In this document: one piece after another, positions 1 to 64,000 of the stretch | How positions within the stretch are numbered: the stretch's first letter is position 1 | How the letters are laid out: each line of letters begins with the position of its first letter | NCBI RefSeq assembly: GCF_029910655.1 | Contig: NZ_CP123897.1 | Coordinates: forward strand, 1,736,001-1,800,000 | Direction: 5' to 3' | DNA length: 64,000 bases | Source of the DNA: Methylomonas sp. UP202 | GTDB lineage: Bacteria > Pseudomonadota > Gammaproteobacteria > Methylococcales > Methylomonadaceae | Program-made: the position numbers and the translations under genes | The notes under the pieces: model-generated | Databases searched by the model: none | Told to the model about the DNA's origin: nothing | The model's input: the letters and a program-made list of their open reading frames with translations, nothing else

Positions 1-1021
1 TATCGTCGGACAGCGGCAGCTGTTCGATAACTTTCGGTAACGGCATGTCCAGCAAGGCATCCAGGCCGGACAGCATGCCGACGAAGAAAAACAGCTCCCT
101 GTCCTGGCCGGTTTCCTGCGCCAGCAGTTCGCACAGCTTGGCGCGGACTAATACGTTTTGTAGAACCGAGGAGGGCTTGTCGCTTAGCGACGACAGCGTC
201 AGGATGTTGACCCAGCGTTTGACCTCGATCAACCCCAGGCAGACGATGGCGTGCTGAATCGATTCGATCTTGCGCGGCAACGCGAAAAACGCCGAATTGA
301 TGTAATGCAGCAGCTTAAAACTCAGACCGACATCTTGAGAGACGATGCGGCCGATCTCCGAAAACTCGACATCGGGCTGGTTGATGGCCGACATTAGCCG
401 GATAGCGGAGGCCTGGCTGACGCCGAGGCGCTTGCCTTCGACCAAATTGGGTTTGCTGAAGAAAAACCCCTGGAACAGTTCGCAGCCCCATTCCTTCAAC
501 GCTTGAAATTCCTCGTGGGTTTCGACTTTCTCGGCCAGTAGGCTCAGCCCGTAACCTTTGAGCTCGGTGATCAAGGCGTGGGATTTCTCGAGGCCGTCGG
601 CCATGACGTCCAGTTTGACGATGTCCGCGATTTCCAGCAACGGCCGCCATTCCGGCGTCAACACGAAGTCGTCCAGCGCGATGGTGTAGCCTAATTCGGA
701 CAGGGCCTTCAAATTGGCGACGATGGCGTCGTCGACCGCGACCGATTCCAGGACTTCGATGACGATGCGGTCCTTGGGCAAGTGTAGCGGTATGTTGTCC
801 AGCAAGTTCCGGCCGGTAAAGTTGATGAAGGCCTTATGCGGACCGACCAATTCGTTCAGGCCGATTTCCAGGATGGTGTCGGTAATGACTTGGCGGGTCG
901 CGTTGGCTGCCCCATCCTGTTGACTCAAATCGAAGTCCTTGCCCCGAAACAGAATTTCGTAAGCGAAGGTGCTTAAATCCCGGTCCAATATCGGCTGTCG
1001 GCCGATTAGAAAATCTGTCAT
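1..1021 (-). CDS. EAL-HDOD signalling protein (YuxH/CdgJ type), 3' end cut by window edge
   Basis: The gene reads leftward from an ATG at 1021 and runs off the left edge. The N-terminal part is an EAL domain: a YEIL motif near residue 22, FIN, an EVLE acidic motif, LDDF, VKLD, AEKVET and a QGFFFSKP end, so most metal- and c-di-GMP-binding positions of the family are present. An HDOD region follows from about residue 205 (vGLSFKLLHYINSA, then an IQHAI segment). EAL-HDOD proteins are c-di-GMP phosphodiesterases or degenerate adaptors in motility and surface signalling. Whether this one is active cannot be settled by eye. No signal peptide or membrane segment is seen, so it is likely cytoplasmic. 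Confidence 0.85.
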   Translation of the reverse strand, partial: MTDFLIGRQPILDRDLSTFAYEILFRGKDFDLSQQDGAANATRQVITDTILEIGLNELVGPHKAFINFTGRNLLDNIPLHLPKDRIVIEVLESVAVDDAIVANLKALSELGYTIALDDFVLTPEWRPLLEIADIVKLDVMADGLEKSHALITELKGYGLSLLAEKVETHEEFQALKEWGCELFQGFFFSKPNLVEGKRLGVSQASAIRLMSAINQPDVEFSEIGRIVSQDVGLSFKLLHYINSAFFALPRKIESIQHAIVCLGLIEVKRWVNILTLSSLSDKPSSVLQNVLVRAKLCELLAQETGQDRELFFFVGMLSGLDALLDMPLPKVIEQLPLSDD

Positions 1022-1140
1022 GCGTTGCGGCTCCCCCCGTGCATCCTCTATCATGAAGCTTGGTGGGGTTTTATACACGAGCGTGCCGCGCTCGTCGAGT
1101 GACCCGCCGATTCGGATTTCAACAACTTTGGGAGAACTCT

Positions 1141-1350
1141 ATGTCGGAAACAGCGTCTTTAGCGGTAACGGGTATGAAATGCGGCGGTTGCGAGAATAAC
1201 ATCGTCGGAAAACTGTCGGCGGTGCCGGGCGTGATAGCCGTAAAAGCCTCGCATACTGAAAAACGGGTGGACGTCGAGTACGATCCGACCCAGACCGACC
1301 TCGATGAAATCGAGGACACCATCGTCGAAGCCGGTTTCAAAGTCGAATAA
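1141..1350 (+). CDS. copZ: Small heavy-metal-associated (HMA) copper chaperone, CopZ-like
   Basis: A 69-residue single-domain protein with the metal-binding motif GMKCGGC near residue 11 and the usual ferredoxin-like pattern ending in EAGFKVE. Its length matches CopZ/Atx1-type chaperones, which carry Cu(I) in the cytoplasm and hand it to P1B-type ATPases. The ATG at 1141 is preceded by a GGGAGAA ribosome site; an in-frame upstream extension to 1060 lacks such a site. A copper ATPase starts 86 bases downstream on the same strand, which supports the copper role. The metal specificity itself is inferred from family and context. Confidence 0.88.
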
Positions 1351-1436
1351 ATCGCGATGCGCGCGTACCTGGCCAAGGTGCCGACCGCCGGTGCCAACGA
1401 TCAAGTCGCAACAACGGCAAATGCCGGGGATATTCA

Positions 1437-3674
1437 ATGACCACTGACCAAGTTCAAACCGCCGAAACCCGCCTGTCGATTCTGGGCATGCGTTGCGCGG
1501 GCTGTATTGCCGCCGTCGAAACCGCATTGCAACAAGTGCCGGGCGTCGAATCGGTCGCCGTTAATTTCGCCGACCATTCCGCGACCGTCACCGGCACCGC
1601 CGACCATGAAGCGATGAAGCGTTCGCTACGGGAAGCCGGCTACGACGCGGCGGTGATGGAAGGTCTGGAAGACCCGCGCGAGGAGGAAGAGCAGGAAGAA
1701 CGGCGCTATCTTGATTTGATGAACAAGGCCAAGGTCGCCGGTGCGCTGGGCGTGCCGCTGATGTTGGGCGCCCATATGGACTGGTTTCCGGCGATGGGTA
1801 CGGCCGCCGGCGCCGACTTTTGGTCCATCGTCGCCTTGCTGACGCTGGCGGTGATGTTTTATTCCGGCGGACATTTTTTCGTCAGCGCGGTGAAGCTGCT
1901 GCAAGTTCGGCAAAGCAATATGGACACGCTGATCGCGCTGGGTACCGGCTCGGCCTGGTTGTATTCTTGCGTCGTCATCGATTTTTCCGGGCAATTGCCG
2001 TCGTTGTCGGCGCACGCCTACTTCGAAGCCTCGGCGGTGATTTTGGCCTTCATCAATTTGGGCAGTGCCTTGGAAACCCGCGCGCGCGGTAAAACCTCCG
2101 CGGCGATCCGCGCCCTGATCGGTCTGCAACCGCGGACTGCCCGCGTGGTCCGCGACGGCGCCGAAATCGACGTGCCGATCGAGCAGGTCGGTTTGGGCGA
2201 AACCTTGCGGGTCAGGCCCGGAGAAAAAATTCCGGTGGACGGCGTGGTGCTGGAAGGCCATTCCAGCGTCGACGAAGCGATGTTGACCGGCGAGTCGATT
2301 CCGGTCGAAAAGCAGGTCGGTTCCAATGTGGCTTCCGGCACGATGAACTTGCACGGCAGCTTTTTGTTCAGCGCCACCCGAATCGGCCGGGATACCGCGC
2401 TAGCACAAATCATCCAAAGCGTGCGTCAGGCGCAGAACAGCAAGCCGGCCATCGCCAAGCTGGCGGACCGCATTTCGGCGGTATTCGTGCCGACCGTGGT
2501 CGGCATTTCCGCGTTCACCTTTTTGGTCTGGCTGATATTCGGACCGTCGCCGTCGTTGGGTTACGCCTTCGTCACCGCGATGACGGTGCTGGTCATCGCC
2601 TGTCCGTGCGCGCTGGGTTTGGCCACCCCGATTTCGGTGATGGTCGCGGTCGGCCGGGCGGCGCAAGCCGGAATTTTGATCCGGCGCGGCGAGGCCTTGC
2701 AGAGTGCCGGCAACATCAGTTGTCTGGTGTTGGACAAGACCGGCACCGTGACCACCGGCAAGCCGAGCTTGGCCGACGTGGTGGCGTTCGGGGAATATTC
2801 GGTCGAGCAAGTGTTGCAGCGCGCGGCCAGTCTGGAATCCGGTTCCGAGCATCCGTTGGCGGCGGCCATTTTGGCCGGCGCGGCCGATCGCGGCTTGACC
2901 CTGGATAAAGTCAGACGCTTTCAGGCGGTGGCCGGCCACGGCATCAGCGGCCGGATCGCGGATCGTCTCTGGTTGTTCGGCAACGCCGCGTTGATGGCGG
3001 AAAACGGCATTGACGACACGCCCTATCGGGAAAAAATGGCCGAACTGTCGGCCAAGGGGCAAACCGCGATGCTGTTGGCGGACGGGCAGACCGTCGCCGG
3101 CATCGTTGCCGTCGCCGACCCGATCAAGGCCGATTCGGCCGAAGCGGTGCGTCGGCTGCAAGCCGCCGGCGTCAGGGTGTTGATGGTGACCGGCGACAAC
3201 GAAATCACCGCCAAGGCCATCGCCGCGCAAGCCGGTATCGGCGAAGTTCGCGCTCAGGTTTTGCCGCAAGACAAGGCGGCCGTGGTGCAAGCCCTGCAAC
3301 AGCAAGGGGAAGTGGTCGGCATGGTCGGCGACGGTATCAACGATGCGCCGGCGCTGGCTCAGGCGGATGTCGGTCTGGCGATAGGCACCGGCACCGATGT
3401 CGCGATCGAAAGTGCCGACATCGTGTTGCTGCAAGGCTCGCTGCTCAAAGTGCCGGAAGCGATGGCTCTGTCGCGGCTGACCGTCACCAATATCCAGCAA
3501 AACCTGTTCGGCGCCTTTATCTACAACACGATAGGCATTCCGGTCGCGGCCGGGTTGTTGTACCCGCTGTTCGGCGTGTTGCTGAACCCGATGATAGCCG
3601 GCGCGGCGATGGCGATGTCGTCGGTCACCGTGGTCAGCAACGCCAACCGGCTGCGCTGGATGAAGTTGGAGTAA
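1437..3674 (+). CDS. copA: Copper-translocating P1B-type ATPase
   Basis: A 745-residue inner-membrane pump expected to export Cu(I) using ATP. One N-terminal HMA domain carries MRCAGC (around residue 19-24). The actuator TGES motif lies near residue 284, the membrane metal-site CPC near residue 390, the phosphorylated DKTGT near residue 433, the P1B-specific SEHP histidine-proline near residue 475, and the hinge GDGINDAP near residue 632. This is full length for a single-HMA CopA. A GGGGA ribosome site precedes the ATG. It forms a likely two-gene unit with the upstream chaperone. No CueR-type operator was recognised upstream. Confidence 0.95.
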
Positions 3675-3686
3675 ACCAGGTCGCCG

Positions 3687-3704
3687 GCCGGAGCCGGCTC
3701 CGGC
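3687..3704. terminator. GC-rich 18-bp palindrome between convergent genes
   Basis: The perfect palindrome GCCGGAGCCGGCTCCGGC lies in the 36-base gap between the copA stop and the stop of the convergent chemoreceptor gene. It has no T run on either side, so it is at best an unconventional bidirectional terminator or an mRNA 3'-end stabiliser. Confidence 0.4.
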
Positions 3705-3710
3705 TAGCCG

Positions 3711-5327
3711 TTACAGCTTGAACTGCGAAATCGTGGTGCGTAGGTTGCCGGAAATCTGCTGCAGGGTACTGGCCTCACCGGCGGTTTGCTTGGCGTCGTC
3801 GGCGGTATTGGCGGTGACTTCGTTGATCGCGATGACGTTTTGATTAATGTGGTCGACGACCAGGGTTTGTTCGCGGACCGCGTTGGAGATGTGGGCGTTC
3901 ATTTCCGAGATTTGTTCAGCCATCCCGGAAATATTGTCCAGCAATACGCCGGTGTTTTCGATGACGGTGACGGTTTGCTTGGCTTGGTTTTGACTGTCGA
4001 ACATGGCTTTGACCGCTTCCCTGGAGCCGCCTTGCAAGCGTTCTATCATCGCCTGAATTTCGTGGGTCGAAGCCTGAGTGCGGCTGGCCAGGGTGCGGAC
4101 TTCATCGGCGACCACCGCGAAGCCGCGGCCTTGTTCGCCGGCCCTGGCGGCTTCGATCGCCGCGTTCAGCGCCAGTAGATTGGTCTGGTCGGCGATGCCC
4201 TGAATCACATCCAACACCGAACTGACGTTGACGCAGTCTTGCTCGACGTTGCCGATCACATGGCTGGCGCTATCGATGTAGGCCGACAACGCATGGATGG
4301 CTTGCACCGTCTCGGTAACGACGCGCTTGCCGTTGTTGGCGTCGGCGCTGCTTCTTTGCGCGGCTTGGGCGGCGCTGCCGGTGTTGCGGGACACTTCGGC
4401 GGCGGTCGATGACAGTTCGGTCACCGTGGTAGCCACCTGATCGGTACCCTGTTGCTGTTTGACCATGTCGAGTTGTACCCGTTCGGCCAATTGGCTCAGT
4501 CGGCTCGACGAGCCGGTGAGTTGTTCGGATTCTATCGCGACTTGCCGCATCATTGCGTGCAGCGTCGTTAAAAACTCGTTGAACAGATTTACAATCGTTC
4601 CGATCTCGTCCTCTCCGTCGTAGGGAATCCGCCGGGTCAGGTCGCCGCCGCCTTGTTTCAGGGCTTGCAACGACTGTCGCAATGCGGTCAGCGGCGGCTC
4701 GATTTTAAAATAGAGCATCAACAAGCAGATCACGACGAACATCAGCAAGGCGATCGAAAACGCGATGCGCGTGGTTCCGTAGTCGGTCAGCGTTTGGCCG
4801 AGCAACTGTTTGGAGCGGGCCACTTCGTCGTCTATCTGGGTGCTCAGGGTTTGCAGTTTTTCGGTCAGGCGGGCGGCCGAGTCGTCCAGCCCCGTGCCTG
4901 TGGCCTTCATCGTGGCGGTGCCGGCTTCGTTGCCGAACTTGATGTAGTCCCAACCCATTTTGACGCCGGTATCGTGCATGTTCTGGACATGCTCTTTCAA
5001 TACGTCTATTTGCGGCGCCAGATTGGGTTCGATTTGACGGGCTTTTTCCAAATTCTCCAGGGCCGAGCTTAGATTGTGCTTGGCCTCGGCGAAGCCGTCG
5101 TCGGAATGGGTCGCGCCGACGTCGGTCAGGAATTGCTGGATTTGCACGACATGAAAGCGAACGTGCGACAACGCGTCGGAAACGTCCTGCTTGCGGGTAG
5201 CTTCCGCCAGCGTGCGATCGATCGATTGAAAGGCCTGCCACAGCGAAACCACGAACAGCAGATTGGCTAAGGCGAGTATCGAGGCGATGGAAATCAGATA
5301 CGATTTGATGGAGGTCGATTTAAACAT
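3711..5327 (-). CDS. Methyl-accepting chemotaxis protein
   Basis: A 538-residue transmembrane chemoreceptor. TM1 spans about residues 10-32, a mostly helical periplasmic domain about 33-185, and TM2 about 188-208. A HAMP domain follows (about 208-262), then a cytoplasmic signalling domain whose hairpin tip reads QTNLLALNAAIEAARAGEQG, followed by GFAVVADEVRTLA. Such proteins control CheA. The ligand is unknown: the periplasmic domain looks like a four-helix bundle and no named sensor motif was seen. It is the last gene of the leftward porin-cytochrome-HAMP-MCP series, 96 bases after the HAMP gene, which suggests sensing linked to that redox module. Confidence 0.92.
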   Translation of the reverse strand: MFKSTSIKSYLISIASILALANLLFVVSLWQAFQSIDRTLAEATRKQDVSDALSHVRFHVVQIQQFLTDVGATHSDDGFAEAKHNLSSALENLEKARQIEPNLAPQIDVLKEHVQNMHDTGVKMGWDYIKFGNEAGTATMKATGTGLDDSAARLTEKLQTLSTQIDDEVARSKQLLGQTLTDYGTTRIAFSIALLMFVVICLLMLYFKIEPPLTALRQSLQALKQGGGDLTRRIPYDGEDEIGTIVNLFNEFLTTLHAMMRQVAIESEQLTGSSSRLSQLAERVQLDMVKQQQGTDQVATTVTELSSTAAEVSRNTGSAAQAAQRSSADANNGKRVVTETVQAIHALSAYIDSASHVIGNVEQDCVNVSSVLDVIQGIADQTNLLALNAAIEAARAGEQGRGFAVVADEVRTLASRTQASTHEIQAMIERLQGGSREAVKAMFDSQNQAKQTVTVIENTGVLLDNISGMAEQISEMNAHISNAVREQTLVVDHINQNVIAINEVTANTADDAKQTAGEASTLQQISGNLRTTISQFKL

Positions 5328-5423
5328 TAAGTGGGTAAGTGATTTTGAGTGGGTTAAACGGGTTGTTTCGGCGCATGGCGAGTTCTAAGGTAGCCGATTG
5401 CTGAAGGCCGGCCGCATACGAAC

Positions 5424-5999
5424 TTATAATTTTTCCAATTCGTCGGCCAACTTTGCCAGCGAGGCGAGGGCGTCTTGCTGGCTTTTCGACAACGTTTCGG
5501 GGTTTTCCGCGACGCAGCGCTCGATTTGCCGGCGTTGCTCGGCAATCAGATGCAGGCGCCGTTCACGGCTGCCGCGCAGTTTGCCGACCATGTCGCTGAA
5601 CGCGCCGGCCAGTTCCTGCAATTGGTCGTTTTCCCTCAGCTGAGTGACGGTGTCCAGATTGCCGTCTCCGACTTCCCGGCACAAGGTCTCGAAACGGTAC
5701 AACGGCCCCGCGATCTTGTGCGACGCGTACAGCACGCCACCGACCGCAATCCCGCCGGCCAGCAAAATAGCCACCACGTTGCCGATCAAAATCGATACGC
5801 CCAGGCGCTCGGCGGCGTTGACGATACTGACGTGCGCCGATTGCGCTTGTGCCTGCAAATCGCCGCCGGTCATCCAGTAAATCAGGAGCGCCGAGCACAA
5901 GCCGGCCAACAATATCAGCGCGAACACGCCGAGGATGAATCGACCCTGGAACGCTTTTTTAATGAAAACGCGGCTGCGTTTGGATTCGGTGTTGTTCAT
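5424..5999 (-). CDS. HAMP-domain membrane protein without output domain
   Basis: A 191-residue protein. A basic N-terminus is followed by TM1 (about residues 18-40), a short periplasmic loop, TM2 (about 62-85), and a HAMP-like region with IAGPLYRFE, then ENDQLQELAGAF. A C-terminal coiled coil follows (about 130-190). No methyl-accepting, kinase or cyclase domain is attached. The ATG at 5999 places it 11 bases after the cytochrome gene; an in-frame upstream start at 6038 would overlap that gene and is less likely. It probably relays or tunes signalling together with the adjacent chemoreceptor, but its function is not established. Confidence 0.75.
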   Translation of the reverse strand: MNNTESKRSRVFIKKAFQGRFILGVFALILLAGLCSALLIYWMTGGDLQAQAQSAHVSIVNAAERLGVSILIGNVVAILLAGGIAVGGVLYASHKIAGPLYRFETLCREVGDGNLDTVTQLRENDQLQELAGAFSDMVGKLRGSRERRLHLIAEQRRQIERCVAENPETLSKSQQDALASLAKLADELEKL

Positions 6000-6010
6000 T
6001 TTCGGAAACC

Positions 6011-6514
6011 TTAGTTGACGTTGTGACAGGTTAGGCAAAGCTCGCCGTCGCTATTGTTGCGGCGTAATAAAAAGCTTTTTTTCAAGCGTTCGGCGTTCAT
6101 CAGCTTGTCCATGAAACTGTGACTGGCTTGCGGCCGATCGCTATCCAACCTGCCGTGGGTGTAATGGCAGGTCAGGCAAGTCATATCGTGTTCTTCGTTC
6201 AGAGGCAGGTCGGCCGGTACCGGGAAATCGATGTTCAAACCGACTTTATGGCCTTGATTAGGGTTGTGGCAAGAGGAACACATCGCCACCCCGTCCTTGG
6301 CGAAAGCCGCCAGATCCACCGTGTGATTCTTGGTGGTGAGTATCCCGTCATCCTTGATGTCGGCGGCGGTGTTATGACATTCGCCGCAACCGGATTGCGG
6401 CGTTTGCCGGGAGATTTCGTGCGGATTTTCGGCGGCGGTACGGGCGCCGCCGACGAACAGCAGCATCGCTAGGCCGCCGCCAATTACCATACTTTGTATC
6501 AGACGCTTTTTCAT
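6011..6514 (-). CDS. Periplasmic tetraheme c-type cytochrome (doubled-CXXCH family)
   Basis: A 167-residue secreted protein. The signal peptide spans about residues 1-27 (MKKRLIQS start, GGARTAA end). Four CXXCH haem sites follow: CGECH near 43, CSSCH near 79, CLTCH near 113 and CLTCH close to the C-terminus. Additional His residues (HEI, NHT, EEH, YTH) could serve as distal ligands. It should carry electrons in the periplasm. Its ATG lies two bases after the porin stop, so the two are almost certainly co-transcribed. Partners are unknown; the pairing with an outer-membrane porin hints at electron exchange across or near the outer membrane, which is inference. Confidence 0.88.
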   Translation of the reverse strand: MKKRLIQSMVIGGGLAMLLFVGGARTAAENPHEISRQTPQSGCGECHNTAADIKDDGILTTKNHTVDLAAFAKDGVAMCSSCHNPNQGHKVGLNIDFPVPADLPLNEEHDMTCLTCHYTHGRLDSDRPQASHSFMDKLMNAERLKKSFLLRRNNSDGELCLTCHNVN

Positions 6515-6516
6515 GG

Positions 6517-7950
6517 CTAGAAAGACATCACGATTTGGGCGATACCCAGGCGGCGGTCGAAGTAACGCTCGTAGGTGCGAGTGCCCAACGAATCGTCGTA
6601 CTCGAACTTGATCCGCAAGTGATCGCTGAATTTGTAATTGAAGCCCAGCGTCAGCATCGACAAATCGTTGACGGCGACGGTACTGCCGTCGAAATCCAAA
6701 GCCAGGTCTTGCGACGGCTGCCAGCGGCTATAGCGGGCAAACAGCGTGACCGGCTGCTTGACTAGCCTTTCCAGGTCGGCGGTTAATGTGGAGTGGTAAC
6801 CCAGTTGGTGGCCCTTGCCGAACGGGTTTTGATCCGGATTGGGCACGATGTTGCCGCCGCTATCCAAAAATACCTGTTGATGAGCATTCAGCAGCATGAA
6901 TTCGTTTTGCAAGCGCCACGGACCGTAGCCTATGCTCAAATCCGCACCGTAAACGGTGTTGCGGATGCGATTTTCGCCGTCGAGTTCGCTAAGGTGGGAT
7001 ACGCCGAGTTCGATGCCTTCCGGGTTGGCGCTGTGGATTTTGTAGGTATTTTGCCCCAAGGCCAGACCCAAGCGCCCACCGATCGCGTGACCGTCGTTGG
7101 CGTACAGCGCATCGGTCCAGAACACCGAATAATTGAACCAGTCGAAACTGCCGTAGGACCTTACGCCGTCGGCGTTGTAACTGCCCAATTGCATGCGCGA
7201 GGTTGTTAACGGGGCAGTGACGGTGATTCGATCTTTGTTGGCGAAGTTTTGGTAGTCGCTGCCGAAGGGCAAGTCGAAGCGGCCGGCCTGAATATGCAGG
7301 CCTTTGTTGTTGAAGATGCGGCCGCGCGGAGGGATGCGGTCGTTAAATAAATGGTAGTCGACCAACGCGACGGCGATGCCGGCTGTGGTGTTGCCGCCGC
7401 TTAATCCACCAGCCAGACTATTGCCGCAAAAGACCGCTGCTGGTGCACCGTAATCTGCGTTGGACGAATTGCCACACAGTACCAAGGCCGAGCTGGCACC
7501 GAAATGGTCGTTGTGCACATAATCCAAATCCAGTTCCACCGAGCCGACGCTAAAGGTCTGGTCGGTGGAATTGCCGGTCTTGGCGTTGATGTCGAAAAAT
7601 CCGCTGATTTCCAGGCCGCTGGCCGATGCGGCTTGGCGGAGTTCGCTGAATTTTTTATCCAGAGCCTGCAACTTGCGGGCAACCGAGCCATCGTCGCCGG
7701 CGGGAGCCGGCTTAGCGGCCGCAACCGGGGGTGGCGGCACTGGTAGCCCTGGTGCGGTGGCGACCGGCGGCGCGCGTTCTTGCTCGAGTTGCTTAATGCG
7801 AGCCTCGAGTTGTTCGATCTTTTGATCTTTTTCCTTGAGCATGGTCTGCACAATTCGGCGGATGTGCTCGTCATCGGCTGGAGCCGCGATGGCCGATGTG
7901 GGCGCGGCGCTGAGTACTACCACCGATAACAACGATAAACTTCGACGCAT
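6517..7950 (-). CDS. Outer-membrane porin with N-terminal periplasmic coiled coil
   Basis: A 477-residue protein. A signal peptide (MRRSLSLL start, cleaved after about AIAA) precedes a charged coiled coil (about residues 27-60), a proline/alanine-rich linker, and a second heptad stretch ending at about residue 115. The rest shows alternating beta-strand patterns with aromatic girdles and ends in VMSF, the terminal Phe typical of outer-membrane barrels. The architecture resembles OprP/DcaP-type porins with a trimerising coil. The ATG at 7950 gives a clean signal peptide; in-frame codons up to 8091 would bury it. First gene of the porin-cytochrome-HAMP-MCP operon. Substrate unknown. Confidence 0.82.
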   Translation of the reverse strand: MRRSLSLLSVVVLSAAPTSAIAAPADDEHIRRIVQTMLKEKDQKIEQLEARIKQLEQERAPPVATAPGLPVPPPPVAAAKPAPAGDDGSVARKLQALDKKFSELRQAASASGLEISGFFDINAKTGNSTDQTFSVGSVELDLDYVHNDHFGASSALVLCGNSSNADYGAPAAVFCGNSLAGGLSGGNTTAGIAVALVDYHLFNDRIPPRGRIFNNKGLHIQAGRFDLPFGSDYQNFANKDRITVTAPLTTSRMQLGSYNADGVRSYGSFDWFNYSVFWTDALYANDGHAIGGRLGLALGQNTYKIHSANPEGIELGVSHLSELDGENRIRNTVYGADLSIGYGPWRLQNEFMLLNAHQQVFLDSGGNIVPNPDQNPFGKGHQLGYHSTLTADLERLVKQPVTLFARYSRWQPSQDLALDFDGSTVAVNDLSMLTLGFNYKFSDHLRIKFEYDDSLGTRTYERYFDRRLGIAQIVMSF

Positions 7951-8369
7951 ATACAGGTTTGAATATCTGAGTTTGGAAATTAACCGGACTGTCATGTCGA
8001 AAATCAGCCTAGTCGGTTTTTTTGTGAATACAACCAAGTGATCTGCAGGGAAAATGTGCGCAAAAATCCGCGTGGCTTGAGCCGCACGCATGCATAGTCT
8101 CGGTGAATTTAGGAATTCCTCCTAGTTGCGGATATTTTTAGGCGTTAGTCGGTTTTCCGCCGGTTTTGACAAGCCAAGCGCGTTGGCAAGACACTCGCGC
8201 ATATCCGGCGATTGAGAACACTCGTGTCGACGAGGCTCGCCGGCTAATCGGCGCCACCTTTCTGGCTGTAATGTGCTGGCGTGATGCTGGCTTGGAGATT
8301 GGACCGTGCGGGCCGGGTTTGTTTGAAGCCGCTAAGCGTTTAGCTGAAAGCGAAGAGGACAGGTCGGAT
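7951..8369. other. Intergenic stretch between porin operon and chrA
   Basis: About 420 bases that should hold the porin-operon promoter, directly upstream of 7950 where the DNA becomes AT-rich. Open frames crossing 8138-8473 on both strands have no ribosome site and no recognisable protein pattern and overlap the chrA 3' end. I see no RNA gene or repeat. Confidence 0.5.
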
Positions 8370-9707
8370 TCAGCCCCCCAGGCATCGCCATCCGGCACCC
8401 AGCAGCGCCGCCGCGACAATAACCGGGATGACGCCCAGGCGGTATCGGCCGAGCGCCAGTAGTGAAGCCGCACTCAGTGATACCGCAAAGCCGTCGATAG
8501 GGCCGTCCCAGCCGTTCGGCCAGCCGACGTGGTAGGCGAAAAATACCGCCAAGTCTACGATGACGCCGACCACGGCGGCGGTGACCGCCGTCAGCGGCGC
8601 CGTGAATCCGACATTGCCGTGGCTGGTTTCGATCAGTGGCCCGCCGGCCAGGATGAACAAAAAACTGGGCAGAAAGGTAAAGTAGGTAACGACGGTCGCC
8701 GCCAGCGCGCCAGCCGCGAACAAGCGTTCCGGTCCGAATAGCGCCTGGCCCCAACCAGCCACGAAGCCGACAAAGGTATTGACCATGATCAGCGGTCCCG
8801 GCGTGGTTTCGCCGAGTGCCAGCGCGTCCATCATTTGTTGAGCGCTCAGCCAGCGAAATTCCTCGACCGCGCCCTGATACACATAGGGTAGAACCGCATA
8901 GGCGCCACCGAAAGTCAGCAACGCGGCTTTGGTAAAGAACCAGCCCATTTGCGTCAGCGCGCCGTTCCAGCCGAATAGCAACCAAAGCAGCCCCAACGCG
9001 CCGGCCCACAGCAAACCGCCGACCGCCGACAGTTTAACCAGGCGCGGCCAACTGAAAAGCGCGTGCGTCGGTATCGGTGTCGCGTCGTCGATCAGCGCCG
9101 GACCGAAATCGGCGCGGGGTTTGCCGCGACCGCCGCCGACCGCGAAAACCTGCGGAGCGAGCTTGCCGCCTACCGCGCCAATCAGCGCGGCGCCGATTAG
9201 GATCAAAGGAAACGGTGCCCGCAGCAAAAAGATCGCGCCGAAGGCGGCGGCGGCCAGTGCCGCTAGCCAGCGGTTTTGCAAAATCCGCGAACCGATCCGG
9301 TAAGCAGCAAACCAGACGATCGCGGTGACCGCAGGCTTGACGCCGTAAAGCAAAGCAGTCACCGCCGACAGATCGCCGAAACTCAAATACAACCAGCCCA
9401 GAACGATCAGCATCAACATGGCCGGCAGAAAGAACAAGCTACCGGCGACCAAGGCCCCAGGCGTTTTATGCAGCAGCCAACCCAGATAGGTTGCCAGTTG
9501 CTGGGCCTCCGGCCCCGGCAATACCATGCAAAAGTTCAGCGCGTGCAGAAAGCGGCGCTCGCTGATCCAGCGGCGCCGCTCGACCAGTTCCCGGTGCATG
9601 ATCGCGATCTGTCCGGCCGGGCCGCCGAAGCTGATCAAGCCCAGCTTTAGCCAGAATCGGCAGGCTTCGCTAAAACTGGGGTGCGGCGGGGGCAGGGTTG
9701 GTGGCAT
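8370..9707 (-). CDS. chrA: Chromate-transporter (CHR) family protein
   Basis: A 445-residue membrane protein made of two homologous CHR halves. The first carries GLISFGGPAGQIA and LPGPEAQQLATYLG; the second carries LLTFGGAYAVLPYVYQ and ETTPGPLIMVNTF. The paired FGG and PGP motifs define the family, whose characterised members expel chromate from the cytoplasm; many relatives have unknown anion substrates. The ATG at 9707 begins directly before the conserved domain. The frame stays open upstream to 9905 through a poly-G tract, but that extension has no family resemblance. It stands alone, divergent from the TonB receptor. Confidence 0.88.
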   Translation of the reverse strand: MPPTLPPPHPSFSEACRFWLKLGLISFGGPAGQIAIMHRELVERRRWISERRFLHALNFCMVLPGPEAQQLATYLGWLLHKTPGALVAGSLFFLPAMLMLIVLGWLYLSFGDLSAVTALLYGVKPAVTAIVWFAAYRIGSRILQNRWLAALAAAAFGAIFLLRAPFPLILIGAALIGAVGGKLAPQVFAVGGGRGKPRADFGPALIDDATPIPTHALFSWPRLVKLSAVGGLLWAGALGLLWLLFGWNGALTQMGWFFTKAALLTFGGAYAVLPYVYQGAVEEFRWLSAQQMMDALALGETTPGPLIMVNTFVGFVAGWGQALFGPERLFAAGALAATVVTYFTFLPSFLFILAGGPLIETSHGNVGFTAPLTAVTAAVVGVIVDLAVFFAYHVGWPNGWDGPIDGFAVSLSAASLLALGRYRLGVIPVIVAAALLGAGWRCLGG

Positions 9708-10360
9708 ATTCAATTTCCCGAAATAGTTGTTGGCCGAACATCGTTGACGCGCTATCAGCACTAAAGATCGCGGCTGGGGCGAGTTCGTGGCATCCGGTTC
9801 GGTGCGGAGCGGAAGCGAACGAGGCCAAGCGGGGTACTCGCTAAAACCATGAAAGAATAGCCGCCTGTCCAATAATTCCCCCCCCCCGGCGCGCCGACGA
9901 GACACTGGAGCGGCTTCAGCAGCGATGGACGACGGTCACGGATTCGTCGATCGGTAAACCGCACTCCAGCCACTCTCTCGCTACGCGCGTCCGCCATCCT
10001 ACCTCGAATCGGCGCCCGTTCGACAAGCCGATCCCAGTCCGCTTTGCGGATACGGCAACACCGTGACGACCGGCTGTTGCTGATTAGGCAGCGAGTCAGC
10101 AGTTGCTGGCTCGCAGTCAGCAGGCGATCGCCGTGCCCCGCTTTCCGGCAGTGTCTTTACTCGCGGAGTTTGACGGGATTTTCTGTCTTTAACCAATAGA
10201 AATCAATTGTTTATCGAGGATGGTGCGGTTGGCGTCGGTCGCTAACCGCATTCATGGCATATCGGTTGCACTACAGGGCTTAGGCCGGTTTGCGCGCCGA
10301 CGCTGTCGGCCGGGCAAACCGGTTCGAATTTTCGAAATTGACATTCGACTGGGTGAGACA
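9708..10360. other. Divergent intergenic region between chrA and the TonB receptor
   Basis: About 650 bases holding the promoters of two divergent genes. It contains a run of ten C (9878-9887) and short degenerate repeats around 10080-10130. An AT-richer segment at 10185-10215 may hold the receptor promoter, but I cannot name a convincing -35/-10 pair or Fur box. Confidence 0.4.
9878..9887. repeat. Homopolymeric C10 tract
   Basis: Ten consecutive C on the + strand, about 170 bases upstream of the chosen chrA start and in frame with its upstream open extension. Such tracts are slippage-prone. Confidence 0.9.
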
Positions 10361-13123
10361 GTGAAACAGTACTTAGATAGCGCCGATGCGCCAGGTGTCG
10401 GCCTTCGGGCCGGCGTTCCCAAAACTTTAGGTCGCAACACCTTGTCGGCTTGCGTGAGCTTGGCATTAGCGGGGGCGCCACTGATGGTCGTCTCGGACGC
10501 CGACGCCGCGCCGCCGAAAAAGTCGGTCAAAAAAGTCGCCGCGCCCGACAAATCGGTGTCCGATTTGGAAGAGAAAGTAGCCAGACTGACCGCGGAATTG
10601 GAAGCGTCCAAACGCCGCGAACAGGATTTGCTCCGGAAAAATGCCGCGAGCGCCGCAGCCGGTTCGGCTGCCACCAGCGGCGTTGCCTCGGAAGTTGGCG
10701 CGGCTACCGAAGCGGCCGCACTGGCGGCGGCCGAGCCCGAACCCGAACCGGTCGTCGAAGAAGAGAAACCGAAAAATCTGTCCGAAGTGTCGGTCACCGC
10801 TCGACGCAAGGAAGAGAAATTGCAGGAAGTGCCGATTCCGATCGCGGTCATCAACCGGGAAACCCTGGAGCGCGACAACGTAGTGTCGGTGCAGGATTTC
10901 TCCCGTCGCGCGCCCAACCTGGGCGTCACGTCCGCCAATGCCAGGCAAACCAGTATTGCCCTGCGCGGTTTGGGGAAAAACAGCGGCAACGAATCGATGG
11001 AGTCCAGCGTCGGCGTGATGGTGGACAACGTCTGGCGGGCTTGGGTCGGTTCGGCATGGGCCAACTTCGCCGACCTGGATCAGGTCGAGGTGTTGCGCGG
11101 CCCCCAAGGCACCCTGCAAGGCAAGAACAGTAACCTGGGTTTACTGAACATCACCACCAAGGCGCCGTCGTTCAAGGACAGTTACTACGTTGACGGCTTT
11201 GCCGGCGACCGCGATACCTTGCAAGGCAAGTTCGGCGCCACCGGTACGATACTGCCTGGGCTGTTGGCGTACCGGGCAAGCGGTTTTATCGACAAGCGCG
11301 ACGGTTACATCAAAAATTACGACATTCACCGTAGCGAGGGCGATCTGGGTGAAACCAATGCGTTGGGCGGGCGCTTGCAATTTTTGTTGACGCCCAGCGA
11401 CGTGTTGAGTGCGAAGGTCATCGTCGATAAAACCGCGTCTACCCAAACCATGAGCGTACAGCCGCTAATCGCCGATCCGTCAACTTTCGCAAACGGCGCT
11501 TCTAGAGGGACGACGTTTAGCACCCGCTTGGCTCGAAACTGGTTTGACCCGGTGCGCAGCAATGGTCAACCTTTAGCGATCATCGGAGATCCGCGAGCGA
11601 TGGCGAACAATGAGCGCCGTCAATCGCGCGGTGACGGTTCGGGCGTGTCCGCGGAAATCAACTACGACGCCCTGGGGCATCGCTTTACATCAATTACCGC
11701 TTGGCGCGACGCCTTGTTTGAACCGAATCACGACGGAGAGAGCAGTACCGCCGACATTGAGCGTATTAGCGGTTGGACCGTAAAAAACGAACAATGGTCT
11801 CAGGAACTGCGCATAAGCTCGAAGGAGAAAGGGCCGATCGATTACCAGGCCGGCGTGTTTGCGATGCGCACCATTGCGGACACGTTTAACCAGCGTTTGT
11901 TCGGGAGTGACGCCGGGGCTTTTTATGCTAGCAACTCGCAATACTCAACCTTGAACAGCAATGCGATCGGGCGGCAAATGATGCTGGCGTCCCTTAACAA
12001 CGTCATGTACCGGCAAAGCGTTGTGCCCGCGACCGACAGTTACGCGGCGTATGGGCAGGTCAACTGGCATGTGACGGACGACGCGACATTGACCGTGGGT
12101 TTGCGGGATACCTTTGAACGGCGGGAAAACACCGGTTGGAGCCATCCGATTGGCGGAGTCGACTTAGACGTGCTCGGCGCCCAAATCGGCGCTTCGGCAA
12201 ATCAGATTGCCGCCGCCAAGGCGGTTCGAAGTGGCCGTTTGGGAACCGAGTGGGATGCGCCGCGCCAAGGATTCGACCAAAATTCGCAAAACTGGCTGGT
12301 CAATCCCAGCTACAAAATCAACAAGGATCTGATGGTTTATGGCTCGGTATCGGGCGGCAACAAATCCGGCGCGGCACAATTTAACTTGAACACGGGTAAG
12401 GTAGAAAACGTCAAGCCGGAGAACGTGATGGATTACGAATTCGGCATCAAGAGTACCTGGTTGGATCGCAAGCTGGTGGCCAACGTCAACTTCTACCAAA
12501 CCGACATCGAAGGTTTCCAATCGCAATTGGTTATTCCCTGCACGATTGGCGTGGACGGATGCACCACCGGTAACCGAACGACCTTGGGTAACATCAAGGG
12601 CATCCAATTGCGCGGTATCGAATTGGAGACCAACTACGATATTACACTGGGCTTGAGCGTGTTCCTGAACGGATCATTCAATAGGGCGATTTATACCGAC
12701 TTTGCCAACGCCCCGTGTCCGCCGGAAGCAAATTCGGTGATTTGCGACCAAACCGGACGGACCTTGCCGAATGCGCCGACCTTCACCGCCAACTACGGTG
12801 TGGACTACCGCGCGCCGTTGACTTTCGGCTTGGGTAACGACTACGGCTTGCAATGGCATGCCTATTTGATCGACAGCTATAAATCGGCGGCTAATTATAA
12901 CGCCAGTCTGTCGGTGTACGGCAAACAGGCGGCCTACCACGTCACCGACGGCGGTATCGGTATCGGCACCAAGAACGGCAAATACAATCTGGACTTGGTC
13001 GGTCGCAACATCTTCGACACGATCTACTTTACCAATGCCGGAAATTTCTCCAATACCGCGGCGGCCAGCGCGTCGTTCGGCGACGCTCGGTATTACGGCG
13101 TGCATTTCCGGGCCAAATTTTAA
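10361..13123 (+). CDS. TonB-dependent outer-membrane receptor with coiled-coil N-terminal extension
   Basis: From the GTG at 10361 the protein has 920 residues: a signal peptide (hydrophobic core LSACVSLALAGAPL, cleavage near ADA), a Lys/Ala-rich coiled coil (about residues 65-100), an Ala/Glu/Pro-rich linker, a plug domain (VSVTARRKEEKLQEVPI onward, about 140-270) and a large beta-barrel ending in HFRAKF with the terminal Phe. It should import a scarce ligand such as a metal chelate using TonB energy. The roughly 100-residue insert before the plug is unusual. An in-frame ATG at 10220 would put 73 residues before the hydrophobic core, so I prefer 10361, though the ribosome site there (GGGTGAGA) is modest. 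The SMP-30 gene follows 68 bases later. Confidence 0.88.
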   Translation: MKQYLDSADAPGVGLRAGVPKTLGRNTLSACVSLALAGAPLMVVSDADAAPPKKSVKKVAAPDKSVSDLEEKVARLTAELEASKRREQDLLRKNAASAAAGSAATSGVASEVGAATEAAALAAAEPEPEPVVEEEKPKNLSEVSVTARRKEEKLQEVPIPIAVINRETLERDNVVSVQDFSRRAPNLGVTSANARQTSIALRGLGKNSGNESMESSVGVMVDNVWRAWVGSAWANFADLDQVEVLRGPQGTLQGKNSNLGLLNITTKAPSFKDSYYVDGFAGDRDTLQGKFGATGTILPGLLAYRASGFIDKRDGYIKNYDIHRSEGDLGETNALGGRLQFLLTPSDVLSAKVIVDKTASTQTMSVQPLIADPSTFANGASRGTTFSTRLARNWFDPVRSNGQPLAIIGDPRAMANNERRQSRGDGSGVSAEINYDALGHRFTSITAWRDALFEPNHDGESSTADIERISGWTVKNEQWSQELRISSKEKGPIDYQAGVFAMRTIADTFNQRLFGSDAGAFYASNSQYSTLNSNAIGRQMMLASLNNVMYRQSVVPATDSYAAYGQVNWHVTDDATLTVGLRDTFERRENTGWSHPIGGVDLDVLGAQIGASANQIAAAKAVRSGRLGTEWDAPRQGFDQNSQNWLVNPSYKINKDLMVYGSVSGGNKSGAAQFNLNTGKVENVKPENVMDYEFGIKSTWLDRKLVANVNFYQTDIEGFQSQLVIPCTIGVDGCTTGNRTTLGNIKGIQLRGIELETNYDITLGLSVFLNGSFNRAIYTDFANAPCPPEANSVICDQTGRTLPNAPTFTANYGVDYRAPLTFGLGNDYGLQWHAYLIDSYKSAANYNASLSVYGKQAAYHVTDGGIGIGTKNGKYNLDLVGRNIFDTIYFTNAGNFSNTAAASASFGDARYYGVHFRAKF

Positions 13124-13129
13124 TGCGAG

Positions 13130-13161
13130 CCGGCCGGACGGCTTAACGGTCGCCCGGCCGG
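13130..13161 (+). other. Intercistronic GC hairpin
   Basis: CCGGCCGG arms around a short spacer lie just after the receptor stop and before the SMP-30 gene, without a T run. It may be an mRNA processing or stability element that lowers downstream expression relative to the receptor. Confidence 0.4.
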
Positions 13162-13191
13162 ATGTTTCACTCATATCGATAGAGGAGTTTT

Positions 13192-14154
13192 ATGTCAGTC
13201 ACGTATTCGACCCTGTTGTTGAGTATCAGCGCTTTGTTGGCGGCCGGCGGTGCGCGCGCCGACGATCCGGTCACGCCGGCGATTCCGGGTGTCGCGGCCG
13301 GCGGCGTGGTGCTGGAATTGATCAAGGACGGCTTCAACGGCACCGAAGGACCGATAGGCTATAGCGACGGCAGCTTGCTGTTCACCGAGACCAATGCCAA
13401 TAAAATCGTGCGCATCGGGCCGGACGATCAAGTGTCGACCTTTTTGGAGAATTCCAACGGCGCCAACGGCTTGGCCCTGACTCCGGACGGCAAGATCATC
13501 GCCGTGCAAACCAAGGATACCCAGGTTGGCGCGGTTTATCCGGTCAAGGAAAAGACCGTGCTGGCTAAGGATTACCAGGGCGTGAAATTTCAACGGCCCA
13601 ACGACTTGGTACGCGCCGGCAACGGCGGTATTTATTTCACCGATAGCGGCACCCGGCCGACCAAGGAAAATCCCAATCCGGAACCGTCGCATCCCGGCGT
13701 GTTTTATATCAGCCCGGCCGGTGAACTCAAGCAACTGGTCAACGACATCGAGCGGCCCAACGGCATCCAGCTCAGCAAGGACGAAAAGACCTTGTACGTC
13801 GCCAATACCCAAGGCGAACACATTCTGGCTTACGACATCGCCGCCGACGGTTCGATTTCCAACCGCCGCAATTTTGCTAAGTTGGAAGGCTGGCAAAAAG
13901 GCGAGGACGGCACGTGGTCCAGCGGCGCGGATGGTTTGGCGCTGGATGACGAAGGCCGCTTGTTCGTGGCTTCGAATGCCGGCATTGAGGTGTTGAGCGG
14001 CAAGGGCGAAGCTTTGGGCACGATACCGGTACCCAAAAAACCGCAAAATCTGGCCTTCGCCGGTAACGAAAAAAATATTTTATACGTCGTGGGTCGCGGT
14101 GCCGCGTACAAAGTCCCGTTGTTGACCAAGGGCATTTCCAGCCGGCCCAAGTAA
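13192..14154 (+). CDS. Secreted SMP-30/gluconolactonase-type beta-propeller protein
   Basis: A 320-residue protein with a signal peptide (cleaved after about GGARA) and a six-bladed propeller pattern: EGPIGYSDGSLLFTE with the metal-ligand Glu near residue 46, NGANGLALTPDG, FQRPNDLV with an Asn near residue 145, FTDSG, ERPNGIQLSKD, and SSGADGLALDDEG with the conserved Asp near residue 245. Family members are divalent-metal lactonases or esterases. Export to the periplasm beside a TonB receptor suggests opening a lactone or ester in an imported compound, which is inference. An AGAGGAG ribosome site precedes the ATG. Confidence 0.87.
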   Translation: MSVTYSTLLLSISALLAAGGARADDPVTPAIPGVAAGGVVLELIKDGFNGTEGPIGYSDGSLLFTETNANKIVRIGPDDQVSTFLENSNGANGLALTPDGKIIAVQTKDTQVGAVYPVKEKTVLAKDYQGVKFQRPNDLVRAGNGGIYFTDSGTRPTKENPNPEPSHPGVFYISPAGELKQLVNDIERPNGIQLSKDEKTLYVANTQGEHILAYDIAADGSISNRRNFAKLEGWQKGEDGTWSSGADGLALDDEGRLFVASNAGIEVLSGKGEALGTIPVPKKPQNLAFAGNEKNILYVVGRGAAYKVPLLTKGISSRPK

Positions 14155-14220
14155 TTTGAAATTGGCTAGCGGCCGCGCGTTCCGGCGATTGATTTCTCGT
14201 TTTGGAATGTGATCAAAAGC

Positions 14221-14252
14221 TTGTAGGAGCGACTTTCAGCCGCGATCGACGG
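14221..14252. repeat. REP-like repeat (GGAGCGACTTTCAGCCGCGA type)
   Basis: Short imperfect hairpin repeat whose core recurs in reverse orientation at about 48742 and 49312. Typical of extragenic palindromes scattered in gammaproteobacterial chromosomes. Confidence 0.6.
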
Positions 14253-14406
14253 CGCCGGCATTGGGGACGCCTTCAATCGCCGCTAAAGCGCCTCTCCCAC
14301 GAACGGTTTTGAAATTGGTTGGCTGGATTTGGATGTCGCGACCGAAACGACTCTCCAATGACGGTTGGGCTGGTTTATCGATTTAGGCATAGTGGTGGCC
14401 TCTTGA

Positions 14407-14439
14407 CGGGACGAGGATATTCCTCGGCCCGTTTTTTTT
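14407..14439 (+). terminator. Rho-independent terminator
   Basis: An 11-bp stem (CGGGACGAGGA against TCCTCGGCCCG, one mismatch) with a 3-nt loop is followed directly by eight T. It sits 250 bases after the SMP-30 stop and upstream of the sigma-54 promoter, so it separates the receptor/lactonase transcript from the redox operon. Confidence 0.75.
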
Positions 14440-14468
14440 GCCTGTCGCTCGCTGCCGACAGCGGCGCC

Positions 14469-14514
14469 AGCATCGATGCTAGCCGAGCAGCACTGCCTGT
14501 TGCCAGGGTGCTGC
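14469..14514. promoter_or_regulatory. Candidate upstream activator sites
   Basis: Two inverted repeats, the 12-bp palindrome AGCATCGATGCT (14469-14480) and GCAGCAC/GTGCTGC arms (14487-14514), lie about 115-175 bases upstream of the sigma-54 promoter. That is the usual distance for enhancer-binding-protein sites. No activator gene is identified. Confidence 0.35.
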
Positions 14515-14628
14515 AAATTCATCAGTCGCTAGCGGAATCTCGTGCAAGATTCGATTTTTCAAAAGAGTTTTACTTTAAAAGTCTTTTATAAACAGTATCT
14601 TGAATTGTTTTTGATTCGATATTTCCGA

Positions 14629-14645
14629 TTGGCATACTACTTGCC
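14629..14645 (+). promoter_or_regulatory. Sigma-54 (-24/-12) promoter
   Basis: TTGGCATACTACTTGCC matches the RpoN consensus (TTGGCACG-N4-TTGCW) with the invariant GG and GC separated by exactly 10 bases. Transcription would start near 14656, giving a short leader before the rhodanese-like gene at 14717. Control would need an enhancer-binding activator. Confidence 0.75.
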
Positions 14646-14716
14646 CTATCACTAGAGAATTAACCCTTGATGCGTCGAGCGACGCTTGTTGAAAAATGAA
14701 ACGAGAAAACACAATC

Positions 14717-15190
14717 ATGAAACGACCCCTCTCATTCGTGCTGTTGGCGATGTTGCTGACTGCACCGGCTATCGCAGCGGCGGCCGAGAAAGACGCGCAC
14801 GTCCATGCCGATGCCAAGCCGGCGGCGCAGGCGCCCAGACCTTACGAGTACAAGACGCCCAAATTGAATCGCGCGCAAGTCGATGCATTGCTGGCTAAAC
14901 CCGGCGAATTGCTGTTCATCGATACCCGCCGCCCCGACGAAATCAGCAAGATCGGTTCGTTTCCGGTGTATCTGAACGTGCAGGTCGATGCTATCGATGC
15001 GGCGTTGCCGTTCATCCCCAAGGATAGGTCTATTGTCACGGTATCCAATCACGCCGGACGTGCCGGCAAGATTGCCGATTTGCTGGCCGCGAAAGGTTTC
15101 AAAGTGGTCGGCGCGGTCGGTTCGCAGAATTACGAAGAAGAAGGCGGCAAGATCGTCAGGATCGTGCCGCCGGAACCTAAAACTAACTGA
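14717..15190 (+). CDS. Periplasmic rhodanese-like protein lacking the catalytic cysteine
   Basis: A 157-residue exported protein: signal peptide MKRPLSFVLLAMLL to about AAAA, a His-containing linker (DAHVHAD), then a rhodanese fold with LLFIDTRRPDE (about 75), a central strand and IVTVSNHAGRAGKIA (about 120). In active rhodaneses the loop after this strand begins with Cys; here the sequence is SNHAGRAG and the protein has no Cys there, so it is probably a binding or scaffold domain rather than a sulfurtransferase. First gene after the sigma-54 promoter. An in-frame ATG at 14696 exists without a better ribosome site. Confidence 0.78.
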   Translation: MKRPLSFVLLAMLLTAPAIAAAAEKDAHVHADAKPAAQAPRPYEYKTPKLNRAQVDALLAKPGELLFIDTRRPDEISKIGSFPVYLNVQVDAIDAALPFIPKDRSIVTVSNHAGRAGKIADLLAAKGFKVVGAVGSQNYEEEGGKIVRIVPPEPKTN

Positions 15191-15274
15191 TCGTAACCGC
15201 GGATTGCCGGAGTGGCGGCGATCCGCGTTATTCCGCACGGGGCGTTCCGGTGCTTGAGTTTTTGGAGTGGTGAT

Positions 15275-17620
15275 ATGAATAAGAAACAGCTAACAATCGC
15301 GATCGCCTGGGCGCTGTCCCTGGCGATGGTGGGCGAGGCCGGTGGGGCCGATGAAAAATCCGCCGGCGATGCCGCTCCGGCGGCGCAGGGCAAGGCCAAA
15401 TTATGGTCGTATCAACCGGTCAAGTCACCGGCAATCCCGGCGGTCCGGCATCAAGATTGGGTTAGGACGCCTATCGATGCCTTCGTCCTCGCCAAACAGG
15501 AAGAGAAAGGTCTGACCCCGTCGCCGGACACCGATAGAGCCGCCTTTATCCGCCGAGCGACACTGGATCTGTGGGGTGTCATTCCGAGCCCGGAAGAAGT
15601 GGACGCCTTCGTCAACGACGAATCCGAAAACGCCTACGAGAAGCTGGCCGACCGCTTGCTGGCCTCACCCAAATACGGCGAACGCCAGGGCCGCAAATGG
15701 TTGGACTTGGCGCGCTACGCCGATAGTACCGGGTTCCAGAACGATAACGACCGGTTGAACAACTGGCGCTATCGCGATTACGTAATCAATTCATTCAATC
15801 AGGACAAGCCTTACAGCCGCTTTATTCAGGAGCAGTTGGCCGGCGACGAATTGTGGCCCGGCGACGAACAAGCCCTGATCGCGACCGGCTTCATGGCGCA
15901 ATTCCCGGACAATTCCAACTCGCGCGACCTGGTGCAACGCAAATACCAGATCACCACCGATATTACCGATACGGTCGGGAAAGTGGTGTTGGGTCAAACT
16001 TTGGAATGCGCCCGTTGCCACAACCACAAATTCGACAAGATCAGCCAGAAAGACTATTTCTCGTTCCAGTCGTTTTTTGCCAACGTGGCGCCGGTGGACA
16101 ACATTCCGGCCAAGAAAGGTCCGATCGAAGTGGCCTACGACCAGCAATACGCCAAGTGGCAGGAAGCCACCAAGGACATCCGCGCCAAGCAAAAAGCCAT
16201 TATCGATACCCATCGGGAAGAGGCGCTCAAGTATCACAAGGAACGTTATCTGACCGACTCGCGCGACGCGATTTTCAAACCCAAGGAAAAATGGACCGCC
16301 CAGGACCGCTGGGTCAATCATCGCTTGGCTAACGTGACCAACGAAGCCAGCATGCAGTCCTACTTCCAGGAAAAAGGCGAAAGTACCGACGCCAACACCC
16401 GCGACCCCAAGATCGCCGAGCAATGGGCCGAGTTGGAGAAGCTGAACAAGGAATTGCGTAAATTCGACGACTTGAAACCGGCGACGTTCTCGAATGAAAT
16501 TTCGGCGATGACCGAGCTGGGCCATCCGGACGCGCCGCCCAGCTTCGTGTTTGCTGTCGGCGACCATGAGAAACCGTTGGAACAGGTGCAACCGGCTTTC
16601 CCCGCGGCGATTACCGACGAAAAACCGGACATCAAACCGTTGCCGTTCTCGTCCGGCCGTCGCTCGGCCTTGGTGAAATGGATCACCAGTCCGACCAATC
16701 CGTTGACCGCCCGCGTTTACGTGAATCGGGTTTGGGACCAGTATTTCGGCAAGGGCATCGTCGCCACCGTCAGCGATTTCGGCAAGGCCGGCGAAAAACC
16801 GATCAACCCGGAACTGCTGGATTATCTGGCCGACAAATTCGTCAAGGACGGTTGGAGCGTGAAGAAACTGCACCGGGAGATTCTGTTGTCCAGCGTCTAC
16901 CGGCAGTCGTCCGATTACCGCGAAGACGTGCATCAGGCCGATGCCGAAAACCAATTGTTGGCGGTATTCCCCAGACAGCGTTTGGAAGCCGAGCAAGTCC
17001 GGGATTCGCTGCTGGTTGCTTCCGGCAAGCTGGAGGACAAGGTCGGCGGCCCGAGCGTATATCCGCCGCTACCGTCGGCGATCAACACCAACTACGGGGT
17101 CAACAACGCCAATTTCAACGACAAAATGTGGCGGACTTCGAAGGACGAGAAGGACCATAACCGCCGTAGCTTGTACGTGTTCACCCGCCGCAGCATTCCG
17201 TATCCGATTCTGGATTCGTTCAACATGGCGTCGCCGCAGGAAGCCCACAGCAAACGCGAGGTGACCACCACGCCGGTGCAAGCCTTGACGCTGTACAACA
17301 GCGAATTGATCTTCGACTGGTCCAAATCGCTGGCCGGCCGGGTCATCAACGAGGCCGGCGAGAGCGAGGAAGAACGGATTGCCAGACTCTACCAAATCCT
17401 GTTTGCCCGCCAGCCGAACGACCAGGAAAAAGAGGAGTTGCAGGCCTTCTTGAACGAACAGGAAGGCGTGATTCGCGCCAAGGCCGCCAACGGTAAATTC
17501 GAAGTCAACGTGCCGGCCGGGGTCAAGGATAAACCGATCGGCGACCCGGTGCGGGCTGCCGCCTTCGTGGATTTGGTACACGTGGTCGCCAATTCCAACG
17601 AATTCATCTACCGGTTCTAA
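15275..17620 (+). CDS. DUF1549/DUF1553 (PSCyt2-PSD1) secreted protein with one haem motif
   Basis: A 781-residue exported protein with a signal peptide (MNKKQLTIAIAWALSL to about EAGGA). The N-terminal half is a DUF1549 domain (about 60-270: TPIDAFVLAKQEEKGL, RRATLDLWGVIPSPEEV, RKWLDLARYADSTGF) containing a CARCH haem-binding motif near residue 246 followed by NHKFD. The C-terminal half is DUF1553 (about 465-770: PTNPLTARVYVNRVWDQYFG, then LHREILLSSVYRQSS). The family is abundant in Planctomycetes, is nearly always paired with DUF1501 and has no assigned reaction. The DUF1501 partner follows 78 bases downstream. Confidence 0.9.
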   Translation: MNKKQLTIAIAWALSLAMVGEAGGADEKSAGDAAPAAQGKAKLWSYQPVKSPAIPAVRHQDWVRTPIDAFVLAKQEEKGLTPSPDTDRAAFIRRATLDLWGVIPSPEEVDAFVNDESENAYEKLADRLLASPKYGERQGRKWLDLARYADSTGFQNDNDRLNNWRYRDYVINSFNQDKPYSRFIQEQLAGDELWPGDEQALIATGFMAQFPDNSNSRDLVQRKYQITTDITDTVGKVVLGQTLECARCHNHKFDKISQKDYFSFQSFFANVAPVDNIPAKKGPIEVAYDQQYAKWQEATKDIRAKQKAIIDTHREEALKYHKERYLTDSRDAIFKPKEKWTAQDRWVNHRLANVTNEASMQSYFQEKGESTDANTRDPKIAEQWAELEKLNKELRKFDDLKPATFSNEISAMTELGHPDAPPSFVFAVGDHEKPLEQVQPAFPAAITDEKPDIKPLPFSSGRRSALVKWITSPTNPLTARVYVNRVWDQYFGKGIVATVSDFGKAGEKPINPELLDYLADKFVKDGWSVKKLHREILLSSVYRQSSDYREDVHQADAENQLLAVFPRQRLEAEQVRDSLLVASGKLEDKVGGPSVYPPLPSAINTNYGVNNANFNDKMWRTSKDEKDHNRRSLYVFTRRSIPYPILDSFNMASPQEAHSKREVTTTPVQALTLYNSELIFDWSKSLAGRVINEAGESEEERIARLYQILFARQPNDQEKEELQAFLNEQEGVIRAKAANGKFEVNVPAGVKDKPIGDPVRAAAFVDLVHVVANSNEFIYRF

Positions 17621-17633
17621 CGATCACTGCAAA

Positions 17634-17662
17634 CCTACGGGGCGCCGCCGGCGCCCCGTAGG
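17634..17662 (+). other. Perfect 13-bp intercistronic hairpin
   Basis: CCTACGGGGCGCC pairs perfectly with GGCGCCCCGTAGG around a 3-nt loop, 14 bases after the DUF1549 stop and 37 before the DUF1501 start. With no T run it is more likely an mRNA stabiliser or partial terminator than a true end of transcription. Confidence 0.6.
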
Positions 17663-17698
17663 GCCTTTGCCGACCAATAACAATCAAGAGGTTTACCC

Positions 17699-19162
17699 AT
17701 GAATAACAAATCGCGACGTGATTTTTTAGTAAAAACCGGTTACGGCCTTGGCGGCTTGGCCGTTAGCGCCTTTTTGCCCGGCGGCGGCGTCATCGCCAGC
17801 GCGCTGGCTGAAGACGCCGCGCTGACCGCACTGACCGGCGGCAACCCGCTGGCGCCGAAAGCGCCGCATTTCGCGGCGAAAGCCAAAACCGTCATCTGGC
17901 TGCACATGGCCGGCGCGCCCAGCACGCTGGATTTGTACGACTACAAACCGGAACTGGTCAAACTGGCCGGCACCGGCATACCGGCTTCGTATTTGCAAGG
18001 CATCAAAACCAGTACCCAGGGCGGTATCACCAAACTGATCGCGACCAAGCGGACCTGGAAGCAACACGGCCAAAGCGGCGCCTGGTTCTCGGACTGGTTG
18101 CCTCATCTGGCCGAGCAAGCCGACGATCTGGCTTTCATCAAATCCAGCGTGACCATCGGCGCGACCCACGATATTTCGATCATGAAAATGAATACCGGCG
18201 GTCTGAATCCGGGCCGGCCGACCTTGGGCGCCTGGATTCAATACGCGCTGGGTTCCAACAACCCCAACCTGCCGGCTTACGTCGTGCTGTACAACGACAA
18301 GCGCGAGCCGCGCGGCGGCGTTACCAACTGGGAGTCCGGCTTCCTGCCGGCGGTTTACCAAGGCACGCCGTTCCGACCGGGCAACTCGCCGATCCTGCAT
18401 CTGAACAATCCGCAATACGTTGTCGATACCGAAAAACGCAAGGCGCTGGATTTGTTGAAACGCTTGAACGAAGCTCACGCCGGCCGCTACCCGACCGATA
18501 CCGAGCTGCAAGCCCGCACCGAATCTTACGATTTGGCCTACCGGATGCAGGAAACCGCGCCGGAAGCCGTCGATTTCAGCAAGGAATCGGAAGCGACCAA
18601 AAAGCTGTACGGCCTGGACGAGGACATCACCAAACCTTACGGCGAATTGCTGCTGCGCGCCAGACGTTTGGCCGAGCGCGGGGTGCGCTTCATTCAAGTG
18701 GTGTCCGGTCCGACCGACATCAAAGGCGACAGCCGCGATTGGGATGCTCATCAAAACATCGAAGACAACCATGGCAAGCACAGCAAAATTATCGATAAAC
18801 CGATTGCCGGCTTGCTGAAGGACTTGAAAGCCAAAGGCATGTTGGACGATACCCTGGTGGTGTGGACCTCCGAATTCGGCCGCACGCCGTGGAGCGAATC
18901 CGGCGACGGCCGCGACCACAATCCCTGGGGTTATACCCAATGGATGGCGGGCGGCGGCGTTAAAGCCGGTTACACCCACGGCGGCACCGACGATCTGGGC
19001 GTGCAAGCCATCAAGGGCACCGAAGTCGATACCTACGACCTGCACGCCACGGTACTTAACCAGCTCGGTTTGGACCACTTGAAGCTGATTTACAAATATC
19101 AAGGTCGATCCGAAAGGCCGACCGTGGTGTACGGCAAGGTGATTAAGGAGCTGATCGCCTAG
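17699..19162 (+). CDS. Tat-exported DUF1501 protein (alkaline-phosphatase-like fold)
   Basis: A 487-residue protein starting with a twin-arginine signal: SRRDFLVK at residues 5-12, then a mildly hydrophobic core (GLGGLAVSAFLPGGG) and cleavage near ALA. The body carries the DUF1501 pattern: KTVIWLHMAGAPSTLDLYDYKP (around 65-85), GATHDISIMKMNTG, a GDSRDWDAHQN segment and VVWTSEFGRTPWSESGDGRDHNPWG, placing probable metal ligands (Asp and His) as in the alkaline-phosphatase superfamily. Its reaction is unknown. A folded, cofactor-loaded enzyme exported by Tat fits well with the TatA gene at the end of this block. Confidence 0.9.
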   Translation: MNNKSRRDFLVKTGYGLGGLAVSAFLPGGGVIASALAEDAALTALTGGNPLAPKAPHFAAKAKTVIWLHMAGAPSTLDLYDYKPELVKLAGTGIPASYLQGIKTSTQGGITKLIATKRTWKQHGQSGAWFSDWLPHLAEQADDLAFIKSSVTIGATHDISIMKMNTGGLNPGRPTLGAWIQYALGSNNPNLPAYVVLYNDKREPRGGVTNWESGFLPAVYQGTPFRPGNSPILHLNNPQYVVDTEKRKALDLLKRLNEAHAGRYPTDTELQARTESYDLAYRMQETAPEAVDFSKESEATKKLYGLDEDITKPYGELLLRARRLAERGVRFIQVVSGPTDIKGDSRDWDAHQNIEDNHGKHSKIIDKPIAGLLKDLKAKGMLDDTLVVWTSEFGRTPWSESGDGRDHNPWGYTQWMAGGGVKAGYTHGGTDDLGVQAIKGTEVDTYDLHATVLNQLGLDHLKLIYKYQGRSERPTVVYGKVIKELIA

Positions 19163-19275
19163 GGACGCCGCCGTAGTTCGCTGCCACGCCAGCCGATCAA
19201 TGCCGCGTGTCCGGTGTGGGACATGCGGCGGCTGGTTCGGGCGGCAGGGATTTTTTGATTGGGGGATTTTTTAGC

Positions 19276-19665
19276 ATGATACGCAAGACCTTGCGGATAC
19301 TGGCCTTGACCTGGATTCTGGCGCCGGGAGCCGCGTTCGCCGAAGCCGAATTCGACTTCGAGGAATTGATGAAGGACGTCGAGACCCGCATCCAGAACGT
19401 GCAGAACACGATTTCCGCGCAGGATACCGCCACCGCCAGCGCCGAAACCAAACAATTGCAAGAGGCTTTTAAGCTGGTGGAAGGCTATTTCGCCAAGCGC
19501 GGCGACGCCGCCGATGCGGTGGCCGATGCCCAGGATTACCAAAACAAGGCGGAATCGATTCAAAACGCGTTGGGTGCCGGCGATTTGAACAGCGCCGCCG
19601 GCGCCGCCAACGACTTTTCCAAACAATGCCGTGGCGCCTGCCACGACAAGTACAAACCACTTTGA
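19276..19665 (+). CDS. Small cytochrome c'-like protein with an atypical CxxxCH haem site
   Basis: A 129-residue exported protein: signal peptide to about GAAFA, then a helical body rich in Glu, Asp and Ala with four predicted helices, ending in KQCRGACHDKYKPL. Position and fold resemble cytochrome c', whose haem site is a C-terminal CXXCH; here the spacing is C-R-G-A-C-H, one residue longer than canonical. Standard haem-lyase systems handle this spacing poorly, so either haem attachment is unusual or lost. The ATG at 19276 follows a GGGGGA ribosome site. The peroxiredoxin gene starts 14 bases later. Confidence 0.72.
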   Translation: MIRKTLRILALTWILAPGAAFAEAEFDFEELMKDVETRIQNVQNTISAQDTATASAETKQLQEAFKLVEGYFAKRGDAADAVADAQDYQNKAESIQNALGAGDLNSAAGAANDFSKQCRGACHDKYKPL

Positions 19666-19678
19666 CCGGAAATCCACT

Positions 19679-20269
19679 ATGAAACCCGTTTTTTTGACCG
19701 GCCTGGCCTTCGCTTGGCTGTCCGCGCCGGCACTGGCCGCGCTGCCGGAAGGCCATCCGGCCCCGGCCATCGAGACCCAGGCATCGCAAGCCGGCAAGGC
19801 GTTCGCGTACTCGCTGGGCGACGCTTTAAAGAAAGGTCCGGTCGTCGTTTATTTTTATCCATCCGCCTATACCGGCGGCTGCAATATCCAGGCGCACAGC
19901 TTCGCGGTTAACCATGACAAATTCGCCGCCGCCGGCGCAACCATTGTTGGCGTGTCGCTGGACAGCATCGAGCGTCTCAACGAATTTTCCGCCGACCCCA
20001 ATTTCTGCGCCGGCAAGTTTCCGGTGGCATCGGATGCCGGCGGCGCGATTTCCAAGGCCTACGATCTGGCGGTACGCGATCCGCAACCCGGTAAGACAGA
20101 CAGTCGCGGCCAGGCTATCGATCACGGTTTCGCCGAGCGCACCACCTTCGTCGTGACGCCGGACGGCAAGATTGCCGCGACCCTGGGTGGTTTGAAACCC
20201 GAAGAAAACGTCGCGCAAGCGCTGGCCGCCGTCGAGCGTTTGGCCGGCCAGCGCCACGCCGCCCAGTGA
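19679..20269 (+). CDS. Periplasmic peroxiredoxin (AhpC/TSA-BCP type)
   Basis: A 196-residue thioredoxin-fold protein with a signal peptide (MKPVFLTGLAFAWL to about ALAA). The active-site segment FYPSAYTGGC holds the peroxidatic Cys near residue 69 in the P-x3-T-x2-C arrangement; a second Cys in PNFCAGKF may act as resolving Cys. Such enzymes reduce peroxides using thiols. Periplasmic location among c-type cytochromes suggests protection of haem or metal chemistry, or a cytochrome reductant, which is inference. It overlaps the next gene by 4 bases, so the two are translationally coupled. Confidence 0.86.
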   Translation: MKPVFLTGLAFAWLSAPALAALPEGHPAPAIETQASQAGKAFAYSLGDALKKGPVVVYFYPSAYTGGCNIQAHSFAVNHDKFAAAGATIVGVSLDSIERLNEFSADPNFCAGKFPVASDAGGAISKAYDLAVRDPQPGKTDSRGQAIDHGFAERTTFVVTPDGKIAATLGGLKPEENVAQALAAVERLAGQRHAAQ

Positions 20270-20946
20270 GCGCGGCGCGAAGGCCACGGGAATTTACCGC
20301 GAAAACCGCGATTCGTCGGCGCCGCTTGGGCCGGCGTTGGCTGGCGCTCGGCGCGATGGCTCTATTGACCGCCGCGCCGCAGGCTTCGGCCGAGCGGGCC
20401 GGCGATCCCGCCATCGGCCGGCTGACTTCCGAGACCGAGCGCTGTCAGGAATGCCACGGTAGCGAGGGTATCAGCGTCGCCGACAAGATTCCCAACCACG
20501 CCGGCCAACCGGCGGATTACCTGGTCAAACAGCTGCGGGATTTCCAGTCCGGCGCCAGGCAACACGAGACGATGACGGTGATGGCGGCCGATTTGGCGCC
20601 AGCCGACATCGTCGATATCGCCGCGTATTTTTCCGGCCTCCCGGCACCGACGGGCGATGCGAACGGCCAGCGGCCGGCGGCCAAAAAGCTGGCGGAACAA
20701 GGCGACGAGACTCGCAAGGTTCCGGCGTGCTTCAGTTGCCACGGACCGGCCGGGAAGGGCCGTGTCGCCGACGGTATCGCCTATCCGCTGCTCGGCGGCC
20801 AACGCTTGATTTATCTACGTTCGCAATTGCGCAATTGGAAGTCCGGCGATCGCCGCAATAGCCCTGACGGGGTGATGAACCGGATTGCCGGCGCATTGAG
20901 CGACGACGAAATCGACGGGCTGGCGGCCTATTTGGCGACTTTGTAA
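20266..20946 (+). CDS. Dihaem cytochrome c (cytochrome c4-like)
   Basis: A 226-residue exported protein beginning at a GTG that overlaps the peroxiredoxin stop (GTGA). A basic N-terminus and hydrophobic core (WLALGAMALLTAAP) form the signal peptide. Two cytochrome c domains follow: CQECH near residue 60 with distal Met in an MTVM segment near 104, and CFSCH near 155 with Met in VMN near 205. The duplicated layout is that of cytochrome c4. It probably delivers or receives electrons for the PepSY protein, the DUF1549 protein or the peroxiredoxin. Confidence 0.87.
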   Translation: MSAARRPREFTAKTAIRRRRLGRRWLALGAMALLTAAPQASAERAGDPAIGRLTSETERCQECHGSEGISVADKIPNHAGQPADYLVKQLRDFQSGARQHETMTVMAADLAPADIVDIAAYFSGLPAPTGDANGQRPAAKKLAEQGDETRKVPACFSCHGPAGKGRVADGIAYPLLGGQRLIYLRSQLRNWKSGDRRNSPDGVMNRIAGALSDDEIDGLAAYLATL

Positions 20947-20991
20947 AGATTGAGTACTGCCGCGATTATTCGCTATGACAAGGAGATGGAA

Positions 20992-22638
20992 ATGAAGAAA
21001 TCGTTGAACTGGTTGCTATACGAAACCCACCGCTGGCTGGGCGTGGTCCTGGCGTTGTTCATGTTCGTCTGGTTTGCGACCGGACTAGTGATTATGTATT
21101 CGACGCCGACCGCGCAAAGCCGCGCTCAACAGTTGGCGCACGCCGAAGTGCTTCAGCCCGAATCCGGCTGGCTTAGTCTAGGAGAAGTCTGGCAACACAG
21201 TGCGGAGCAACGCAAGGCCGCCGCCGAACAGTGCAAAGCCAAACCGGCCGGCGGCGAGGCCGCGTCCGGTAAACCCGGCGGCGAGCCGGCGCTGGCCGAT
21301 GCCCGGTTGCTGCGCAGCGCCGGCGAGCCGGTCTGGCTGGTCGATGATACCCAGGGGGTGCGTTACGCATTGTCGGCCGTCGACGGCGGATTGCGGGAAA
21401 CCGATAGGACCCAGGCGCTGCGAATCGCGCAAAACTGGTTCGTCGCCGAGGGCCGAAATCCGGCCGAACTGGTTTATCTGGAAAGCGTCGAGGCGCCGGC
21501 GATCTTGCGTAACCGCGAGACTTTACGGCCGTTTCACCGCATCGCCAGCAACGAGGGTGACGAGTTGCTGATTTCGGCGCGGACCGGCGAAGTGCTGCAC
21601 GCTTCCAGCCGTTGGGAGCGCGGCCTGTTTTGGGCCGGGAATTGGATACATTTATTCAAACCGTTGGATTTGCTGGGACTGGGCGACATTCGCCACGACG
21701 TACAACTGTGGTCCGGCGCGGGCGCCACGATAGCCTGCATCACCGGCCTGATTATCGGCTGGTTGCGCTGGCGGCCAGGTTTCGGCGGCAAGCCGACCTA
21801 TTCGCAAGGCCGAACTCAGCCTTATCGCGAATTCTGGTTTAAATGGCATTTCTGGACCGGGTTGATCGGCGGCACCGTGGCCTTGAGCTGGGCGCTGAGC
21901 GGCTTCGTCGATACCAATCCCGGCAAAATCTTTTCCAACGGCGAATACAGCAAGGCGGAATTAAAGCGCTACCTGGGCGCCGAAGTACCGGCGACGATGC
22001 TGGATTGGCGGCCGGCGCCGTTGCGGTTGGCCGGCACCGGTATTGAAGTCGTCGAACTGAACTGGCGGCGTCTGGGCGGCGAAACGGTCTTGTTGGCGCA
22101 AGGTCGCGATGGCTTGCGTTTGCCGCTGACGCCCAGCGGGGCCGGCCCGCGTTTCAGCGAAAACGCGATCGGCGATGCGGTCCAGCGCTTGGCGGGTGAC
22201 ACCAAGGTCGCGGCAGTCAAAATATTGGACGACTACGACAGTTATTACTACCCGCGCCACCATCAAGGCTTGGTCGAAAAACCGCTGCCGGTGGTGCTGG
22301 CCGAACTGGACGATGCAGCCGGCAGCCGGGTTTATCTCGATCCACAGGACGGCCAATTGCTGGCCAAGCTGGACCAAAGTCGCCGGGTGTTCCGCTGGCT
22401 GTATTCCGGTTTGCATCATTGGGATTTCGGCTGGCTGTATTACCGGCCGTTGTGGGACATCTGGATGCTGACCTGGGTCGGATTCGGCTTAGTGCTGGGG
22501 GCCAGCTCGCTGGTGATCGGCTGGAAGCGATTGGTGAAAACCTTTGCGCCGAAGAAACGCCGGGCTAATGCGGCAGCGCCGAGCGGCAATGCGGCGCCGA
22601 GTCGCGGCGCGACCTTGGCAACCGAAGCGGCCGATTGA
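20992..22638 (+). CDS. PepSY-associated transmembrane protein (reductase-like)
   Basis: A 548-residue inner-membrane protein with four strong TM segments: HRWLGVVLALFMFVWFATGL (about 11-34), GAGATIACITGLIIGWL (about 245), WTGLIGGTVALSWALSGF (about 290) and LTWVGFGLVLGASSLVIGW (about 500). Large periplasmic PepSY regions lie between them. Relatives beside TonB receptors, such as FoxB- and PiuB-like proteins, are implicated in periplasmic reduction of ferric siderophores. Conserved His residues lie in HRW, LHHWD and HWDFGWLYYRPLWD. The ATG at 20992 has an AAGGAGA ribosome site, better than the in-frame start at 20950. Confidence 0.85.
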   Translation: MKKSLNWLLYETHRWLGVVLALFMFVWFATGLVIMYSTPTAQSRAQQLAHAEVLQPESGWLSLGEVWQHSAEQRKAAAEQCKAKPAGGEAASGKPGGEPALADARLLRSAGEPVWLVDDTQGVRYALSAVDGGLRETDRTQALRIAQNWFVAEGRNPAELVYLESVEAPAILRNRETLRPFHRIASNEGDELLISARTGEVLHASSRWERGLFWAGNWIHLFKPLDLLGLGDIRHDVQLWSGAGATIACITGLIIGWLRWRPGFGGKPTYSQGRTQPYREFWFKWHFWTGLIGGTVALSWALSGFVDTNPGKIFSNGEYSKAELKRYLGAEVPATMLDWRPAPLRLAGTGIEVVELNWRRLGGETVLLAQGRDGLRLPLTPSGAGPRFSENAIGDAVQRLAGDTKVAAVKILDDYDSYYYPRHHQGLVEKPLPVVLAELDDAAGSRVYLDPQDGQLLAKLDQSRRVFRWLYSGLHHWDFGWLYYRPLWDIWMLTWVGFGLVLGASSLVIGWKRLVKTFAPKKRRANAAAPSGNAAPSRGATLATEAAD

Positions 22639-22736
22639 GCCGGCTGATGACGTAACCGCGCGAGCGGGGTTTTGTGATTGGGGTTCAGCCGTTTGGCCCA
22701 GACCCGGCTATCGAATTTTTTTAATTGAGGTGAAAC

Positions 22737-22946
22737 ATGGGTTTGAGCGTACCGCATTTGTTGGTGGTGTTGGCCATCGTGGTCTTGGTGTTCGGCACCA
22801 AGCGTTTGAAAACCGTCGGCGCCGATTTGGGCGATGCGATCAAAGGCTTCCGCAGGGCGGTCAAGGACGCCGAAACCGATCAAGCCCAGCCGTCTGGCGG
22901 CTTGCTGAGCACGGCGCAAACCGAAGAGCGCGAGTCGGTCGGGTAA
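22737..22946 (+). CDS. tatA: TatA/E-type twin-arginine translocase subunit
   Basis: A 69-residue protein with one N-terminal TM helix ([22 protein letters not shown]), the FGTKRL hinge, and an amphipathic helix ([16 protein letters not shown]) diagnostic of TatA/TatE. It forms the size-variable pore for folded Tat substrates. tatB and tatC are not adjacent, so this is an accessory or orphan TatA. Its position at the end of a block that encodes a Tat substrate (the DUF1501 protein) suggests dedicated extra export capacity. A TGAGG ribosome site precedes the ATG. Confidence 0.9.
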
Positions 22947-23125
22947 TTGATCGGTGACGGCGGCGGATTTGGCGTATCAGGCGTCGCGCGATCCCCTCGG
23001 AGCGTCGAAATAGGCGAAATACCGCCGTTCGCTTGATCCGACTCGATGCGGATCGTTCCGTACGCCTACCGGGCCTTGGGCTTACGGAATTTGGCGCACG
23101 GAACTACTGGCGTGGTGAGTTCTAA

Positions 23126-25735
23126 CTACAATGGCTGACGCGGGTTGCCACCACCCCCGCGACCGCCGCCGGTGCCGGTACAGGTCGATACCGATAATTT
23201 TACCGCCGTACCCGGCGCTACGACCGCACCGCTGGATGGGGTTGTACTCTGAACGGTACCGGGATCGAGACAGGTGTTTACGTAGGTGATTTCGCCGGAA
23301 GCGAGACCGGCGGCGTTGATGGCATTCATGGCCGAGGAAGCATCCCACGAACGTACATTGGGTACGGTGACTGCACCTAGGGACACGGTAATGTCCATCG
23401 GCGTCCTTGTTGCCACCGTGTTTCCGCTTGCCAGACTTTGGGCTATCACCGAACCCACTGATGCGAAGTTGACCTCGCGCGACACATTACCCACGCGTAA
23501 ACCGGAATCCGATATTGTCCTACGCGCGGCATCTTCGGATAAGCCTGTGACGTTGGGAACATTGGAGCCGACGGTCCAGGTGAAGGTGATGGTGTCGGAT
23601 TGATGGTTGGCTGAGGTGACCATCGCGGTGATCTTCGAAGACGTTATCGAGTAGTCGGACGGTGTACCCAATATTCGTCCGTCGGATGTTGCGTAGAGGC
23701 CGCCGGGGAGGCCTGATACCACCCAGGAATAGGGCGCCGTTCCTCCGTCCGCCGTCAACGTTTGGTTTACCGGCGTCCCCGCGATAGTCGTGACATCGCC
23801 TGGTGATTGTATGAGGGGGCGGCTGCCATCGCCACCAGCGCTGTGCACCGTTCCGCTCGTCAGTACATCGCAGCGACCGTCGCCGTCGGCGTCCTCTAGC
23901 GTGACATCGGCTAAGCGGCTTGGCGACTGTTCCAAAAACACCCAGCGACCGCCAAGCCGCGTAGAGCGATACCACCAAGTCGCGCCAGTGGCTATGAAGT
24001 CGTCGTCCTGGCCGTCGGCGTCGAAATCGCACCGTTTACGTGCGTCGAACGTGTTGAGTCCGTATAGGTTGTCCGCCGCCTGCAGTCCGGTTTCCTCCTG
24101 AGTCATCGCACCCGGCGATACGCCTCCATTGATCCACTCCCATTGGTCTTGATGCGCGAACACGTTATGTTTCACGTCCATTCCAACCGAGAAGGAGCTT
24201 GGCGACTCGGATGCAAGGGCTGGCGTACCGCGCAGCTTGATGCCGGTGCCGGCCGTGTAAAGGATGGTGTTGAACTGGATGTCCATCCATTCGCCCGCCA
24301 AGCCGCCGAAGCCGTTGTCGCCCCGGCCGTGCATGTCGATCTGGTGTGTGTGGTAAATATGGTCGTCGTCCACTACACCGAGTTCGTTAAGCGGGAAGGT
24401 TAGCACGCCAAAAACGATGTCCCAGACGTTCACGCAATGGAAGTGGACGCCGCCATGCTGAAGCACTAGATTGCGGTAAGCCTTATAGCCCGAACCGTCA
24501 CGGCCGTCGCCGGCGATGGCGTGGCGGTTCCAATCGAATACGTTAGAGTCGATCAGCGCGTAGGCGCCGTAAGACACTTCCACGCCATAGCCGGCCGCAT
24601 GACTGCCTCCGTCGATCAGACACATATTGCCATTGGGGTGCTGATTATGATGAATGTAATTGTCATTTACCCGCACCGTGTCGGCATTGTCCTGGGCGAT
24701 GCGGTTGTCGGGGTCGCGGATGCTGATACCTTTGCCCCGCCAGTGGTCGATTTCGTTGTGATCGATCTCGACGTTTCGGCTGGAACGGACAACTATCGCG
24801 GTAGCCTCGGGCTTGCCGACGGCTGTGAACGGGTCATCGCTCATTCCGCCATCGAGACGGATGCCGGTGATGCGTACATCGTCACTTGGACCGTGGGCCT
24901 CGTCGCCGACGTGCAGCAGTTCGGAAGGAAACGTCCTGGTGTACAGACGGGGGCCCGCATCCCGGACGCTACGATCGCCGATTATCTGTACGCCTGGGGC
25001 GACATAAACGCCATCCAGACCGCTCAGGTCCATGTCGCCCTTGATAATCACGGTTTCGTTCGGTGTCCGTAGGGCCCGCACAAACAGGCGCCGTGAAACC
25101 GGATCGTTGCCGAGCAAGGTAATGGTTGGGCGCAAGTCGCTGTCGTCGGGTAATGGCTCGGGGTTCCATGGTTCGACCGCTAACGGAAGCGAAGCCAAGG
25201 TACGCGAACCGGCGCCGTTTACGGCAACCAACGCGACCGTGGTAGTCGCAGCCGGAGTCACACTGACGTGGCCTTGAGTACTCGTGTGCGACGTAGTGTT
25301 AGCCTGCAGTTGGTCGTCGGCTTGAATCTGGAGGGTTACGCCCATTCCGACACAATAGCTCGAAAGATTGGCCATCCAAGAGACTTCTACGGACTCTCCC
25401 CAGACTACGCTAGGCCGAGACAACGTTACCGAGCCGCCGGATAGCCTCAGGCACTCGTTCATGTCGAGGGCTTGGTCGGCGCGGGTTTGCTGCCAGTTTG
25501 CGAGTGTACCAATCGCCAAGAGCGTTACTGCGGCGGCACGCCAGGGATTTGGCCTCTTCGTTCTCGAGGTAAACATTTTTATGACGCTCGTCCCGCCGAA
25601 TTTAAGCTTGCTCAACCGGAAATTATTTCCTTTCACCAGGACTTCTTCAGGTCGATCGGTTGGACAGACTGAATTAACAGGTAGCGGCCACACTCTAACG
25701 CAGAGCGGGATAAACCTTGGATGGAAGTAAATCAT
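23126..25735 (-). CDS. Secreted parallel beta-helix protein with Ig-like and PASTA domains
   Basis: An 869-residue protein. A Sec-type signal lies inside it (from MFTSRTKRPNPWRAAAV, residue 54, to about TRAD). Next come an Ig-like region (95-185), a right-handed parallel beta-helix (about 215-540, with IDHNEIDHWRGKGISI and VNDNYIHHNQHPNGN repeats), a calcium-type DFDADGQDDD and DADGDGRCDV repeat, an Ig-like putative domain (about 670-740), two PASTA domains (VPNVTGLSEDAARRTI and VPNVRSWDASSAMNAI) and a Gly-rich tail. The beta-helix suggests a polysaccharide lyase or adhesin. The ATG at 25735 has a perfect AAGGAGG ribosome site at ideal spacing, which argues for the long N-terminus; the internal Met at 25576 gives the cleaner signal peptide but has a poor site. 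Confidence 0.8.
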   Translation of the reverse strand: MIYFHPRFIPLCVRVWPLPVNSVCPTDRPEEVLVKGNNFRLSKLKFGGTSVIKMFTSRTKRPNPWRAAAVTLLAIGTLANWQQTRADQALDMNECLRLSGGSVTLSRPSVVWGESVEVSWMANLSSYCVGMGVTLQIQADDQLQANTTSHTSTQGHVSVTPAATTTVALVAVNGAGSRTLASLPLAVEPWNPEPLPDDSDLRPTITLLGNDPVSRRLFVRALRTPNETVIIKGDMDLSGLDGVYVAPGVQIIGDRSVRDAGPRLYTRTFPSELLHVGDEAHGPSDDVRITGIRLDGGMSDDPFTAVGKPEATAIVVRSSRNVEIDHNEIDHWRGKGISIRDPDNRIAQDNADTVRVNDNYIHHNQHPNGNMCLIDGGSHAAGYGVEVSYGAYALIDSNVFDWNRHAIAGDGRDGSGYKAYRNLVLQHGGVHFHCVNVWDIVFGVLTFPLNELGVVDDDHIYHTHQIDMHGRGDNGFGGLAGEWMDIQFNTILYTAGTGIKLRGTPALASESPSSFSVGMDVKHNVFAHQDQWEWINGGVSPGAMTQEETGLQAADNLYGLNTFDARKRCDFDADGQDDDFIATGATWWYRSTRLGGRWVFLEQSPSRLADVTLEDADGDGRCDVLTSGTVHSAGGDGSRPLIQSPGDVTTIAGTPVNQTLTADGGTAPYSWVVSGLPGGLYATSDGRILGTPSDYSITSSKITAMVTSANHQSDTITFTWTVGSNVPNVTGLSEDAARRTISDSGLRVGNVSREVNFASVGSVIAQSLASGNTVATRTPMDITVSLGAVTVPNVRSWDASSAMNAINAAGLASGEITYVNTCLDPGTVQSTTPSSGAVVAPGTAVKLSVSTCTGTGGGRGGGGNPRQPL

Positions 25736-25753
25736 GACTCCTCCTTCAAAAAA

Positions 25754-25772
25754 ATAGGGGGTAATGCCCTAT
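25754..25772. promoter_or_regulatory. Inverted repeat ATAGGG-N7-CCCTAT in the beta-helix gene leader
   Basis: Perfect 6-bp arms centred about 28 bases upstream of the start at 25735, just upstream of its ribosome site. Plausible operator or mRNA structure controlling that gene; no regulator is identified. Confidence 0.35.
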
Positions 25773-26329
25773 GCCGCCCAGACGGTTCTAATTAGTCCAG
25801 GATTAAAAACTGTCATTCGATCTGAAAGGTCGTTTGTTCGCGAGCAAGTCCGGCTGTTAACAGAGCTGTACACAGCTTGTCTAATGTTCGAACACGCTTA
25901 TTAAAAACGTAGTAGCGGCGGCTTTAAGGCAAGCGCCGTAACTCAGTGTGCTCTAGCTTACACAAGGTGTTGTTTGTTAAATATCCTCTGTGTGGGGGGT
26001 ATTTAATCGTGGGGCCGGCAAGGGTTTTAGGTATTTGAATGGCCTTTGTCGGCCGATGGGGTGGGCAGGAACGCAACATTTCCGACTTGTTTTGTCGCGG
26101 AACTAAAAATTCGCTAAATACCGGGGAAATATGTCGATTCAACTCAACGTTGTGGTGAATTTCGGCGGGTAGAAAGGAGCATTACGCCGCAGGTCATGTA
26201 GTTGTTGAATTTGATCGCTAAATTACGATTGAAGGTTGCCGGGTGACGCCGCTGAATCGCGATGACGCTCGAATAAGCAAGGGTTCGCACGGCCGTACAG
26301 CGGATAAATCGCGCGGTGACGTGTCGTAA

Positions 26330-26353
26330 GGTGGATTCGCGAAGCAATCCACC
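26330..26353. repeat. REP hairpin (GGTGGATT/AATCCACC)
   Basis: Perfect 8-bp arms with an 8-nt loop, preceded by GTAA. This class of palindrome is mobilised by RAYT transposases, and a RAYT remnant begins 140 bases downstream. Confidence 0.7.
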
Positions 26354-26406
26354 ATTGATGGCTTTTAATTTGCTTGCGCCCTTGCTATGCGGTTGGCTTG
26401 GGTTTT

Positions 26407-26436
26407 GGCGGATTGTCGCTGCGCTCCGAATCCGCC
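26407..26436. repeat. REP hairpin (GGCGGATT/AATCCGCC)
   Basis: Perfect 8-bp arms around a 14-nt loop, related in sequence to the hairpin at 26330 and lying just upstream of the RAYT start. Confidence 0.7.
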
Positions 26437-26500
26437 CCGCCATCCCCATGGCGTTGCATGGCGGTGCACTTCATGGATTGATTTTGGGAGGGGTTGTGCC

Positions 26501-26508
26501 GAACTATC
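26501..26508. repeat. Left 8-bp target-site duplication (GAACTATC)
   Basis: Identical to 28976-28983 on the other side of the IS66 element; 8 bp is the standard IS66 duplication length. Confidence 0.93.
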
Positions 26509-26583
26509 GTAAGGCTCTATCCCGCCCACCTGTTGAGATCATTCAGCCTGAGGCATCCTGTGATTTTTTGATCAGGAGTAGCG

Positions 26584-26895
26584 ATGGCCGTTACATCGAA
26601 ATGGCGTCAGCATATTGAAGAATGGCAAGGCAGTGGTTTGTCGCAGGTTGAGTATTGCGTGCAGGAAGGCATCAATGTACGGACATTTACTGCCAGACTG
26701 TGCGACTATCGCAAACGGCCTGCGGTAGAGCCGGTCGCTTTGGTGCCGGTGCAGATTGAACAGCCTGAGCCTGCTTCTGTGGTGACACCCGCAGCTGCGG
26801 CTATGGTCTTGACCGATGCCCACGGTTATAGGCTGGAGATTTCGTCTTCAGTATCGGCGGGCTGGGTAGCCGAGTTGTTACGATGTCTGGCTTGA
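26584..26895 (+). CDS. tnpA: IS66 accessory protein TnpA
   Basis: A 103-residue protein with a helix-turn-helix-like N-terminus (KWRQHIEEWQGSGLSQVEYCVQEGI) and a C-terminal strand region, as in IS66 TnpA proteins. It overlaps tnpB by 13 bases in another frame, the arrangement normal for this family. Needed for transposition in studied relatives; its precise role is unclear. Confidence 0.88.
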   Translation: MAVTSKWRQHIEEWQGSGLSQVEYCVQEGINVRTFTARLCDYRKRPAVEPVALVPVQIEQPEPASVVTPAAAAMVLTDAHGYRLEISSSVSAGWVAELLRCLA

Positions 26896-27233
26896 TCGAT
26901 TATCCCGCGCAGATTTGGTTGGCGGTGGCGCCGGTGGACATGCGGCGTGGTTTGGATGGCTTGTCGGCCATTGTTCAACAGAGTCTGGGGCATGCCCCGT
27001 GTGCCGGATCGGCGTTTATCTTTCGTAATCGTGCGGGCAACCGGCTACGGTTGTTGGTGTGGGATGGCAATGGGGTTTGGCTGTGTCAGCGCCGTTTGCA
27101 CCAAGGCAGTTTTGTCTGGCCCAGGGTGGGCGATGCGGTGTTTGCGCTGACGCAGGCGCAATGGCACTGGTTAATTGCTGGAGTCGATTGGCAACGCTTA
27201 TCCGCCCAGCCCCAAGCCGACTGGCAGGTGTGA
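26883..27233 (+). CDS. tnpB: IS66 accessory protein TnpB
   Basis: A 116-residue IS66 Orf2-type protein with the family hallmarks APVDMRRGLDGLSAIVQ, FIFRNRAGNRLRLLVWDGNG and LCQRRLHQGSFVWP. Intact in length. Translation is probably coupled to tnpA through the overlap. Required with TnpA and TnpC for IS66 transposition in known members. Confidence 0.92.
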   Translation: MSGLIDYPAQIWLAVAPVDMRRGLDGLSAIVQQSLGHAPCAGSAFIFRNRAGNRLRLLVWDGNGVWLCQRRLHQGSFVWPRVGDAVFALTQAQWHWLIAGVDWQRLSAQPQADWQV

Positions 27234-27318
27234 ATCAGAGGTAAAACGCGGCGGTAAAAAAGTCCTAAAATGTCCTAATATCAAGGCATTGGATAGGGCA
27301 TTGCGGTATAATTCACCC

Positions 27319-28929
27319 ATGAATCCGCTGGCCAAACTCGACCAATTGAACCTGGAGCCGACTGCCAAAACCGAGGTGGCGGCCCTGCTTCAGGCGCTGA
27401 TGGATCAGGCAGCCCAGGATGCCCAAGTCATCCAAGCCAAAGACGCCACGATTCACGCCAAAGACCTCAAAATCGGCGCGCTGACCCATGAGCTGGCGTA
27501 TTACAAACGCATCCGCTTCAGTCGCAAGAACGAAAGTCTGGCCCCGTTGCAGCGGGATGTGTTCGAGGAAACCTGGAATTCCGATATCTCAGCGATTGAT
27601 GAGGAAGTCGAACAACTCCGGGATGATCAGCCCTGCGATACCGTGGCCCGTCCCAAACGCCCACGCGCTGGTCGCCAACCGTTGCCTGAGCATCTGCCGC
27701 GCATTGAGCATCGCCATGAGCCTGAGTCCTGCTCCTGTGGCCACTGCGGTAAAGACCTGGTCAAAGTCGGCGAAGACATCAGCGAGCAACTGGACGTCGA
27801 ACCGGCCAAGTTCTTTGTGCATCGACACATTCGTCCGCAATACGCCTGTCGGGCCTGCGAAACCATCACCGCAGCACCGATTCCACCGGCGGTGATCGAT
27901 GGCGGTATGGCTGCCGTCGGTTTGCTCACCTGGGTGCTGATCGGTAAATACCTCGATCATTTGCCGCTGTACCGGTTGGAACAAATCGCCGCCCGTGACG
28001 GGGTGATCCTGTCCCGCTCCACACTCGCCGACTGGGTCGGACGACTCGGTGTCGCTTTAGCGCCCTTAGCCGACCGCTTGGCTTGGCATTTGTTGCAAAG
28101 GGATAGCTTACATGCCGACGAGACGCCGGTGCCGCAACTGGATCCCGGCAGTGGTAAAACCAAGAAAGCCTATCTGTGGGCCTATCGCAGCAATGATCTG
28201 CAACCGGGACCGAAGCTTATCGTCTTCGATTATCAAGCCGGTCGTGGCGGCCGGCATGTGCAGCAGTTCCTGGGCGATTGGCGCGGCCATTTACTGGTGG
28301 ATGACTATGCGGGCTATAAAGCCCTGTTTGCTACGACCCGTGCCCATCCCGCATCGCAACACCCGCTAGAGCCGTGTATCGAACTGGCCTGCCTGGCGCA
28401 TGCGCGGCGCAAATTCTTCGACCTGTTCCAGGCCAGTCAAAGCCTTATCGCGCAAGACGCACTGAATCGTATCGCCAAGCTGTATGCCATTGAAACCGAG
28501 GGCCGCGAGATGACAGCTGAGCGCAAACAGTGGCGCGCCGAAACCAGTCTGCCGCTCCTGGTCGAGCTACACGACTGGCTACAGCAAACCCGTTTGCGCA
28601 CCGCACCCGGCACGGCAACCGCCAAAGCCATCGACTACAGCTTGAAACGCTGGGCGGCGCTCAGACGGTACGCCGACACCGGCGATCTGCCTATCGACAA
28701 CAACCCGGTGGAAAACTGCATTCGCCCCATTGCCTTGGGCAAGAAGAACTGGTTGTTTGCCGGATCGGAACGCGCCGGTCAACGAGCCGCCGTTATTCAA
28801 ACCCTGCTAGGCACCGCCAAACTCAATGGCCTCGATCCGGCCGCCTGGCTAAAAGACACCCTGGAAAAACTCCCCATCTGGCCCAACAGCCGCATCGACG
28901 AACTGCTGCCGTTCGGTGATCTGGATTAA
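27319..28929 (+). CDS. tnpC: IS66 transposase TnpC (DDE type)
   Basis: A 536-residue transposase. An N-terminal leucine-rich coil (about 1-60) precedes a zinc-finger-like CSCGHCGKDL with a later CRAC (about 130-185) and a DDE catalytic core. Candidate acidic residues are LHADETPV (Asp near 272), LVDDYAGYK (near 331) and NPVENCIRPI (Glu near 462). All appear intact. The ATG at 27319 matches the family start; the open frame extends upstream into tnpB without similarity. It cuts and joins the element ends. Confidence 0.95.
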   Translation: MNPLAKLDQLNLEPTAKTEVAALLQALMDQAAQDAQVIQAKDATIHAKDLKIGALTHELAYYKRIRFSRKNESLAPLQRDVFEETWNSDISAIDEEVEQLRDDQPCDTVARPKRPRAGRQPLPEHLPRIEHRHEPESCSCGHCGKDLVKVGEDISEQLDVEPAKFFVHRHIRPQYACRACETITAAPIPPAVIDGGMAAVGLLTWVLIGKYLDHLPLYRLEQIAARDGVILSRSTLADWVGRLGVALAPLADRLAWHLLQRDSLHADETPVPQLDPGSGKTKKAYLWAYRSNDLQPGPKLIVFDYQAGRGGRHVQQFLGDWRGHLLVDDYAGYKALFATTRAHPASQHPLEPCIELACLAHARRKFFDLFQASQSLIAQDALNRIAKLYAIETEGREMTAERKQWRAETSLPLLVELHDWLQQTRLRTAPGTATAKAIDYSLKRWAALRRYADTGDLPIDNNPVENCIRPIALGKKNWLFAGSERAGQRAAVIQTLLGTAKLNGLDPAAWLKDTLEKLPIWPNSRIDELLPFGDLD

Positions 28930-28975
28930 ATCATAACCTGCAACGTCTGGCGATGTGGAACGGCTGAGCGCTTAC

Positions 28976-28983
28976 GAACTATC
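28976..28983. repeat. Right 8-bp target-site duplication (GAACTATC)
   Basis: Identical to 26501-26508; directly abuts the right inverted repeat of the IS66 element. Confidence 0.93.
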
Positions 28984-29450
28984 GACGGAATTTTGTGGCA
29001 GGCGGCTGCTATTTCTTCACGGTGAACTTGCTGGAACGCCAACGGACGTTGTTAACCGATCACATCGATTTGCTACGCGACGCGGTGCGTAGGGTCAAAA
29101 GGCTGTATCCGTTTCATATCGACGCCTGGGTGGTGCTTCCGGACCATATGACCTTGCCGCCCGATACCGACGATTTTCCCGTGCGTTTGCGCTTGATGAA
29201 ATTGTTGTTTGCCAAGGGATTGCCGCGCACCGAACGTTTATCGGCCACGCGCCGTAAACGCCGCGAGCGCGGTGTTTGGCAAAGACGCTATTGGGAACAT
29301 ACCGTCATCGACGAATTGGACTATGTCCGGCATATTGATTCCGTGCACGTCAACGCATAAGGCGGAACACAACATGGTTTCGCCGGATGCCGGCTTCGAT
29401 TGCGAATGACGGTTGAATTGGCCGGCTTTCGCGTCGGTTTGGCGGAACGC

Positions 29451-30215
29451 CTACCGGCTACGCGGGCTAAAACGGCGCACAACACCACCCCAGGCTAAGC
29501 CGCTTAACAAAAGCAACCACGCTGCGGGCGCGGGAACCGGCATCACACCGTAAGTGATGCGAGACACATCCCAACCCGACCATGCCTTCACGGTGCCGCC
29601 CATGTATCTATTACCTCCGGTCAAAGTTACGCTGGAAAAGGGGGTGTCCGAAACCAAGCCCAGAAATGCGCGTTGGTTCGAGCCGGTCAAATCTCCATAC
29701 GAATTTATGCCATTTGTCGAAGCGGAAACACCGGCCACATCAGTGCTGATATTGAAGGTTGAATTCAAGGCAATTACTACACTGACTCCGAATGAATTAA
29801 TCGGGGTTGAAAATGTGAGTGTGACGGAATCGTTGCGTTGAGTTAAGCCGCCCGGTTGGAATGCCGTGCCGTCGCCTGGAGGGGTCAACACAGGGTTGAA
29901 ACCCGACCAGGCATTGTTGACAACCTGCCCCGTCGTATCGTTTGGCAAGTTAGGATTGGCACGATTAAAGATACTAAAGGCATAGGTAATGCCATTGATG
30001 ATGTCACCTGAATGAATAGTGCCAACCGGCATATTGGCTAATTCATTGACGACCATGGTTTGATTGGCGGTGGCATCGGTGAATCTGGCGCTGACGGGTA
30101 GGTAAGGATTATTAGAGACTATGTTGTAGTTTGAGAACGTTGTCACTGCTGCCGTTGCGGTATCACTAATGGCAACAACCGCGACTGCCATTGAAAATAA
30201 AATTCCTGTTTTCAT
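29451..30215 (-). CDS. PEP-CTERM-sorted exported protein
   Basis: A 254-residue protein with a signal peptide (MKTGILFSMAVAVVA to about ATAA), a beta-rich Asn/Ser/Thr-heavy body (about 25-220), and a C-terminal sorting tail VPAPAAWLLLLSGLAWGGVVRR. The tail has the PEP-CTERM order of Pro-rich motif, TM helix and Arg cluster. Such proteins are processed by exosortase and released to the surface or matrix of exopolysaccharide producers. The body's function is unrecognised. It stands alone, leftward, with its own leader. Confidence 0.85.
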   Translation of the reverse strand: MKTGILFSMAVAVVAISDTATAAVTTFSNYNIVSNNPYLPVSARFTDATANQTMVVNELANMPVGTIHSGDIINGITYAFSIFNRANPNLPNDTTGQVVNNAWSGFNPVLTPPGDGTAFQPGGLTQRNDSVTLTFSTPINSFGVSVVIALNSTFNISTDVAGVSASTNGINSYGDLTGSNQRAFLGLVSDTPFSSVTLTGGNRYMGGTVKAWSGWDVSRITYGVMPVPAPAAWLLLLSGLAWGGVVRRFSPRSR

Positions 30216-30602
30216 AAATTCTCCTAGCGTTGATTTTCAGGCGTTAAATCCGTATTTAGCCTGTCAATTGCCCTGATCTCGTAGCTTCACATTAGATTAG
30301 GAAGGCATTGACGAAGCAATTTGTGATCCACTTTGCCCTGTCGGCGGTGCTAGATTTCGAAGTTTGAATATGCATGTTTCATTGACCTCGCAAGCACATT
30401 TCGAAGCATAAAGTTGCTGGAAAGTGCTCGAACGGTATCAAAGAAACGTAAATTTAAGCTTAAAGTACCTTACTCTTTACGAGGTAATTTTTCGATGGCA
30501 AGTAACCCTTGGGTCAATCGCAAACCCGATGTCGGTTTAATATCAATTTTTGGACATAAGCAAAACTGGAGGACGTGTCACCGATGGGCCGGAATCCTCC
30601 CT
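30216..30602. other. Intergenic stretch between PEP-CTERM gene and hydrolase island
   Basis: About 390 bases, relatively AT-rich, that should hold the PEP-CTERM gene promoter. No convincing gene, RNA or repeat was seen; the 72-codon frame at 30414 has no ribosome site. Confidence 0.4.
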
Positions 30603-32192
30603 TCACCGCCACCCCGAAACCACAAACCGTAATTTCCCGGTAATACCCGGCGCTTTTTTGGCTACGGTGGGAATCGGGATTTCGACGGTCAGCGAGCCGC
30701 CGGCCTCGACAGCTTCGTGTTCGTCTTGGGTGATAAGCCGAACGTCGGTCGGTTTGGATTTGGCTTGGCTCCAGTGCCATTCGATTTGTTTGGCGGGAGT
30801 GATGGCGATGATCGCGGTGTCGCTGAACAGGCGGGCGCCTTCGACGTGGGAGTCGAACAGCCAGCCGTCCACCAGGTATTCCTGCACGCCGATGCCCAGT
30901 GTGACGGCATAGGTCAGCGTGTTGTCGGTTTGATCGACCTTGGCCCAGTTGGCCAGGAACACGCTGGACAGATACACGCTGCGTTTCTGGTGTTTGACGA
31001 TCTCGCCGTGACCGCGAATTGCCGCCGAATCTTCCTCGGCGGTGCGCCGGGTCAGCAGGCCGCGCATTTTACGCGGGGCGGCTTGCAGTTCGAAGTAGTA
31101 GTCGGCCTCGACTTGATCCGCCTGACCTTGCAAGGATTCGGGCAGCGTGACGCCAGCGACGTCGAACCAGATATCGACCTTCAGATTGCCGAACAGAAAG
31201 CGGGTGAGGTTTTGAAACGCGTCTTCGGAATTGACGATGCCGAAATAGCCGGAATGCGAGCGGTAGGTGTAGGCCTTGGGGCAGGGCAAGGTTTGGCCGG
31301 CGCGGTCTTGACCGGTCAACACCGCGTTGGCGACCTTGACCAGGCCGTCGCTGCCGTGGCCGGAAAACATCCGCGACAAGCCGGCGGCGACGTTGTAATC
31401 GGCGCGGTTGCTGCCGACCATGCAGAAAAAGCGGTCCGGCGGAAAGTGCCGGAGCAGGTCGACGCGTTCTTCGGCCAGGTACTCGCTATCCTTGTCGAGA
31501 TTCAGATATTCGGCCATGCGCGGACGGCTGAAATTGTTCATGTCCGCCGTTTTCAACCAGTCGGGTACGTTGACGCCGGCTAGTTCGATGCCGTTGTGCG
31601 GGGTGGCGTAGGTGAAGACTTTATCCACCCAGGCGCGGGTTTGGGCATCGCCCAGCGCCGGATTCTGCAAGAAGGCCCGGCACACCAGACCGCCCATCGA
31701 GTGGGCAACCAAATAGCATTTGAAGTCGGTGTCCGCGATCGCTTGGCCGGCTTCGTCGCGCGCCAGGTCTCGGACGCGCTGAATCAGTTTCCCCAGGCCC
31801 TCGGCATAGGTTTCGATCGGCGAGGATTTACCGCTACCCAGCAGGCTGGAGCCGTCGTCGTAGTAGCGGTATACCACCACCGAGCGGTAGGGGATGGTTT
31901 TGTCTTTCGGCCAGTCCCGGTCCATGATGTCCAAGCCTTCGTCGTAGACGTCGGCGTAACCAAAATCCGAAATCAAGCGGACCACCGGCGATTCGAAAAT
32001 GAATTTCCGGGCCTTGGTATCTTTATCGCCGGTGCCGGCGCGGACCACGGTGGAGCCGGCGTTGAAACCGCAAAACGGATCGGCGGCGGTTTCGTCGCGT
32101 TCGGATTCGGACATCGCATAGCCGCGCACATAGATGATCGGATGGGCGGCGGGGGCGACGGCTTGTTGCAGGGCTTTGGCGGTGTCGGACAT
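30603..32192 (-). CDS. Alpha/beta-hydrolase (lipase/esterase-like), cytoplasmic-looking
   Basis: A 529-residue protein. IIYVRGYAMS near residue 20 resembles the oxyanion region of PGAP1-type lipases, and CYLVAHSMGGLVCRAF carries the nucleophile elbow GxSxG-like AHSMGG near residue 164. YATPHNGIEL, 30 residues later, is typical of phospholipase- or PGAP1-like hydrolases. A probable catalytic His lies in the HSGYFGIVN segment near 310. The C-terminal 180 residues form an unrecognised beta-rich domain. No signal peptide is present. The ATG at 32192 follows a GGAGCC site; an upstream in-frame start at 32288 is weaker. Last gene in the direction of transcription of the island. Confidence 0.78.
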   Translation of the reverse strand: MSDTAKALQQAVAPAAHPIIYVRGYAMSESERDETAADPFCGFNAGSTVVRAGTGDKDTKARKFIFESPVVRLISDFGYADVYDEGLDIMDRDWPKDKTIPYRSVVVYRYYDDGSSLLGSGKSSPIETYAEGLGKLIQRVRDLARDEAGQAIADTDFKCYLVAHSMGGLVCRAFLQNPALGDAQTRAWVDKVFTYATPHNGIELAGVNVPDWLKTADMNNFSRPRMAEYLNLDKDSEYLAEERVDLLRHFPPDRFFCMVGSNRADYNVAAGLSRMFSGHGSDGLVKVANAVLTGQDRAGQTLPCPKAYTYRSHSGYFGIVNSEDAFQNLTRFLFGNLKVDIWFDVAGVTLPESLQGQADQVEADYYFELQAAPRKMRGLLTRRTAEEDSAAIRGHGEIVKHQKRSVYLSSVFLANWAKVDQTDNTLTYAVTLGIGVQEYLVDGWLFDSHVEGARLFSDTAIIAITPAKQIEWHWSQAKSKPTDVRLITQDEHEAVEAGGSLTVEIPIPTVAKKAPGITGKLRFVVSGWR

Positions 32193-32295
32193 GGTTGAGG
32201 CTCCGTGATTTAATGTCGGGTGGTGGTCGTTGGCTTCGAGTTTCGGTTTATTGTTCCCTCGCCCCTCCGAGGCTGTCGTATTAGTCAAAACACAA

Positions 32296-32316
32296 CCCTC
32301 TCCTCGCGGGAGAGGG
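32296..32316. repeat. GC hairpin CCCTCTCC-N5-GGAGAGGG
   Basis: Perfect 8-bp arms, followed by GCAGGGTGAGGG. This matches a widespread dispersed palindrome class in proteobacteria. It lies between two lipase genes and could act as a 3'-end structure. Confidence 0.6.
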
Positions 32317-32369
32317 CAGGGTGAGGGAACTAAAACAATGCGTTACCGGGCAGACTGACTTTCCTGGAC

Positions 32370-33731
32370 TCAGTGCCCGCCGGCACAGTCGTCGCGCTTG
32401 CCCAACAACTGCATCGCGATCAATTTGCGGTAGCTGGTGGCGTGGTGTTGCAACAGGATGTCCGGGCGGTCGCCGATGGTGTAGCAATCGCCGCCCTTGG
32501 TCAGGCCGAACACCGGGATCAGTTGGCCGGCCAGCGTGTAGTTCAGCGACTTGGGTTTTAGATCCGGCAGCTCGATCGCGGTATCGCCAAAGTAGCGCTC
32601 AACGGAGGCGGCGATGCCGGTTTCCTCGAAATCGTCGGCCAGGTGGCCGGTAAACACTTCGGCTATCGATCCGCGGATGGCGTTTTTGGCGCTGGTGACG
32701 GCATCGATGACATGGTCCAGCGGCCCGCCCACGCTGACGTTGTCTTCTTCGACGAATTCGGCGACTTCCGAGACGGTTTCCAGACTGAGAGGCACTTGCG
32801 GGACCGGGTCTCTGTCGTTGTTGATGACATAAGCGGTTTCGGCGGCGATACGGGCGAAATCCTGGGAAAATTGCAGATTGCCGGGCTTGGGCTGGGCAAA
32901 CAGATAGGATTTCAGCGCCGGCTTGGCGGTGAACGCCAGTTGGTAGGGATTGTGCTCGTCGCTGGTGGCGTAATACAAAAAGGCGTGAATCAGCGTGGCG
33001 ACCGCCGCGCCCTGACTGTGGCCGGTCACCGTGATTTTGGTAATCGCTTGTTGCGCCAGTCGCTGTTGTAGTTGCGTCAGGATACCTCGCTCGGGATCGA
33101 ACAGTAGCGAAAACGCGGCGTAACCGAAACCCAGGTGAACTTCGGCGTCCGGGGTGGCGGCGAACACGATGGGTAGTGGTTTATTCTCGGGGTACTCGAC
33201 GCCGGCGTAGGCGGGGATCGTCGTCGCGTAAGCGTCCGCCAGGATGCTGCGCCGTTCGCCGACCGTGCCGCGTATCGCAATCGCGACATGGCCGGGATCG
33301 CTGGTCGATTGCGCCAACAGCCAAGCGTTGTTCAACGGTTTCAGACCGTTGGTTTTGATGTCGTTGGGGTTGTCGCCGTGCCCGTCCCACGGCCAGATCC
33401 GGTTCCATTCGGTGTTGCCGGGCTGGCGGCTGTCGTAGGCCAGTTGCCAGCCGGCCGGCTTGGCTTGGTATTGATGGTTGGGGTCGGGCAAATTGGGATT
33501 GTTGCGGTCGTCCTGGTTGTTCAGTTCTATGCAAAGCTCCAGCAACGAAGCGGCTTCGGTGGCGTCGAAGCCGCCCCAGGCCGGCCTTACCGGCGGCAGG
33601 CCGCTGTCTCGGAGTTGTTGATAGGCTTCTAGCGAATAATTTGTCGGCATCGTCGTGCATCCGGTAATGATGAATGGAATCAGGGCCAAACCCAGCTTGT
33701 GGGCAGTGCAGGCGTTATGGCGTCGTGGCAT
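32370..33731 (-). CDS. Lipase class 3-type lipoprotein
   Basis: A 453-residue protein with a lipoprotein signal (lipobox ITGC, Cys near residue 25). The lipase-3 core includes VAIAIRGTVGE near residue 148 and the nucleophile motif ITVTGHSQGAAVATLIHAF, with the Ser near 240. A probable catalytic Asp lies in NNDRDPVPQ near 308. Acylated, it would sit in the inner or outer membrane facing the periplasm or surface. The start overlaps the upstream lipoprotein gene's end by 17 bases, so the pair is co-expressed. Substrate unknown; phospholipase activity is plausible. Confidence 0.83.
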   Translation of the reverse strand: MPRRHNACTAHKLGLALIPFIITGCTTMPTNYSLEAYQQLRDSGLPPVRPAWGGFDATEAASLLELCIELNNQDDRNNPNLPDPNHQYQAKPAGWQLAYDSRQPGNTEWNRIWPWDGHGDNPNDIKTNGLKPLNNAWLLAQSTSDPGHVAIAIRGTVGERRSILADAYATTIPAYAGVEYPENKPLPIVFAATPDAEVHLGFGYAAFSLLFDPERGILTQLQQRLAQQAITKITVTGHSQGAAVATLIHAFLYYATSDEHNPYQLAFTAKPALKSYLFAQPKPGNLQFSQDFARIAAETAYVINNDRDPVPQVPLSLETVSEVAEFVEEDNVSVGGPLDHVIDAVTSAKNAIRGSIAEVFTGHLADDFEETGIAASVERYFGDTAIELPDLKPKSLNYTLAGQLIPVFGLTKGGDCYTIGDRPDILLQHHATSYRKLIAMQLLGKRDDCAGGH

Positions 33732-34938
33732 GGGCTTCTCCGGCTTGGGCTTTTACGCACCATTGGGCGCGCTCGGTGACGTGGCGGGCGACGACGCCGG
33801 CGGCGGTTTCCACCAGTTTGGCGACCGCTTCGTTGTTCAACGCGCCCCAGGACCCGCCGCGAATGGCCTTGCCGACCGCGCCGGCCACACTGGCTTCGGC
33901 TTTACGGGAATGGGCCTCGATTTCTTGGAAGCCGGCTTCGTCGATGCTGATGTCGGCGGATGTACCGGCGCGGCGGTCGTAAACCCAGTGCACCGGTTTG
34001 CTGAAATCAATGACGTAATCGGTCAAGCTGGCGGAGGCGTTGGTATTCGGCAGCACCGGCAACGGCGCGTAATGGTCGCGGACGGCTTCCAGGGCGATGC
34101 GCAAGGTGTCGGCGGCGACTTGGCTGTGGTCGATGCTGACGTGTGTGCCGGTTTCGACGATGCCGGGAAAGCCGTATTGGGTGCCGTCGCGACCGACGAA
34201 GCCGGGACTTTTTTTGGCCAGTTTGCTCGCGGCTTTGCCGAGTTGCTTGTCGAACAAAACCAGCACTTGCTCCAGCTTGGGGTCGTCGGTTTTCAGCTTC
34301 AACAGCGACGCGGCTTGCCGCTGCAATTCGGTTTGCTCGGCGGGGTCTTGGATGATTTGCGAAACCAGTTGCGCGCCGCCTTTTTTAAAATAGGCCTTTA
34401 GATATTCTTCTTCGAGCTTCAGGGCTTGCCGGGTGTCGGCTTCCAGAAATTCCTTTTCTGTATTGACCCGCTGTTTAAAGTGTTTGCGATGTTCGGCCAG
34501 ATCGTCCTTGATTTTTTGGGCCAGACCGGCCGGGCCTTCCAGGTGCGGCGAGGTCGTCAGCTTGTCCAGCAGATCGGCTATCAGCGATTGCTTGCCCAGC
34601 AGATTGCGGTCGTCCAAGCCGCCCAGTGTGTCGAGTTTGGCTTTGAGTTCGTCGGTTTTGTCTTCAACTTCGCCGAGTACCTTGGCCAAGCCGGGTTCGA
34701 GGCGCGACGTCAACGGCGCCATGCAGCCGACGAAGCGGGCGGCGTCGATATTGAATTCCGGCTTGGGCAGCGTCAGGTTCAAGGCCTCTAGTTTGTCCTT
34801 GATTTTCTCGAATGCCGGCAATTGGCCTAACGTGGTCAGTGGCGCCTTCGGCGCATCGGCACAGCCGGCGATCAGGCCGGTGGACAGGGCCAGCAGCCAG
34901 GGTAGCAGTCGTGAAGCGTTGATGTTTGAGTGGTCCAT
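33715..34938 (-). CDS. Coiled-coil lipoprotein of unknown function
   Basis: A 407-residue protein with a lipobox (LIAGC, Cys near residue 26). A largely helical charged region (about 40-250) contains long Lys/Glu/Leu-rich stretches, followed by a mixed C-terminal domain. I recognise no family. Its stop lies inside the start of the downstream lipase-3 lipoprotein gene, so the two are translated together. It may be a chaperone, anchor or immunity partner of that lipase, which is inference from coupling alone. A GAGGA ribosome site precedes the ATG at 34938. Confidence 0.75.
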   Translation of the reverse strand: MDHSNINASRLLPWLLALSTGLIAGCADAPKAPLTTLGQLPAFEKIKDKLEALNLTLPKPEFNIDAARFVGCMAPLTSRLEPGLAKVLGEVEDKTDELKAKLDTLGGLDDRNLLGKQSLIADLLDKLTTSPHLEGPAGLAQKIKDDLAEHRKHFKQRVNTEKEFLEADTRQALKLEEEYLKAYFKKGGAQLVSQIIQDPAEQTELQRQAASLLKLKTDDPKLEQVLVLFDKQLGKAASKLAKKSPGFVGRDGTQYGFPGIVETGTHVSIDHSQVAADTLRIALEAVRDHYAPLPVLPNTNASASLTDYVIDFSKPVHWVYDRRAGTSADISIDEAGFQEIEAHSRKAEASVAGAVGKAIRGGSWGALNNEAVAKLVETAAGVVARHVTERAQWCVKAQAGEAHATTP

Positions 34939-35159
34939 GGTTTGTCCTCATTGGCGTGAGTCATTTTTATGTTCGGCAACCGTTCAGGCCGTTGCCGTGT
35001 CCGTTCCGGCGCGCTTGCACCCTGTGTCATCAACCGCGCCGCGTCTGGTTTCCGCGCGGATCGAGTATAGAAGCAATATCAAAAACTGTTAGGTGGCTCA
35101 CATTTAAATTGGTGCGCCGGTCAGAGTCGCGGCTCATCGGGAAGCGCCACCACCAAGCT

Positions 35160-35186
35160 GGAGTCGCAAACCTAGGTTTGCACTCC
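35160..35186. repeat. Palindromic repeat copy 1 (GCAAACC-TA-GGTTTGC core)
   Basis: GGAGTCGCAAACCTAGGTTTGC followed by ACTCC: arms pair almost perfectly. It repeats 171 bases downstream in the same orientation, with similar flanks including a TTACAGGCGC segment. Confidence 0.8.
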
Positions 35187-35330
35187 GGAGCGAGCCTTAC
35201 AGGCGCTTTCCCTGGTCTGGCTGTTGCCTAGGGTGCATGTTGCCGAGACTCTTTTGTCGCAATTCCGGCTCCGGACACCTTTGATTGCACCTGCTATAAG
35301 CGCCGAAAGTGGGTGCTTCTCCGGCAAACT

Positions 35331-35357
35331 GGAGTTGCAAACCTAGGTTTGCACTCC
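35331..35357. repeat. Palindromic repeat copy 2 (GCAAACC-TA-GGTTTGC core)
   Basis: Differs from copy 1 at one base (T for C after GGAGT). Also followed by TTACAGGCGC. Likely a dispersed extragenic palindrome family. Confidence 0.8.
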
Positions 35358-35716
35358 GGCGTGTGCGTTACAGGCGCTCCCAGACCTGTTTCGATTAAAC
35401 CCGCGTTGGTGGGGCGCCGTCGCTTAAATCCATAATAGGAGGCGGTTTAGCGGAGGCTGCAAGCATATGCCCCGCCGGACGCCCCGGATCGAGACTGAAG
35501 CCGGTCCTACAGTCGCCGATGTAACAAGTGTTGGCCGAGACTGGGTGAAAACCGAGATTTAACCTCACCAACCGTTCGCTGAGCGAAGCCGAAGCGGATT
35601 TTGGTTTCGCTCGGTCCACCGGCTCATGGCTGCGATGCCGACCGGGGTTTGCCGCCGAAGGCATCGAACAGCCCCGCTCGCCGAGTGGGCGAGCCACGCG
35701 CCATGCAATTTTTCGC

Positions 35717-36349
35717 CTATTGCACCAACGGCTTGATGGTCCGATACAACGCCAGGCGATCTTGCAAGCCGGCGGTGCCGCCGTTGATTTTCTTGGTGAT
35801 CGCGGTGAAGTCCTCGATGTCGTTGTCGTCGGTTTGGTCGTCGGCCAAGGCATTTAAACCGTGGCCGAACCAAAAGTAGGCGGCGCTCAAAGCCGCCCAT
35901 TTCGGTTCGATCAACAATTCCGGTTGCGCGAGCAAATCCACGCCCAAGGCCTTGCCGACATCGGCGTAATTGCTGCGGCCGGTGATTTGAATCAAGCCCC
36001 GGCCGCGAAACCGGTAGCCGTCGCCGGAGCTTTCCGGGCCGTTGCCGATCCGGTTGGCGTAAATGTAATTGGCTAGCTTTTCTTCGTTGGCGACATAGGG
36101 CGCGGCGACGGCTTCGGTCGGAAAGCGCTTGGGCCAAACTGCTACCAGCCGCGCGGCGGTTTTGTAGAACAGGCCTTCCGTCAAGCGGTTGAATTGACCG
36201 GATTCGTGGCCGGTCTGGGCCAGAAAGCAGGCGATGCGGCCGGGATTGTTGATTTGAAATTGCTCCATCGCCGGGTTCAACGCCGCCGCCCAGGTATCGG
36301 GCGACTTACATTGCGGCAGCGCGGATTTGATTAGGTTGGCATCTATCAT
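35717..36349 (-). CDS. GH19-type chitinase/endolysin-like peptidoglycan hydrolase
   Basis: A 210-residue single-domain protein with GH19 signatures: FLAQTGHESGQF, with the catalytic Glu near residue 50; YRFRGRGLIQITGRSNYADVG near 112-132; and a C-terminal KKINGGTAGLQDR segment. In bacteria and phages this short form cleaves peptidoglycan or chitin. No signal peptide is present, so release would need a holin, lysis or a contact-dependent secretion system. A strong CGGAGGTGA ribosome site precedes the ATG at 36349. It lies just downstream of the DUF2235 gene. Confidence 0.88.
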   Translation of the reverse strand: MIDANLIKSALPQCKSPDTWAAALNPAMEQFQINNPGRIACFLAQTGHESGQFNRLTEGLFYKTAARLVAVWPKRFPTEAVAAPYVANEEKLANYIYANRIGNGPESSGDGYRFRGRGLIQITGRSNYADVGKALGVDLLAQPELLIEPKWAALSAAYFWFGHGLNALADDQTDDNDIEDFTAITKKINGGTAGLQDRLALYRTIKPLVQ

Positions 36350-36384
36350 GGGTCACCTCCGTACGAGTATTCTTGGCTGGGACT

Positions 36385-38010
36385 TTACGGTTGAGCGCTG
36401 TTTTTTTGCGCCGTGAGGATGAGTTTTATCAAGGTCGCCATGTCCTGGCAGGTTTGATCCAGTTTATTGAGCAAGGTATTGCGCCGGTAATACAGCGCCG
36501 CCAACGTGCCGAGCATCAGCAGAGAAATCCAGCCGTGGACTTCCACCACGTAGCGGATAAAGTTTTCGAAGAATACCGGTGTCAGATAACGCAGCAAATC
36601 CGAAATCGAGCCGCTGAAGCCGCCGCTGGTCAGGTTGGTTACCGAATCGGGCGGATAGACCCACATAAACCACGACGCTAGGATGATCGCCATCGTCAGT
36701 TCCGAGAACCAGACGTACAAGTGTTTCCTGGCGTTAATGACGGCGTCGGCCTCGGCGCTAAGTTGCTGCCAAGCGGCGGATTTTGCCGAGGTATCCACGG
36801 TCAGTACCACCTTGGAGGCCGCCGCCGCAGGCGGATTGTTTGCGTCGAACTCGTGGTCTACCACATTGAATTTAGGCGGCAGGCCATCGGGTGCATAGGC
36901 CTCGCTGACTTCCAGGATTTTTCGGAACGCACTGCGGTGAATGGCAATGTCGGCGTCGTTTTTAAGCAGCCACTTGCCGGTTTTGGAATCTTTGGATAAC
37001 TCGGCCAAATTGCGCGGTCCGTAGCGGTAATACATCGCCAAGCCGTCGCGCGAATCGTAGAGTTTGTCGTAAATGTTGGCGCCGTCCCGATAGCTTGCCA
37101 ACACGTCGTCGTAGATAACCAAGCCGTGGGCCATGGCTTTTTCCAGCATCCAGACCAAGGCCACGTCGGACATGCCGGTGCGCGGGTAGCCGCCGCCGAC
37201 GTTGGAATGCACTCCGGCAAACCAGACTTGCTCGACGTAATGGTCGTAGTCGCGCTCGTCCCAAACCAAGGGATGAAAGGTTTCCCGATCGTCGTCGATG
37301 GCGATCGCGTGATAGGCATTTTGGATGGCGTTATTCAGTTTGTAATCGTAAAAGCTATGCTTCCACCACGGGCTATGATCGGTTAACCAGTCCATGCTTC
37401 GACCGAAGCCTTGCAGCAGAACGCTGAAGTCCTTGGGAAAGCCCAACGCCGACACGGTATCCCAAACGCCGACGAAATGGATTTTCAGGTTGCCGTCGGG
37501 TGCGTGGTTTGGATCTTGGAACGCGAATTGTTTTTTGAACTGCTGGTGTTGGTTCGGATTACCGGTGCCGTAGCAGGTCATGGCTTGCTTGACCAAGCCC
37601 GATAGCACCGCGGAATCGATCGAGCCGTCGGTCTTTAAGAAGTGTTTGGGATCGATCAAGCCGCAAGCGTTTAAAAATCCGGCAAAGGCGCGCACGGTCG
37701 CCGCGCCGCGGCTGAAACCGAATAAAAAGATGTTGTCGCCGGGTACGTAGCATCTGGCCAGGAAGTGGTACAGATGGAGCACGTTTTTTTGAAAACCGAA
37801 ACCGAATGCGCCGGACATTGCGGTCCAGTATTTGTTTTTGCTGGTGTCGCTCTTGTCGGTGCCGACCCCTTGGTCGTAAAACGTGAATTGATGAGCCTTG
37901 CCGCTGGTGACGTCCACGGCCTTATAGGTTTTGTACACGTTGCTGTCGCTACCATACCCGCCTTTGTTGCCAGTGCCGTCCGAGCACAGCACGATATTTT
38001 TATTGCTCAT
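36385..38010 (-). CDS. DUF2235 (Tle1-like) alpha/beta-hydrolase, putative phospholipase
   Basis: A 541-residue protein. The N-terminus NIVLCSDGTGNKGG, the segment FYDQGVGT and the nucleophile elbow IFLFGFSRGAATVRAFAGF (Ser near residue 99) define DUF2235, the domain of type VI effector Tle1 phospholipases. FVGVWDTVSALG (Asp near 183) and the GVHSNVGGGYP segment (His near 270) complete the probable triad. Two TM-like segments lie near residues 435-455 and 495-515. There is no signal peptide. An AAGAGAGG ribosome site precedes the ATG. No VgrG, PAAR or adaptor gene lies beside it, unlike typical tle1 loci. Confidence 0.88.
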   Translation of the reverse strand: MSNKNIVLCSDGTGNKGGYGSDSNVYKTYKAVDVTSGKAHQFTFYDQGVGTDKSDTSKNKYWTAMSGAFGFGFQKNVLHLYHFLARCYVPGDNIFLFGFSRGAATVRAFAGFLNACGLIDPKHFLKTDGSIDSAVLSGLVKQAMTCYGTGNPNQHQQFKKQFAFQDPNHAPDGNLKIHFVGVWDTVSALGFPKDFSVLLQGFGRSMDWLTDHSPWWKHSFYDYKLNNAIQNAYHAIAIDDDRETFHPLVWDERDYDHYVEQVWFAGVHSNVGGGYPRTGMSDVALVWMLEKAMAHGLVIYDDVLASYRDGANIYDKLYDSRDGLAMYYRYGPRNLAELSKDSKTGKWLLKNDADIAIHRSAFRKILEVSEAYAPDGLPPKFNVVDHEFDANNPPAAAASKVVLTVDTSAKSAAWQQLSAEADAVINARKHLYVWFSELTMAIILASWFMWVYPPDSVTNLTSGGFSGSISDLLRYLTPVFFENFIRYVVEVHGWISLLMLGTLAALYYRRNTLLNKLDQTCQDMATLIKLILTAQKNSAQP

Positions 38011-38215
38011 GGAATACCTCTCTTGAAATTGGCGAAGAGCTTGTTTTTATTATTCAAACACCGAGATAAATGGCTCTCGGCCCTAACGCTTGTTACCTCG
38101 GCAGTTTAGTTCAGCGCGGAAAAAACGCCTTGTCGGGCCGATGATCGAATGCCGATTTTTCATTCGGCCCGCAACACAGGCCAACGGCTATTTTTAAGTT
38201 CAAGGTTTATTTAGG

Positions 38216-38347
38216 GTTATTAACCCGGCCCTTGAATACCGTTCGCCCTGAGTCCTTCGGCTGCGCTCAGGAGAGCCCTGTCGAAGGGCATGCCAGCCGA
38301 GCTCCGCCCGAACGCATACCTGTGATAAATAGCGCCGGGTTAATAAC
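38216..38347. mobile_element. MITE-like element with 14-bp terminal inverted repeats
   Basis: A 132-bp non-coding segment bounded by perfect inverted repeats (GTTATTAACCCGGC and its complement). It contains an internal hairpin with CCTGAG...CTCAGG arms. Inserted between the DUF2235 and lipase-3 genes. No transposase is encoded, so it would depend on one in trans. Confidence 0.6.
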
Positions 38348-38363
38348 GCCGACCGGCCCCGCC

Positions 38364-39176
38364 TTATAAATTCTTCTCGATGTTTTGAATATAGTGATCG
38401 ATAAAATGATGCTCGATAAAGGATGGAATTAAATCCAGTTTCTGGTTTAGCGAGCCTTTAATCCGCTCCATGAATTTAAACCAGTAACCGACATCCTCGT
38501 GTAATTTGCCTTCCGAATCGAAGAAGCGAATGCTGCCGCCTTCCTGGTATTGGTTTAGCCGGTCCGGCACGCGCGGCACGATGTCGTTATCGTTAACGAA
38601 GCGGAAATAGCGCGGCTTCAAGGCTTGGTCAAGCTCGCCGACAAAGCGGCGATCGCCGACCCGAGGTTGGCCGAAGGTGTACAAGCCGTTGATCGATTTG
38701 TAGATGCGTTGATCGATTTCCAGACTCAAGCGCGCGGCGGCCAGCACCGCCAACGCGCCGCCCAGGCTATGCCCGGTCAGCCATAGCGATTGCCCGTACT
38801 GATGCACGTTTTCCAGCGTTTCGATCAAGGTATCCCAAATCACGTCGAGGGCATCGTCGAAGCCGGTGTGAATGTGGCCGTGCGGCGTCACGCGAAACGC
38901 CATCTTGGCGTCGGTACACCAGTCGTCCGGCACTTTCTCGGTGCCGCGAAACGCGATCACGATCGCACTGCCGCTGTGGGCGATAAAAGCTTGAGTATCC
39001 TGGCGCGACCCGGGAATCTTGCTGCCGTCGATGAAGCGGCCGTTAAAGCCTTGTACCGACAGTTTGTTCAAGACTTCGGCTTCGCCGGCATAGGCCAGCT
39101 TCGACGCCAGGGCCAGCGCATAGGCGTTCGGCAGCGAAAATTGGGTGTTGTTGGGTTCGATGCTGAGTTGTTTCAT
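38364..39176 (-). CDS. Lipase class 3 family protein
   Basis: A 270-residue cytoplasmic-looking lipase-3 protein. IVIAFRGTEKVPDDW (oxyanion region, near residue 75), an HTGF segment, LWLTGHSLGGALAVLAA with Ser near 137, NDNDIVPRVP with Asp near 195, and a late His give the full triad layout. No signal peptide or membrane anchor. Length is close to the minimal fold. A CGGAGG ribosome site precedes the ATG at 39176. It is the fourth lipase/phospholipase-like gene in the island. Confidence 0.9.
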   Translation of the reverse strand: MKQLSIEPNNTQFSLPNAYALALASKLAYAGEAEVLNKLSVQGFNGRFIDGSKIPGSRQDTQAFIAHSGSAIVIAFRGTEKVPDDWCTDAKMAFRVTPHGHIHTGFDDALDVIWDTLIETLENVHQYGQSLWLTGHSLGGALAVLAAARLSLEIDQRIYKSINGLYTFGQPRVGDRRFVGELDQALKPRYFRFVNDNDIVPRVPDRLNQYQEGGSIRFFDSEGKLHEDVGYWFKFMERIKGSLNQKLDLIPSFIEHHFIDHYIQNIEKNL

Positions 39177-39350
39177 CTGATGTCCTCCGTTCGATTACAA
39201 AAAACCCAGTGGCCTTGTCGGCGTGAGCTATTGGGTACCGACGCCGGCCGGGAGGCGGGTGGCTGAACTGGGCATCCTGCCCTTTATTCGCGCTACCCCA
39301 AGCCGTTGCCGCTAGGATAAAGCGTCGTCGCGCGAGCCAAAGTGACCAAA

Positions 39351-41429
39351 TCAACTTGATTTTGCGGCGCGGTTCACTCGCTTGGGCTTGCTGGTCGCGC
39401 TAGACGGCCCGCTCGCCGACAAGTTCCGACTCGGGTGCGCGAACAGTAGCTCAATGCCAAACGACACCAGCGTGCCGATGTCGCGGGGCGCCTTGTCCTC
39501 GATGTGCAAGGTCCAATTTCCCGAGCAATCCTTGCCTAACAACTTGGCCAGATCCGGCGCGGTGCTTCTGTCGTAGGTCTTCTTTAGATTTTTGGTCGCG
39601 CCGCCGGCTCGATTGTGCAACACGATCGGCTTCGCGCCGGTGCCGGCCGGCGGCAGCACCGCGACCAGCAGGTCGCCGATGTAGCTATGCTTGATGTCCA
39701 CCGACACCGCGATGGCTTCCACCGGCGAGTTGTCGGCGACCGCCAGCGTGAACTCAACCGTCCGCAGGTCCGGTATCGGCGCATCGAAAACTCGGCTGAC
39801 CTTGACGCTGTTTTGGGGTTGCGGTTTCGCCAGATTGACGGCGGTCAGCGCGTTCAAGCGGCCGTAGCCGTATTTCGGACTATGGCCGTTGGCGTCGTAG
39901 TTGCCTTGTTGCGGATCGATCCGGTCGCAGGCGCGTTTGAACAACTCCTTGACCTCGAACCACTTTAGATTGGGATTGACCGCCAGTACCAAAGCCGCGA
40001 CGCCGGCCGCACCGGGGCAGGCGCTGGAAGTACCGCCGAAGCTGTTGGTGAAACTGCCGCCGGCATCGCCGTCCGCGACATTGCCGGCGTTGTAACCTTT
40101 GGCGCCGAGCCGGTCGGTGGTCCAAATGCCCGGCGTCAGCGGTTCCGGATGGCTTAGTTGCGCCAGCCCCAAGTCGCTGCTCGGGAAAGCGCACCACACC
40201 GCGTTGCCGAAATCGCTGTAAACGCTGCGTTTGCCTTGGTCGTTGCAGGCCGCGACGGCCATCAGTTTGTCGTAACTGGCATAACCGTCGTTATCGACCG
40301 ACTCGTTGCCGTTGCCGGCGGCGAACAGAATCACGCAGCCCTTGCCGCCGCGGCCGTTGGTCACGGCGTATTCGATCGCCAATTTGGTACTGGCCGGCAG
40401 GCGGGTGATTTGCTGGTGCGCCGGATCGCCGAGATTCCACCACTCGCCGTCGGCCGGGCCCCAACTGCAAGAAATCACGTCCGCGCCGTGATCGGCGGCC
40501 CATTTGAAAGCGTTGGCCTCCTCGATCGAGCCCAGGCCGGACGCCAGCCGAATCGGCATCAGCCGGGCATTGGGGGCAACGCCGGAGGCGCCGAGCGTGC
40601 CGTTCGCGCAGGCGACGCCGGCGCAGGCGGTGCCGTGGTCGTCCGGAAAGCCCTTGTCCTTGGGCCTGGGGTCGCCGGTCTTGCTGGTGACATCCCTGGG
40701 CGCGACCACTTTACCGGTGCCGGAAAACTCCGGGTGATCGATGTCCACGCCGTCGTCGATCAGGGCGATCGTCACGCCGTCGCCGAGGGTCACGGCGTGA
40801 GCGGCCTCGACATTGGCATGGGCGTCGATGCCGACGCCATTCACCACGGTTTTCTTTAAATGCCACTGCTGCGGGAAAATGCTTTTCCGAGTGCGCGGCC
40901 GGATCAGTTCCGGATGGCAATACTCCACGTCGTCGCGTTGCAACAGCTCATCGGCAATATCGAATACCTTCTGCCCGGTGCCTTCGACGGCGCCGACGAA
41001 GTAGGCGTTGGTGGCGTAGCTGACTTGTTCCTTGATGCGCAAACCGAGGCCGGTCAAAAGCGCGCTACAGTCGTCCGGGTCGGCGCTATCGACGAATTTG
41101 ACGAACAGATTTTCGGTGTACAACACCGGTTCGCGGGTGCCGGGATCGATCAACACCCCACCGGCGAAGCGCACGTCCGGCACCGCGCGCAGGGCGGCTT
41201 TTCGGTCGCCGAGCGAGCGCGTCGGCGGCACTCGATACACCTCGACGCCGACGTCGGGGTAGGCCGCCACCAACACGCCATCATTCAACTGAGCCGAATT
41301 GGGGTTGGGCACGGCGCCTCTGCTTTGAGTGATCGATCGGCCGCTCCGGGTCCGCACCGCGATTAAATCGTCGCCGGCTTCCAGATCGAATCCGGGCTCG
41401 TTTTTACTGCCGAAGTGGATGGTGGGCAT
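39351..41429 (-). CDS. Subtilisin-like S8 peptidase with C-terminal proprotein-convertase P-domain
   Basis: A 692-residue protein. An N-terminal region (1-100) of beta character precedes a propeptide-like domain (about 103-175), then the S8 core with Asp225/226 in ALIDDGVDI, His265 in DDHGTACAG, oxyanion Asn373 in AAGNGN and Ser468 in GGTSSACPG. A P-domain spans about 545-670 (DLRTVEFTLAVAD to SFGIELLFAH). No signal peptide, which is unusual for an S8 enzyme with a P-domain. A CGAGGAG ribosome site precedes the ATG. It could be an effector protease or a processing protease for its neighbours; no evidence distinguishes these. Confidence 0.92.
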   Translation of the reverse strand: MPTIHFGSKNEPGFDLEAGDDLIAVRTRSGRSITQSRGAVPNPNSAQLNDGVLVAAYPDVGVEVYRVPPTRSLGDRKAALRAVPDVRFAGGVLIDPGTREPVLYTENLFVKFVDSADPDDCSALLTGLGLRIKEQVSYATNAYFVGAVEGTGQKVFDIADELLQRDDVEYCHPELIRPRTRKSIFPQQWHLKKTVVNGVGIDAHANVEAAHAVTLGDGVTIALIDDGVDIDHPEFSGTGKVVAPRDVTSKTGDPRPKDKGFPDDHGTACAGVACANGTLGASGVAPNARLMPIRLASGLGSIEEANAFKWAADHGADVISCSWGPADGEWWNLGDPAHQQITRLPASTKLAIEYAVTNGRGGKGCVILFAAGNGNESVDNDGYASYDKLMAVAACNDQGKRSVYSDFGNAVWCAFPSSDLGLAQLSHPEPLTPGIWTTDRLGAKGYNAGNVADGDAGGSFTNSFGGTSSACPGAAGVAALVLAVNPNLKWFEVKELFKRACDRIDPQQGNYDANGHSPKYGYGRLNALTAVNLAKPQPQNSVKVSRVFDAPIPDLRTVEFTLAVADNSPVEAIAVSVDIKHSYIGDLLVAVLPPAGTGAKPIVLHNRAGGATKNLKKTYDRSTAPDLAKLLGKDCSGNWTLHIEDKAPRDIGTLVSFGIELLFAHPSRNLSASGPSSATSKPKRVNRAAKSS

Positions 41430-41627
41430 GGTGGACTCCTCGAAAAGAAATTTGCGTTAACGTATTGCTACGGCTGACACCGCGAGAATTTTTGATTGCT
41501 TATCGAAACGCAGCCTTTGAAAAGGTAAAGCAGGCGGCGATGGGCGTTCCGCCGGTTCATCAATCAAATCGCGCGGTGGAAACGGTAGCCGCTGAAGTAT
41601 TCCGTTTTGCCAGAGCTGGTTTTTTCG

Positions 41628-42509
41628 TTACTTCGACACAAACTCCACCGTGTTCAGATCAACTTGTATCCTAATCTGATTATTGACCTGCTCCAGCACC
41701 TGACTGAGCCGGCTCTTGAGTCGGCCGCCGTGGCTGATATGAGCAATCAACTGGTCGTCCTCTCTCGGCAACTCCGCCAGAAAATCGTCCAGGTCGCGGC
41801 CCGGCTCGAATTCGTCGCCGGCCCAGCGCAAGGCGTCTACGCAACGCCGGAAAATCTTCGGATAAATCAAACTGCCTTGCTCGGGCTCCAGATCCTCCAG
41901 ACGGGTCGCGGTAAACCGTTTGGTTCGGTCCAATTTCCAGAGCCCTAATTTGGCAGTCTTGGCTTTTTTATAGGTCGCGATCAATTTGGATTGAATATCG
42001 AACGATAGTCCGCCCGAATAAAGGCCCAAGTATGTAAGTCCGGTTTTGACGGCGTGATAGTTGTAGGTTTTGCCGAGTAGGGCTTCTGTGAGCTTTATAT
42101 CGGCGCCGTCATCGTCGTCCAATTCCCGCAGCACGAAGGCGATAGGTCTGCCGTGGCCTTCGAAGCCGTCGCACAGTATGGCCGCCTCGGTTTCCCACGC
42201 GAAGCCGCTGGGCGCGACACTCCAGTTCCATTCCGCTGGATCGACACCCAGCCACCTCAAAAGCCCGTTGCGGCTCTCGATGCCATGCGGTTGCGCCGCA
42301 CCGCCGTAATGCAGCTCCGGCGTATCGATGGCCTGAAAACGGAGTTGATAACTCTCCTCGCCGCCGGCCACACTGGGCGGCGAGAAGTGCGGCAGTCCAT
42401 CGAACAGCGACATGTCGTTGGCAATAAAACGCATGCTGTCCCCATCCGGCGACTGCCGCTGCCGAACAATCAAGCGGCCTTTGATGAGACGATAGAATCC
42501 TAGTGACAT
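41628..42509 (-). CDS. Staphylococcal-nuclease-like (SNase) domain protein
   Basis: A 293-residue protein whose first half follows the SNase pattern: SPDGDSMRFIA near residue 20 (metal-binding Asp), YQLRFQAIDTPEL near 55-68, and KLGLWKLDR late in the domain. Two large insertions separate the core motifs, and the catalytic Arg/Glu positions cannot be assigned with certainty. The C-terminal 100 residues (EDLEPEQGSLIYPKIFRR onward) are unrecognised. No signal peptide. Probable DNA or RNA hydrolase. A GAGAGGCC ribosome site precedes the ATG. Confidence 0.72.
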   Translation of the reverse strand: MSLGFYRLIKGRLIVRQRQSPDGDSMRFIANDMSLFDGLPHFSPPSVAGGEESYQLRFQAIDTPELHYGGAAQPHGIESRNGLLRWLGVDPAEWNWSVAPSGFAWETEAAILCDGFEGHGRPIAFVLRELDDDDGADIKLTEALLGKTYNYHAVKTGLTYLGLYSGGLSFDIQSKLIATYKKAKTAKLGLWKLDRTKRFTATRLEDLEPEQGSLIYPKIFRRCVDALRWAGDEFEPGRDLDDFLAELPREDDQLIAHISHGGRLKSRLSQVLEQVNNQIRIQVDLNTVEFVSK

Positions 42510-42654
42510 GATGGGCCTCTCTGAAGTTGAACGGCATGGATAGTCAAGTGTTTTGATGGTTGGAACCGCTAGGGTGAATGCAGAAAAGGCGAGCCACCGT
42601 TTTGGGGTGTCAAGTTTTAACGGGACTTCCGCCGTGTTTCAGCGTCTGGCTTAA

Positions 42655-43227
42655 CTAAACATTTTGTGCATATTTTTCGTACGCTGCTGCCATTTTTTTG
42701 TCATATTTGTTCTTCCAATATTCGTCTCCGTTGTAACCGCGAGCAAAGTCCGCCCATCGATGGTCCCTCAATTCGTCAGATAAACCATTGTGCTTGACAT
42801 AAGCGCAAAAGCTGTGGAGGTGATCACCTTCGGATCGGTTCATGGCTTGGAAAAATTCTTCTACGCTAGAATATCCGCAGATGGCGTAATTAAAGCCCAT
42901 GACTTGAAATTTACCGTAGCTGGCTGACAACAAGGCAGCATTGCGATCCAATCCAAGTGCTTCTTCAAAGCGTTGGTATTCTTTTTCTCCACCAAGATAA
43001 TATTTACTTGTCCATTTGGGATAACAAATGGTCGGATGCGATTCAGAATGCTTGCCTTTGGTGAATTTATAAAACCAGTGTCCCTCGAATAATATCTTTG
43101 GGCGTCCATCCGCTAGGAAGCCGTCACCTCTAGACTCGACCTCTGCAACGGCTTTTACCGCTGCAACGTCGCAACCGATAAGAAATGCGGCGTCTTCATA
43201 ATCAGATTCTTTAAGTTTTTCGGTCAT
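42655..43227 (-). CDS. N-acetylmuramidase (DUF3380-type endolysin)
   Basis: A 190-residue protein matching the phage muramidase family: AVAEVESRGDGFL near residue 30 supplies the probable catalytic Glu; the KILFEGHWFYK segment, SYGKFQVMGFNYAICGY near 105-120 and WADFARGYNGDEYWKNKYDKKM near the C-terminus are hallmarks. It should cleave the glycan backbone of peptidoglycan. No signal peptide and no peptidoglycan-binding domain. It begins the AT-rich part of the island, differing in base use from the genes to its left, which suggests separate acquisition. The ribosome site is weak. Confidence 0.88.
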   Translation of the reverse strand: MTEKLKESDYEDAAFLIGCDVAAVKAVAEVESRGDGFLADGRPKILFEGHWFYKFTKGKHSESHPTICYPKWTSKYYLGGEKEYQRFEEALGLDRNAALLSASYGKFQVMGFNYAICGYSSVEEFFQAMNRSEGDHLHSFCAYVKHNGLSDELRDHRWADFARGYNGDEYWKNKYDKKMAAAYEKYAQNV

Positions 43228-43372
43228 AAAAATTATCCTAATTTATTTGTTTTTCTAAAAATTCAAGCATAATTGGATTCGAGTAGTAAGATGGAATCAC
43301 TTACAATTCGGTTTCGAATTCATCCTAGATAAGAAATGGAGGATTGCCAGGCTATTAGTTCACTTGAAGAAA

Positions 43373-44053
43373 TTATAGTGCTTTTATTATATTCTGAGCT
43401 TTTTCTAAAATCTTATCTAGAAGTAAAACAATTACCTTGTAACTATATCCCATTGTGAATGATAGTAAATAAATTATATTTGGATTAAACTTCTGTCCAT
43501 CGCTGGCCGGATTAAATATTATTATTAGTAATATGGGCATGAAAACAGCAAGAACGACTCGTCCAAATATAATTCGAGAAGACTTCTCGGTATTTATGTC
43601 AACGTCCTGCCTTATGTCAATTATAATGTCTAGCAAGAAGTATATTAAAGCACCGAGCCAGCCGATAATCATGTATTTGCCAGCATTGTCGATTTTGTAC
43701 TCATCCTTAATATAGTCAGAAATGTCTTTATAAAAAAACATAAACAAAAAAAACATAACAATGACTATTAAAATGCTGTAGTATAACTTAGATTTCTGGA
43801 CTGAACCGCGAATTGACGAATATTCTATTTCCAAGTCTATTATTAAACTACGAATTGGAGTGCCTTCCAAGATAAAGCAGTTATCACTGTTGGATGCAAT
43901 ATTTATGCTTTGTTCTAATAAGGCACATTTTTTTGCCAGATCAACATATTTATCTTTGCCTATGCCAAACATTGAGCTTGATGCGTTTTTGGCGTCATCA
44001 TGTATATTTTTAATCAATTCTGATACATGATTTAATGCCTCATCTTTTTTCAT
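43373..44053 (-). CDS. Four-helix membrane protein of unknown function
   Basis: A 226-residue AT-rich gene product. A helical cytoplasmic N-terminus (1-90) is followed by four TM segments: YYSILIVIVMFFLFMFFY, YMIIGWLGALIYFLLDIII, RVVLAVFMPILLIIIF and IIYLLSFTMGYSYKVIVLLL. No family recognised. Its place beside a muramidase and a lipoprotein suits a holin-like, export or membrane-resident immunity role, but nothing in the sequence proves one. The ATG at 44053 begins MKKDEALNHV. Confidence 0.7.
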   Translation of the reverse strand: MKKDEALNHVSELIKNIHDDAKNASSSMFGIGKDKYVDLAKKCALLEQSINIASNSDNCFILEGTPIRSLIIDLEIEYSSIRGSVQKSKLYYSILIVIVMFFLFMFFYKDISDYIKDEYKIDNAGKYMIIGWLGALIYFLLDIIIDIRQDVDINTEKSSRIIFGRVVLAVFMPILLIIIFNPASDGQKFNPNIIYLLSFTMGYSYKVIVLLLDKILEKAQNIIKAL

Positions 44054-44204
44054 AAGATAAGCCTATTTTTTGGTTAGAGTTATTTATAATGTACATAGCT
44101 GATTGGCGAAACTTAGCGATACATCGGGTATCTTGCTTTCTAATTTGGCTAACCTTATCAAGAGCCATAGTGAGCCTGTCTTTATGGCGTGTTTTTTTTG
44201 AATT

Positions 44205-44546
44205 TTATAGCACTGTGAAGCCTATTGCCTGCTTAATCGCTGCTCTAAACACTTCTGCAATGGCATTCCATATTCTCTCTGCTAGTTGCAAACCAATTAT
44301 TGCAACAGACCTAAGTCTGATTCTAGCAAGCATCTTTTGATCATCTAGAAAAATCTTAGAGTCATCTTCATTGAATTCGCCAGATGCCTTTTTTTGGTGA
44401 ATAAAAATAACATCATTAACTAAGCCATCCGCAATGTTTTTGACAATATCCTTTATGTCATCCCAGTTGTCAGTAATAACTGCTTTTGTCGCATCGATAG
44501 AGGATTGTACAACAACGTCAAAATCTACATTATTTATAACAGTCAT
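44205..44546 (-). CDS. Small helical protein with hydrophobic C-terminus, unknown function
   Basis: A 113-residue, AT-rich gene product: an acidic N-terminal half (DFDVVVQSSIDATKAV), a charged middle, and an amphipathic/hydrophobic C-terminal helix (AERIWNAIAEVFRAAIKQAIGFTVL). Not a recognised family. An AAGGAG ribosome site lies upstream of the ATG at 44546. It lies 15 bases after the lipoprotein gene, so it is probably co-transcribed with it. Could be an immunity or membrane-associated factor; undecided. Confidence 0.65.
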   Translation of the reverse strand: MTVINNVDFDVVVQSSIDATKAVITDNWDDIKDIVKNIADGLVNDVIFIHQKKASGEFNEDDSKIFLDDQKMLARIRLRSVAIIGLQLAERIWNAIAEVFRAAIKQAIGFTVL

Positions 44547-44561
44547 TTTATTTCTCCTTGA

Positions 44562-45167
44562 TTATTTTTTATTTTTGAAGCTTTCTGCTTTTTGAATTGC
44601 TAGGATTGCATTAAATATTAGTTTGTCCTTCTGCTCGAAATTCGCTTTTTTCATTATACCTTTGACGGAGTCTTTGTGGTCCTGTTTAAGTTTCGATATG
44701 ATGCATTTTAAATCGACATAATTTTGAACCGTCAGGTTTTTTTCGCCTAGTTCGCTAAACTCAGTTGAGTTACATATGCTTGGAATGGCATCAGCTATGA
44801 TTGAGTTTATTTTTCCATTCAAGTAATTGCCAATAGTGTCGATATTGTCAATATCTGTCATGCTAGATAGTATCAGTGCATTTGAGTCAATTATTAGCTT
44901 ATTATATTTCGACTCAAATTTTGAAAAGTGCCCTTCGTGGTTTGGTGCGTTTTGTTCGGTAATTAAGGCTCTATCTTCGTCTTTTAAAGGGCTAACGCTT
45001 TTTGCGTCCTGTATTACAGTTGCGACATTCTTATAAAAAGCGTTGGTTTCAGTATAGAGGCTTTCGTTGTACGGAGATACGAATGAAGCAGGGCATCCTG
45101 TTAATATTAAAGAGCAGATCATTAATAATACTGCGTTCGAATGGTTTAACTTCATTATATTTTTCAT
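44562..45167 (-). CDS. Small lipoprotein of unknown function
   Basis: A 201-residue protein with a lipoprotein signal (MLMICSLILTGC-like core; lipobox LTGC with Cys near residue 25), followed by a mostly helical, Lys/Asp/Asn-rich domain with two further Cys (near 130 and 154). No family recognised. First gene of the AT-rich leftward unit lipoprotein - small protein - membrane protein - muramidase. Periplasmic lipoproteins next to muramidase genes are often immunity proteins, which is only a hypothesis here. Confidence 0.72.
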   Translation of the reverse strand: MKNIMKLNHSNAVLLMICSLILTGCPASFVSPYNESLYTETNAFYKNVATVIQDAKSVSPLKDEDRALITEQNAPNHEGHFSKFESKYNKLIIDSNALILSSMTDIDNIDTIGNYLNGKINSIIADAIPSICNSTEFSELGEKNLTVQNYVDLKCIISKLKQDHKDSVKGIMKKANFEQKDKLIFNAILAIQKAESFKNKK

Positions 45168-45704
45168 GTTATTATATTCAATGGTAAATTAAATGGTTGG
45201 TGTCATTACTATATTGATTTATTTTTCAGTCCCGCATCCACATACTCATCATCAGCTAGCGATTGGAATTCGTCTGCCGGGTCGTCGCCTATATTTCTAA
45301 GTCATTCAGCCTTTTTTGCGCGGCGTTCGAAATATTTGGCCAAGCCAACGCCAACGCTGGTGGCACTCGCGCAAAACTCGCCTTGTTCTTGCACGCGATC
45401 ATGCCAAGCGAGCATTCGATTAAGGTCGGCAATTGCTGCGCGGCCGCATTCAGCAGCTGCCACTGGCCGAAGCCATTTTGGTTCTCACCGTGTTGACTGT
45501 GAAATTTGCAAAGACCGGGTAAGTCGCGCCGCCGGGCGACGGTATACAGGGTGCTTGCCACGTGCGGGTCTCCTTGGCTTTGTTGGCACGGATTTTGGCT
45601 TAACGCCATTCCCCCTGCCACTTGTTTTCCGTACTAGTACAAATGTACTGGGTCTATTGCGGGCTGTCCGGGGTTACAATCCTCTAATCAGGCTTGCCAC
45701 GGGG
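45168..45704. other. Intergenic region before the response-regulator gene
   Basis: About 540 bases marking the change from AT-rich island to GC-rich backbone. A leftward 110-codon frame (45289-45621) and the upstream open extension of the regulator gene both cross it, but neither has a good ribosome site or recognisable product. The regulator promoter probably lies after 45580. Confidence 0.45.
45636..45649. promoter_or_regulatory. Inverted repeat AGTAC-AAAT-GTACT upstream of the response regulator
   Basis: Perfect 5-bp arms, 56 bases before the regulator ATG, partly overlapping a second palindrome GTACTAGTAC (45631-45640). Its position suits an operator, perhaps autoregulatory for the LuxR-type protein. 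Confidence 0.4.
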
Positions 45705-46385
45705 ATGAAGACTGTGAATATTTTGTTGATCGACGACCACTTTTGCGCGCGCGAAGGGGTGGCGTGTTTGTTGAAGCAGATTTATCCGGACGTGCAAGTG
45801 TTCGAGGCGGAGAGTTTCGCGGCTGGCCTGGCCATTGCCAACGCCCAGCCGTTGAATTTGGTGTTGTTGGATTTGCAACTGCCGGATTGCAGCGGTTTGG
45901 AGGGCTTGGCGAAGCTGAAGGCGGATTTTCCGGAGCTGTGCGTGGTGATGTTTTCCGGAGTCGGCGATCGGGATTTGGTGTTTCAGGCTTTGAAGGCGGG
46001 GGCGATGGGCTTCGTGGTCAAGACGATTTCTCGGCAGGGGTTTGTCGAAGCCTTGCGCGATTTGTTGTCGGGCCGGGTGTATTTGCCGGCGACGGTGACC
46101 GGCGAGACGCCGGCCGGCGACGCCGGTGCGCCGAGCGGACTGGCCCAGGTTACCGATCCGGCCAGTCTGGGTTTGACGCCGCGCGAATTCGATATTTTGC
46201 GCTGGATCGCGCGCGGCTACAGCAATAAGCAAATCGCGCTGCAATTGGCGATTCAGGAGCAAACCGTCCGCAACCACCTGCGGCCGATTTTTTTGAAGTT
46301 TGGCGTGACTCGGCGCACCGAGTTGCTGGTCAAGCTGTTTGTGCGAGGGATTGTGTTTGGTAAGCCGGGAGTGGGCAATAGCTAG
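45705..46385 (+). CDS. NarL/LuxR-family response regulator
   Basis: A 226-residue protein. The receiver domain (1-120) has the acidic pair in LLIDDHF, the phospho-accepting Asp near residue 57 in LVLLDLQLPD, and the Lys near 106 in FVVKT. The C-terminal LuxR helix-turn-helix (about 155-215) reads LTPREFDILRWIARGYSNKQIAL, then QTVRNHL. A GGGG site precedes the ATG at 45705; the frame is open far upstream without similarity. It probably pairs with the hybrid kinase encoded convergently next door; their coding 3' ends overlap by 56 bases. Confidence 0.92.
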   Translation: MKTVNILLIDDHFCAREGVACLLKQIYPDVQVFEAESFAAGLAIANAQPLNLVLLDLQLPDCSGLEGLAKLKADFPELCVVMFSGVGDRDLVFQALKAGAMGFVVKTISRQGFVEALRDLLSGRVYLPATVTGETPAGDAGAPSGLAQVTDPASLGLTPREFDILRWIARGYSNKQIALQLAIQEQTVRNHLRPIFLKFGVTRRTELLVKLFVRGIVFGKPGVGNS

Positions 46386-48222
46386 GCTGATTCGGCGTCT
46401 CGCCCATCGTGCGCAGCATGGCTTCCATCAGCGTCTTGGGACTGGCCGGCTTGCGCAACAAGCCGGTACGGGCCGGCCACAGTGCCTTGTCTTGCTCGGA
46501 GATGCCGTCGGCCGAGAGCACCAGAACCGGCACCGGGCCGCAGTCGGCGTGGACGGCGGCGATGACGTCGTGAGCAGTTTCGTGTTGTTTCAAGTAAAAG
46601 TCGGTAATTAGCAGGTCCGGAATCGCCAAATTGTCGGCCAGTGTCATGTGGGTGTCGGCCAACGACAAGGCGGTTTGCACTTCACAACCCCAACTTTGCA
46701 ACTGGCAGGCCAGGCCGTCCAGAGCCTTGGCGTCGTCGTCCACGATCAAGACGTAGCGGCCGCTGAAGTCGCCGGTGACGGCCGGTTCGCGGATGTCGGC
46801 GTCTTGTTGGGGGGCGATCGGTAGATAGACTTGAAAGTCGCTGCCCCGGCCTGGGCGCGAATCGAGGTTCATCGTATGGTTGGGCAAGTGTTGCACCATC
46901 GTTGACGCATAGTACAGGCCGATGCCCAGGCCCGGCGTCGTGGCGTCGGTTTCGCGTCCGAGTTTACCGCGTACCGCGTCTTCGAAGATCTTGTCGCGCA
47001 GTTCGGCCGGGATTCCGGCGCCGCTGTCGCGGATGTGCAGTTTTAGCCGGCCGGCGCCGATGTTGACCGCCGCCACGCTGATCCAGCCCGAGCGGGTGTA
47101 TTTGATGGCGTTGTCGATCAGATTGCCGACGATTTGCGCCAATATGCTGGGATCGGTATGTACGTTGTAAGGCGGTTTGCGGCGCAAGCGGACTTTTAGG
47201 CGCAGGCCGCGAGCGGCGGTTTGCGGGGCGAATTGGGTTTCCAGACTCGCCAGAAAAACATTGATATCGACGTTGGCGAGTTGCGGGATTTGCTTGCCGT
47301 TTTCGACGTTGGCGATCTGAAAGATATGGTTGATGGTGCGGCTTAGTTCGTCGATGGCCAAACCCATGCGGTTGGCCAGCGGTTTTAAATGCGTCTGAGT
47401 CGGCTCGCCGCAGGCGGTTTCCATCACCGAGGCGTAACAATTCAAGGCTTGTAGAGGTTGGCGCAAGTTGTGACCGATTTGCGCTAGGAAGCGCGCCTTG
47501 TCGTCGGCGTTTTGCTGGGCATTGCGTTTTTCCCGGAAGGATTTGCGGGCGTAAGCTTCAAGTTGGCAACGGGTGCAGACGCCGAACAGGTTGACGATGG
47601 TCAGATTAATCATCGACGAGATCAGGTCCGCCGCCCCGACACCTAAGGCATGGCCGGCCAACGGCATCGCGATCGACGTGGCCCAGCCGAAGCCGATCGT
47701 CGCGCGCAAGGACATGAACATTTGTCCGTAACTAAAAAAGTACATCGGCAGTAAACAGGGCCAGGTCGATGGGTAATCGGCCGCTTTGCCGTCGATGATG
47801 AACAGGATAAGCAAATTCGCGGCCGACAGGCCGGCGCTCCATTTAGCGATGGTATTAATCTGGCGGACGGCATCCCCATGAGTTTGCAAATATGCGAACA
47901 AGCCGACCAGTACCGCGATGATGGGCATTCGCGGCAGGGCATTGCCGATCGAGTCGGCGCCAGTGTGTAAATCCAGCAGGATGTAGGCCAGGAAGGCGCC
48001 GGCACCGAGTAATAACGCCCATTTCAGAGGAGCCAGCAATACTTGGTAACGTTCCCGCCAAAACGCCTGTTCGGACGCGGCGTCGAATTTGGGAATCGCG
48101 AATAAATGACCGGGACTTATAGCGTCGCAACAGGCCTTGAAGACCGCGGAAAAATCGGGTTTGGCCGGCGCTCTGAAAAAAGCGAGGTTGGCTAGATTGG
48201 CGTAAGGACTGAAGTTTTGCAT
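46330..48222 (-). CDS. Hybrid sensor histidine kinase with C-terminal receiver
   Basis: A 630-residue protein. A cytoplasmic N-terminus (1-65) is followed by six TM segments (about 66-215) with no recognised sensor domain, and a short coil. The phosphoacceptor domain has the H-box FLAQIGHNLRQPLQAL (His near residue 249). An HATPase domain (N-box LIDNAIKYT, then DSGAGIP, GLGIGLYYAS) precedes a receiver (about 490-605) with VDDD and LLITDFYLK Asp. The HNLRQP H-box belongs to the group often paired with LuxR regulators. Its reading frame ends inside the convergent regulator gene. Confidence 0.9.
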   Translation of the reverse strand: MQNFSPYANLANLAFFRAPAKPDFSAVFKACCDAISPGHLFAIPKFDAASEQAFWRERYQVLLAPLKWALLLGAGAFLAYILLDLHTGADSIGNALPRMPIIAVLVGLFAYLQTHGDAVRQINTIAKWSAGLSAANLLILFIIDGKAADYPSTWPCLLPMYFFSYGQMFMSLRATIGFGWATSIAMPLAGHALGVGAADLISSMINLTIVNLFGVCTRCQLEAYARKSFREKRNAQQNADDKARFLAQIGHNLRQPLQALNCYASVMETACGEPTQTHLKPLANRMGLAIDELSRTINHIFQIANVENGKQIPQLANVDINVFLASLETQFAPQTAARGLRLKVRLRRKPPYNVHTDPSILAQIVGNLIDNAIKYTRSGWISVAAVNIGAGRLKLHIRDSGAGIPAELRDKIFEDAVRGKLGRETDATTPGLGIGLYYASTMVQHLPNHTMNLDSRPGRGSDFQVYLPIAPQQDADIREPAVTGDFSGRYVLIVDDDAKALDGLACQLQSWGCEVQTALSLADTHMTLADNLAIPDLLITDFYLKQHETAHDVIAAVHADCGPVPVLVLSADGISEQDKALWPARTGLLRKPASPKTLMEAMLRTMGETPNQPSYCPLPAYQTQSLAQTA

Positions 48223-48488
48223 GCCGCGATATCCGAGTGCTCGGCGGCATTTGCTGACGAATGAGGAAGCCGGCTAGCCGCGCTGATTGTTATTTTTCAT
48301 GCGAGCGGCATTGTCCCTAGTCCGGACGGATTTGGCAATTGTGAAAATCTAACAGGGAAACTATAGCATTCCTCGACTACACTTAACGGCTACCGTTTAG
48401 AACGCGACGTCAATATCGCCGGTAAACTCGGTGCGTGCTGATGGACGAGGGGACGCACACGGGCCACGATTGCCGAAATGTGCATTGG

Positions 48489-48652
48489 TTAGTTCAGATC
48501 TGTTCAAGACCGCGATGCCCGCCGGGAAGCGGGCTTCCAGTGCCATGGATGGTATGTTTAAATCCGTCCGTGGCGTCCGGATTCGCTCCGCGCTCTAACG
48601 GGTCCGGCAATCCGTGCCGGAATGACAATGTTCATTGAGTAATCCGACAAAG
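48489..48652. mobile_element. MITE-like element, copy A
   Basis: About 164 bp, closely similar to the reverse complement of 52217-52380 along its whole length (shared landmarks TTCAAGACC, GCCATGGA, TTAAATCC, TTCGCTCCGCGCTCTAACG, GGAATGACAATG). The right end is AATCCGACAAAG; the left terminal repeat has decayed. No coding capacity. Confidence 0.75.
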
Positions 48653-48741
48653 TAGCAGTAGGCGGCAGATTTTCTCATCCCGGCAAAAAACGTATCGTAA
48701 CGGTTCAATGTTACTCTCGTAACACGAACCGCGCCCCCGCA

Positions 48742-48766
48742 ATCGCGGCTGAAGCCGTCCCGACAA
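48742..48766. repeat. REP-like repeat (TCGCGGCTGAAGCCG core)
   Basis: Shares its core with 49312-49336 and, in reverse, with 14221-14252. Arms CGGCT/AGCCG form a small hairpin. Confidence 0.55.
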
Positions 48767-48830
48767 TCGCCAAAGCGTTTTTCCGAGCCAACGCGCCGAA
48801 TATGGAATGAAATGTTCGGAGGCGCCTGTC

Positions 48831-48850
48831 GGAGCGGCTCGTACCGCTCC
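48831..48850. repeat. Hairpin GGAGCGG-N6-CCGCTCC
   Basis: Perfect 7-bp arms, about 65 bases beyond the stop of the leftward DUF1289 gene. Could serve as its 3' structure, or be a dispersed repeat. Confidence 0.5.
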
Positions 48851-48915
48851 AACACTACCAATTTTCTACAGCACGTCGGCGGCCGTCAAAAATTACAGCG
48901 GCCGAACTTGCCGCG

Positions 48916-49137
48916 TCAGCCGGCGTTTTCCTCGGCGGCCTTGGCAAGTTTCTTCAGTACGCTTTTGCCTATCTTAGCCACGAAGTCTTCCGGATTGTCG
49001 TATTGCTGTTGTTGCACGAATTCGACAATGGATTTGACCAGTTTCTTGGTGTCGGCGATTTCCTGGTGCGAACGGCCGCAGCCTTGGCAATGGCTGCCGT
49101 CGCTGGTGCATTGGTCGATACAAGGGCTGTATTTCAT
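48916..49137 (-). CDS. Small DUF1289-type Cys-rich protein
   Basis: A 73-residue protein with the DUF1289 pattern SPCIDQCTSDGSHCQGCGRSHQEI: four Cys in a C-x3-C-x6-C-x2-C arrangement suggesting a small metal-binding knuckle. A Lys-rich helical tail (VAKIGKSVLKKLAKAAEE) extends it beyond the usual domain. Function unknown; probably cytoplasmic. An AACAGGACAG site precedes the ATG at 49137. Confidence 0.8.
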   Translation of the reverse strand: MKYSPCIDQCTSDGSHCQGCGRSHQEIADTKKLVKSIVEFVQQQQYDNPEDFVAKIGKSVLKKLAKAAEENAG

Positions 49138-49311
49138 GGTCTGTCCTGTTCAAAGAGTGAAGGTTGGTGAATCGAGTTCCGGGATTAGGGTGCTTTGACG
49201 GCGCTCGGGGTCGCGTCCGTGGCGGTTATCGAGCACGCGTTCATACGAACAAAGGCGGCCCCCGAACGCTCGCAAGCAAGGCGTCCCCCGAAATCCGGTG
49301 TGGAAGCGCTG

Positions 49312-49336
49312 TCGATCGCGGCTAAAGTCGCTCCGA
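49312..49336. repeat. REP-like repeat (TCGCGGCTAAAGTCGCTCC core)
   Basis: Third copy of the GGAGCGACTTTAG/CCGCGA-type palindrome seen at 14221 and 48742. Confidence 0.55.
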
Positions 49337-49391
49337 TGCGGTTGACGTTCATTGGCTGGGCGGAGGCAACCGTTTCATGATCGTTAGGGTG

Positions 49392-49712
49392 TTAACGCGC
49401 GTCGGCTTCCGGTGTATGCAAAGTGACCGGCCAACTGACGATGTGCGCCAAGCCGCCTTGAATTTCCAAGTGGGCTAGGATAGCGCCAACCCGCTCGGGG
49501 CGGTCGTAAAACTCGACCACCAGCGGCAGGTCCAGCGCCAGATCGGCCAGTGCGGCGGTGCGGATTTCCCGGTCGGCGCCAAAGCCGGCGATGCCGCGCA
49601 GCACCGTGACGCCGCGCACGCGTTCGTCGCGTAAAGTATCCAACAACCGGGCCAGCAGATGCTCGCCCTCGCGCAGATAAATCCGCGCCAACGTTACGGT
49701 TTCCATTGCCAT
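49392..49712 (-). CDS. DUF190 family protein
   Basis: A 106-residue cytoplasmic protein resembling small PII-like regulators: ARIYLREGEHL near the start, LDTLRDERVRGVTVLRGIAGFG, then DLPLVVEFYDRPERVGAIL. DUF190 genes are frequently next to crcB. It overlaps the crcB 3' end by 19 bases, so it is translated from the same message and may modulate that channel. The ATG at 49712 has a GGGGAA site eight bases upstream; Met codons four and two codons apart make the exact start uncertain. Confidence 0.87.
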   Translation of the reverse strand: MAMETVTLARIYLREGEHLLARLLDTLRDERVRGVTVLRGIAGFGADREIRTAALADLALDLPLVVEFYDRPERVGAILAHLEIQGGLAHIVSWPVTLHTPEADAR

Positions 49713-50395
49713 AGCCAATTCCCCAAGCGCGAACCCAACCAGACCGTCGCGACGCCGAGCATCGCATTGACGACAAACAAACTCAACAAGCCCTGGAACT
49801 CCAGGCGAATCTCAGGCAATCCCAACGTCAGCCTCAGCGTCGAGACCACGGTCAATAGCCCTAGCAGCACGACGTAAATCGAGGCTCGCCATTCGGCCGA
49901 ATATGCGCCCCGTTGCAACAACCATTCGGTGGCGGCGGCGATCAGCAAGGCCAACAAAAGCGCCAGCGCCATTTCGCCGTAGCGCAGACCGTGGCCGAGC
50001 CAGGGGTATAAGGTGTCGGCGAACAAGGTGCGGCCCCAAATCAGTCCCACCCAGCAGGCCACCAGGCATAACACCGTGCTCAGTAAAATATTCAAAAAAG
50101 CCTTCAGTAAACTGCCGGCCTCGAACAGATACAGCGTTTCGATGGCGAAGGTCGAAAACGTGGTGTAGGCACCCAGGAATCCGACCAGGATGGCCGCCCG
50201 CCATTCCACCGCCAGCGCAAAACGTTGCAGCATCAATTCGGTTAGAAACCCCATCAAAAACGAGCCGGACACGTTGATGAACAAGGTGCCGTGCGGAAAG
50301 CCGCGCCCGAGCAGCGCGTAGATAGCGTTCGCCAGTAAAAACCGGCTGACCGCGCCGATCGATCCGCCCAGGGCAATGGCCAGGATTTGCAGCAT
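49694..50395 (-). CDS. crcB: Tandem-fused CrcB/Fluc-type fluoride channel with degenerate second half
   Basis: A 233-residue protein, nearly twice a normal CrcB (about 125). Residues 1-124 are a regular CrcB with GGSIGAVSRF, NVSGSF (Asn41) and GAYTTFSTF (Phe80, Phe83). Residues 136-230 align without gaps to 32-126 (shared EWRA, LLQR/MLQR, ST, WxG), but Asn41 corresponds to Ala145, Phe80 to Val184 and Phe83 to Leu187, and no TM1 equivalent exists. That gives seven TM segments and places the second repeat antiparallel to the first. It should export fluoride through a single surviving pore. It lies between cysZ and DUF190 in one operon. Confidence 0.85.
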   Translation of the reverse strand: MLQILAIALGGSIGAVSRFLLANAIYALLGRGFPHGTLFINVSGSFLMGFLTELMLQRFALAVEWRAAILVGFLGAYTTFSTFAIETLYLFEAGSLLKAFLNILLSTVLCLVACWVGLIWGRTLFADTLYPWLGHGLRYGEMALALLLALLIAAATEWLLQRGAYSAEWRASIYVVLLGLLTVVSTLRLTLGLPEIRLEFQGLLSLFVVNAMLGVATVWLGSRLGNWLWQWKP

Positions 50396-50405
50396 CGCCG
50401 CGCCG

Positions 50406-51146
50406 TCAGCTCGCTTCGTCGCCGCCGACCGGCGGTAACACCCGGTCCACGTACACGGTCGCGGCGATCACCGCGGTCTGGCCCATCACCAGATTGACGA
50501 TGGGCAGCGTCAGGCCCAGGCCGGTCAGCGCGCCGAAGCTCAACATGCTCCAGCGCCGCTGTTGCATGAAGCGCTTTTGCGCGTCGAAGGTTTGGCCGCG
50601 CATTTCCAGCGGATAGGCGATGAATTCCATCGCGATGCCCCAGGCCGCGAACGCCGCCCACAGCACCGGCGCGATCAGATTCACCACCGGAATCAGAAAC
50701 AGCACCAATAGCGGCAGCACCCGCAGCAACAGATAGCCGATGCGCTTCAGTTCGCCGAAAAACACCCGGTCCCAGCCGGCGTCGGCAGCGACCGGCGCGT
50801 GGCCGTGCAACAGAGACAAGGTTTTGGCGGCCAGGCGGCTGTAATAGGGCGCGGCGATCAAATTGGCGACCAGCGTGAACGTGAAGAAGCCGATCAGCAA
50901 GAAACTAATAAAAAACAACGGCCATAGTATCCAGCTCAACCAGGATAGCCAGTCGGGAATCGCTTGGTGGATCAGCGCGGACACCGAGTGATAGCCGAGG
51001 ATGAAGGCGCCGGTATACAGCACCGTATTAATCAACAGCGGAATCAGCAAATACTGGCGCAGTTCGGCGCGGGTCAGTAATTTCAGGCCGTCCAGCAAAC
51101 AGCCGACGGCCAGCAGCGGGCTGTTAGCGTCGCGGATAGCGTTCAT
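50406..51146 (-). CDS. cysZ: CysZ-type sulfate permease/EI24 family membrane protein
   Basis: A 246-residue inner-membrane protein: [34 protein letters not shown] at the N-terminus, then several TM segments, [21 protein letters not shown], the characteristic [22 protein letters not shown] near residue 185, and [12 protein letters not shown] near 215. Length matches E. coli CysZ, a high-affinity sulfate uptake protein for cysteine synthesis. The ATG at 51146 overlaps the mtnA stop (ATGA), so the two are translationally coupled, which ties sulfur supply to methionine salvage. Confidence 0.87.
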
Positions 51147-52171
51147 GGCGCCAAACTCCTTACCCCGTGCAGGCCGGGATCGACGACGACACCGCGTTCG
51201 GTGACGATGGCGGTGATCAATTCGGCTGGCGTTACGTCGAATACCGGATTCCAGGCGCCGACCAGCGAATCGCCGCCCAAATAGCAATCGGCCAGCAATT
51301 CGTTGGGATTGCGTTCTTCGATTTCGATGGCGTCGCCGGTCGCCAGACTCAGGTCCAGCGTGGAGGAGGGCGCGGCCACCATCAACTTGACGCCGTGGCG
51401 TTTGGCCAGCACCGCCAGCGAATAGGTGCCGATTTTGTTGGCGACGTCGCCGTTGGCGGTGATCCGGTCGGCGCCGACCACAATCCAGTCGATTTTGCCG
51501 GACTTCATCAACCAGGCCGCCGCCGAATCGGCGATCAGCGTGGCCGGAATGCCATCCTGGGCCAGCTCCCAAACCGTCAGTCGGGCGCCTTGCAGCCAGG
51601 GGCGGGTTTCGTCGGCGTAGACTTTGTTAATCTGACCGCGCCGGTGCAGGCTGCGGATCACGCCCAGCGCGGTGCCGTAACCGCCGGTGGCCAACGCGCC
51701 GGCATTGCAATGGGTCAGTACCGAGCAAGCCCCGCCGATTAAATCGGCGCCGCGTTCGCCCATCGCATAATTGGCGGCGATGTCGTCGGCATGGATGGCT
51801 TCGGCTTTGGCGGCGAGCGCCGCGAGCTGGTCGGCGGGCGCGGCGGCCAGCACGTCGCGCATTTGCGCCAGTGCCCAGAACAGATTGACGGCGGTCGGCC
51901 GCGATGCGGCCAGCAGGTCGATGTCGCGGGCGACTTTGTCTTGCCAGGTCGGGTCCGGGTAGTGATATTTGGCCGACAGTACGACGCCGTAGGCGGCGGC
52001 GATGCCGATGGCCGGCGCGCCGCGTACCCGCATCGACACGATCGCGTCGGCCACGCCGGCGGCATCGCGGTATTCGTCGTAACGGATATGCGCCGGTAAG
52101 GCCCGTTGATCCAAGACGTTCAGACTGGAGCCGGTCCACTGTAGGGCTTGTACCGATAATTGAGAGCTCAT
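51143..52171 (-). CDS. mtnA: S-methyl-5-thioribose-1-phosphate isomerase
   Basis: A 342-residue enzyme that converts methylthioribose-1-phosphate to methylthioribulose-1-phosphate in methionine salvage. Motifs: [16 protein letters not shown] near residue 50, [19 protein letters not shown] with the catalytic Cys near 157, [18 protein letters not shown], and [19 protein letters not shown] with the catalytic Asp near 235. Full length. It heads the leftward operon mtnA-cysZ-crcB-DUF190. An MtaD-type deaminase lies 4.4 kb away, so two MTA-handling enzymes share this neighbourhood. Confidence 0.95.
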
Positions 52172-52216
52172 GCGTAAGATGTATGTTGTCGGAAAAGGGG
52201 GCTTGGCTTAGATCTA

Positions 52217-52380
52217 CTTTGTCAGATTATTCAATAAGCATTGTCATTCCGGCATGGATTGCCGGACGCGTTAGAGCGCGGAGCGAACCCGGACTCCATG
52301 AATGGATTTAAGCCTACCCTCCATGGCACGGGATGCCCGTTTCCCCACAGGCATGACGGTCTTGAACAAATCCGACAAAG
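52217..52380. mobile_element. MITE-like element, copy B
   Basis: 164 bp with terminal inverted repeats CTTTGTCAGATT and AATCCGACAAAG (11 of 12 matching). It is an inverted copy of 48489-48652. It sits just upstream of mtnA and downstream of the large kinase gene. No coding capacity; it would need a transposase in trans. Confidence 0.8.
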
Positions 52381-52515
52381 CAGAATTTAGTCGCTGTCGT
52401 CAGGCAACGGTTCGGGAAGTCGATGATTTTACCTGAGCGTTTCGATTATTTTAAGCCGATTCCGGCCCGCTTCGATAGGCCGGCGTTCGGCTTGACCGGG
52501 CGCGGAGGGCCCACT

Positions 52516-55500
52516 TTAACCGCTTTCGTCGTCCAGGCCGGGATATTGCGCTATTAAACCCCGTAAATAGTGCAAGGCCCGCGGCAGATCGTATTTTTCG
52601 ACCAATGGGTCCATGGTTTGGATTGCTTCGGCCGCGACCACGCGGGCCAGCGCCGGCTTGAGGTCGCGCCAAGCGTCGGCGGCTTTCAAATTGCCGCCCG
52701 CCAGCAATATCGCCAGTTCCCGCAGCCGCTCGCGTAAGGTGTCGAGCGAAATCGGCGCGGCCGCCGCCGGCGGATCGACGTCGCGGGCGCTGGTGCCGGC
52801 GGCGGGAATCCAGCGTCGCAACACATCGAACAACAGGTCCGGATCGAAGGGCTTGGCCAGAAAATCGTTCATGCCGGCGTCGCGGCAGGCTTGGCGGTCT
52901 TCCTCGAAGGCGTTGGCGGTCATCGCCACGATGGGTAGCTCGCGGCCGTGGTCGGTGTTCCGAATCAAGCGGGTGGCTTGCAGGCCGTCCATAACCGGCA
53001 TCTGCATGTCCATTAAAATAAGGTCGTAGCGGCGTAGCTCGACCATTTCCAGTGCTTGTTGGCCGTGCTCGGCCACGTCGACTAGCAAGCCGACGCTTTC
53101 CAGCAAGGCCTTGGCGACTTCTTGGTTGATATCGTTGTCCTCGACCAACAAAATCTCGGCCGAGCGACGGAAATCGGGCGCCGGCACTTGGGCGATCGGC
53201 GCGCTAGGGTTCAGCTCGCGTTGCAGCGGAACTTCGAACCAAAAGGTGCTGCCCTGGCCCGGTTGGCTGTCGACGCCGACGTTGCCGGCCATCATCCGCG
53301 CCAAGTGGCGGCTGATGGCCAAGCCCAAGCCGCTGCCGCCGTAGCGGCGGGTGGTCGAGGATTGGCCCTGCTCGAAAGCGTTGAACACCCGCGCGCACTG
53401 TTCCGGCGTCATGCCGATACCGCTGTCCTCGACTTCGAAACGCACCCAGCATTGGTGCTCGTCGCAGGATTGCAGGCGGCTGCGCAGCAAGATCCGGCCC
53501 TGTTCGGTGAATTTGACGGCATTACTCAGATAGTTGATTAAGATCTGGCAGATGCGCAGTGGATCGCCGAGCAGTATCAAGGTATTCAGCGGCGGATCGG
53601 TTTCGTGGGTCAAGCTCAGGCGCTTGGCGGCGGCGCGCTCGCCGACGATGCTGCAGGCGTGATCGGCGATGGCGGCGATATTCAGCGAGGTTTTCTCCAA
53701 GGTCATGCGTTCGGCCTCGATTTTCGACAGATCTAGGATATCGTTGATCAAACCGAGCAAGTGCTTGCCAGCCACGCTGATTTTTTCTAGCTTATCGCGT
53801 TGGCTGGGTTGGGTTATCTCCATGCGCAGCAAGTGAGCCATGCCCAGAATCGCGTTCATCGGGGTACGGATTTCGTGGCTCATATTGGCTAGGAAAGCGC
53901 TCTTGGCGCGATTGGCGCTTTCGGCTTCCTCGCGGGCGAGTTCCAGTTCGGCGGTACGCGAACGCACCAAGTCGGCCAGATGATCGCGGTAATTACGCAG
54001 CTCGGTTTCGGCCCGCTTGAGTTCGCCGATGTCGGTAATCACCACGACGCGACAGCTATGGTGGGCGAAGATGATGTCGTGCGAACTGACCACGACCGGT
54101 ACCGCGCTGCCGTCCTTGCGCAGATGTTGCCATTCGCCGGTATTGGCGAACCCGCGCAGTTTGGCGGCGAGCTCGATGATCTTGGGTCTCTGCGTGGCGT
54201 CGAACAAGTCGGTCAGCAGCAGCTGTTGCGCTTCGTCGGCTCGGTAGCCGTACAGCGCGGTGAAGGCGTCGTTGACCGCCACCAGCTTTAACGTGCCGCG
54301 CTCGTAAATCAGCATCGGCGCCGGGTTGTGCTCGAACAAATTGCGAAATTGCGCTTCTATCGATTTGCGTTCGGTAATGTCCGACCAGATCAGCGATAAC
54401 ATCGGCCGATTTTCGATTTGAATCGCTTGGACGCTGACGTGAACATCGCGCGGACTACCGTCCTTGCAACGGCTGAGCGTGTCGAATTGCCGGGCGTCCC
54501 GGCCCTCGGTCGGAGCTAGCCTTTCCAGCATTGGCGCGGCGTCGGCTTGGATATCCGGCAGGCGCAGTTTGGCGAATTCGTCGCGGCTGTAACCGAGGTT
54601 TTCGCAGGCGGCGTCGTTGAATTCGACGAAAGCCAGCGTCTCGGCATCGATGAGCATGATGGCGTCCGAGGCTTGCGAAACAATCGCCCGAAAGATTTTC
54701 TCGCGCTTACGCGATTTTTCCTCGATTTGGCGGCGTTCTATCGTCGAAGCGAGCCGCTCGGCGACCGCATTCAGCAACTGTTGCTCTTCGGCCAGCATCG
54801 CCGGGGCGTCGGCCGGGGTGGGCGGCGGTATCGCATAGGCGACGCTAACTTCGCCGTCGTTCAACGTCCCGACGCGGATCGGGGCGCTGATCCAAGCTGC
54901 GTCGGCCGAGCAGTCGCCACTGCGAAACGTGAGATCTCGCCAGCGTATCGCCGCGACCGCGAAATCGGGGTAAGGCCAACCGGCCGGTAGTTCCTGGACA
55001 GCCGCTTGCAGCATGTCCGGCAACGGCAGGTTCAAATTTTCGGTGGCGCGAAACACCGCGTGCAAGCAGGCTTGCTCTTGAATGCGCCGGTCCAGGGCCC
55101 GTTGCGCTTGGTACAACTGAGTGATGTCGCGCGCCATGCCCAATACGCCGAGTAGCTTGCCGTCGGCGGTCGTCACCGGGGTTTTGATGGTTTCGTATAG
55201 CCCGGTGTGGCTGGCGTCGGCCAGGGTCAGCCATTCCTGGTTGATCATCGGTTTGCCGGCGGCGACGGCTTTGAAGTCGTGTTCCCGAAAAAAGTCGGCG
55301 AGTTCGACATCGACGAAATCGTAGTCGGTCTTGCCGACGATGCTGGCTTCGTCGGCGCCGAATAGGGCTTCGAAACTGGCGTTGCAGAGCAGATAGGTGC
55401 CGTTGGGGTCCTTGAACCAGACTTTGTCCGGCATGGCCCTGAGTAGGGTGCGCAGTAGTTCGCGGTGTTCGGCCAAGGCGTCGAGCACCCGTTGGCGTTC

Positions 55501-56367
55501 GGAAAAATAACTGGCCAAGGCCATGCCGATCACCGACAGTACCGACATGAACAGCCAGTAATTGATTTCCGGTTGGCCGATCGGCCGGTTTTGGTAAATT
55601 TCCCAATGGTGTCCGTTCATGCCGACCATGGCTTGCATCGCGATGACCGCGAGAATCAGGGTCGTGGTTCTCGGTCCGACCCTGACCGCCGCCCAACTAA
55701 CCAACAAGTAAATCCACGGCGTTTTGGCGTATTCGCCCAAGTTGTCCTGAAACCAGTTTAAAAATACGATTTGGCCGGCCAGCGCGCTCAAGCCCAGAAT
55801 CAGGCAGGCTTCGGCGACCGGCTTGAAGCGGCGCGGTAGGCGAAGACCGTCCCGCCAGACCAGAATCAGCGGCGCGACCAGTATCGTGCCTAGCGTGTCG
55901 CCCAACCACCAGTGCAACAACGCGATCCGGAAACCGGCCGTATCGACTACGCCGTTGATCAATAGGCAGCTAGCGCCGACTAGCGCCGACAGCGTACACG
56001 CCAGTCCGCCGAAGCCGATCAATAACAAATAATCGGCGAGGTTGAGGATGCGGCGGTCGAATCCGTCGATTCGCCGCAGCAGATAAGCGCCCAAGCCGGC
56101 GCTGGCAATGCTACCGGCCGAGATGGCCAGCGCGATAGCCGGCGGTTGGCCTTGCCACAGATTTAAACTCAGCGCACCGAGCCCGAGCGCCCACAAATAA
56201 CGGCGGCCGCCGAGAAGTATCGTCGCCAGCGCCAGACCGCTGGGCAAAAACAGCACGCTGGCGACGCTGACGGTGGAGAAATACAGCAGGGACAGTCGGC
56301 CGCTCAACGCATAAAGCCCCGCGATGCCGAAACCGATCAACCAGTCCGACAGCCTTACCGCTTTCAT
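52516..56367 (-). CDS. MASE1-PAS hybrid sensor histidine kinase
   Basis: A 1283-residue membrane sensor. MASE1-like integral domain (about 5-290, some eight TM segments). PAS1 (about 303-420, [21 protein letters not shown]), a GAF-like segment (about 430-550), PAS2 (about 560-680), PAS3 (about 680-800) and a coiled coil. Phosphoacceptor [19 protein letters not shown] (His near 840), HATPase ([13 protein letters not shown] near 1035), receiver ([23 protein letters not shown] with Asp near 1137; KPFDPD), and a 100-residue C-terminal helical region resembling HPt but with no evident phospho-His. Signal unknown; oxygen/redox or aromatic ligands are possible through PAS. Confidence 0.93.
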
Positions 56368-56580
56368 ATCCCACTCACCAGCGCGCCGAGTGGATTGCGG
56401 CGCGGCCAGGTTTCGCCGCGCCCGGCCGGGAATATCCGAGGCGGGACGGCGCTAGAGAAACCGATTGGCTGCGAGGAAATGGGGTCTGACATGTTGTTTG
56501 ACGCTTCTCGATTGGCGGGGACTGGTCTCGGCCCTACGGCGGCGCGGTATAATCATCGCCTTTTCAGCTCGGGAGTACCC

Positions 56581-57900
56581 ATGCAGGTCGACCTTTTGAT
56601 TCAGGCCCGATGGATTATACCGGTGGAACCGGCCTCGGTAGTTTACGATAACTATAGTCTAGCGATAGACGGCGGCAGAATTGTCGATTTGTTGCCTAGC
56701 GACCTTGCCCTGCGAAAGTATCGTCCCAGGGTGCTGGAGATACGCGACCGGCATGCGCTAATTCCGGGCTTGATCAATTGCCACACGCATGCGGCGATGA
56801 CTTTGCTGCGCGGCTTTGCCGACGATCTGCCGTTAATGGATTGGTTACAGAACCACATTTGGCCCGCCGAACAGCAATGGGCTAGCGAGGCCTTTGTGCG
56901 CGACGGTACCGATTTAGCCATCGCCGAAATGTTGCGCGGCGGTACTACCTGTTTCAACGATATGTATTTCTTTCCGGAAATCACCGCGCAACAAGCGCTG
57001 CAACACGGAATTCGCGCCAATATCGGCTTGATCGTGTTCGATTTTCCGACTCTGTGGGCGGAAAACGCCGACGCCTATCTGGCCAAGGGCTTGGCCCTGC
57101 ACGAACAATTGCGCCACGAAAGCCTGCTCAGCCTGTCGTTCGCGCCGCACGCGCCGTATACGGTGTCCGACGCGCCGCTGAGCCGGGCGCTGACCTATGC
57201 CGACGAGATGAATTTGACGCTGCATATGCATGTGCACGAGACGGCCCACGAGGTCGAACAACAATTGGCCAACACCGGCCAGACCCCGTTGCAACGTTTG
57301 CGCGATCTGGGTTTGCTGACTTCCTCGTTCATTGCCGTGCACATGACCCAGATGTCCGCCGAGCAAATCGCCGAATTCGCCGAGACCGGCGCGCATATTG
57401 TCCATTGCCCGGAATCCAACTTGAAACTGGCCAGCGGATTCTGTCCGGTGGCGGACTGCTTGGCGGCCGGTATCAACGTGGCGCTGGGGACAGACGGCGC
57501 CGCGAGCAATAACGATCTGGATATGCTGGGCGAAATGCGCACCGCGGCCTTATTGGCCAAGGGTGTCGCCGGCGACGCCAGTGCGGTGTCGGCCTGGACG
57601 GCGCTGGAGATGGCGACGATCAACGGCGCGAAAGCGCTGGGCTTGGACACCGAGATCGGTTCGCTGGTGCTCGGCAAGGCAGCCGATGTCGTGGCCATCG
57701 ATTTAAGCGCCCCGGAAACTCAGCCGTGCTTTCATCCGGTCGCGCAAATCGTCTATGCGGCCGGCCGGCATCAAGTCAGCGACGCGTGGGTAGCCGGCAA
57801 GCCCTTACTAAGTCAACGCCGTCTGACGACGCTAGATCTCGACGAACTGACGCAACGTGTCGAGCAGTGGCGCCAAAGGATGAACGCCGGGCCGAGCTAG
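56581..57900 (+). CDS. mtaD: 5-methylthioadenosine/S-adenosylhomocysteine deaminase-type amidohydrolase
   Basis: A 439-residue metallo-amidohydrolase: PGLINCHTHAAMTLLRG (metal His pair near residue 69), MLRGGTTCFNDMYFF, LHMHVHETAHEVEQQ (His near 218, Glu near 221), SFIAVHMTQM, HCPESNLKLASGFCPV and GTDGAASNNDLDML with the metal Asp near 306. The family deaminates MTA and SAH to inosyl forms. Colocation with mtnA supports MTA as substrate. A GGGAG site precedes ATG 56581; the frame is open to 56395 without similarity. Divergent from the MASE1 kinase gene. Confidence 0.9.
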   Translation: MQVDLLIQARWIIPVEPASVVYDNYSLAIDGGRIVDLLPSDLALRKYRPRVLEIRDRHALIPGLINCHTHAAMTLLRGFADDLPLMDWLQNHIWPAEQQWASEAFVRDGTDLAIAEMLRGGTTCFNDMYFFPEITAQQALQHGIRANIGLIVFDFPTLWAENADAYLAKGLALHEQLRHESLLSLSFAPHAPYTVSDAPLSRALTYADEMNLTLHMHVHETAHEVEQQLANTGQTPLQRLRDLGLLTSSFIAVHMTQMSAEQIAEFAETGAHIVHCPESNLKLASGFCPVADCLAAGINVALGTDGAASNNDLDMLGEMRTAALLAKGVAGDASAVSAWTALEMATINGAKALGLDTEIGSLVLGKAADVVAIDLSAPETQPCFHPVAQIVYAAGRHQVSDAWVAGKPLLSQRRLTTLDLDELTQRVEQWRQRMNAGPS

Positions 57901-58466
57901 AAGGGATATTGCCAGCGGTCGGCGCCGAAGGAAACACGGTGTTGATGGTCCTGACCGGTTGGCTACCTGCCGAGCCTCGATAGCGCGCCGGACAGGTTTT
58001 TGTTGAGGGCGCGCGTTGGCCGAAACGAAGTCATGGCTTCGGCTTCGCTTCTCTCAAGTTTCCCGCCCCAGCGCTCACCGCTTGGCTGCCGAGAACCAGA
58101 ACGGCGCTTACCGGTTGCCGGGCGTAGGGATGTTCCGCCAAATCAAGACGGCACGCTTACAGTTTCAAATTATCCAAGGCCGTAACAGAGACGGCATCTC
58201 CTAAAATTGTCTATAGAAAACTTCTGCAATAGGCTATATTTCAACCGGAACTGAAAAGTCTAAGCGGGAAAGCTAGCTTATCCGAGGTGTTGAAATCAGC
58301 TGGCGGGCCGCTTTAGATGGAATGGGTATATTTATTTAAAATTAAGCCTGATATTTTTTAAATTAAAAATATTCAATTGCATATTCGAATTCATATTCGA
58401 ATTTCGGCAGGGCTCTGTCGATGTTTGAACTTAGCTTCCAGGCACTATAGAGTAACTGAGCGTTTT
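57901..58466. other. Intergenic region at the edge of the AT-rich glycosylation module
   Basis: About 570 bases. Base composition drops sharply after 58210, marking the module boundary. A tandem 12-bp repeat with an internal ATTCGAAT palindrome (58380-58403) lies upstream of the methyltransferase. No gene seen. Confidence 0.5.
58380..58403. repeat. Tandem 12-bp repeat (CATATTCGAATT) x2
   Basis: Two adjacent identical copies, each containing the palindrome ATTCGAAT, 64 bases before the methyltransferase ATG. It may be an operator for the glycosylation module. Confidence 0.5.
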
Positions 58467-59204
58467 ATGAGTCAATCGGATTTCGAAGAGTATTCCCAAA
58501 AATCGATACATTTTTTTAGTCGCCACGTTCCGCCGTTATTGGTAAAAGCGCTGAGTTTAATTCAATCAAATCCCACCGTGGTGGATGTGGGTTGCGGCGA
58601 TGGGCATTTGGTTTGGTCGTTGTCCGAGAATAGTCATATCGCTGTCAATAGCCGAGTAATCGGCGTCGATATGTCGCCTATTCGCGTTCGACGATTCAGC
58701 GAATTAACCGGCTATCCTGGCATTGTGGCCGAAGGACACCATATTCCGGGATTGGCCGACGAAAGTGTCGATCTGACGATCAGTACCATGGTTTTGGAGC
58801 ACGTACCGGACGAACTCGAATATCTGGCCGAATTGGCGAGAATCACCCGTCGGGGCGGTTGGTTGTATCTCAGTACCGTCATTAGAAAATCGGGCGCATG
58901 GTATTTTCGCAAGGCGCCGGACGGGCGGCGCGTACTCGATTCCACGCATCTTCGAGAATATCCTTCGGTGGATTCGGTGGTTAAATTATTAGAAGCCAGT
59001 GGTTTTACCGTAAATGATCAATGCCTTACCCGTTTGATTTTTCCGATTGCTCATCCTGTCGTCAGGCTTTTGCATGCCTGGAGACCGATTAAAGAGGTTC
59101 AGAGAATTTTCCTAAACCCGGCGTATGCGTGGATAGAGAAACTTGCGTTGCCAATTCCGCGTTATCGTTCGATTGAGCTTTTAGCGACGCGTCGCGATAT
59201 CTGA
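58467..59204 (+). CDS. SAM-dependent methyltransferase (class I)
   Basis: A 245-residue Rossmann-type methyltransferase: VVDVGCGDGHLVW (SAM-binding Gly-rich loop near residue 40), VIGVDMSP (acidic loop near 65), an ADESVDLTISTMVLEHVPD segment (motif after strand 4, near 100-118) and a GGWLYLSTVI strand. It probably methylates a glycan or lipid-linked intermediate, given the glycosyltransferases that follow, but the substrate is unknown. The ATG at 58467 fits the conserved domain better than the upstream in-frame start at 58377. Confidence 0.83.
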   Translation: MSQSDFEEYSQKSIHFFSRHVPPLLVKALSLIQSNPTVVDVGCGDGHLVWSLSENSHIAVNSRVIGVDMSPIRVRRFSELTGYPGIVAEGHHIPGLADESVDLTISTMVLEHVPDELEYLAELARITRRGGWLYLSTVIRKSGAWYFRKAPDGRRVLDSTHLREYPSVDSVVKLLEASGFTVNDQCLTRLIFPIAHPVVRLLHAWRPIKEVQRIFLNPAYAWIEKLALPIPRYRSIELLATRRDI

Positions 59205-59288
59205 GGCTCTCAAGATTCGAATGCTGTTTGATTCAGTCAACAAAATAATAAGGTTTTAGTAAAAATACCCATTGTAGGAAATCAGTTA

Positions 59289-60095
59289 GTGACATCTGAA
59301 AATATCGAGTTATCCCGTATTTTGATTGTGATACCAACCTTAGGCGAGCGGCTTGACACGCTGCGAAGAACGCTGTCGTCTATTAAAGACCAGGCAGGTG
59401 TTTTAGTGGATACCGTGTTGGTATCTACCGCTCAAACACCGGAGCTTTCAGAGATTGCAACTGCTTTTGGTGCAAGAGTCCTGGTGCATCCAGGAAAAAT
59501 TTCAGCGGCGGTGAACGCCGGATTCTCGGAAGCGTTGCCGGTGCATCGCTATGCGGGCTGGCTGGGCGACGACGATATGCTGCGTCCTGGGGCGCTGGCC
59601 ACCGCGAGCGCTTTGCTGGGCAGCGATGCTTCCGCCGTCGTTGCTTATGGCGCTTGCGATTATGTTGATAGCAGCGGGAGTTTGCTTTTTACCCGCCGTC
59701 CGCCGTTCGCGGCGCCGTTTTTATTGCAGTTTGTTCCTGGTTTGATTAAGCAAGAAGCCTGCCTGTTTCGGCGTAGCGCGTTAACCGAGGTTGGCGGATT
59801 GGATGAAACATTAAAGTACACGATGGACTTGGACCTGCTGTTGAAATTACGGCGAGTAGGTACGTTCGTTAAAACAGAACAGGTCTTGGCGGCGTTTTGT
59901 TGGCATGCCGGGTCGTTAACGATAGCCAACCGCCGGGCGTCGCTAGACGAAGCACAAGCCGTCCAGTGTCGGCATGTTCGCGGAATTTTCAAAATCTTCA
60001 GCCTGGTTTGGATGTATCCCATCAGGTATCTTATTTTCTTGCTGAATTGGAAAATCAACAAAGGATTAGCAAGCGCTCGTGAACAGCAATCATAA
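59289..60095 (+). CDS. Family 2 glycosyltransferase
   Basis: A 268-residue GT-A-fold enzyme beginning at a GTG: LIVIPTLGERLDTLRRTLSSI near the start, an AVNAGF segment, AGWLGDDDMLRPGAL with a DDD metal motif near residue 97, and GGLDETLKYTMDLDLLLKLRR (catalytic region near 175). The hydrophobic C-terminal segment (VWMYPIRYLIFLLNW) suggests membrane attachment. It would transfer a sugar to a lipid- or polysaccharide-linked acceptor. It follows the methyltransferase by 84 bases in the same direction. Confidence 0.85.
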   Translation: MTSENIELSRILIVIPTLGERLDTLRRTLSSIKDQAGVLVDTVLVSTAQTPELSEIATAFGARVLVHPGKISAAVNAGFSEALPVHRYAGWLGDDDMLRPGALATASALLGSDASAVVAYGACDYVDSSGSLLFTRRPPFAAPFLLQFVPGLIKQEACLFRRSALTEVGGLDETLKYTMDLDLLLKLRRVGTFVKTEQVLAAFCWHAGSLTIANRRASLDEAQAVQCRHVRGIFKIFSLVWMYPIRYLIFLLNWKINKGLASAREQQS

Positions 60096-60210
60096 AATCT
60101 TATCCGTGTTATAGGATGTGGGTTTGTCGGCTGGCCTAATACAATTTTCAGCTTAATCAGAGCTGCAAATAATAAAATAAAATTCATTCTAAAAATTTCA
60201 GCGTTGAGCT

Positions 60211-61668
60211 ATGACAAAGCGAAAAAAGTACAATCAGACTCGTCAGCTTGAAAATTCAACTCAAGCGGATCTGAATAAAAGGAGTTCGGGTGCTGGCCGC
60301 TCATTCAAACTATTTAATGCACAGTTTTTTCGTTTCTTAGTTGTTGGTACGATCAATACCGGGTTCAGCTACTCCGTTTATGCTCTACTATTATTCTTTG
60401 GATTAAACTATAAGTTAGCCAATTTGGCGGCTTTGATTCTTGGTATTATCTTCAGCTTTATTACTCAGGGGCGTTTCGTATTTCGGAATACGAATGGCAA
60501 GTTATTTTTCCGTTTCGCATTTTGTTGGGCCTTGCTTTATATTTTTAACATTCGTCTGATCGAGTTTTTTATTAACCAAGGCTTCGATGCCTACCAAGCG
60601 GGCGCTATCGCGGTGCCACCAATGACGGTGCTTTCTTACTTTATTCAAAAAATAGTCATTTTTAGGAAACGCGCGGTTCAACCCGAGACGTCAACGATAG
60701 AAAATATCGTTAAGCCTAAACTATCTTTTAAGAATACTAAATTGTCGGTAGTGGTGCCTTGTTACAACGAAGAAGAAGTATTACCCGAAACGAATAGCCG
60801 GTTGCTTGAGTTAATGAAGGAGATGCAAGAGCTTGGCTTGGTGTCGCAGGATAGCTTTATCTATTACGTTGATGACGGTAGCAAAGATAAAACCTGGGAA
60901 CTGATTTCGAAATTTAATCAACAGAATGCTTGTATTCGAGGGATTAAGTTGTCTAGAAATCGCGGTCATCAGAATGCATTAATTGCCGGACTTTTTAATG
61001 CGGATGGCGAAGCAATTGTATCGATCGATGCGGACCTGCAGGACGATATTCAGGTTATTAAAGAAATGATTTATAAATTTAACGAAGGTTGCGAAATCGT
61101 GTATGGCGTCCGATCCTCGCGAGAGACCGATAGTTTCTTTAAGCGAGTGACCGCGCAACTTTATTACAAGTTGTTGAAAACGATGGGTGTCGATATTATT
61201 TATAACCATGCCGATTATCGATTAATGAGCAAACGAGTGATCGATTGCTTAAAAGACTTCAACGAAGTTAACTTGTTTTTGCGAGGCATCATTCCACAGC
61301 TCGGGTTTAACACCGCGACAGTCTATTACGAACGCGGCGAACGGTTTGCCGGCGAGTCCAAGTATCCGCTAAGTAAAATGTTGGCACTGGCTGCCGACGG
61401 CGTCACTTCGTTCAGCGTGGTGCCGTTGCGGATGATTACTTGGATTGGTCTTGGCGTCAGTTTGGCGAGTTTAGCGATGGTCGTTTGGATTTTTGTGGCT
61501 AAATTCGCTTTGGAAGCGACAATTCCAGGTTGGGCCTCTACCGTTTTGCCCATTTATTTTATCGGTGGAATACAGTTGTTGAGCATAGGCATCTTAGGTG
61601 AATATTTGTCCAAGGTTTACATGGAAACCAAGCAACGGCCAAGATTCTTTATCGAAGAGATTCGTTGA
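60211..61668 (+). CDS. GtrA-GtrB fusion: flippase-like domain joined to polyprenyl-phosphate glycosyltransferase
   Basis: A 485-residue protein. Residues about 38-155 form a GtrA-like four-helix domain (FFRFLVVGTINTGFSYSVYALL, FSFITQGRFVFR), thought to move lipid-linked sugars across the membrane. Residues about 172-400 form a DPM/GtrB-type GT2 domain (VVVPCYNEEEVLPE, YYVDDGSKDKTW, VSIDADLQDD, DYRLMSKRV, RGERFAGESKYPL), followed by two C-terminal TM helices. GtrA and GtrB are usually separate genes; here they are one chain. It should make and flip an undecaprenyl-phosphate sugar for the next protein to use. Confidence 0.9.
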   Translation: MTKRKKYNQTRQLENSTQADLNKRSSGAGRSFKLFNAQFFRFLVVGTINTGFSYSVYALLLFFGLNYKLANLAALILGIIFSFITQGRFVFRNTNGKLFFRFAFCWALLYIFNIRLIEFFINQGFDAYQAGAIAVPPMTVLSYFIQKIVIFRKRAVQPETSTIENIVKPKLSFKNTKLSVVVPCYNEEEVLPETNSRLLELMKEMQELGLVSQDSFIYYVDDGSKDKTWELISKFNQQNACIRGIKLSRNRGHQNALIAGLFNADGEAIVSIDADLQDDIQVIKEMIYKFNEGCEIVYGVRSSRETDSFFKRVTAQLYYKLLKTMGVDIIYNHADYRLMSKRVIDCLKDFNEVNLFLRGIIPQLGFNTATVYYERGERFAGESKYPLSKMLALAADGVTSFSVVPLRMITWIGLGVSLASLAMVVWIFVAKFALEATIPGWASTVLPIYFIGGIQLLSIGILGEYLSKVYMETKQRPRFFIEEIR

Positions 61669-61670
61669 TA

Positions 61671-63245
61671 ATGATTGCAAACTTTCCCATCGCTTATTTG
61701 GACCGGCGATACCGCTTTTCTCTATACCTGTTTATTATCCTGTCGATTGCGTTGGCAACAAGGTTGGTGTTTTTTAACGGGCCTTTTGGTTCCGACGATT
61801 TGGTTTATCTCCGCCGCTCGCTTGATGTTACCTACGGCGAATGGGCTAGCGCGAATTACAACGGCGCATTACGCTACGGTTACAATATTCCGTCCGGTTT
61901 CATTCTCTATCTGTTTGGAGTGAATCTTTTTACAGCCAATTTATGGCCTTTGCTATGTTCATTAATTGAGATAGCTTTGGTATTTCGATTTGTTTGGAAC
62001 GGGATCAACCACAAAACGGCGATTTATTCGGCACTTTTTCTGGCGTTGATGCCCTTGCATGTGGCCGTTTCCACACGGCTACATGCCGATCCCGTGGTGT
62101 CGATGTTTTTGACCTTTAGCTTCATTGCGTTTTTTAAGGCCGAAACAACCGGGAATAAATTGGCGTATTTTCTGACCGGTATCGCGTTAGGTTGTGTATT
62201 TTGGGTCAAGGAGTTAGCGGTATTAACTTTTAGTGCATTTCTTTTATACCCGCTGATTTTTCGTTGTTGGAAGTTTGGCTGGATTTATTTGGTTTTTGGC
62301 GGACTGGTGATGCTGTTGGCTCACTTTGCGCTGATGACAATGATTGCGGGCGATCCGCTGCACGCTTTTAAAACCGTCATCGGTCAGCTTAATCGTAGCT
62401 TTATTGGCGGAAACCAAGGCGAAGATAGTCCCTGGTACTATTTTTATTATTTGTTTTTCGATATTAAACATACCTGGTTAATACCGGTATTGGCGTTGTA
62501 CGGTATCTGCGCGACTATCAAAACAATATTTTCCGAACGGTCCGTTAGCGCCGTTGCCTATGCCGCTTATTGGCTAGTTTCCTTGTTATTGGTGCTCTCG
62601 TTTTTTCCGGTGTCGTTGGCACCGCTAAAATTTGCAATGAAACAATCCAATTATTTAACTTTGTTTCTAGCGCCGATCGCGGTTTTCGCCGGTATCGCGA
62701 TTCAGCGTTTGCCACGCAAACTGGGCCATTTCTTGGTTTTTTTAGCATTGGCCGGCGCCATCGGTTTGTCGTTTTTGGAACAGCAGGCTTACCAAGTGTT
62801 TACCGCGAATAGTCGAGCGCTGGTGGCGTTCGCGGAACAACATCCCCAAAGGCTTGTTTTAGGTTCGGTCAATAATCGGAACATCGCCTGCGTCTACGCA
62901 TTGCTGGGCGGCGACACCTGTGATCGACTGCGAATAAACGATTTCGCCGATATTACCGCCGAACTCACATCCTCGAATTCCGAGGAAGCCTACGCAGTTA
63001 TTGATCGCGAAACCTTGGGATGGAGTCCCAGAGATATTAAACTGGACAAAGCCCCCAACTGTTGGCGGGACGGAATGCTTTTAAGCCCGGCGGATAGCGG
63101 AAATAGTCGAGCTTTACTCACGCTCGTTTTAAATTCGGCGACATTCTTGCCGGCAAGCCTGAAGAATAAATTGCAGAGTTTGCAGACACCACAGCCCGCA
63201 ACACTTTACCGGGTCGATTTGAACAATCTCTGGTGCAAAGGCTAA
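61671..63245 (+). CDS. Multi-TM GT39/ArnT-like glycosyltransferase (GtrC role)
   Basis: About 524 residues, with some eleven TM segments in the first 380 residues and a soluble periplasmic C-terminal domain. The first extracytoplasmic loop carries GPFGSDDLVYL, the acidic pair typical of lipid-phosphate-sugar-using GT-C enzymes; STRLHADPVVSMF follows. It probably transfers the sugar supplied by the upstream GtrA-GtrB protein to a surface glycan such as O-antigen. The ATG at 61671 lies two bases after the upstream stop; an overlapping TTG at 61665 is possible. Acceptor unknown. Confidence 0.82.
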   Translation: MIANFPIAYLDRRYRFSLYLFIILSIALATRLVFFNGPFGSDDLVYLRRSLDVTYGEWASANYNGALRYGYNIPSGFILYLFGVNLFTANLWPLLCSLIEIALVFRFVWNGINHKTAIYSALFLALMPLHVAVSTRLHADPVVSMFLTFSFIAFFKAETTGNKLAYFLTGIALGCVFWVKELAVLTFSAFLLYPLIFRCWKFGWIYLVFGGLVMLLAHFALMTMIAGDPLHAFKTVIGQLNRSFIGGNQGEDSPWYYFYYLFFDIKHTWLIPVLALYGICATIKTIFSERSVSAVAYAAYWLVSLLLVLSFFPVSLAPLKFAMKQSNYLTLFLAPIAVFAGIAIQRLPRKLGHFLVFLALAGAIGLSFLEQQAYQVFTANSRALVAFAEQHPQRLVLGSVNNRNIACVYALLGGDTCDRLRINDFADITAELTSSNSEEAYAVIDRETLGWSPRDIKLDKAPNCWRDGMLLSPADSGNSRALLTLVLNSATFLPASLKNKLQSLQTPQPATLYRVDLNNLWCKG

Positions 63246-63340
63246 TACCGGACTCGGCGAGGTTTTCGTAGAACTCGGCGCTGTTAAAAACCCAAGCCTG
63301 TGTCCATCTTGGTCCACGCACAGGCCGACGGACGCATCCG

Positions 63341-64000
63341 TCACGGCGCGTGCATCAAACCTATTTCGCCGGTTTCGTTGCGACCTATCCAGCGTTCGAT
63401 CAGCGGCGCGATCGCTTCCGGCGCCAGCTTTTGCAATTCCGCGGCCGTGGGTGCCACCAAATCCAGCAAGTGACGGTCGCGGCCCAGATCGGCGATTTTG
63501 AATTGGATCTGGCCGGTCTGGCGGCTGCCCATTACTTCGCCGGGACCGCGCAATTCCAGGTCTTTCTCGGCAATCACAAAGCCGTCGTGGCTTTCCTTCA
63601 AAATGCCCAGACGCTGCTTACCCAGTAGCGATAACGGGGCTTGATACATCAAGACGCAGAAGCTTTCCTGGTCGCCGCGGCCGACTCGGCCGCGCAATTG
63701 ATGCAATTGCGATAGACCCAAGCGCTCGGCATTTTCGATGATCATCAAGCCGGCGTTGGGCACGTCCATGCCGACTTCGATGACCGTGGTCGCCACCAGC
63801 AAGTCGCATTCGTGACGTTTGAAGGCCTGCATCGCGGCGTCCTTGTCTGCCGGCTTCATGCGGCCATGCACCAAGGCGATGCGCACCGCCGGCAGTGCTT
63901 GCGTCAATAAAACCGCGGTTTTCTCGGCGGCTTCGCATTGCATTTGCTCGGATTCCTCGATCAAGGTGCATACCCAGTAGGCTTGGCGACCTTGAGCCAC
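63341..64000 (-). CDS. recG: ATP-dependent DNA helicase RecG, C-terminal part (cut by window edge)
   Basis: 219 residues of the helicase C-terminal half, reading in from the right edge: EKTAVLLTQALPAVRIALVHGRMKPADKD, LLVATTVIEVGMDVPNAG (motif V), LGLSQLHQLRGRVGRGD (motif VI) and the RecG-specific TRG-like DLELRGPGEVMGSRQTG. RecG remodels stalled replication forks and Holliday junctions. The stop TGA at 63341-63343 is normal; the start lies beyond the window. Confidence 0.95.
   Translation of the reverse strand: MAQGRQAYWVCTLIEESEQMQCEAAEKTAVLLTQALPAVRIALVHGRMKPADKDAAMQAFKRHECDLLVATTVIEVGMDVPNAGLMIIENAERLGLSQLHQLRGRVGRGDQESFCVLMYQAPLSLLGKQRLGILKESHDGFVIAEKDLELRGPGEVMGSRQTGQIQFKIADLGRDRHLLDLVAPTAAELQKLAPEAIAPLIERWIGRNETGEIGLMHAP

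Follow-up and report, generated by a model that had tools for sequence, protein, structure and literature searches.

The known SfnR/CysB regulon consists of flavin monooxygenases in the cytoplasm together with ABC importers, and SfnR is said to have been described by Endoh in 2003 and 2005 as a regulator in sulfur scavenging. The ten-gene block studied here resembles that regulon (the ssu, msu, and sfn operons) in its predicted sigma-54 promoters and its co-occurrence with an SfnR-like gene, and relatives of the block are linked to ssuEADCB, cysK, sbp, and cysTWA. However, the enzymes of the block are exported and haem based. A second described system is the PSCyt2-PSD1/DUF1501 pairs of Planctomycetes and Verrucomicrobia, in which, according to a passage of PMC5615132, the two families lie side by side with a function described as unknown; an excerpt of PMC2754498 gives 41 copies of each PSCyt2/PSD1 domain for Rhodopirellula. 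In contrast to those pairs, the genome that contains the window (the whole 64-kb stretch of DNA that was analysed) has a single copy, accompanied by a c'-like cytochrome, a peroxiredoxin, a dihaem cytochrome c, and a predicted sigma-54 promoter. Sulfatases of the alkaline phosphatase superfamily share with DUF1501 a profile similarity over a C-terminal T-x-V-V-x-T-S block, but their SDNG motif reads SEFG in DUF1501. The family-2A encapsulin with its cysteine desulfurase (the SrpI system, as described in part of PMC8049743) differs in being a separate, cytoplasmic sulfur system. In the open full-text literature (subscription papers lay outside the scope of the search), DUF1501 appeared nowhere together with DUF1549, and none of the 10 papers found for DUF1501 had sulfur scavenging in its title.

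We propose, with a probability of about 0.7, that the block encodes a periplasmic redox module which obtains sulfur from organosulfur compounds and is controlled by sigma-54 and SfnR. We base this on the gene order and its conservation, on sulfur genes linked to the core in relatives, on promoter motifs, on the co-occurring activator, and on remote sulfatase homology, and from these we infer induction by sulfur starvation and the class of substrate. Such a module would reveal how organic sulfur becomes accessible to freshwater methanotrophs and to soil bacteria in times of sulfate shortage.

Organization of the gene block

The ten open reading frames between 10361 and 22946 all have one orientation, as first described (Table 1). 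Pfam confirmed most of the gene identities in the original prediction; the exceptions were the rhodanese-like gene, for which Pfam and NCBIfam searches gave no match, and TatA, which stayed below the cut-off. The DUF1549 protein was recognized correctly, but its DUF1553 domain had been missed. The receptor frame is open from 10220, and the position of the predicted promoter in front of it makes a start upstream of 10361 less likely. Because the 560-bp gap at 14155-14716 holds both a terminator-like hairpin (a pattern whose number in this region is not above that in shuffles) and a predicted sigma-54 promoter, the block probably forms two transcription units rather than one.

Table 1. Genes and predicted control elements of the block, in window coordinates
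Feature	Position	Strand	Basis or remark
Predicted sigma-54 (-24/-12) promoter, unit 1	10255..10270	+	TGGCATATCGGTTGCA, 12/12 to consensus
TonB-dependent receptor	10361..13123	+	PF00593 barrel and PF07715 plug (Pfam)
Exported SMP-30/gluconolactonase-like propeller	13192..14154	+	PF08450 (SMP-30/SGL)
Terminator-like hairpin (14412-14426) and T run	14412..14436	+	Between units, pattern only
Predicted sigma-54 promoter, unit 2	14630..14645	+	TGGCATACTACTTGCC, 11/12 to consensus
Exported rhodanese-like protein without catalytic Cys	14717..15190	+	Profile alignment, hhalign fold
PSCyt2-PSD1 (DUF1549-DUF1553) protein	15275..17620	+	PF07583, PF07587
DUF1501 protein, Tat-type signal (SRRDFL)	17699..19162	+	PF07394, 455 bits
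Small c'-like cytochrome	19276..19665	+	Pfam 24.3 bits, below cut-off 26.5
Exported PrxQ/BCP-like peroxiredoxin	19679..20269	+	PF00578 (AhpC/TSA)
Dihaem cytochrome c	20266..20946	+	PF00034, two stretches
PepSY_TM membrane protein	20992..22638	+	PF03929; ATG at 20992, ORF open from 20950
TatA-like translocase subunit	22737..22946	+	NF002813 75.6 bits, cut-off 83

The rhodanese-type fold of the first product of unit 2 was suggested by one comparison, an hhalign alignment with a true rhodanese profile (probability, 49%; p = 1.7e-4), with p values of 0.2 to 0.66 for three unrelated control families. Ser stands at the position that profile alignment assigns to the catalytic Cys in 29/29 sequences, window included, and a catalytic rhodanese sulfurtransferase was ruled out since the Cys is absent. 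The PSCyt2-PSD1 protein has a single CXXCH haem motif (codons at 16007-16021) that is invariant across a 32-row alignment; comparison of PSCyt2 with solved structures yielded chance matches only. The haem motif of the c'-like cytochrome in the window is CX3CH, not CX2CH. C68 and C110 of the peroxiredoxin are kept in at least 90% of 51 rows, and the dihaem cytochrome c gave a PdsA-like NCBIfam match far below the cut-off.

DUF1501, present in one copy in the genome of the window, is a remote relative of the sulfatase superfamily that lacks the sulfatase nucleophile, the likeness being local only. Its hhalign comparison with sulfatase reached 91%, compared to 2.5% or less in nine control comparisons, and 11 of its 14 PDB matches up to an E value of 10 belonged to the sulfatase superfamily (best E, 0.0076). 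The nucleophile motif C/S-x-P/A-x-R is absent from the window protein and was found anywhere in only 2 of 42 DUF1501 proteins, in its S form and late in the protein; C-x-P/A-x-R was present in 20/20 sulfatases of the comparison alignment. As 37 of the 42 proteins have no Cys at all, they can carry no Cys-derived formylglycine. With the nucleophile absent, a formylglycine sulfatase was ruled out for DUF1501.

Conservation of the core

The search covered close relatives, and 50 proteobacterial-type loci were fetched, their genes being called with our own script. The DUF1549/1553-DUF1501 pair was adjacent in all 50, and in most of them the cytochromes and peroxiredoxin followed, an arrangement beyond chance. 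This core, made up of DUF1549/1553, DUF1501, the c'-like cytochrome, the peroxiredoxin, and the dihaem cytochrome c, recurs in both gamma- and betaproteobacteria, which bears out the conserved exported redox/uptake system that had been postulated. The variable parts are the TonB receptor, SMP-30, the rhodanese-like protein, PepSY, and TatA. Among 35 well-covered loci, the receptor was found in 23, SMP-30 in 18, dienelactone hydrolase in 12, peroxiredoxin in 33, PepSY in 10, and cytochrome b561 without PepSY in 16; in other loci cytochrome b561 often occupies the PepSY position, and in several Betaproteobacteria SMP-30 lies directly 3' of the peroxiredoxin gene. By eye, a GH2-like protein was seen in one flank (L032, Cellvibrio).

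The order receptor-SMP-30-rhodanese-like-core-PepSY was seen only in seven Methylomonas loci (L002, L004 to L008, and L012). TatA followed PepSY in L009 only, the contig of which starts at the rhodanese-like gene, and the complete ten-gene order was therefore seen in no other locus. Uniqueness to this genome, which would have refuted the original prediction, does not hold for the core. The module is rare, as DUF1553 was present in 1 of 299 genomes of a phylum sample, namely, the genome of the window itself.

The planctomycete Limnoglobus has 48 PSD1 and 63 DUF1501 genes, and 33 of the 48 PSD1 genes have a DUF1501 gene within 3 kb. These counts were made after dropping 6 of 33 sulfatase, 4 of 52 PSD1, and 1 of 64 DUF1501 rows that were a further piece of a gene already counted, scored below the cut-off, or belonged to DUF1501 genes. 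Limnoglobus sulfatases were not enriched near either family. Of the 27 sulfatases, 3 lie at most 5 kb from a PSD1 gene, where rotation gave 1.3 on average and 17% of the rotations reached the observed number; 2 lie at most 5 kb from a DUF1501 gene, against a rotation mean of 1.8. It is a tentative and rather doubtful suggestion that PSCyt2-PSD1 and DUF1501 together make up a periplasmic organosulfur enzyme that depends on haem. Such an enzyme would offer an extracytoplasmic redox path to organic sulfur, in addition to flavin monooxygenases, taurine-type dioxygenases, and hydrolytic sulfatases, and the planctomycete copies would act in a related way on polymers that bear sulfate or sulfonate groups. 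Sulfur scavenging would be the first testable function for a pair with dozens of planctomycete copies: the single-copy version lies in a methanotroph, Methylomonas, under an apparent sulfur starvation regulon, so that the function of the pair could be tested by growth on organosulfur sources.

Sigma-54 promoters and the SfnR-like activator

Sites were scored against what we take to be the sigma-54 -24/-12 consensus. On both strands of the whole window, three sites reached at least 11/12, the unit 1 site among them. In 42 of 45 loci, the window among them, a near-consensus site lies ahead of the operon, compared to 3 of 290 control gene starts; this count of gene starts followed a first background of 0.36% in 3,920 arbitrary stretches from the same controls. 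Locus neighbourhoods contained 114 sites in 986 kb versus 16 in 918 kb of controls. Most of the neighbourhood sites precede Rhod, PSCyt2, TBDR, or the SsuABC-like porin operon, and 24 sit directly 5' of receptor genes. With a predicted sigma-54 promoter ahead of each, the two units probably respond to a shared type of signal; the promoters do not name that signal.

When Methylomonas genomes were sorted by DUF1501 match alone, an SfnR-like activator was present in 18/18 genomes with this DUF1501 versus 5/19 without. In 13 of the 15 cases where both were on the same contig, it lay no more than 25 kb from DUF1501; in the genome of the window it lies 530 kb from the block. Its assignment as SfnR is suggested by the gene context of its relatives, which adjoin sfnG-msuE or ssuABCD in three of the four plasmid contexts read, from 113 records.

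Linkage to sulfur genes

In some relatives the core runs on into sulfur-scavenging genes. One 40-kb stretch of a Gallionella MAG carries the core, ssuEADCB, cysK, a family-2A encapsulin with cysteine desulfurase, sbp, and cysTWA, and in two Nitrosomonadales MAGs the core continues codirectionally into rhodanese-cysK-serine acetyltransferase-encapsulin-desulfurase. Relatives of E. coli CysB-regulon proteins, a query set fixed a priori, flanked 18/50 loci versus 1/51 controls (at least 120 bits; p = 6e-6, a value that overstates independence, as the loci and the genomes of the genus are mutually related) and 18 to 19 of the 50 across the thresholds used. The 51 control stretches were chosen by us, not at random, from the same genomes; their lengths lie between 66 bases and 20 kb, and some genomes supplied more than one of them. 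This count replaced an earlier one (24/50 versus 2/51) that was rejected as circular, its queries having been drawn from the loci themselves. Even with the broader loci-derived query set, 26 of the 50 loci showed no sulfur gene or SfnR-like gene; 11 of these are under 15 kb long and 15 are not. Relatives of phosphate genes showed no excess (1/50 loci versus 1/51 controls). In the window, the nearest sulfur gene identified is cysZ, about 27 kb away.

The family-2A encapsulin is physically linked in four of the 50 loci and present in 18/18 Methylomonas genomes with this DUF1501; in the genome of the window it lies 692 kb from the block. Passages of PMC8049743 describe its induction by sulfur starvation and knockouts without a growth defect.

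Proposed sulfur-scavenging route

When sulfate runs short, the SfnR-type activator and sigma-54 RNA polymerase would switch the module on. Unit 1 would serve the intake of a large or scarce organosulfur compound through the receptor, and SMP-30 may act on it by opening a lactone or ester; our literature search found no paper tying sulfur starvation or limitation to TonB, SMP-30, or gluconolactonase. The Tat-exported DUF1501, perhaps helped across the membrane by TatA, and its haem partner PSCyt2-PSD1 would form a periplasmic catalytic pair, the chemistry of which we infer. Electrons might pass, in a direction that is likewise conjectural, between the pair and the inner-membrane PepSY protein by way of the c'-like and dihaem cytochromes, with cytochrome b561 taking the PepSY role in other hosts, while the peroxiredoxin would clear peroxide. 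The released sulfur, probably sulfite or sulfate, would then reach ordinary sulfate transporters and CysK. In favour of this route, PMC12581299 describes how sulfur starvation in P. aeruginosa induces the lsfA peroxiredoxin and represses iron uptake. The observations that speak against it are the distances of the encapsulin, the SfnR-like gene, and cysZ from the block in the genome of the window, the 26 loci lacking both a sulfur gene and an SfnR-like gene, the Saccharobesus locus described below, the lack of sulfatase enrichment in Limnoglobus, the encapsulin knockouts that grew normally, and promoters that do not name the signal.

Alternative explanations

It is unlikely, in our estimate, that the block serves periplasmic carbohydrate oxidation, in which PSCyt2-DUF1501 would oxidize a sugar or a uronic acid, the resulting lactone would be opened by SMP-30 or dienelactone hydrolase, and the cytochromes would take the electrons, the sulfur neighbours being due to a sulfated or sulfonated sugar or to chance. 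The counts of SMP-30 and dienelactone hydrolase given above would suit this function, as would the location of the core or pair next to genes for pectin breakdown or for other glycoside hydrolases, seen in Saccharobesus and in one Catenovulum plasmid, the fucose permease on a second Catenovulum plasmid, and the carbohydrate-binding modules (CBMs) that PSCyt proteins can carry in Verrucomicrobia according to part of PMC5615132. In the marine Saccharobesus, where the core lies beside pectin degradation genes, no sulfur gene is annotated nearby and no sigma-54 site precedes the pair. However, carbohydrate oxidation leaves the sigma-54/SfnR pattern and the sulfur linkage unexplained.

A protective device against the stress of sulfur starvation, which removes peroxide and acts as an electron sink but releases no sulfur itself, is quite improbable. 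It would agree with the near-constant peroxiredoxin and with the statement in PMC12581299 that sulfur starvation induces antioxidant genes. However, the sulfatase-superfamily protein, the TonB receptor, and the lactonase-like enzyme would presumably be superfluous in such a device.

Capture of a metal chelate by the receptor, with ligand opening by SMP-30 and metal reduction by the cytochromes and PepSY, was the function originally envisaged; both a TonB receptor and a PepSY protein occur in the block, PepSY proteins encoded close to receptors are tied to siderophore reduction, and among NCBIfam models those for siderophore and haem receptors match the receptor best (far below the cut-off in every case), but the block is probably not such a system and we consider this function very improbable, because relatives of 12 E. 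coli Fep/Fes/Ent/Fhu (enterobactin/ferrichrome) proteins occurred in 0/50 neighbourhoods at the thresholds used, compared to 18 to 19 for the CysB regulon, PepSY and the receptor are optional parts, and the promoters are of the sigma-54 type with an activator family that travels with sulfur genes. Without a threshold, relatives of the E. coli iron genes were found in 3 of the 51 controls.

Conservation of the gene block

The ten co-oriented genes delimited in the original prediction are present at the predicted positions, in a 5.68-Mb host genome (two contigs) with a single DUF1501 gene whose product is 99% identical to DUF1501 of Methylomonas koyamae. Nearly all predicted gene names were upheld. 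Among the details that differ, the protein predicted as DUF1549 also carries DUF1553 (PSCyt2-PSD1). The block is a real, conserved module. A DUF1501 pattern scan of the genome collection, which detects close relatives only, returned 53 loci. PSCyt2-PSD1 and DUF1501 are an adjacent pair in all 50 nonplanctomycete loci, and the other core genes (c'-like cytochrome, peroxiredoxin, and diheme cytochrome c) follow downstream in most, with the contig end reached before them in some. The three planctomycete loci (L051 to L053) have the pair only, and peroxiredoxin and diheme c are absent downstream of the pair in two Beijerinckiaceae MAGs.

Features located in the window
Position	Feature	Context	Score
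5424-9905	Chromate transporter, porin-like protein, CXXCH multiheme cytochrome	Divergent from the block	
10255	Sigma-54 site	Before the receptor	12/12
10361-22946	Block of ten co-oriented genes		
14630	Sigma-54 site	Before the rhodanese-like gene	11/12
19276-19665	c'-like cytochrome		
26883-28929	IS66 transposase genes	Downstream of the block	
46712	Sigma-54 site	Minus strand, elsewhere in the window	
50406-51146	CysZ sulfate transporter (NCBIfam)		

Gene counts cover the 35 loci whose flanks extend ≥7 kb upstream and ≥6 kb downstream. PSCyt2 was found in all 35, peroxiredoxin in 33, the c'-like cytochrome in 32, diheme c in 28, the rhodanese-like gene in 23, a second cytochrome c' in 21, and dienelactone hydrolase in 12. 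The TonB receptor and SMP-30 are accessories of the module, since they occur in 23 and 18 of these loci. PepSY (10/35) and cytochrome b561 (17/35) look like alternatives, because 9 loci had PepSY only, 16 had b561 only, and 1 had both; 9 had neither, and a laxer search recovered b561 in 2 of these (L013 and L040). The rhodanese-like protein has its catalytic Cys replaced by Ser in 29/29 sequences, the window's among them. The c'-like cytochrome carries CX3CH, a heme-type motif unusual among c-type cytochromes, in the window's own sequence and those of 13 relatives (titled Methylococcales, except L013, which is titled only Gammaproteobacteria) and CXXCH in the remaining 35 sequences.

Sulfur genes beside the core

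Representative flanking genes were named by NCBIfam and Pfam as a family-2A encapsulin and its cysteine desulfurase, CysK, serine acetyltransferase, sulfate-binding protein, CysT, SsuA, SsuD, SsuE, O-acetylhomoserine sulfhydrylase, sulfatase, and arylsulfotransferase. A CysB-type gene is a fragment truncated by the edge of its stretch, and a second ABC set is SsuABC-like only, with scores below the cutoffs. In a Gallionella MAG (L016, continued in L079), an SfnR-like gene and an SsuABC-like operon with a porin on the opposite strand are followed by a rhodanese-like gene, the core, PepSY, a DUF1554-like gene, b561, cytochrome c', and rhodanese; the series runs onward into SsuE-A-D-C-B, rhodanese, CysK, encapsulin, and desulfurase and, after an unnamed stretch with a PstS-like gene, reaches Sbp and CysTWA. 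In L018 and L049, the core continues on the same strand into rhodanese-CysK-acetyltransferase-encapsulin-desulfurase, and in Methylomonas loci L004 and L005, PepSY is followed by a convergent encapsulin-acetyltransferase-CysK-CysB cluster.

A broader query set detected no sulfur gene and no SfnR-like gene in 26/50 loci, 11 of which are <15 kb long; that about half of the loci have no sulfur gene in their flanks is a point against a sulfur role. Also counting against it, the core of marine Saccharobesus lies beside pectin genes without annotated sulfur genes, and Limnoglobus has sulfatases without enrichment near the pair. The module could instead serve carbohydrate oxidation; a substrate such as a sulfated or sulfonated sugar would allow this reading and the sulfur reading to hold together.

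Because queries picked from the loci themselves were to be avoided, E. coli proteins (24 sulfur, 12 iron, 15 phosphate, and 5 nitrogen) were run on the 50 loci (903 kb) and 51 control stretches from the same genomes (917 kb). Sulfur relatives gave 53 matches in 19/50 loci versus 6 matches in 6/51 controls with no bit threshold and were found in 18/50 versus 1/51 at ≥120 bits (Fisher, 6e-6). Phosphate relatives occurred in 1/50 loci versus 1/51 controls, and nitrogen matches occurred in 13/50 versus 6/51, those in 11 loci being the NtrC query matching the SfnR-like activator. Capture of a foreign metal chelate with periplasmic ester opening and metal reduction, as originally predicted, is unlikely, with iron relatives in 0/50 loci versus 3/51 controls (1/51 controls at ≥120 bits).

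Activator, encapsulin, and sigma-54 promoter motifs

DUF1501 was matched in 19/37 Methylomonas genomes, or 18 after exclusion of one weak match (1.8e-30). The SfnR-like activator has a close relative in 23 of the 37, comprising 18/18 with this DUF1501 versus 5/19 without (Fisher, 2.4e-6), and this relative lies ≤25 kb from DUF1501 in 13/15 cases (same-contig copy taken). Encapsulin exceeded its cutoff in 28/37 genomes, including all 18, and lies ≤8 kb from DUF1501 in 5/11 same-contig cases. Activator relatives on plasmids (4 of 113 records examined) were beside sfnG-msuE (two), ssuABCD (one), or neither (one). In the window genome, the activator and encapsulin are 530 and 692 kb from the block; therefore, the link there is inferred only as a regulon. 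The IS66 genes may bear on the missing sulfur neighbors that some sister species have.

Sigma-54 sites were scored at 12 consensus positions (GG and GC fixed; threshold, ≥11/12) in a stretch that begins 500 bp before the first gene and ends 90 bp inside it. A site precedes the operon in 42/45 loci, a count that omits 6 of 51 (50 loci plus the window) with the operon start uncalled or <400 bp from the contig end; L023, L031, and L033 have none in the searched stretch. Control DNA had sites in 0.36% of 3,920 arbitrary equal-length stretches and in 3/290 gene-start stretches. The 64-kb window holds three, counted over both strands (see the table). The neighborhoods (the 50 loci plus the window and the encapsulin stretch of its genome) had 114 sites in 986 kb, and the control DNA had 16 in 918 kb. 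Genes that follow the neighborhood sites include the rhodanese-like gene (26), PSCyt2 (26), the TonB receptor (24), the SsuABC-like porin operon (8), and MBL-fold genes (5). Three planctomycete and three marine/algal plasmid loci had no site of ≥11/12 directly before the pair.

DUF1501 and the proposed role

Against PDB sequences, the DUF1501 profile gave 14 matches up to an E value of 10, namely, 11 sulfatases or relatives (best E value, 0.0076) and 3 cyanoglobins. With hhalign, DUF1501 matched a sulfatase family at 91% over 37 to 42 columns, versus ≤2.5% in nine control comparisons, and two Limnoglobus DUF1501 genes matched Pfam Sulfatase at 1.6e-4, below its cutoff. Cys is absent in 37/42 DUF1501 proteins. 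The sulfatase nucleophile motif is lacking in the window DUF1501 protein; its S-type occurs, chance-like, in 2/42 DUF1501 proteins, and its C-type occurs in 20/20 sulfatases. PSCyt2 has one conserved heme motif, with no structural relative found by sequence. These comparisons suggest that DUF1501 is a sulfatase-type scaffold with different chemistry, partnered with a heme protein.

Beyond the established conservation, linkage in relatives, promoter motifs, and activator co-occurrence, we consider a sulfur role of the block likely (probability of about 0.8), and the module probably acts in sulfur starvation. Low sulfate, via CysB and SfnR, would switch on both units (receptor with SMP-30, and rhodanese-like gene to TatA). 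An organosulfur compound would enter through the receptor and be attacked by the pair; the cytochromes, together with PepSY or b561, would carry the electrons, and the sulfite or sulfate would then be assimilated. This specific redox chemistry is doubtful. The peroxiredoxin may be protective, given that the peroxiredoxin gene lsfA is reported to be induced in sulfur-starved Pseudomonas (PMC12581299).

Gene content around the core also varied. A second peroxiredoxin gene lies between diheme c and PepSY in Methylomonas loci L004, L005, L006, and L012, and betaproteobacterial loci (e.g., L035, L038, and L042) have CcmF-type cytochrome c maturation and ExbB-type genes close to the core. L033 carries PSCyt2-DUF1501 in two tandem copies, with peroxiredoxin and diheme c accompanying each.
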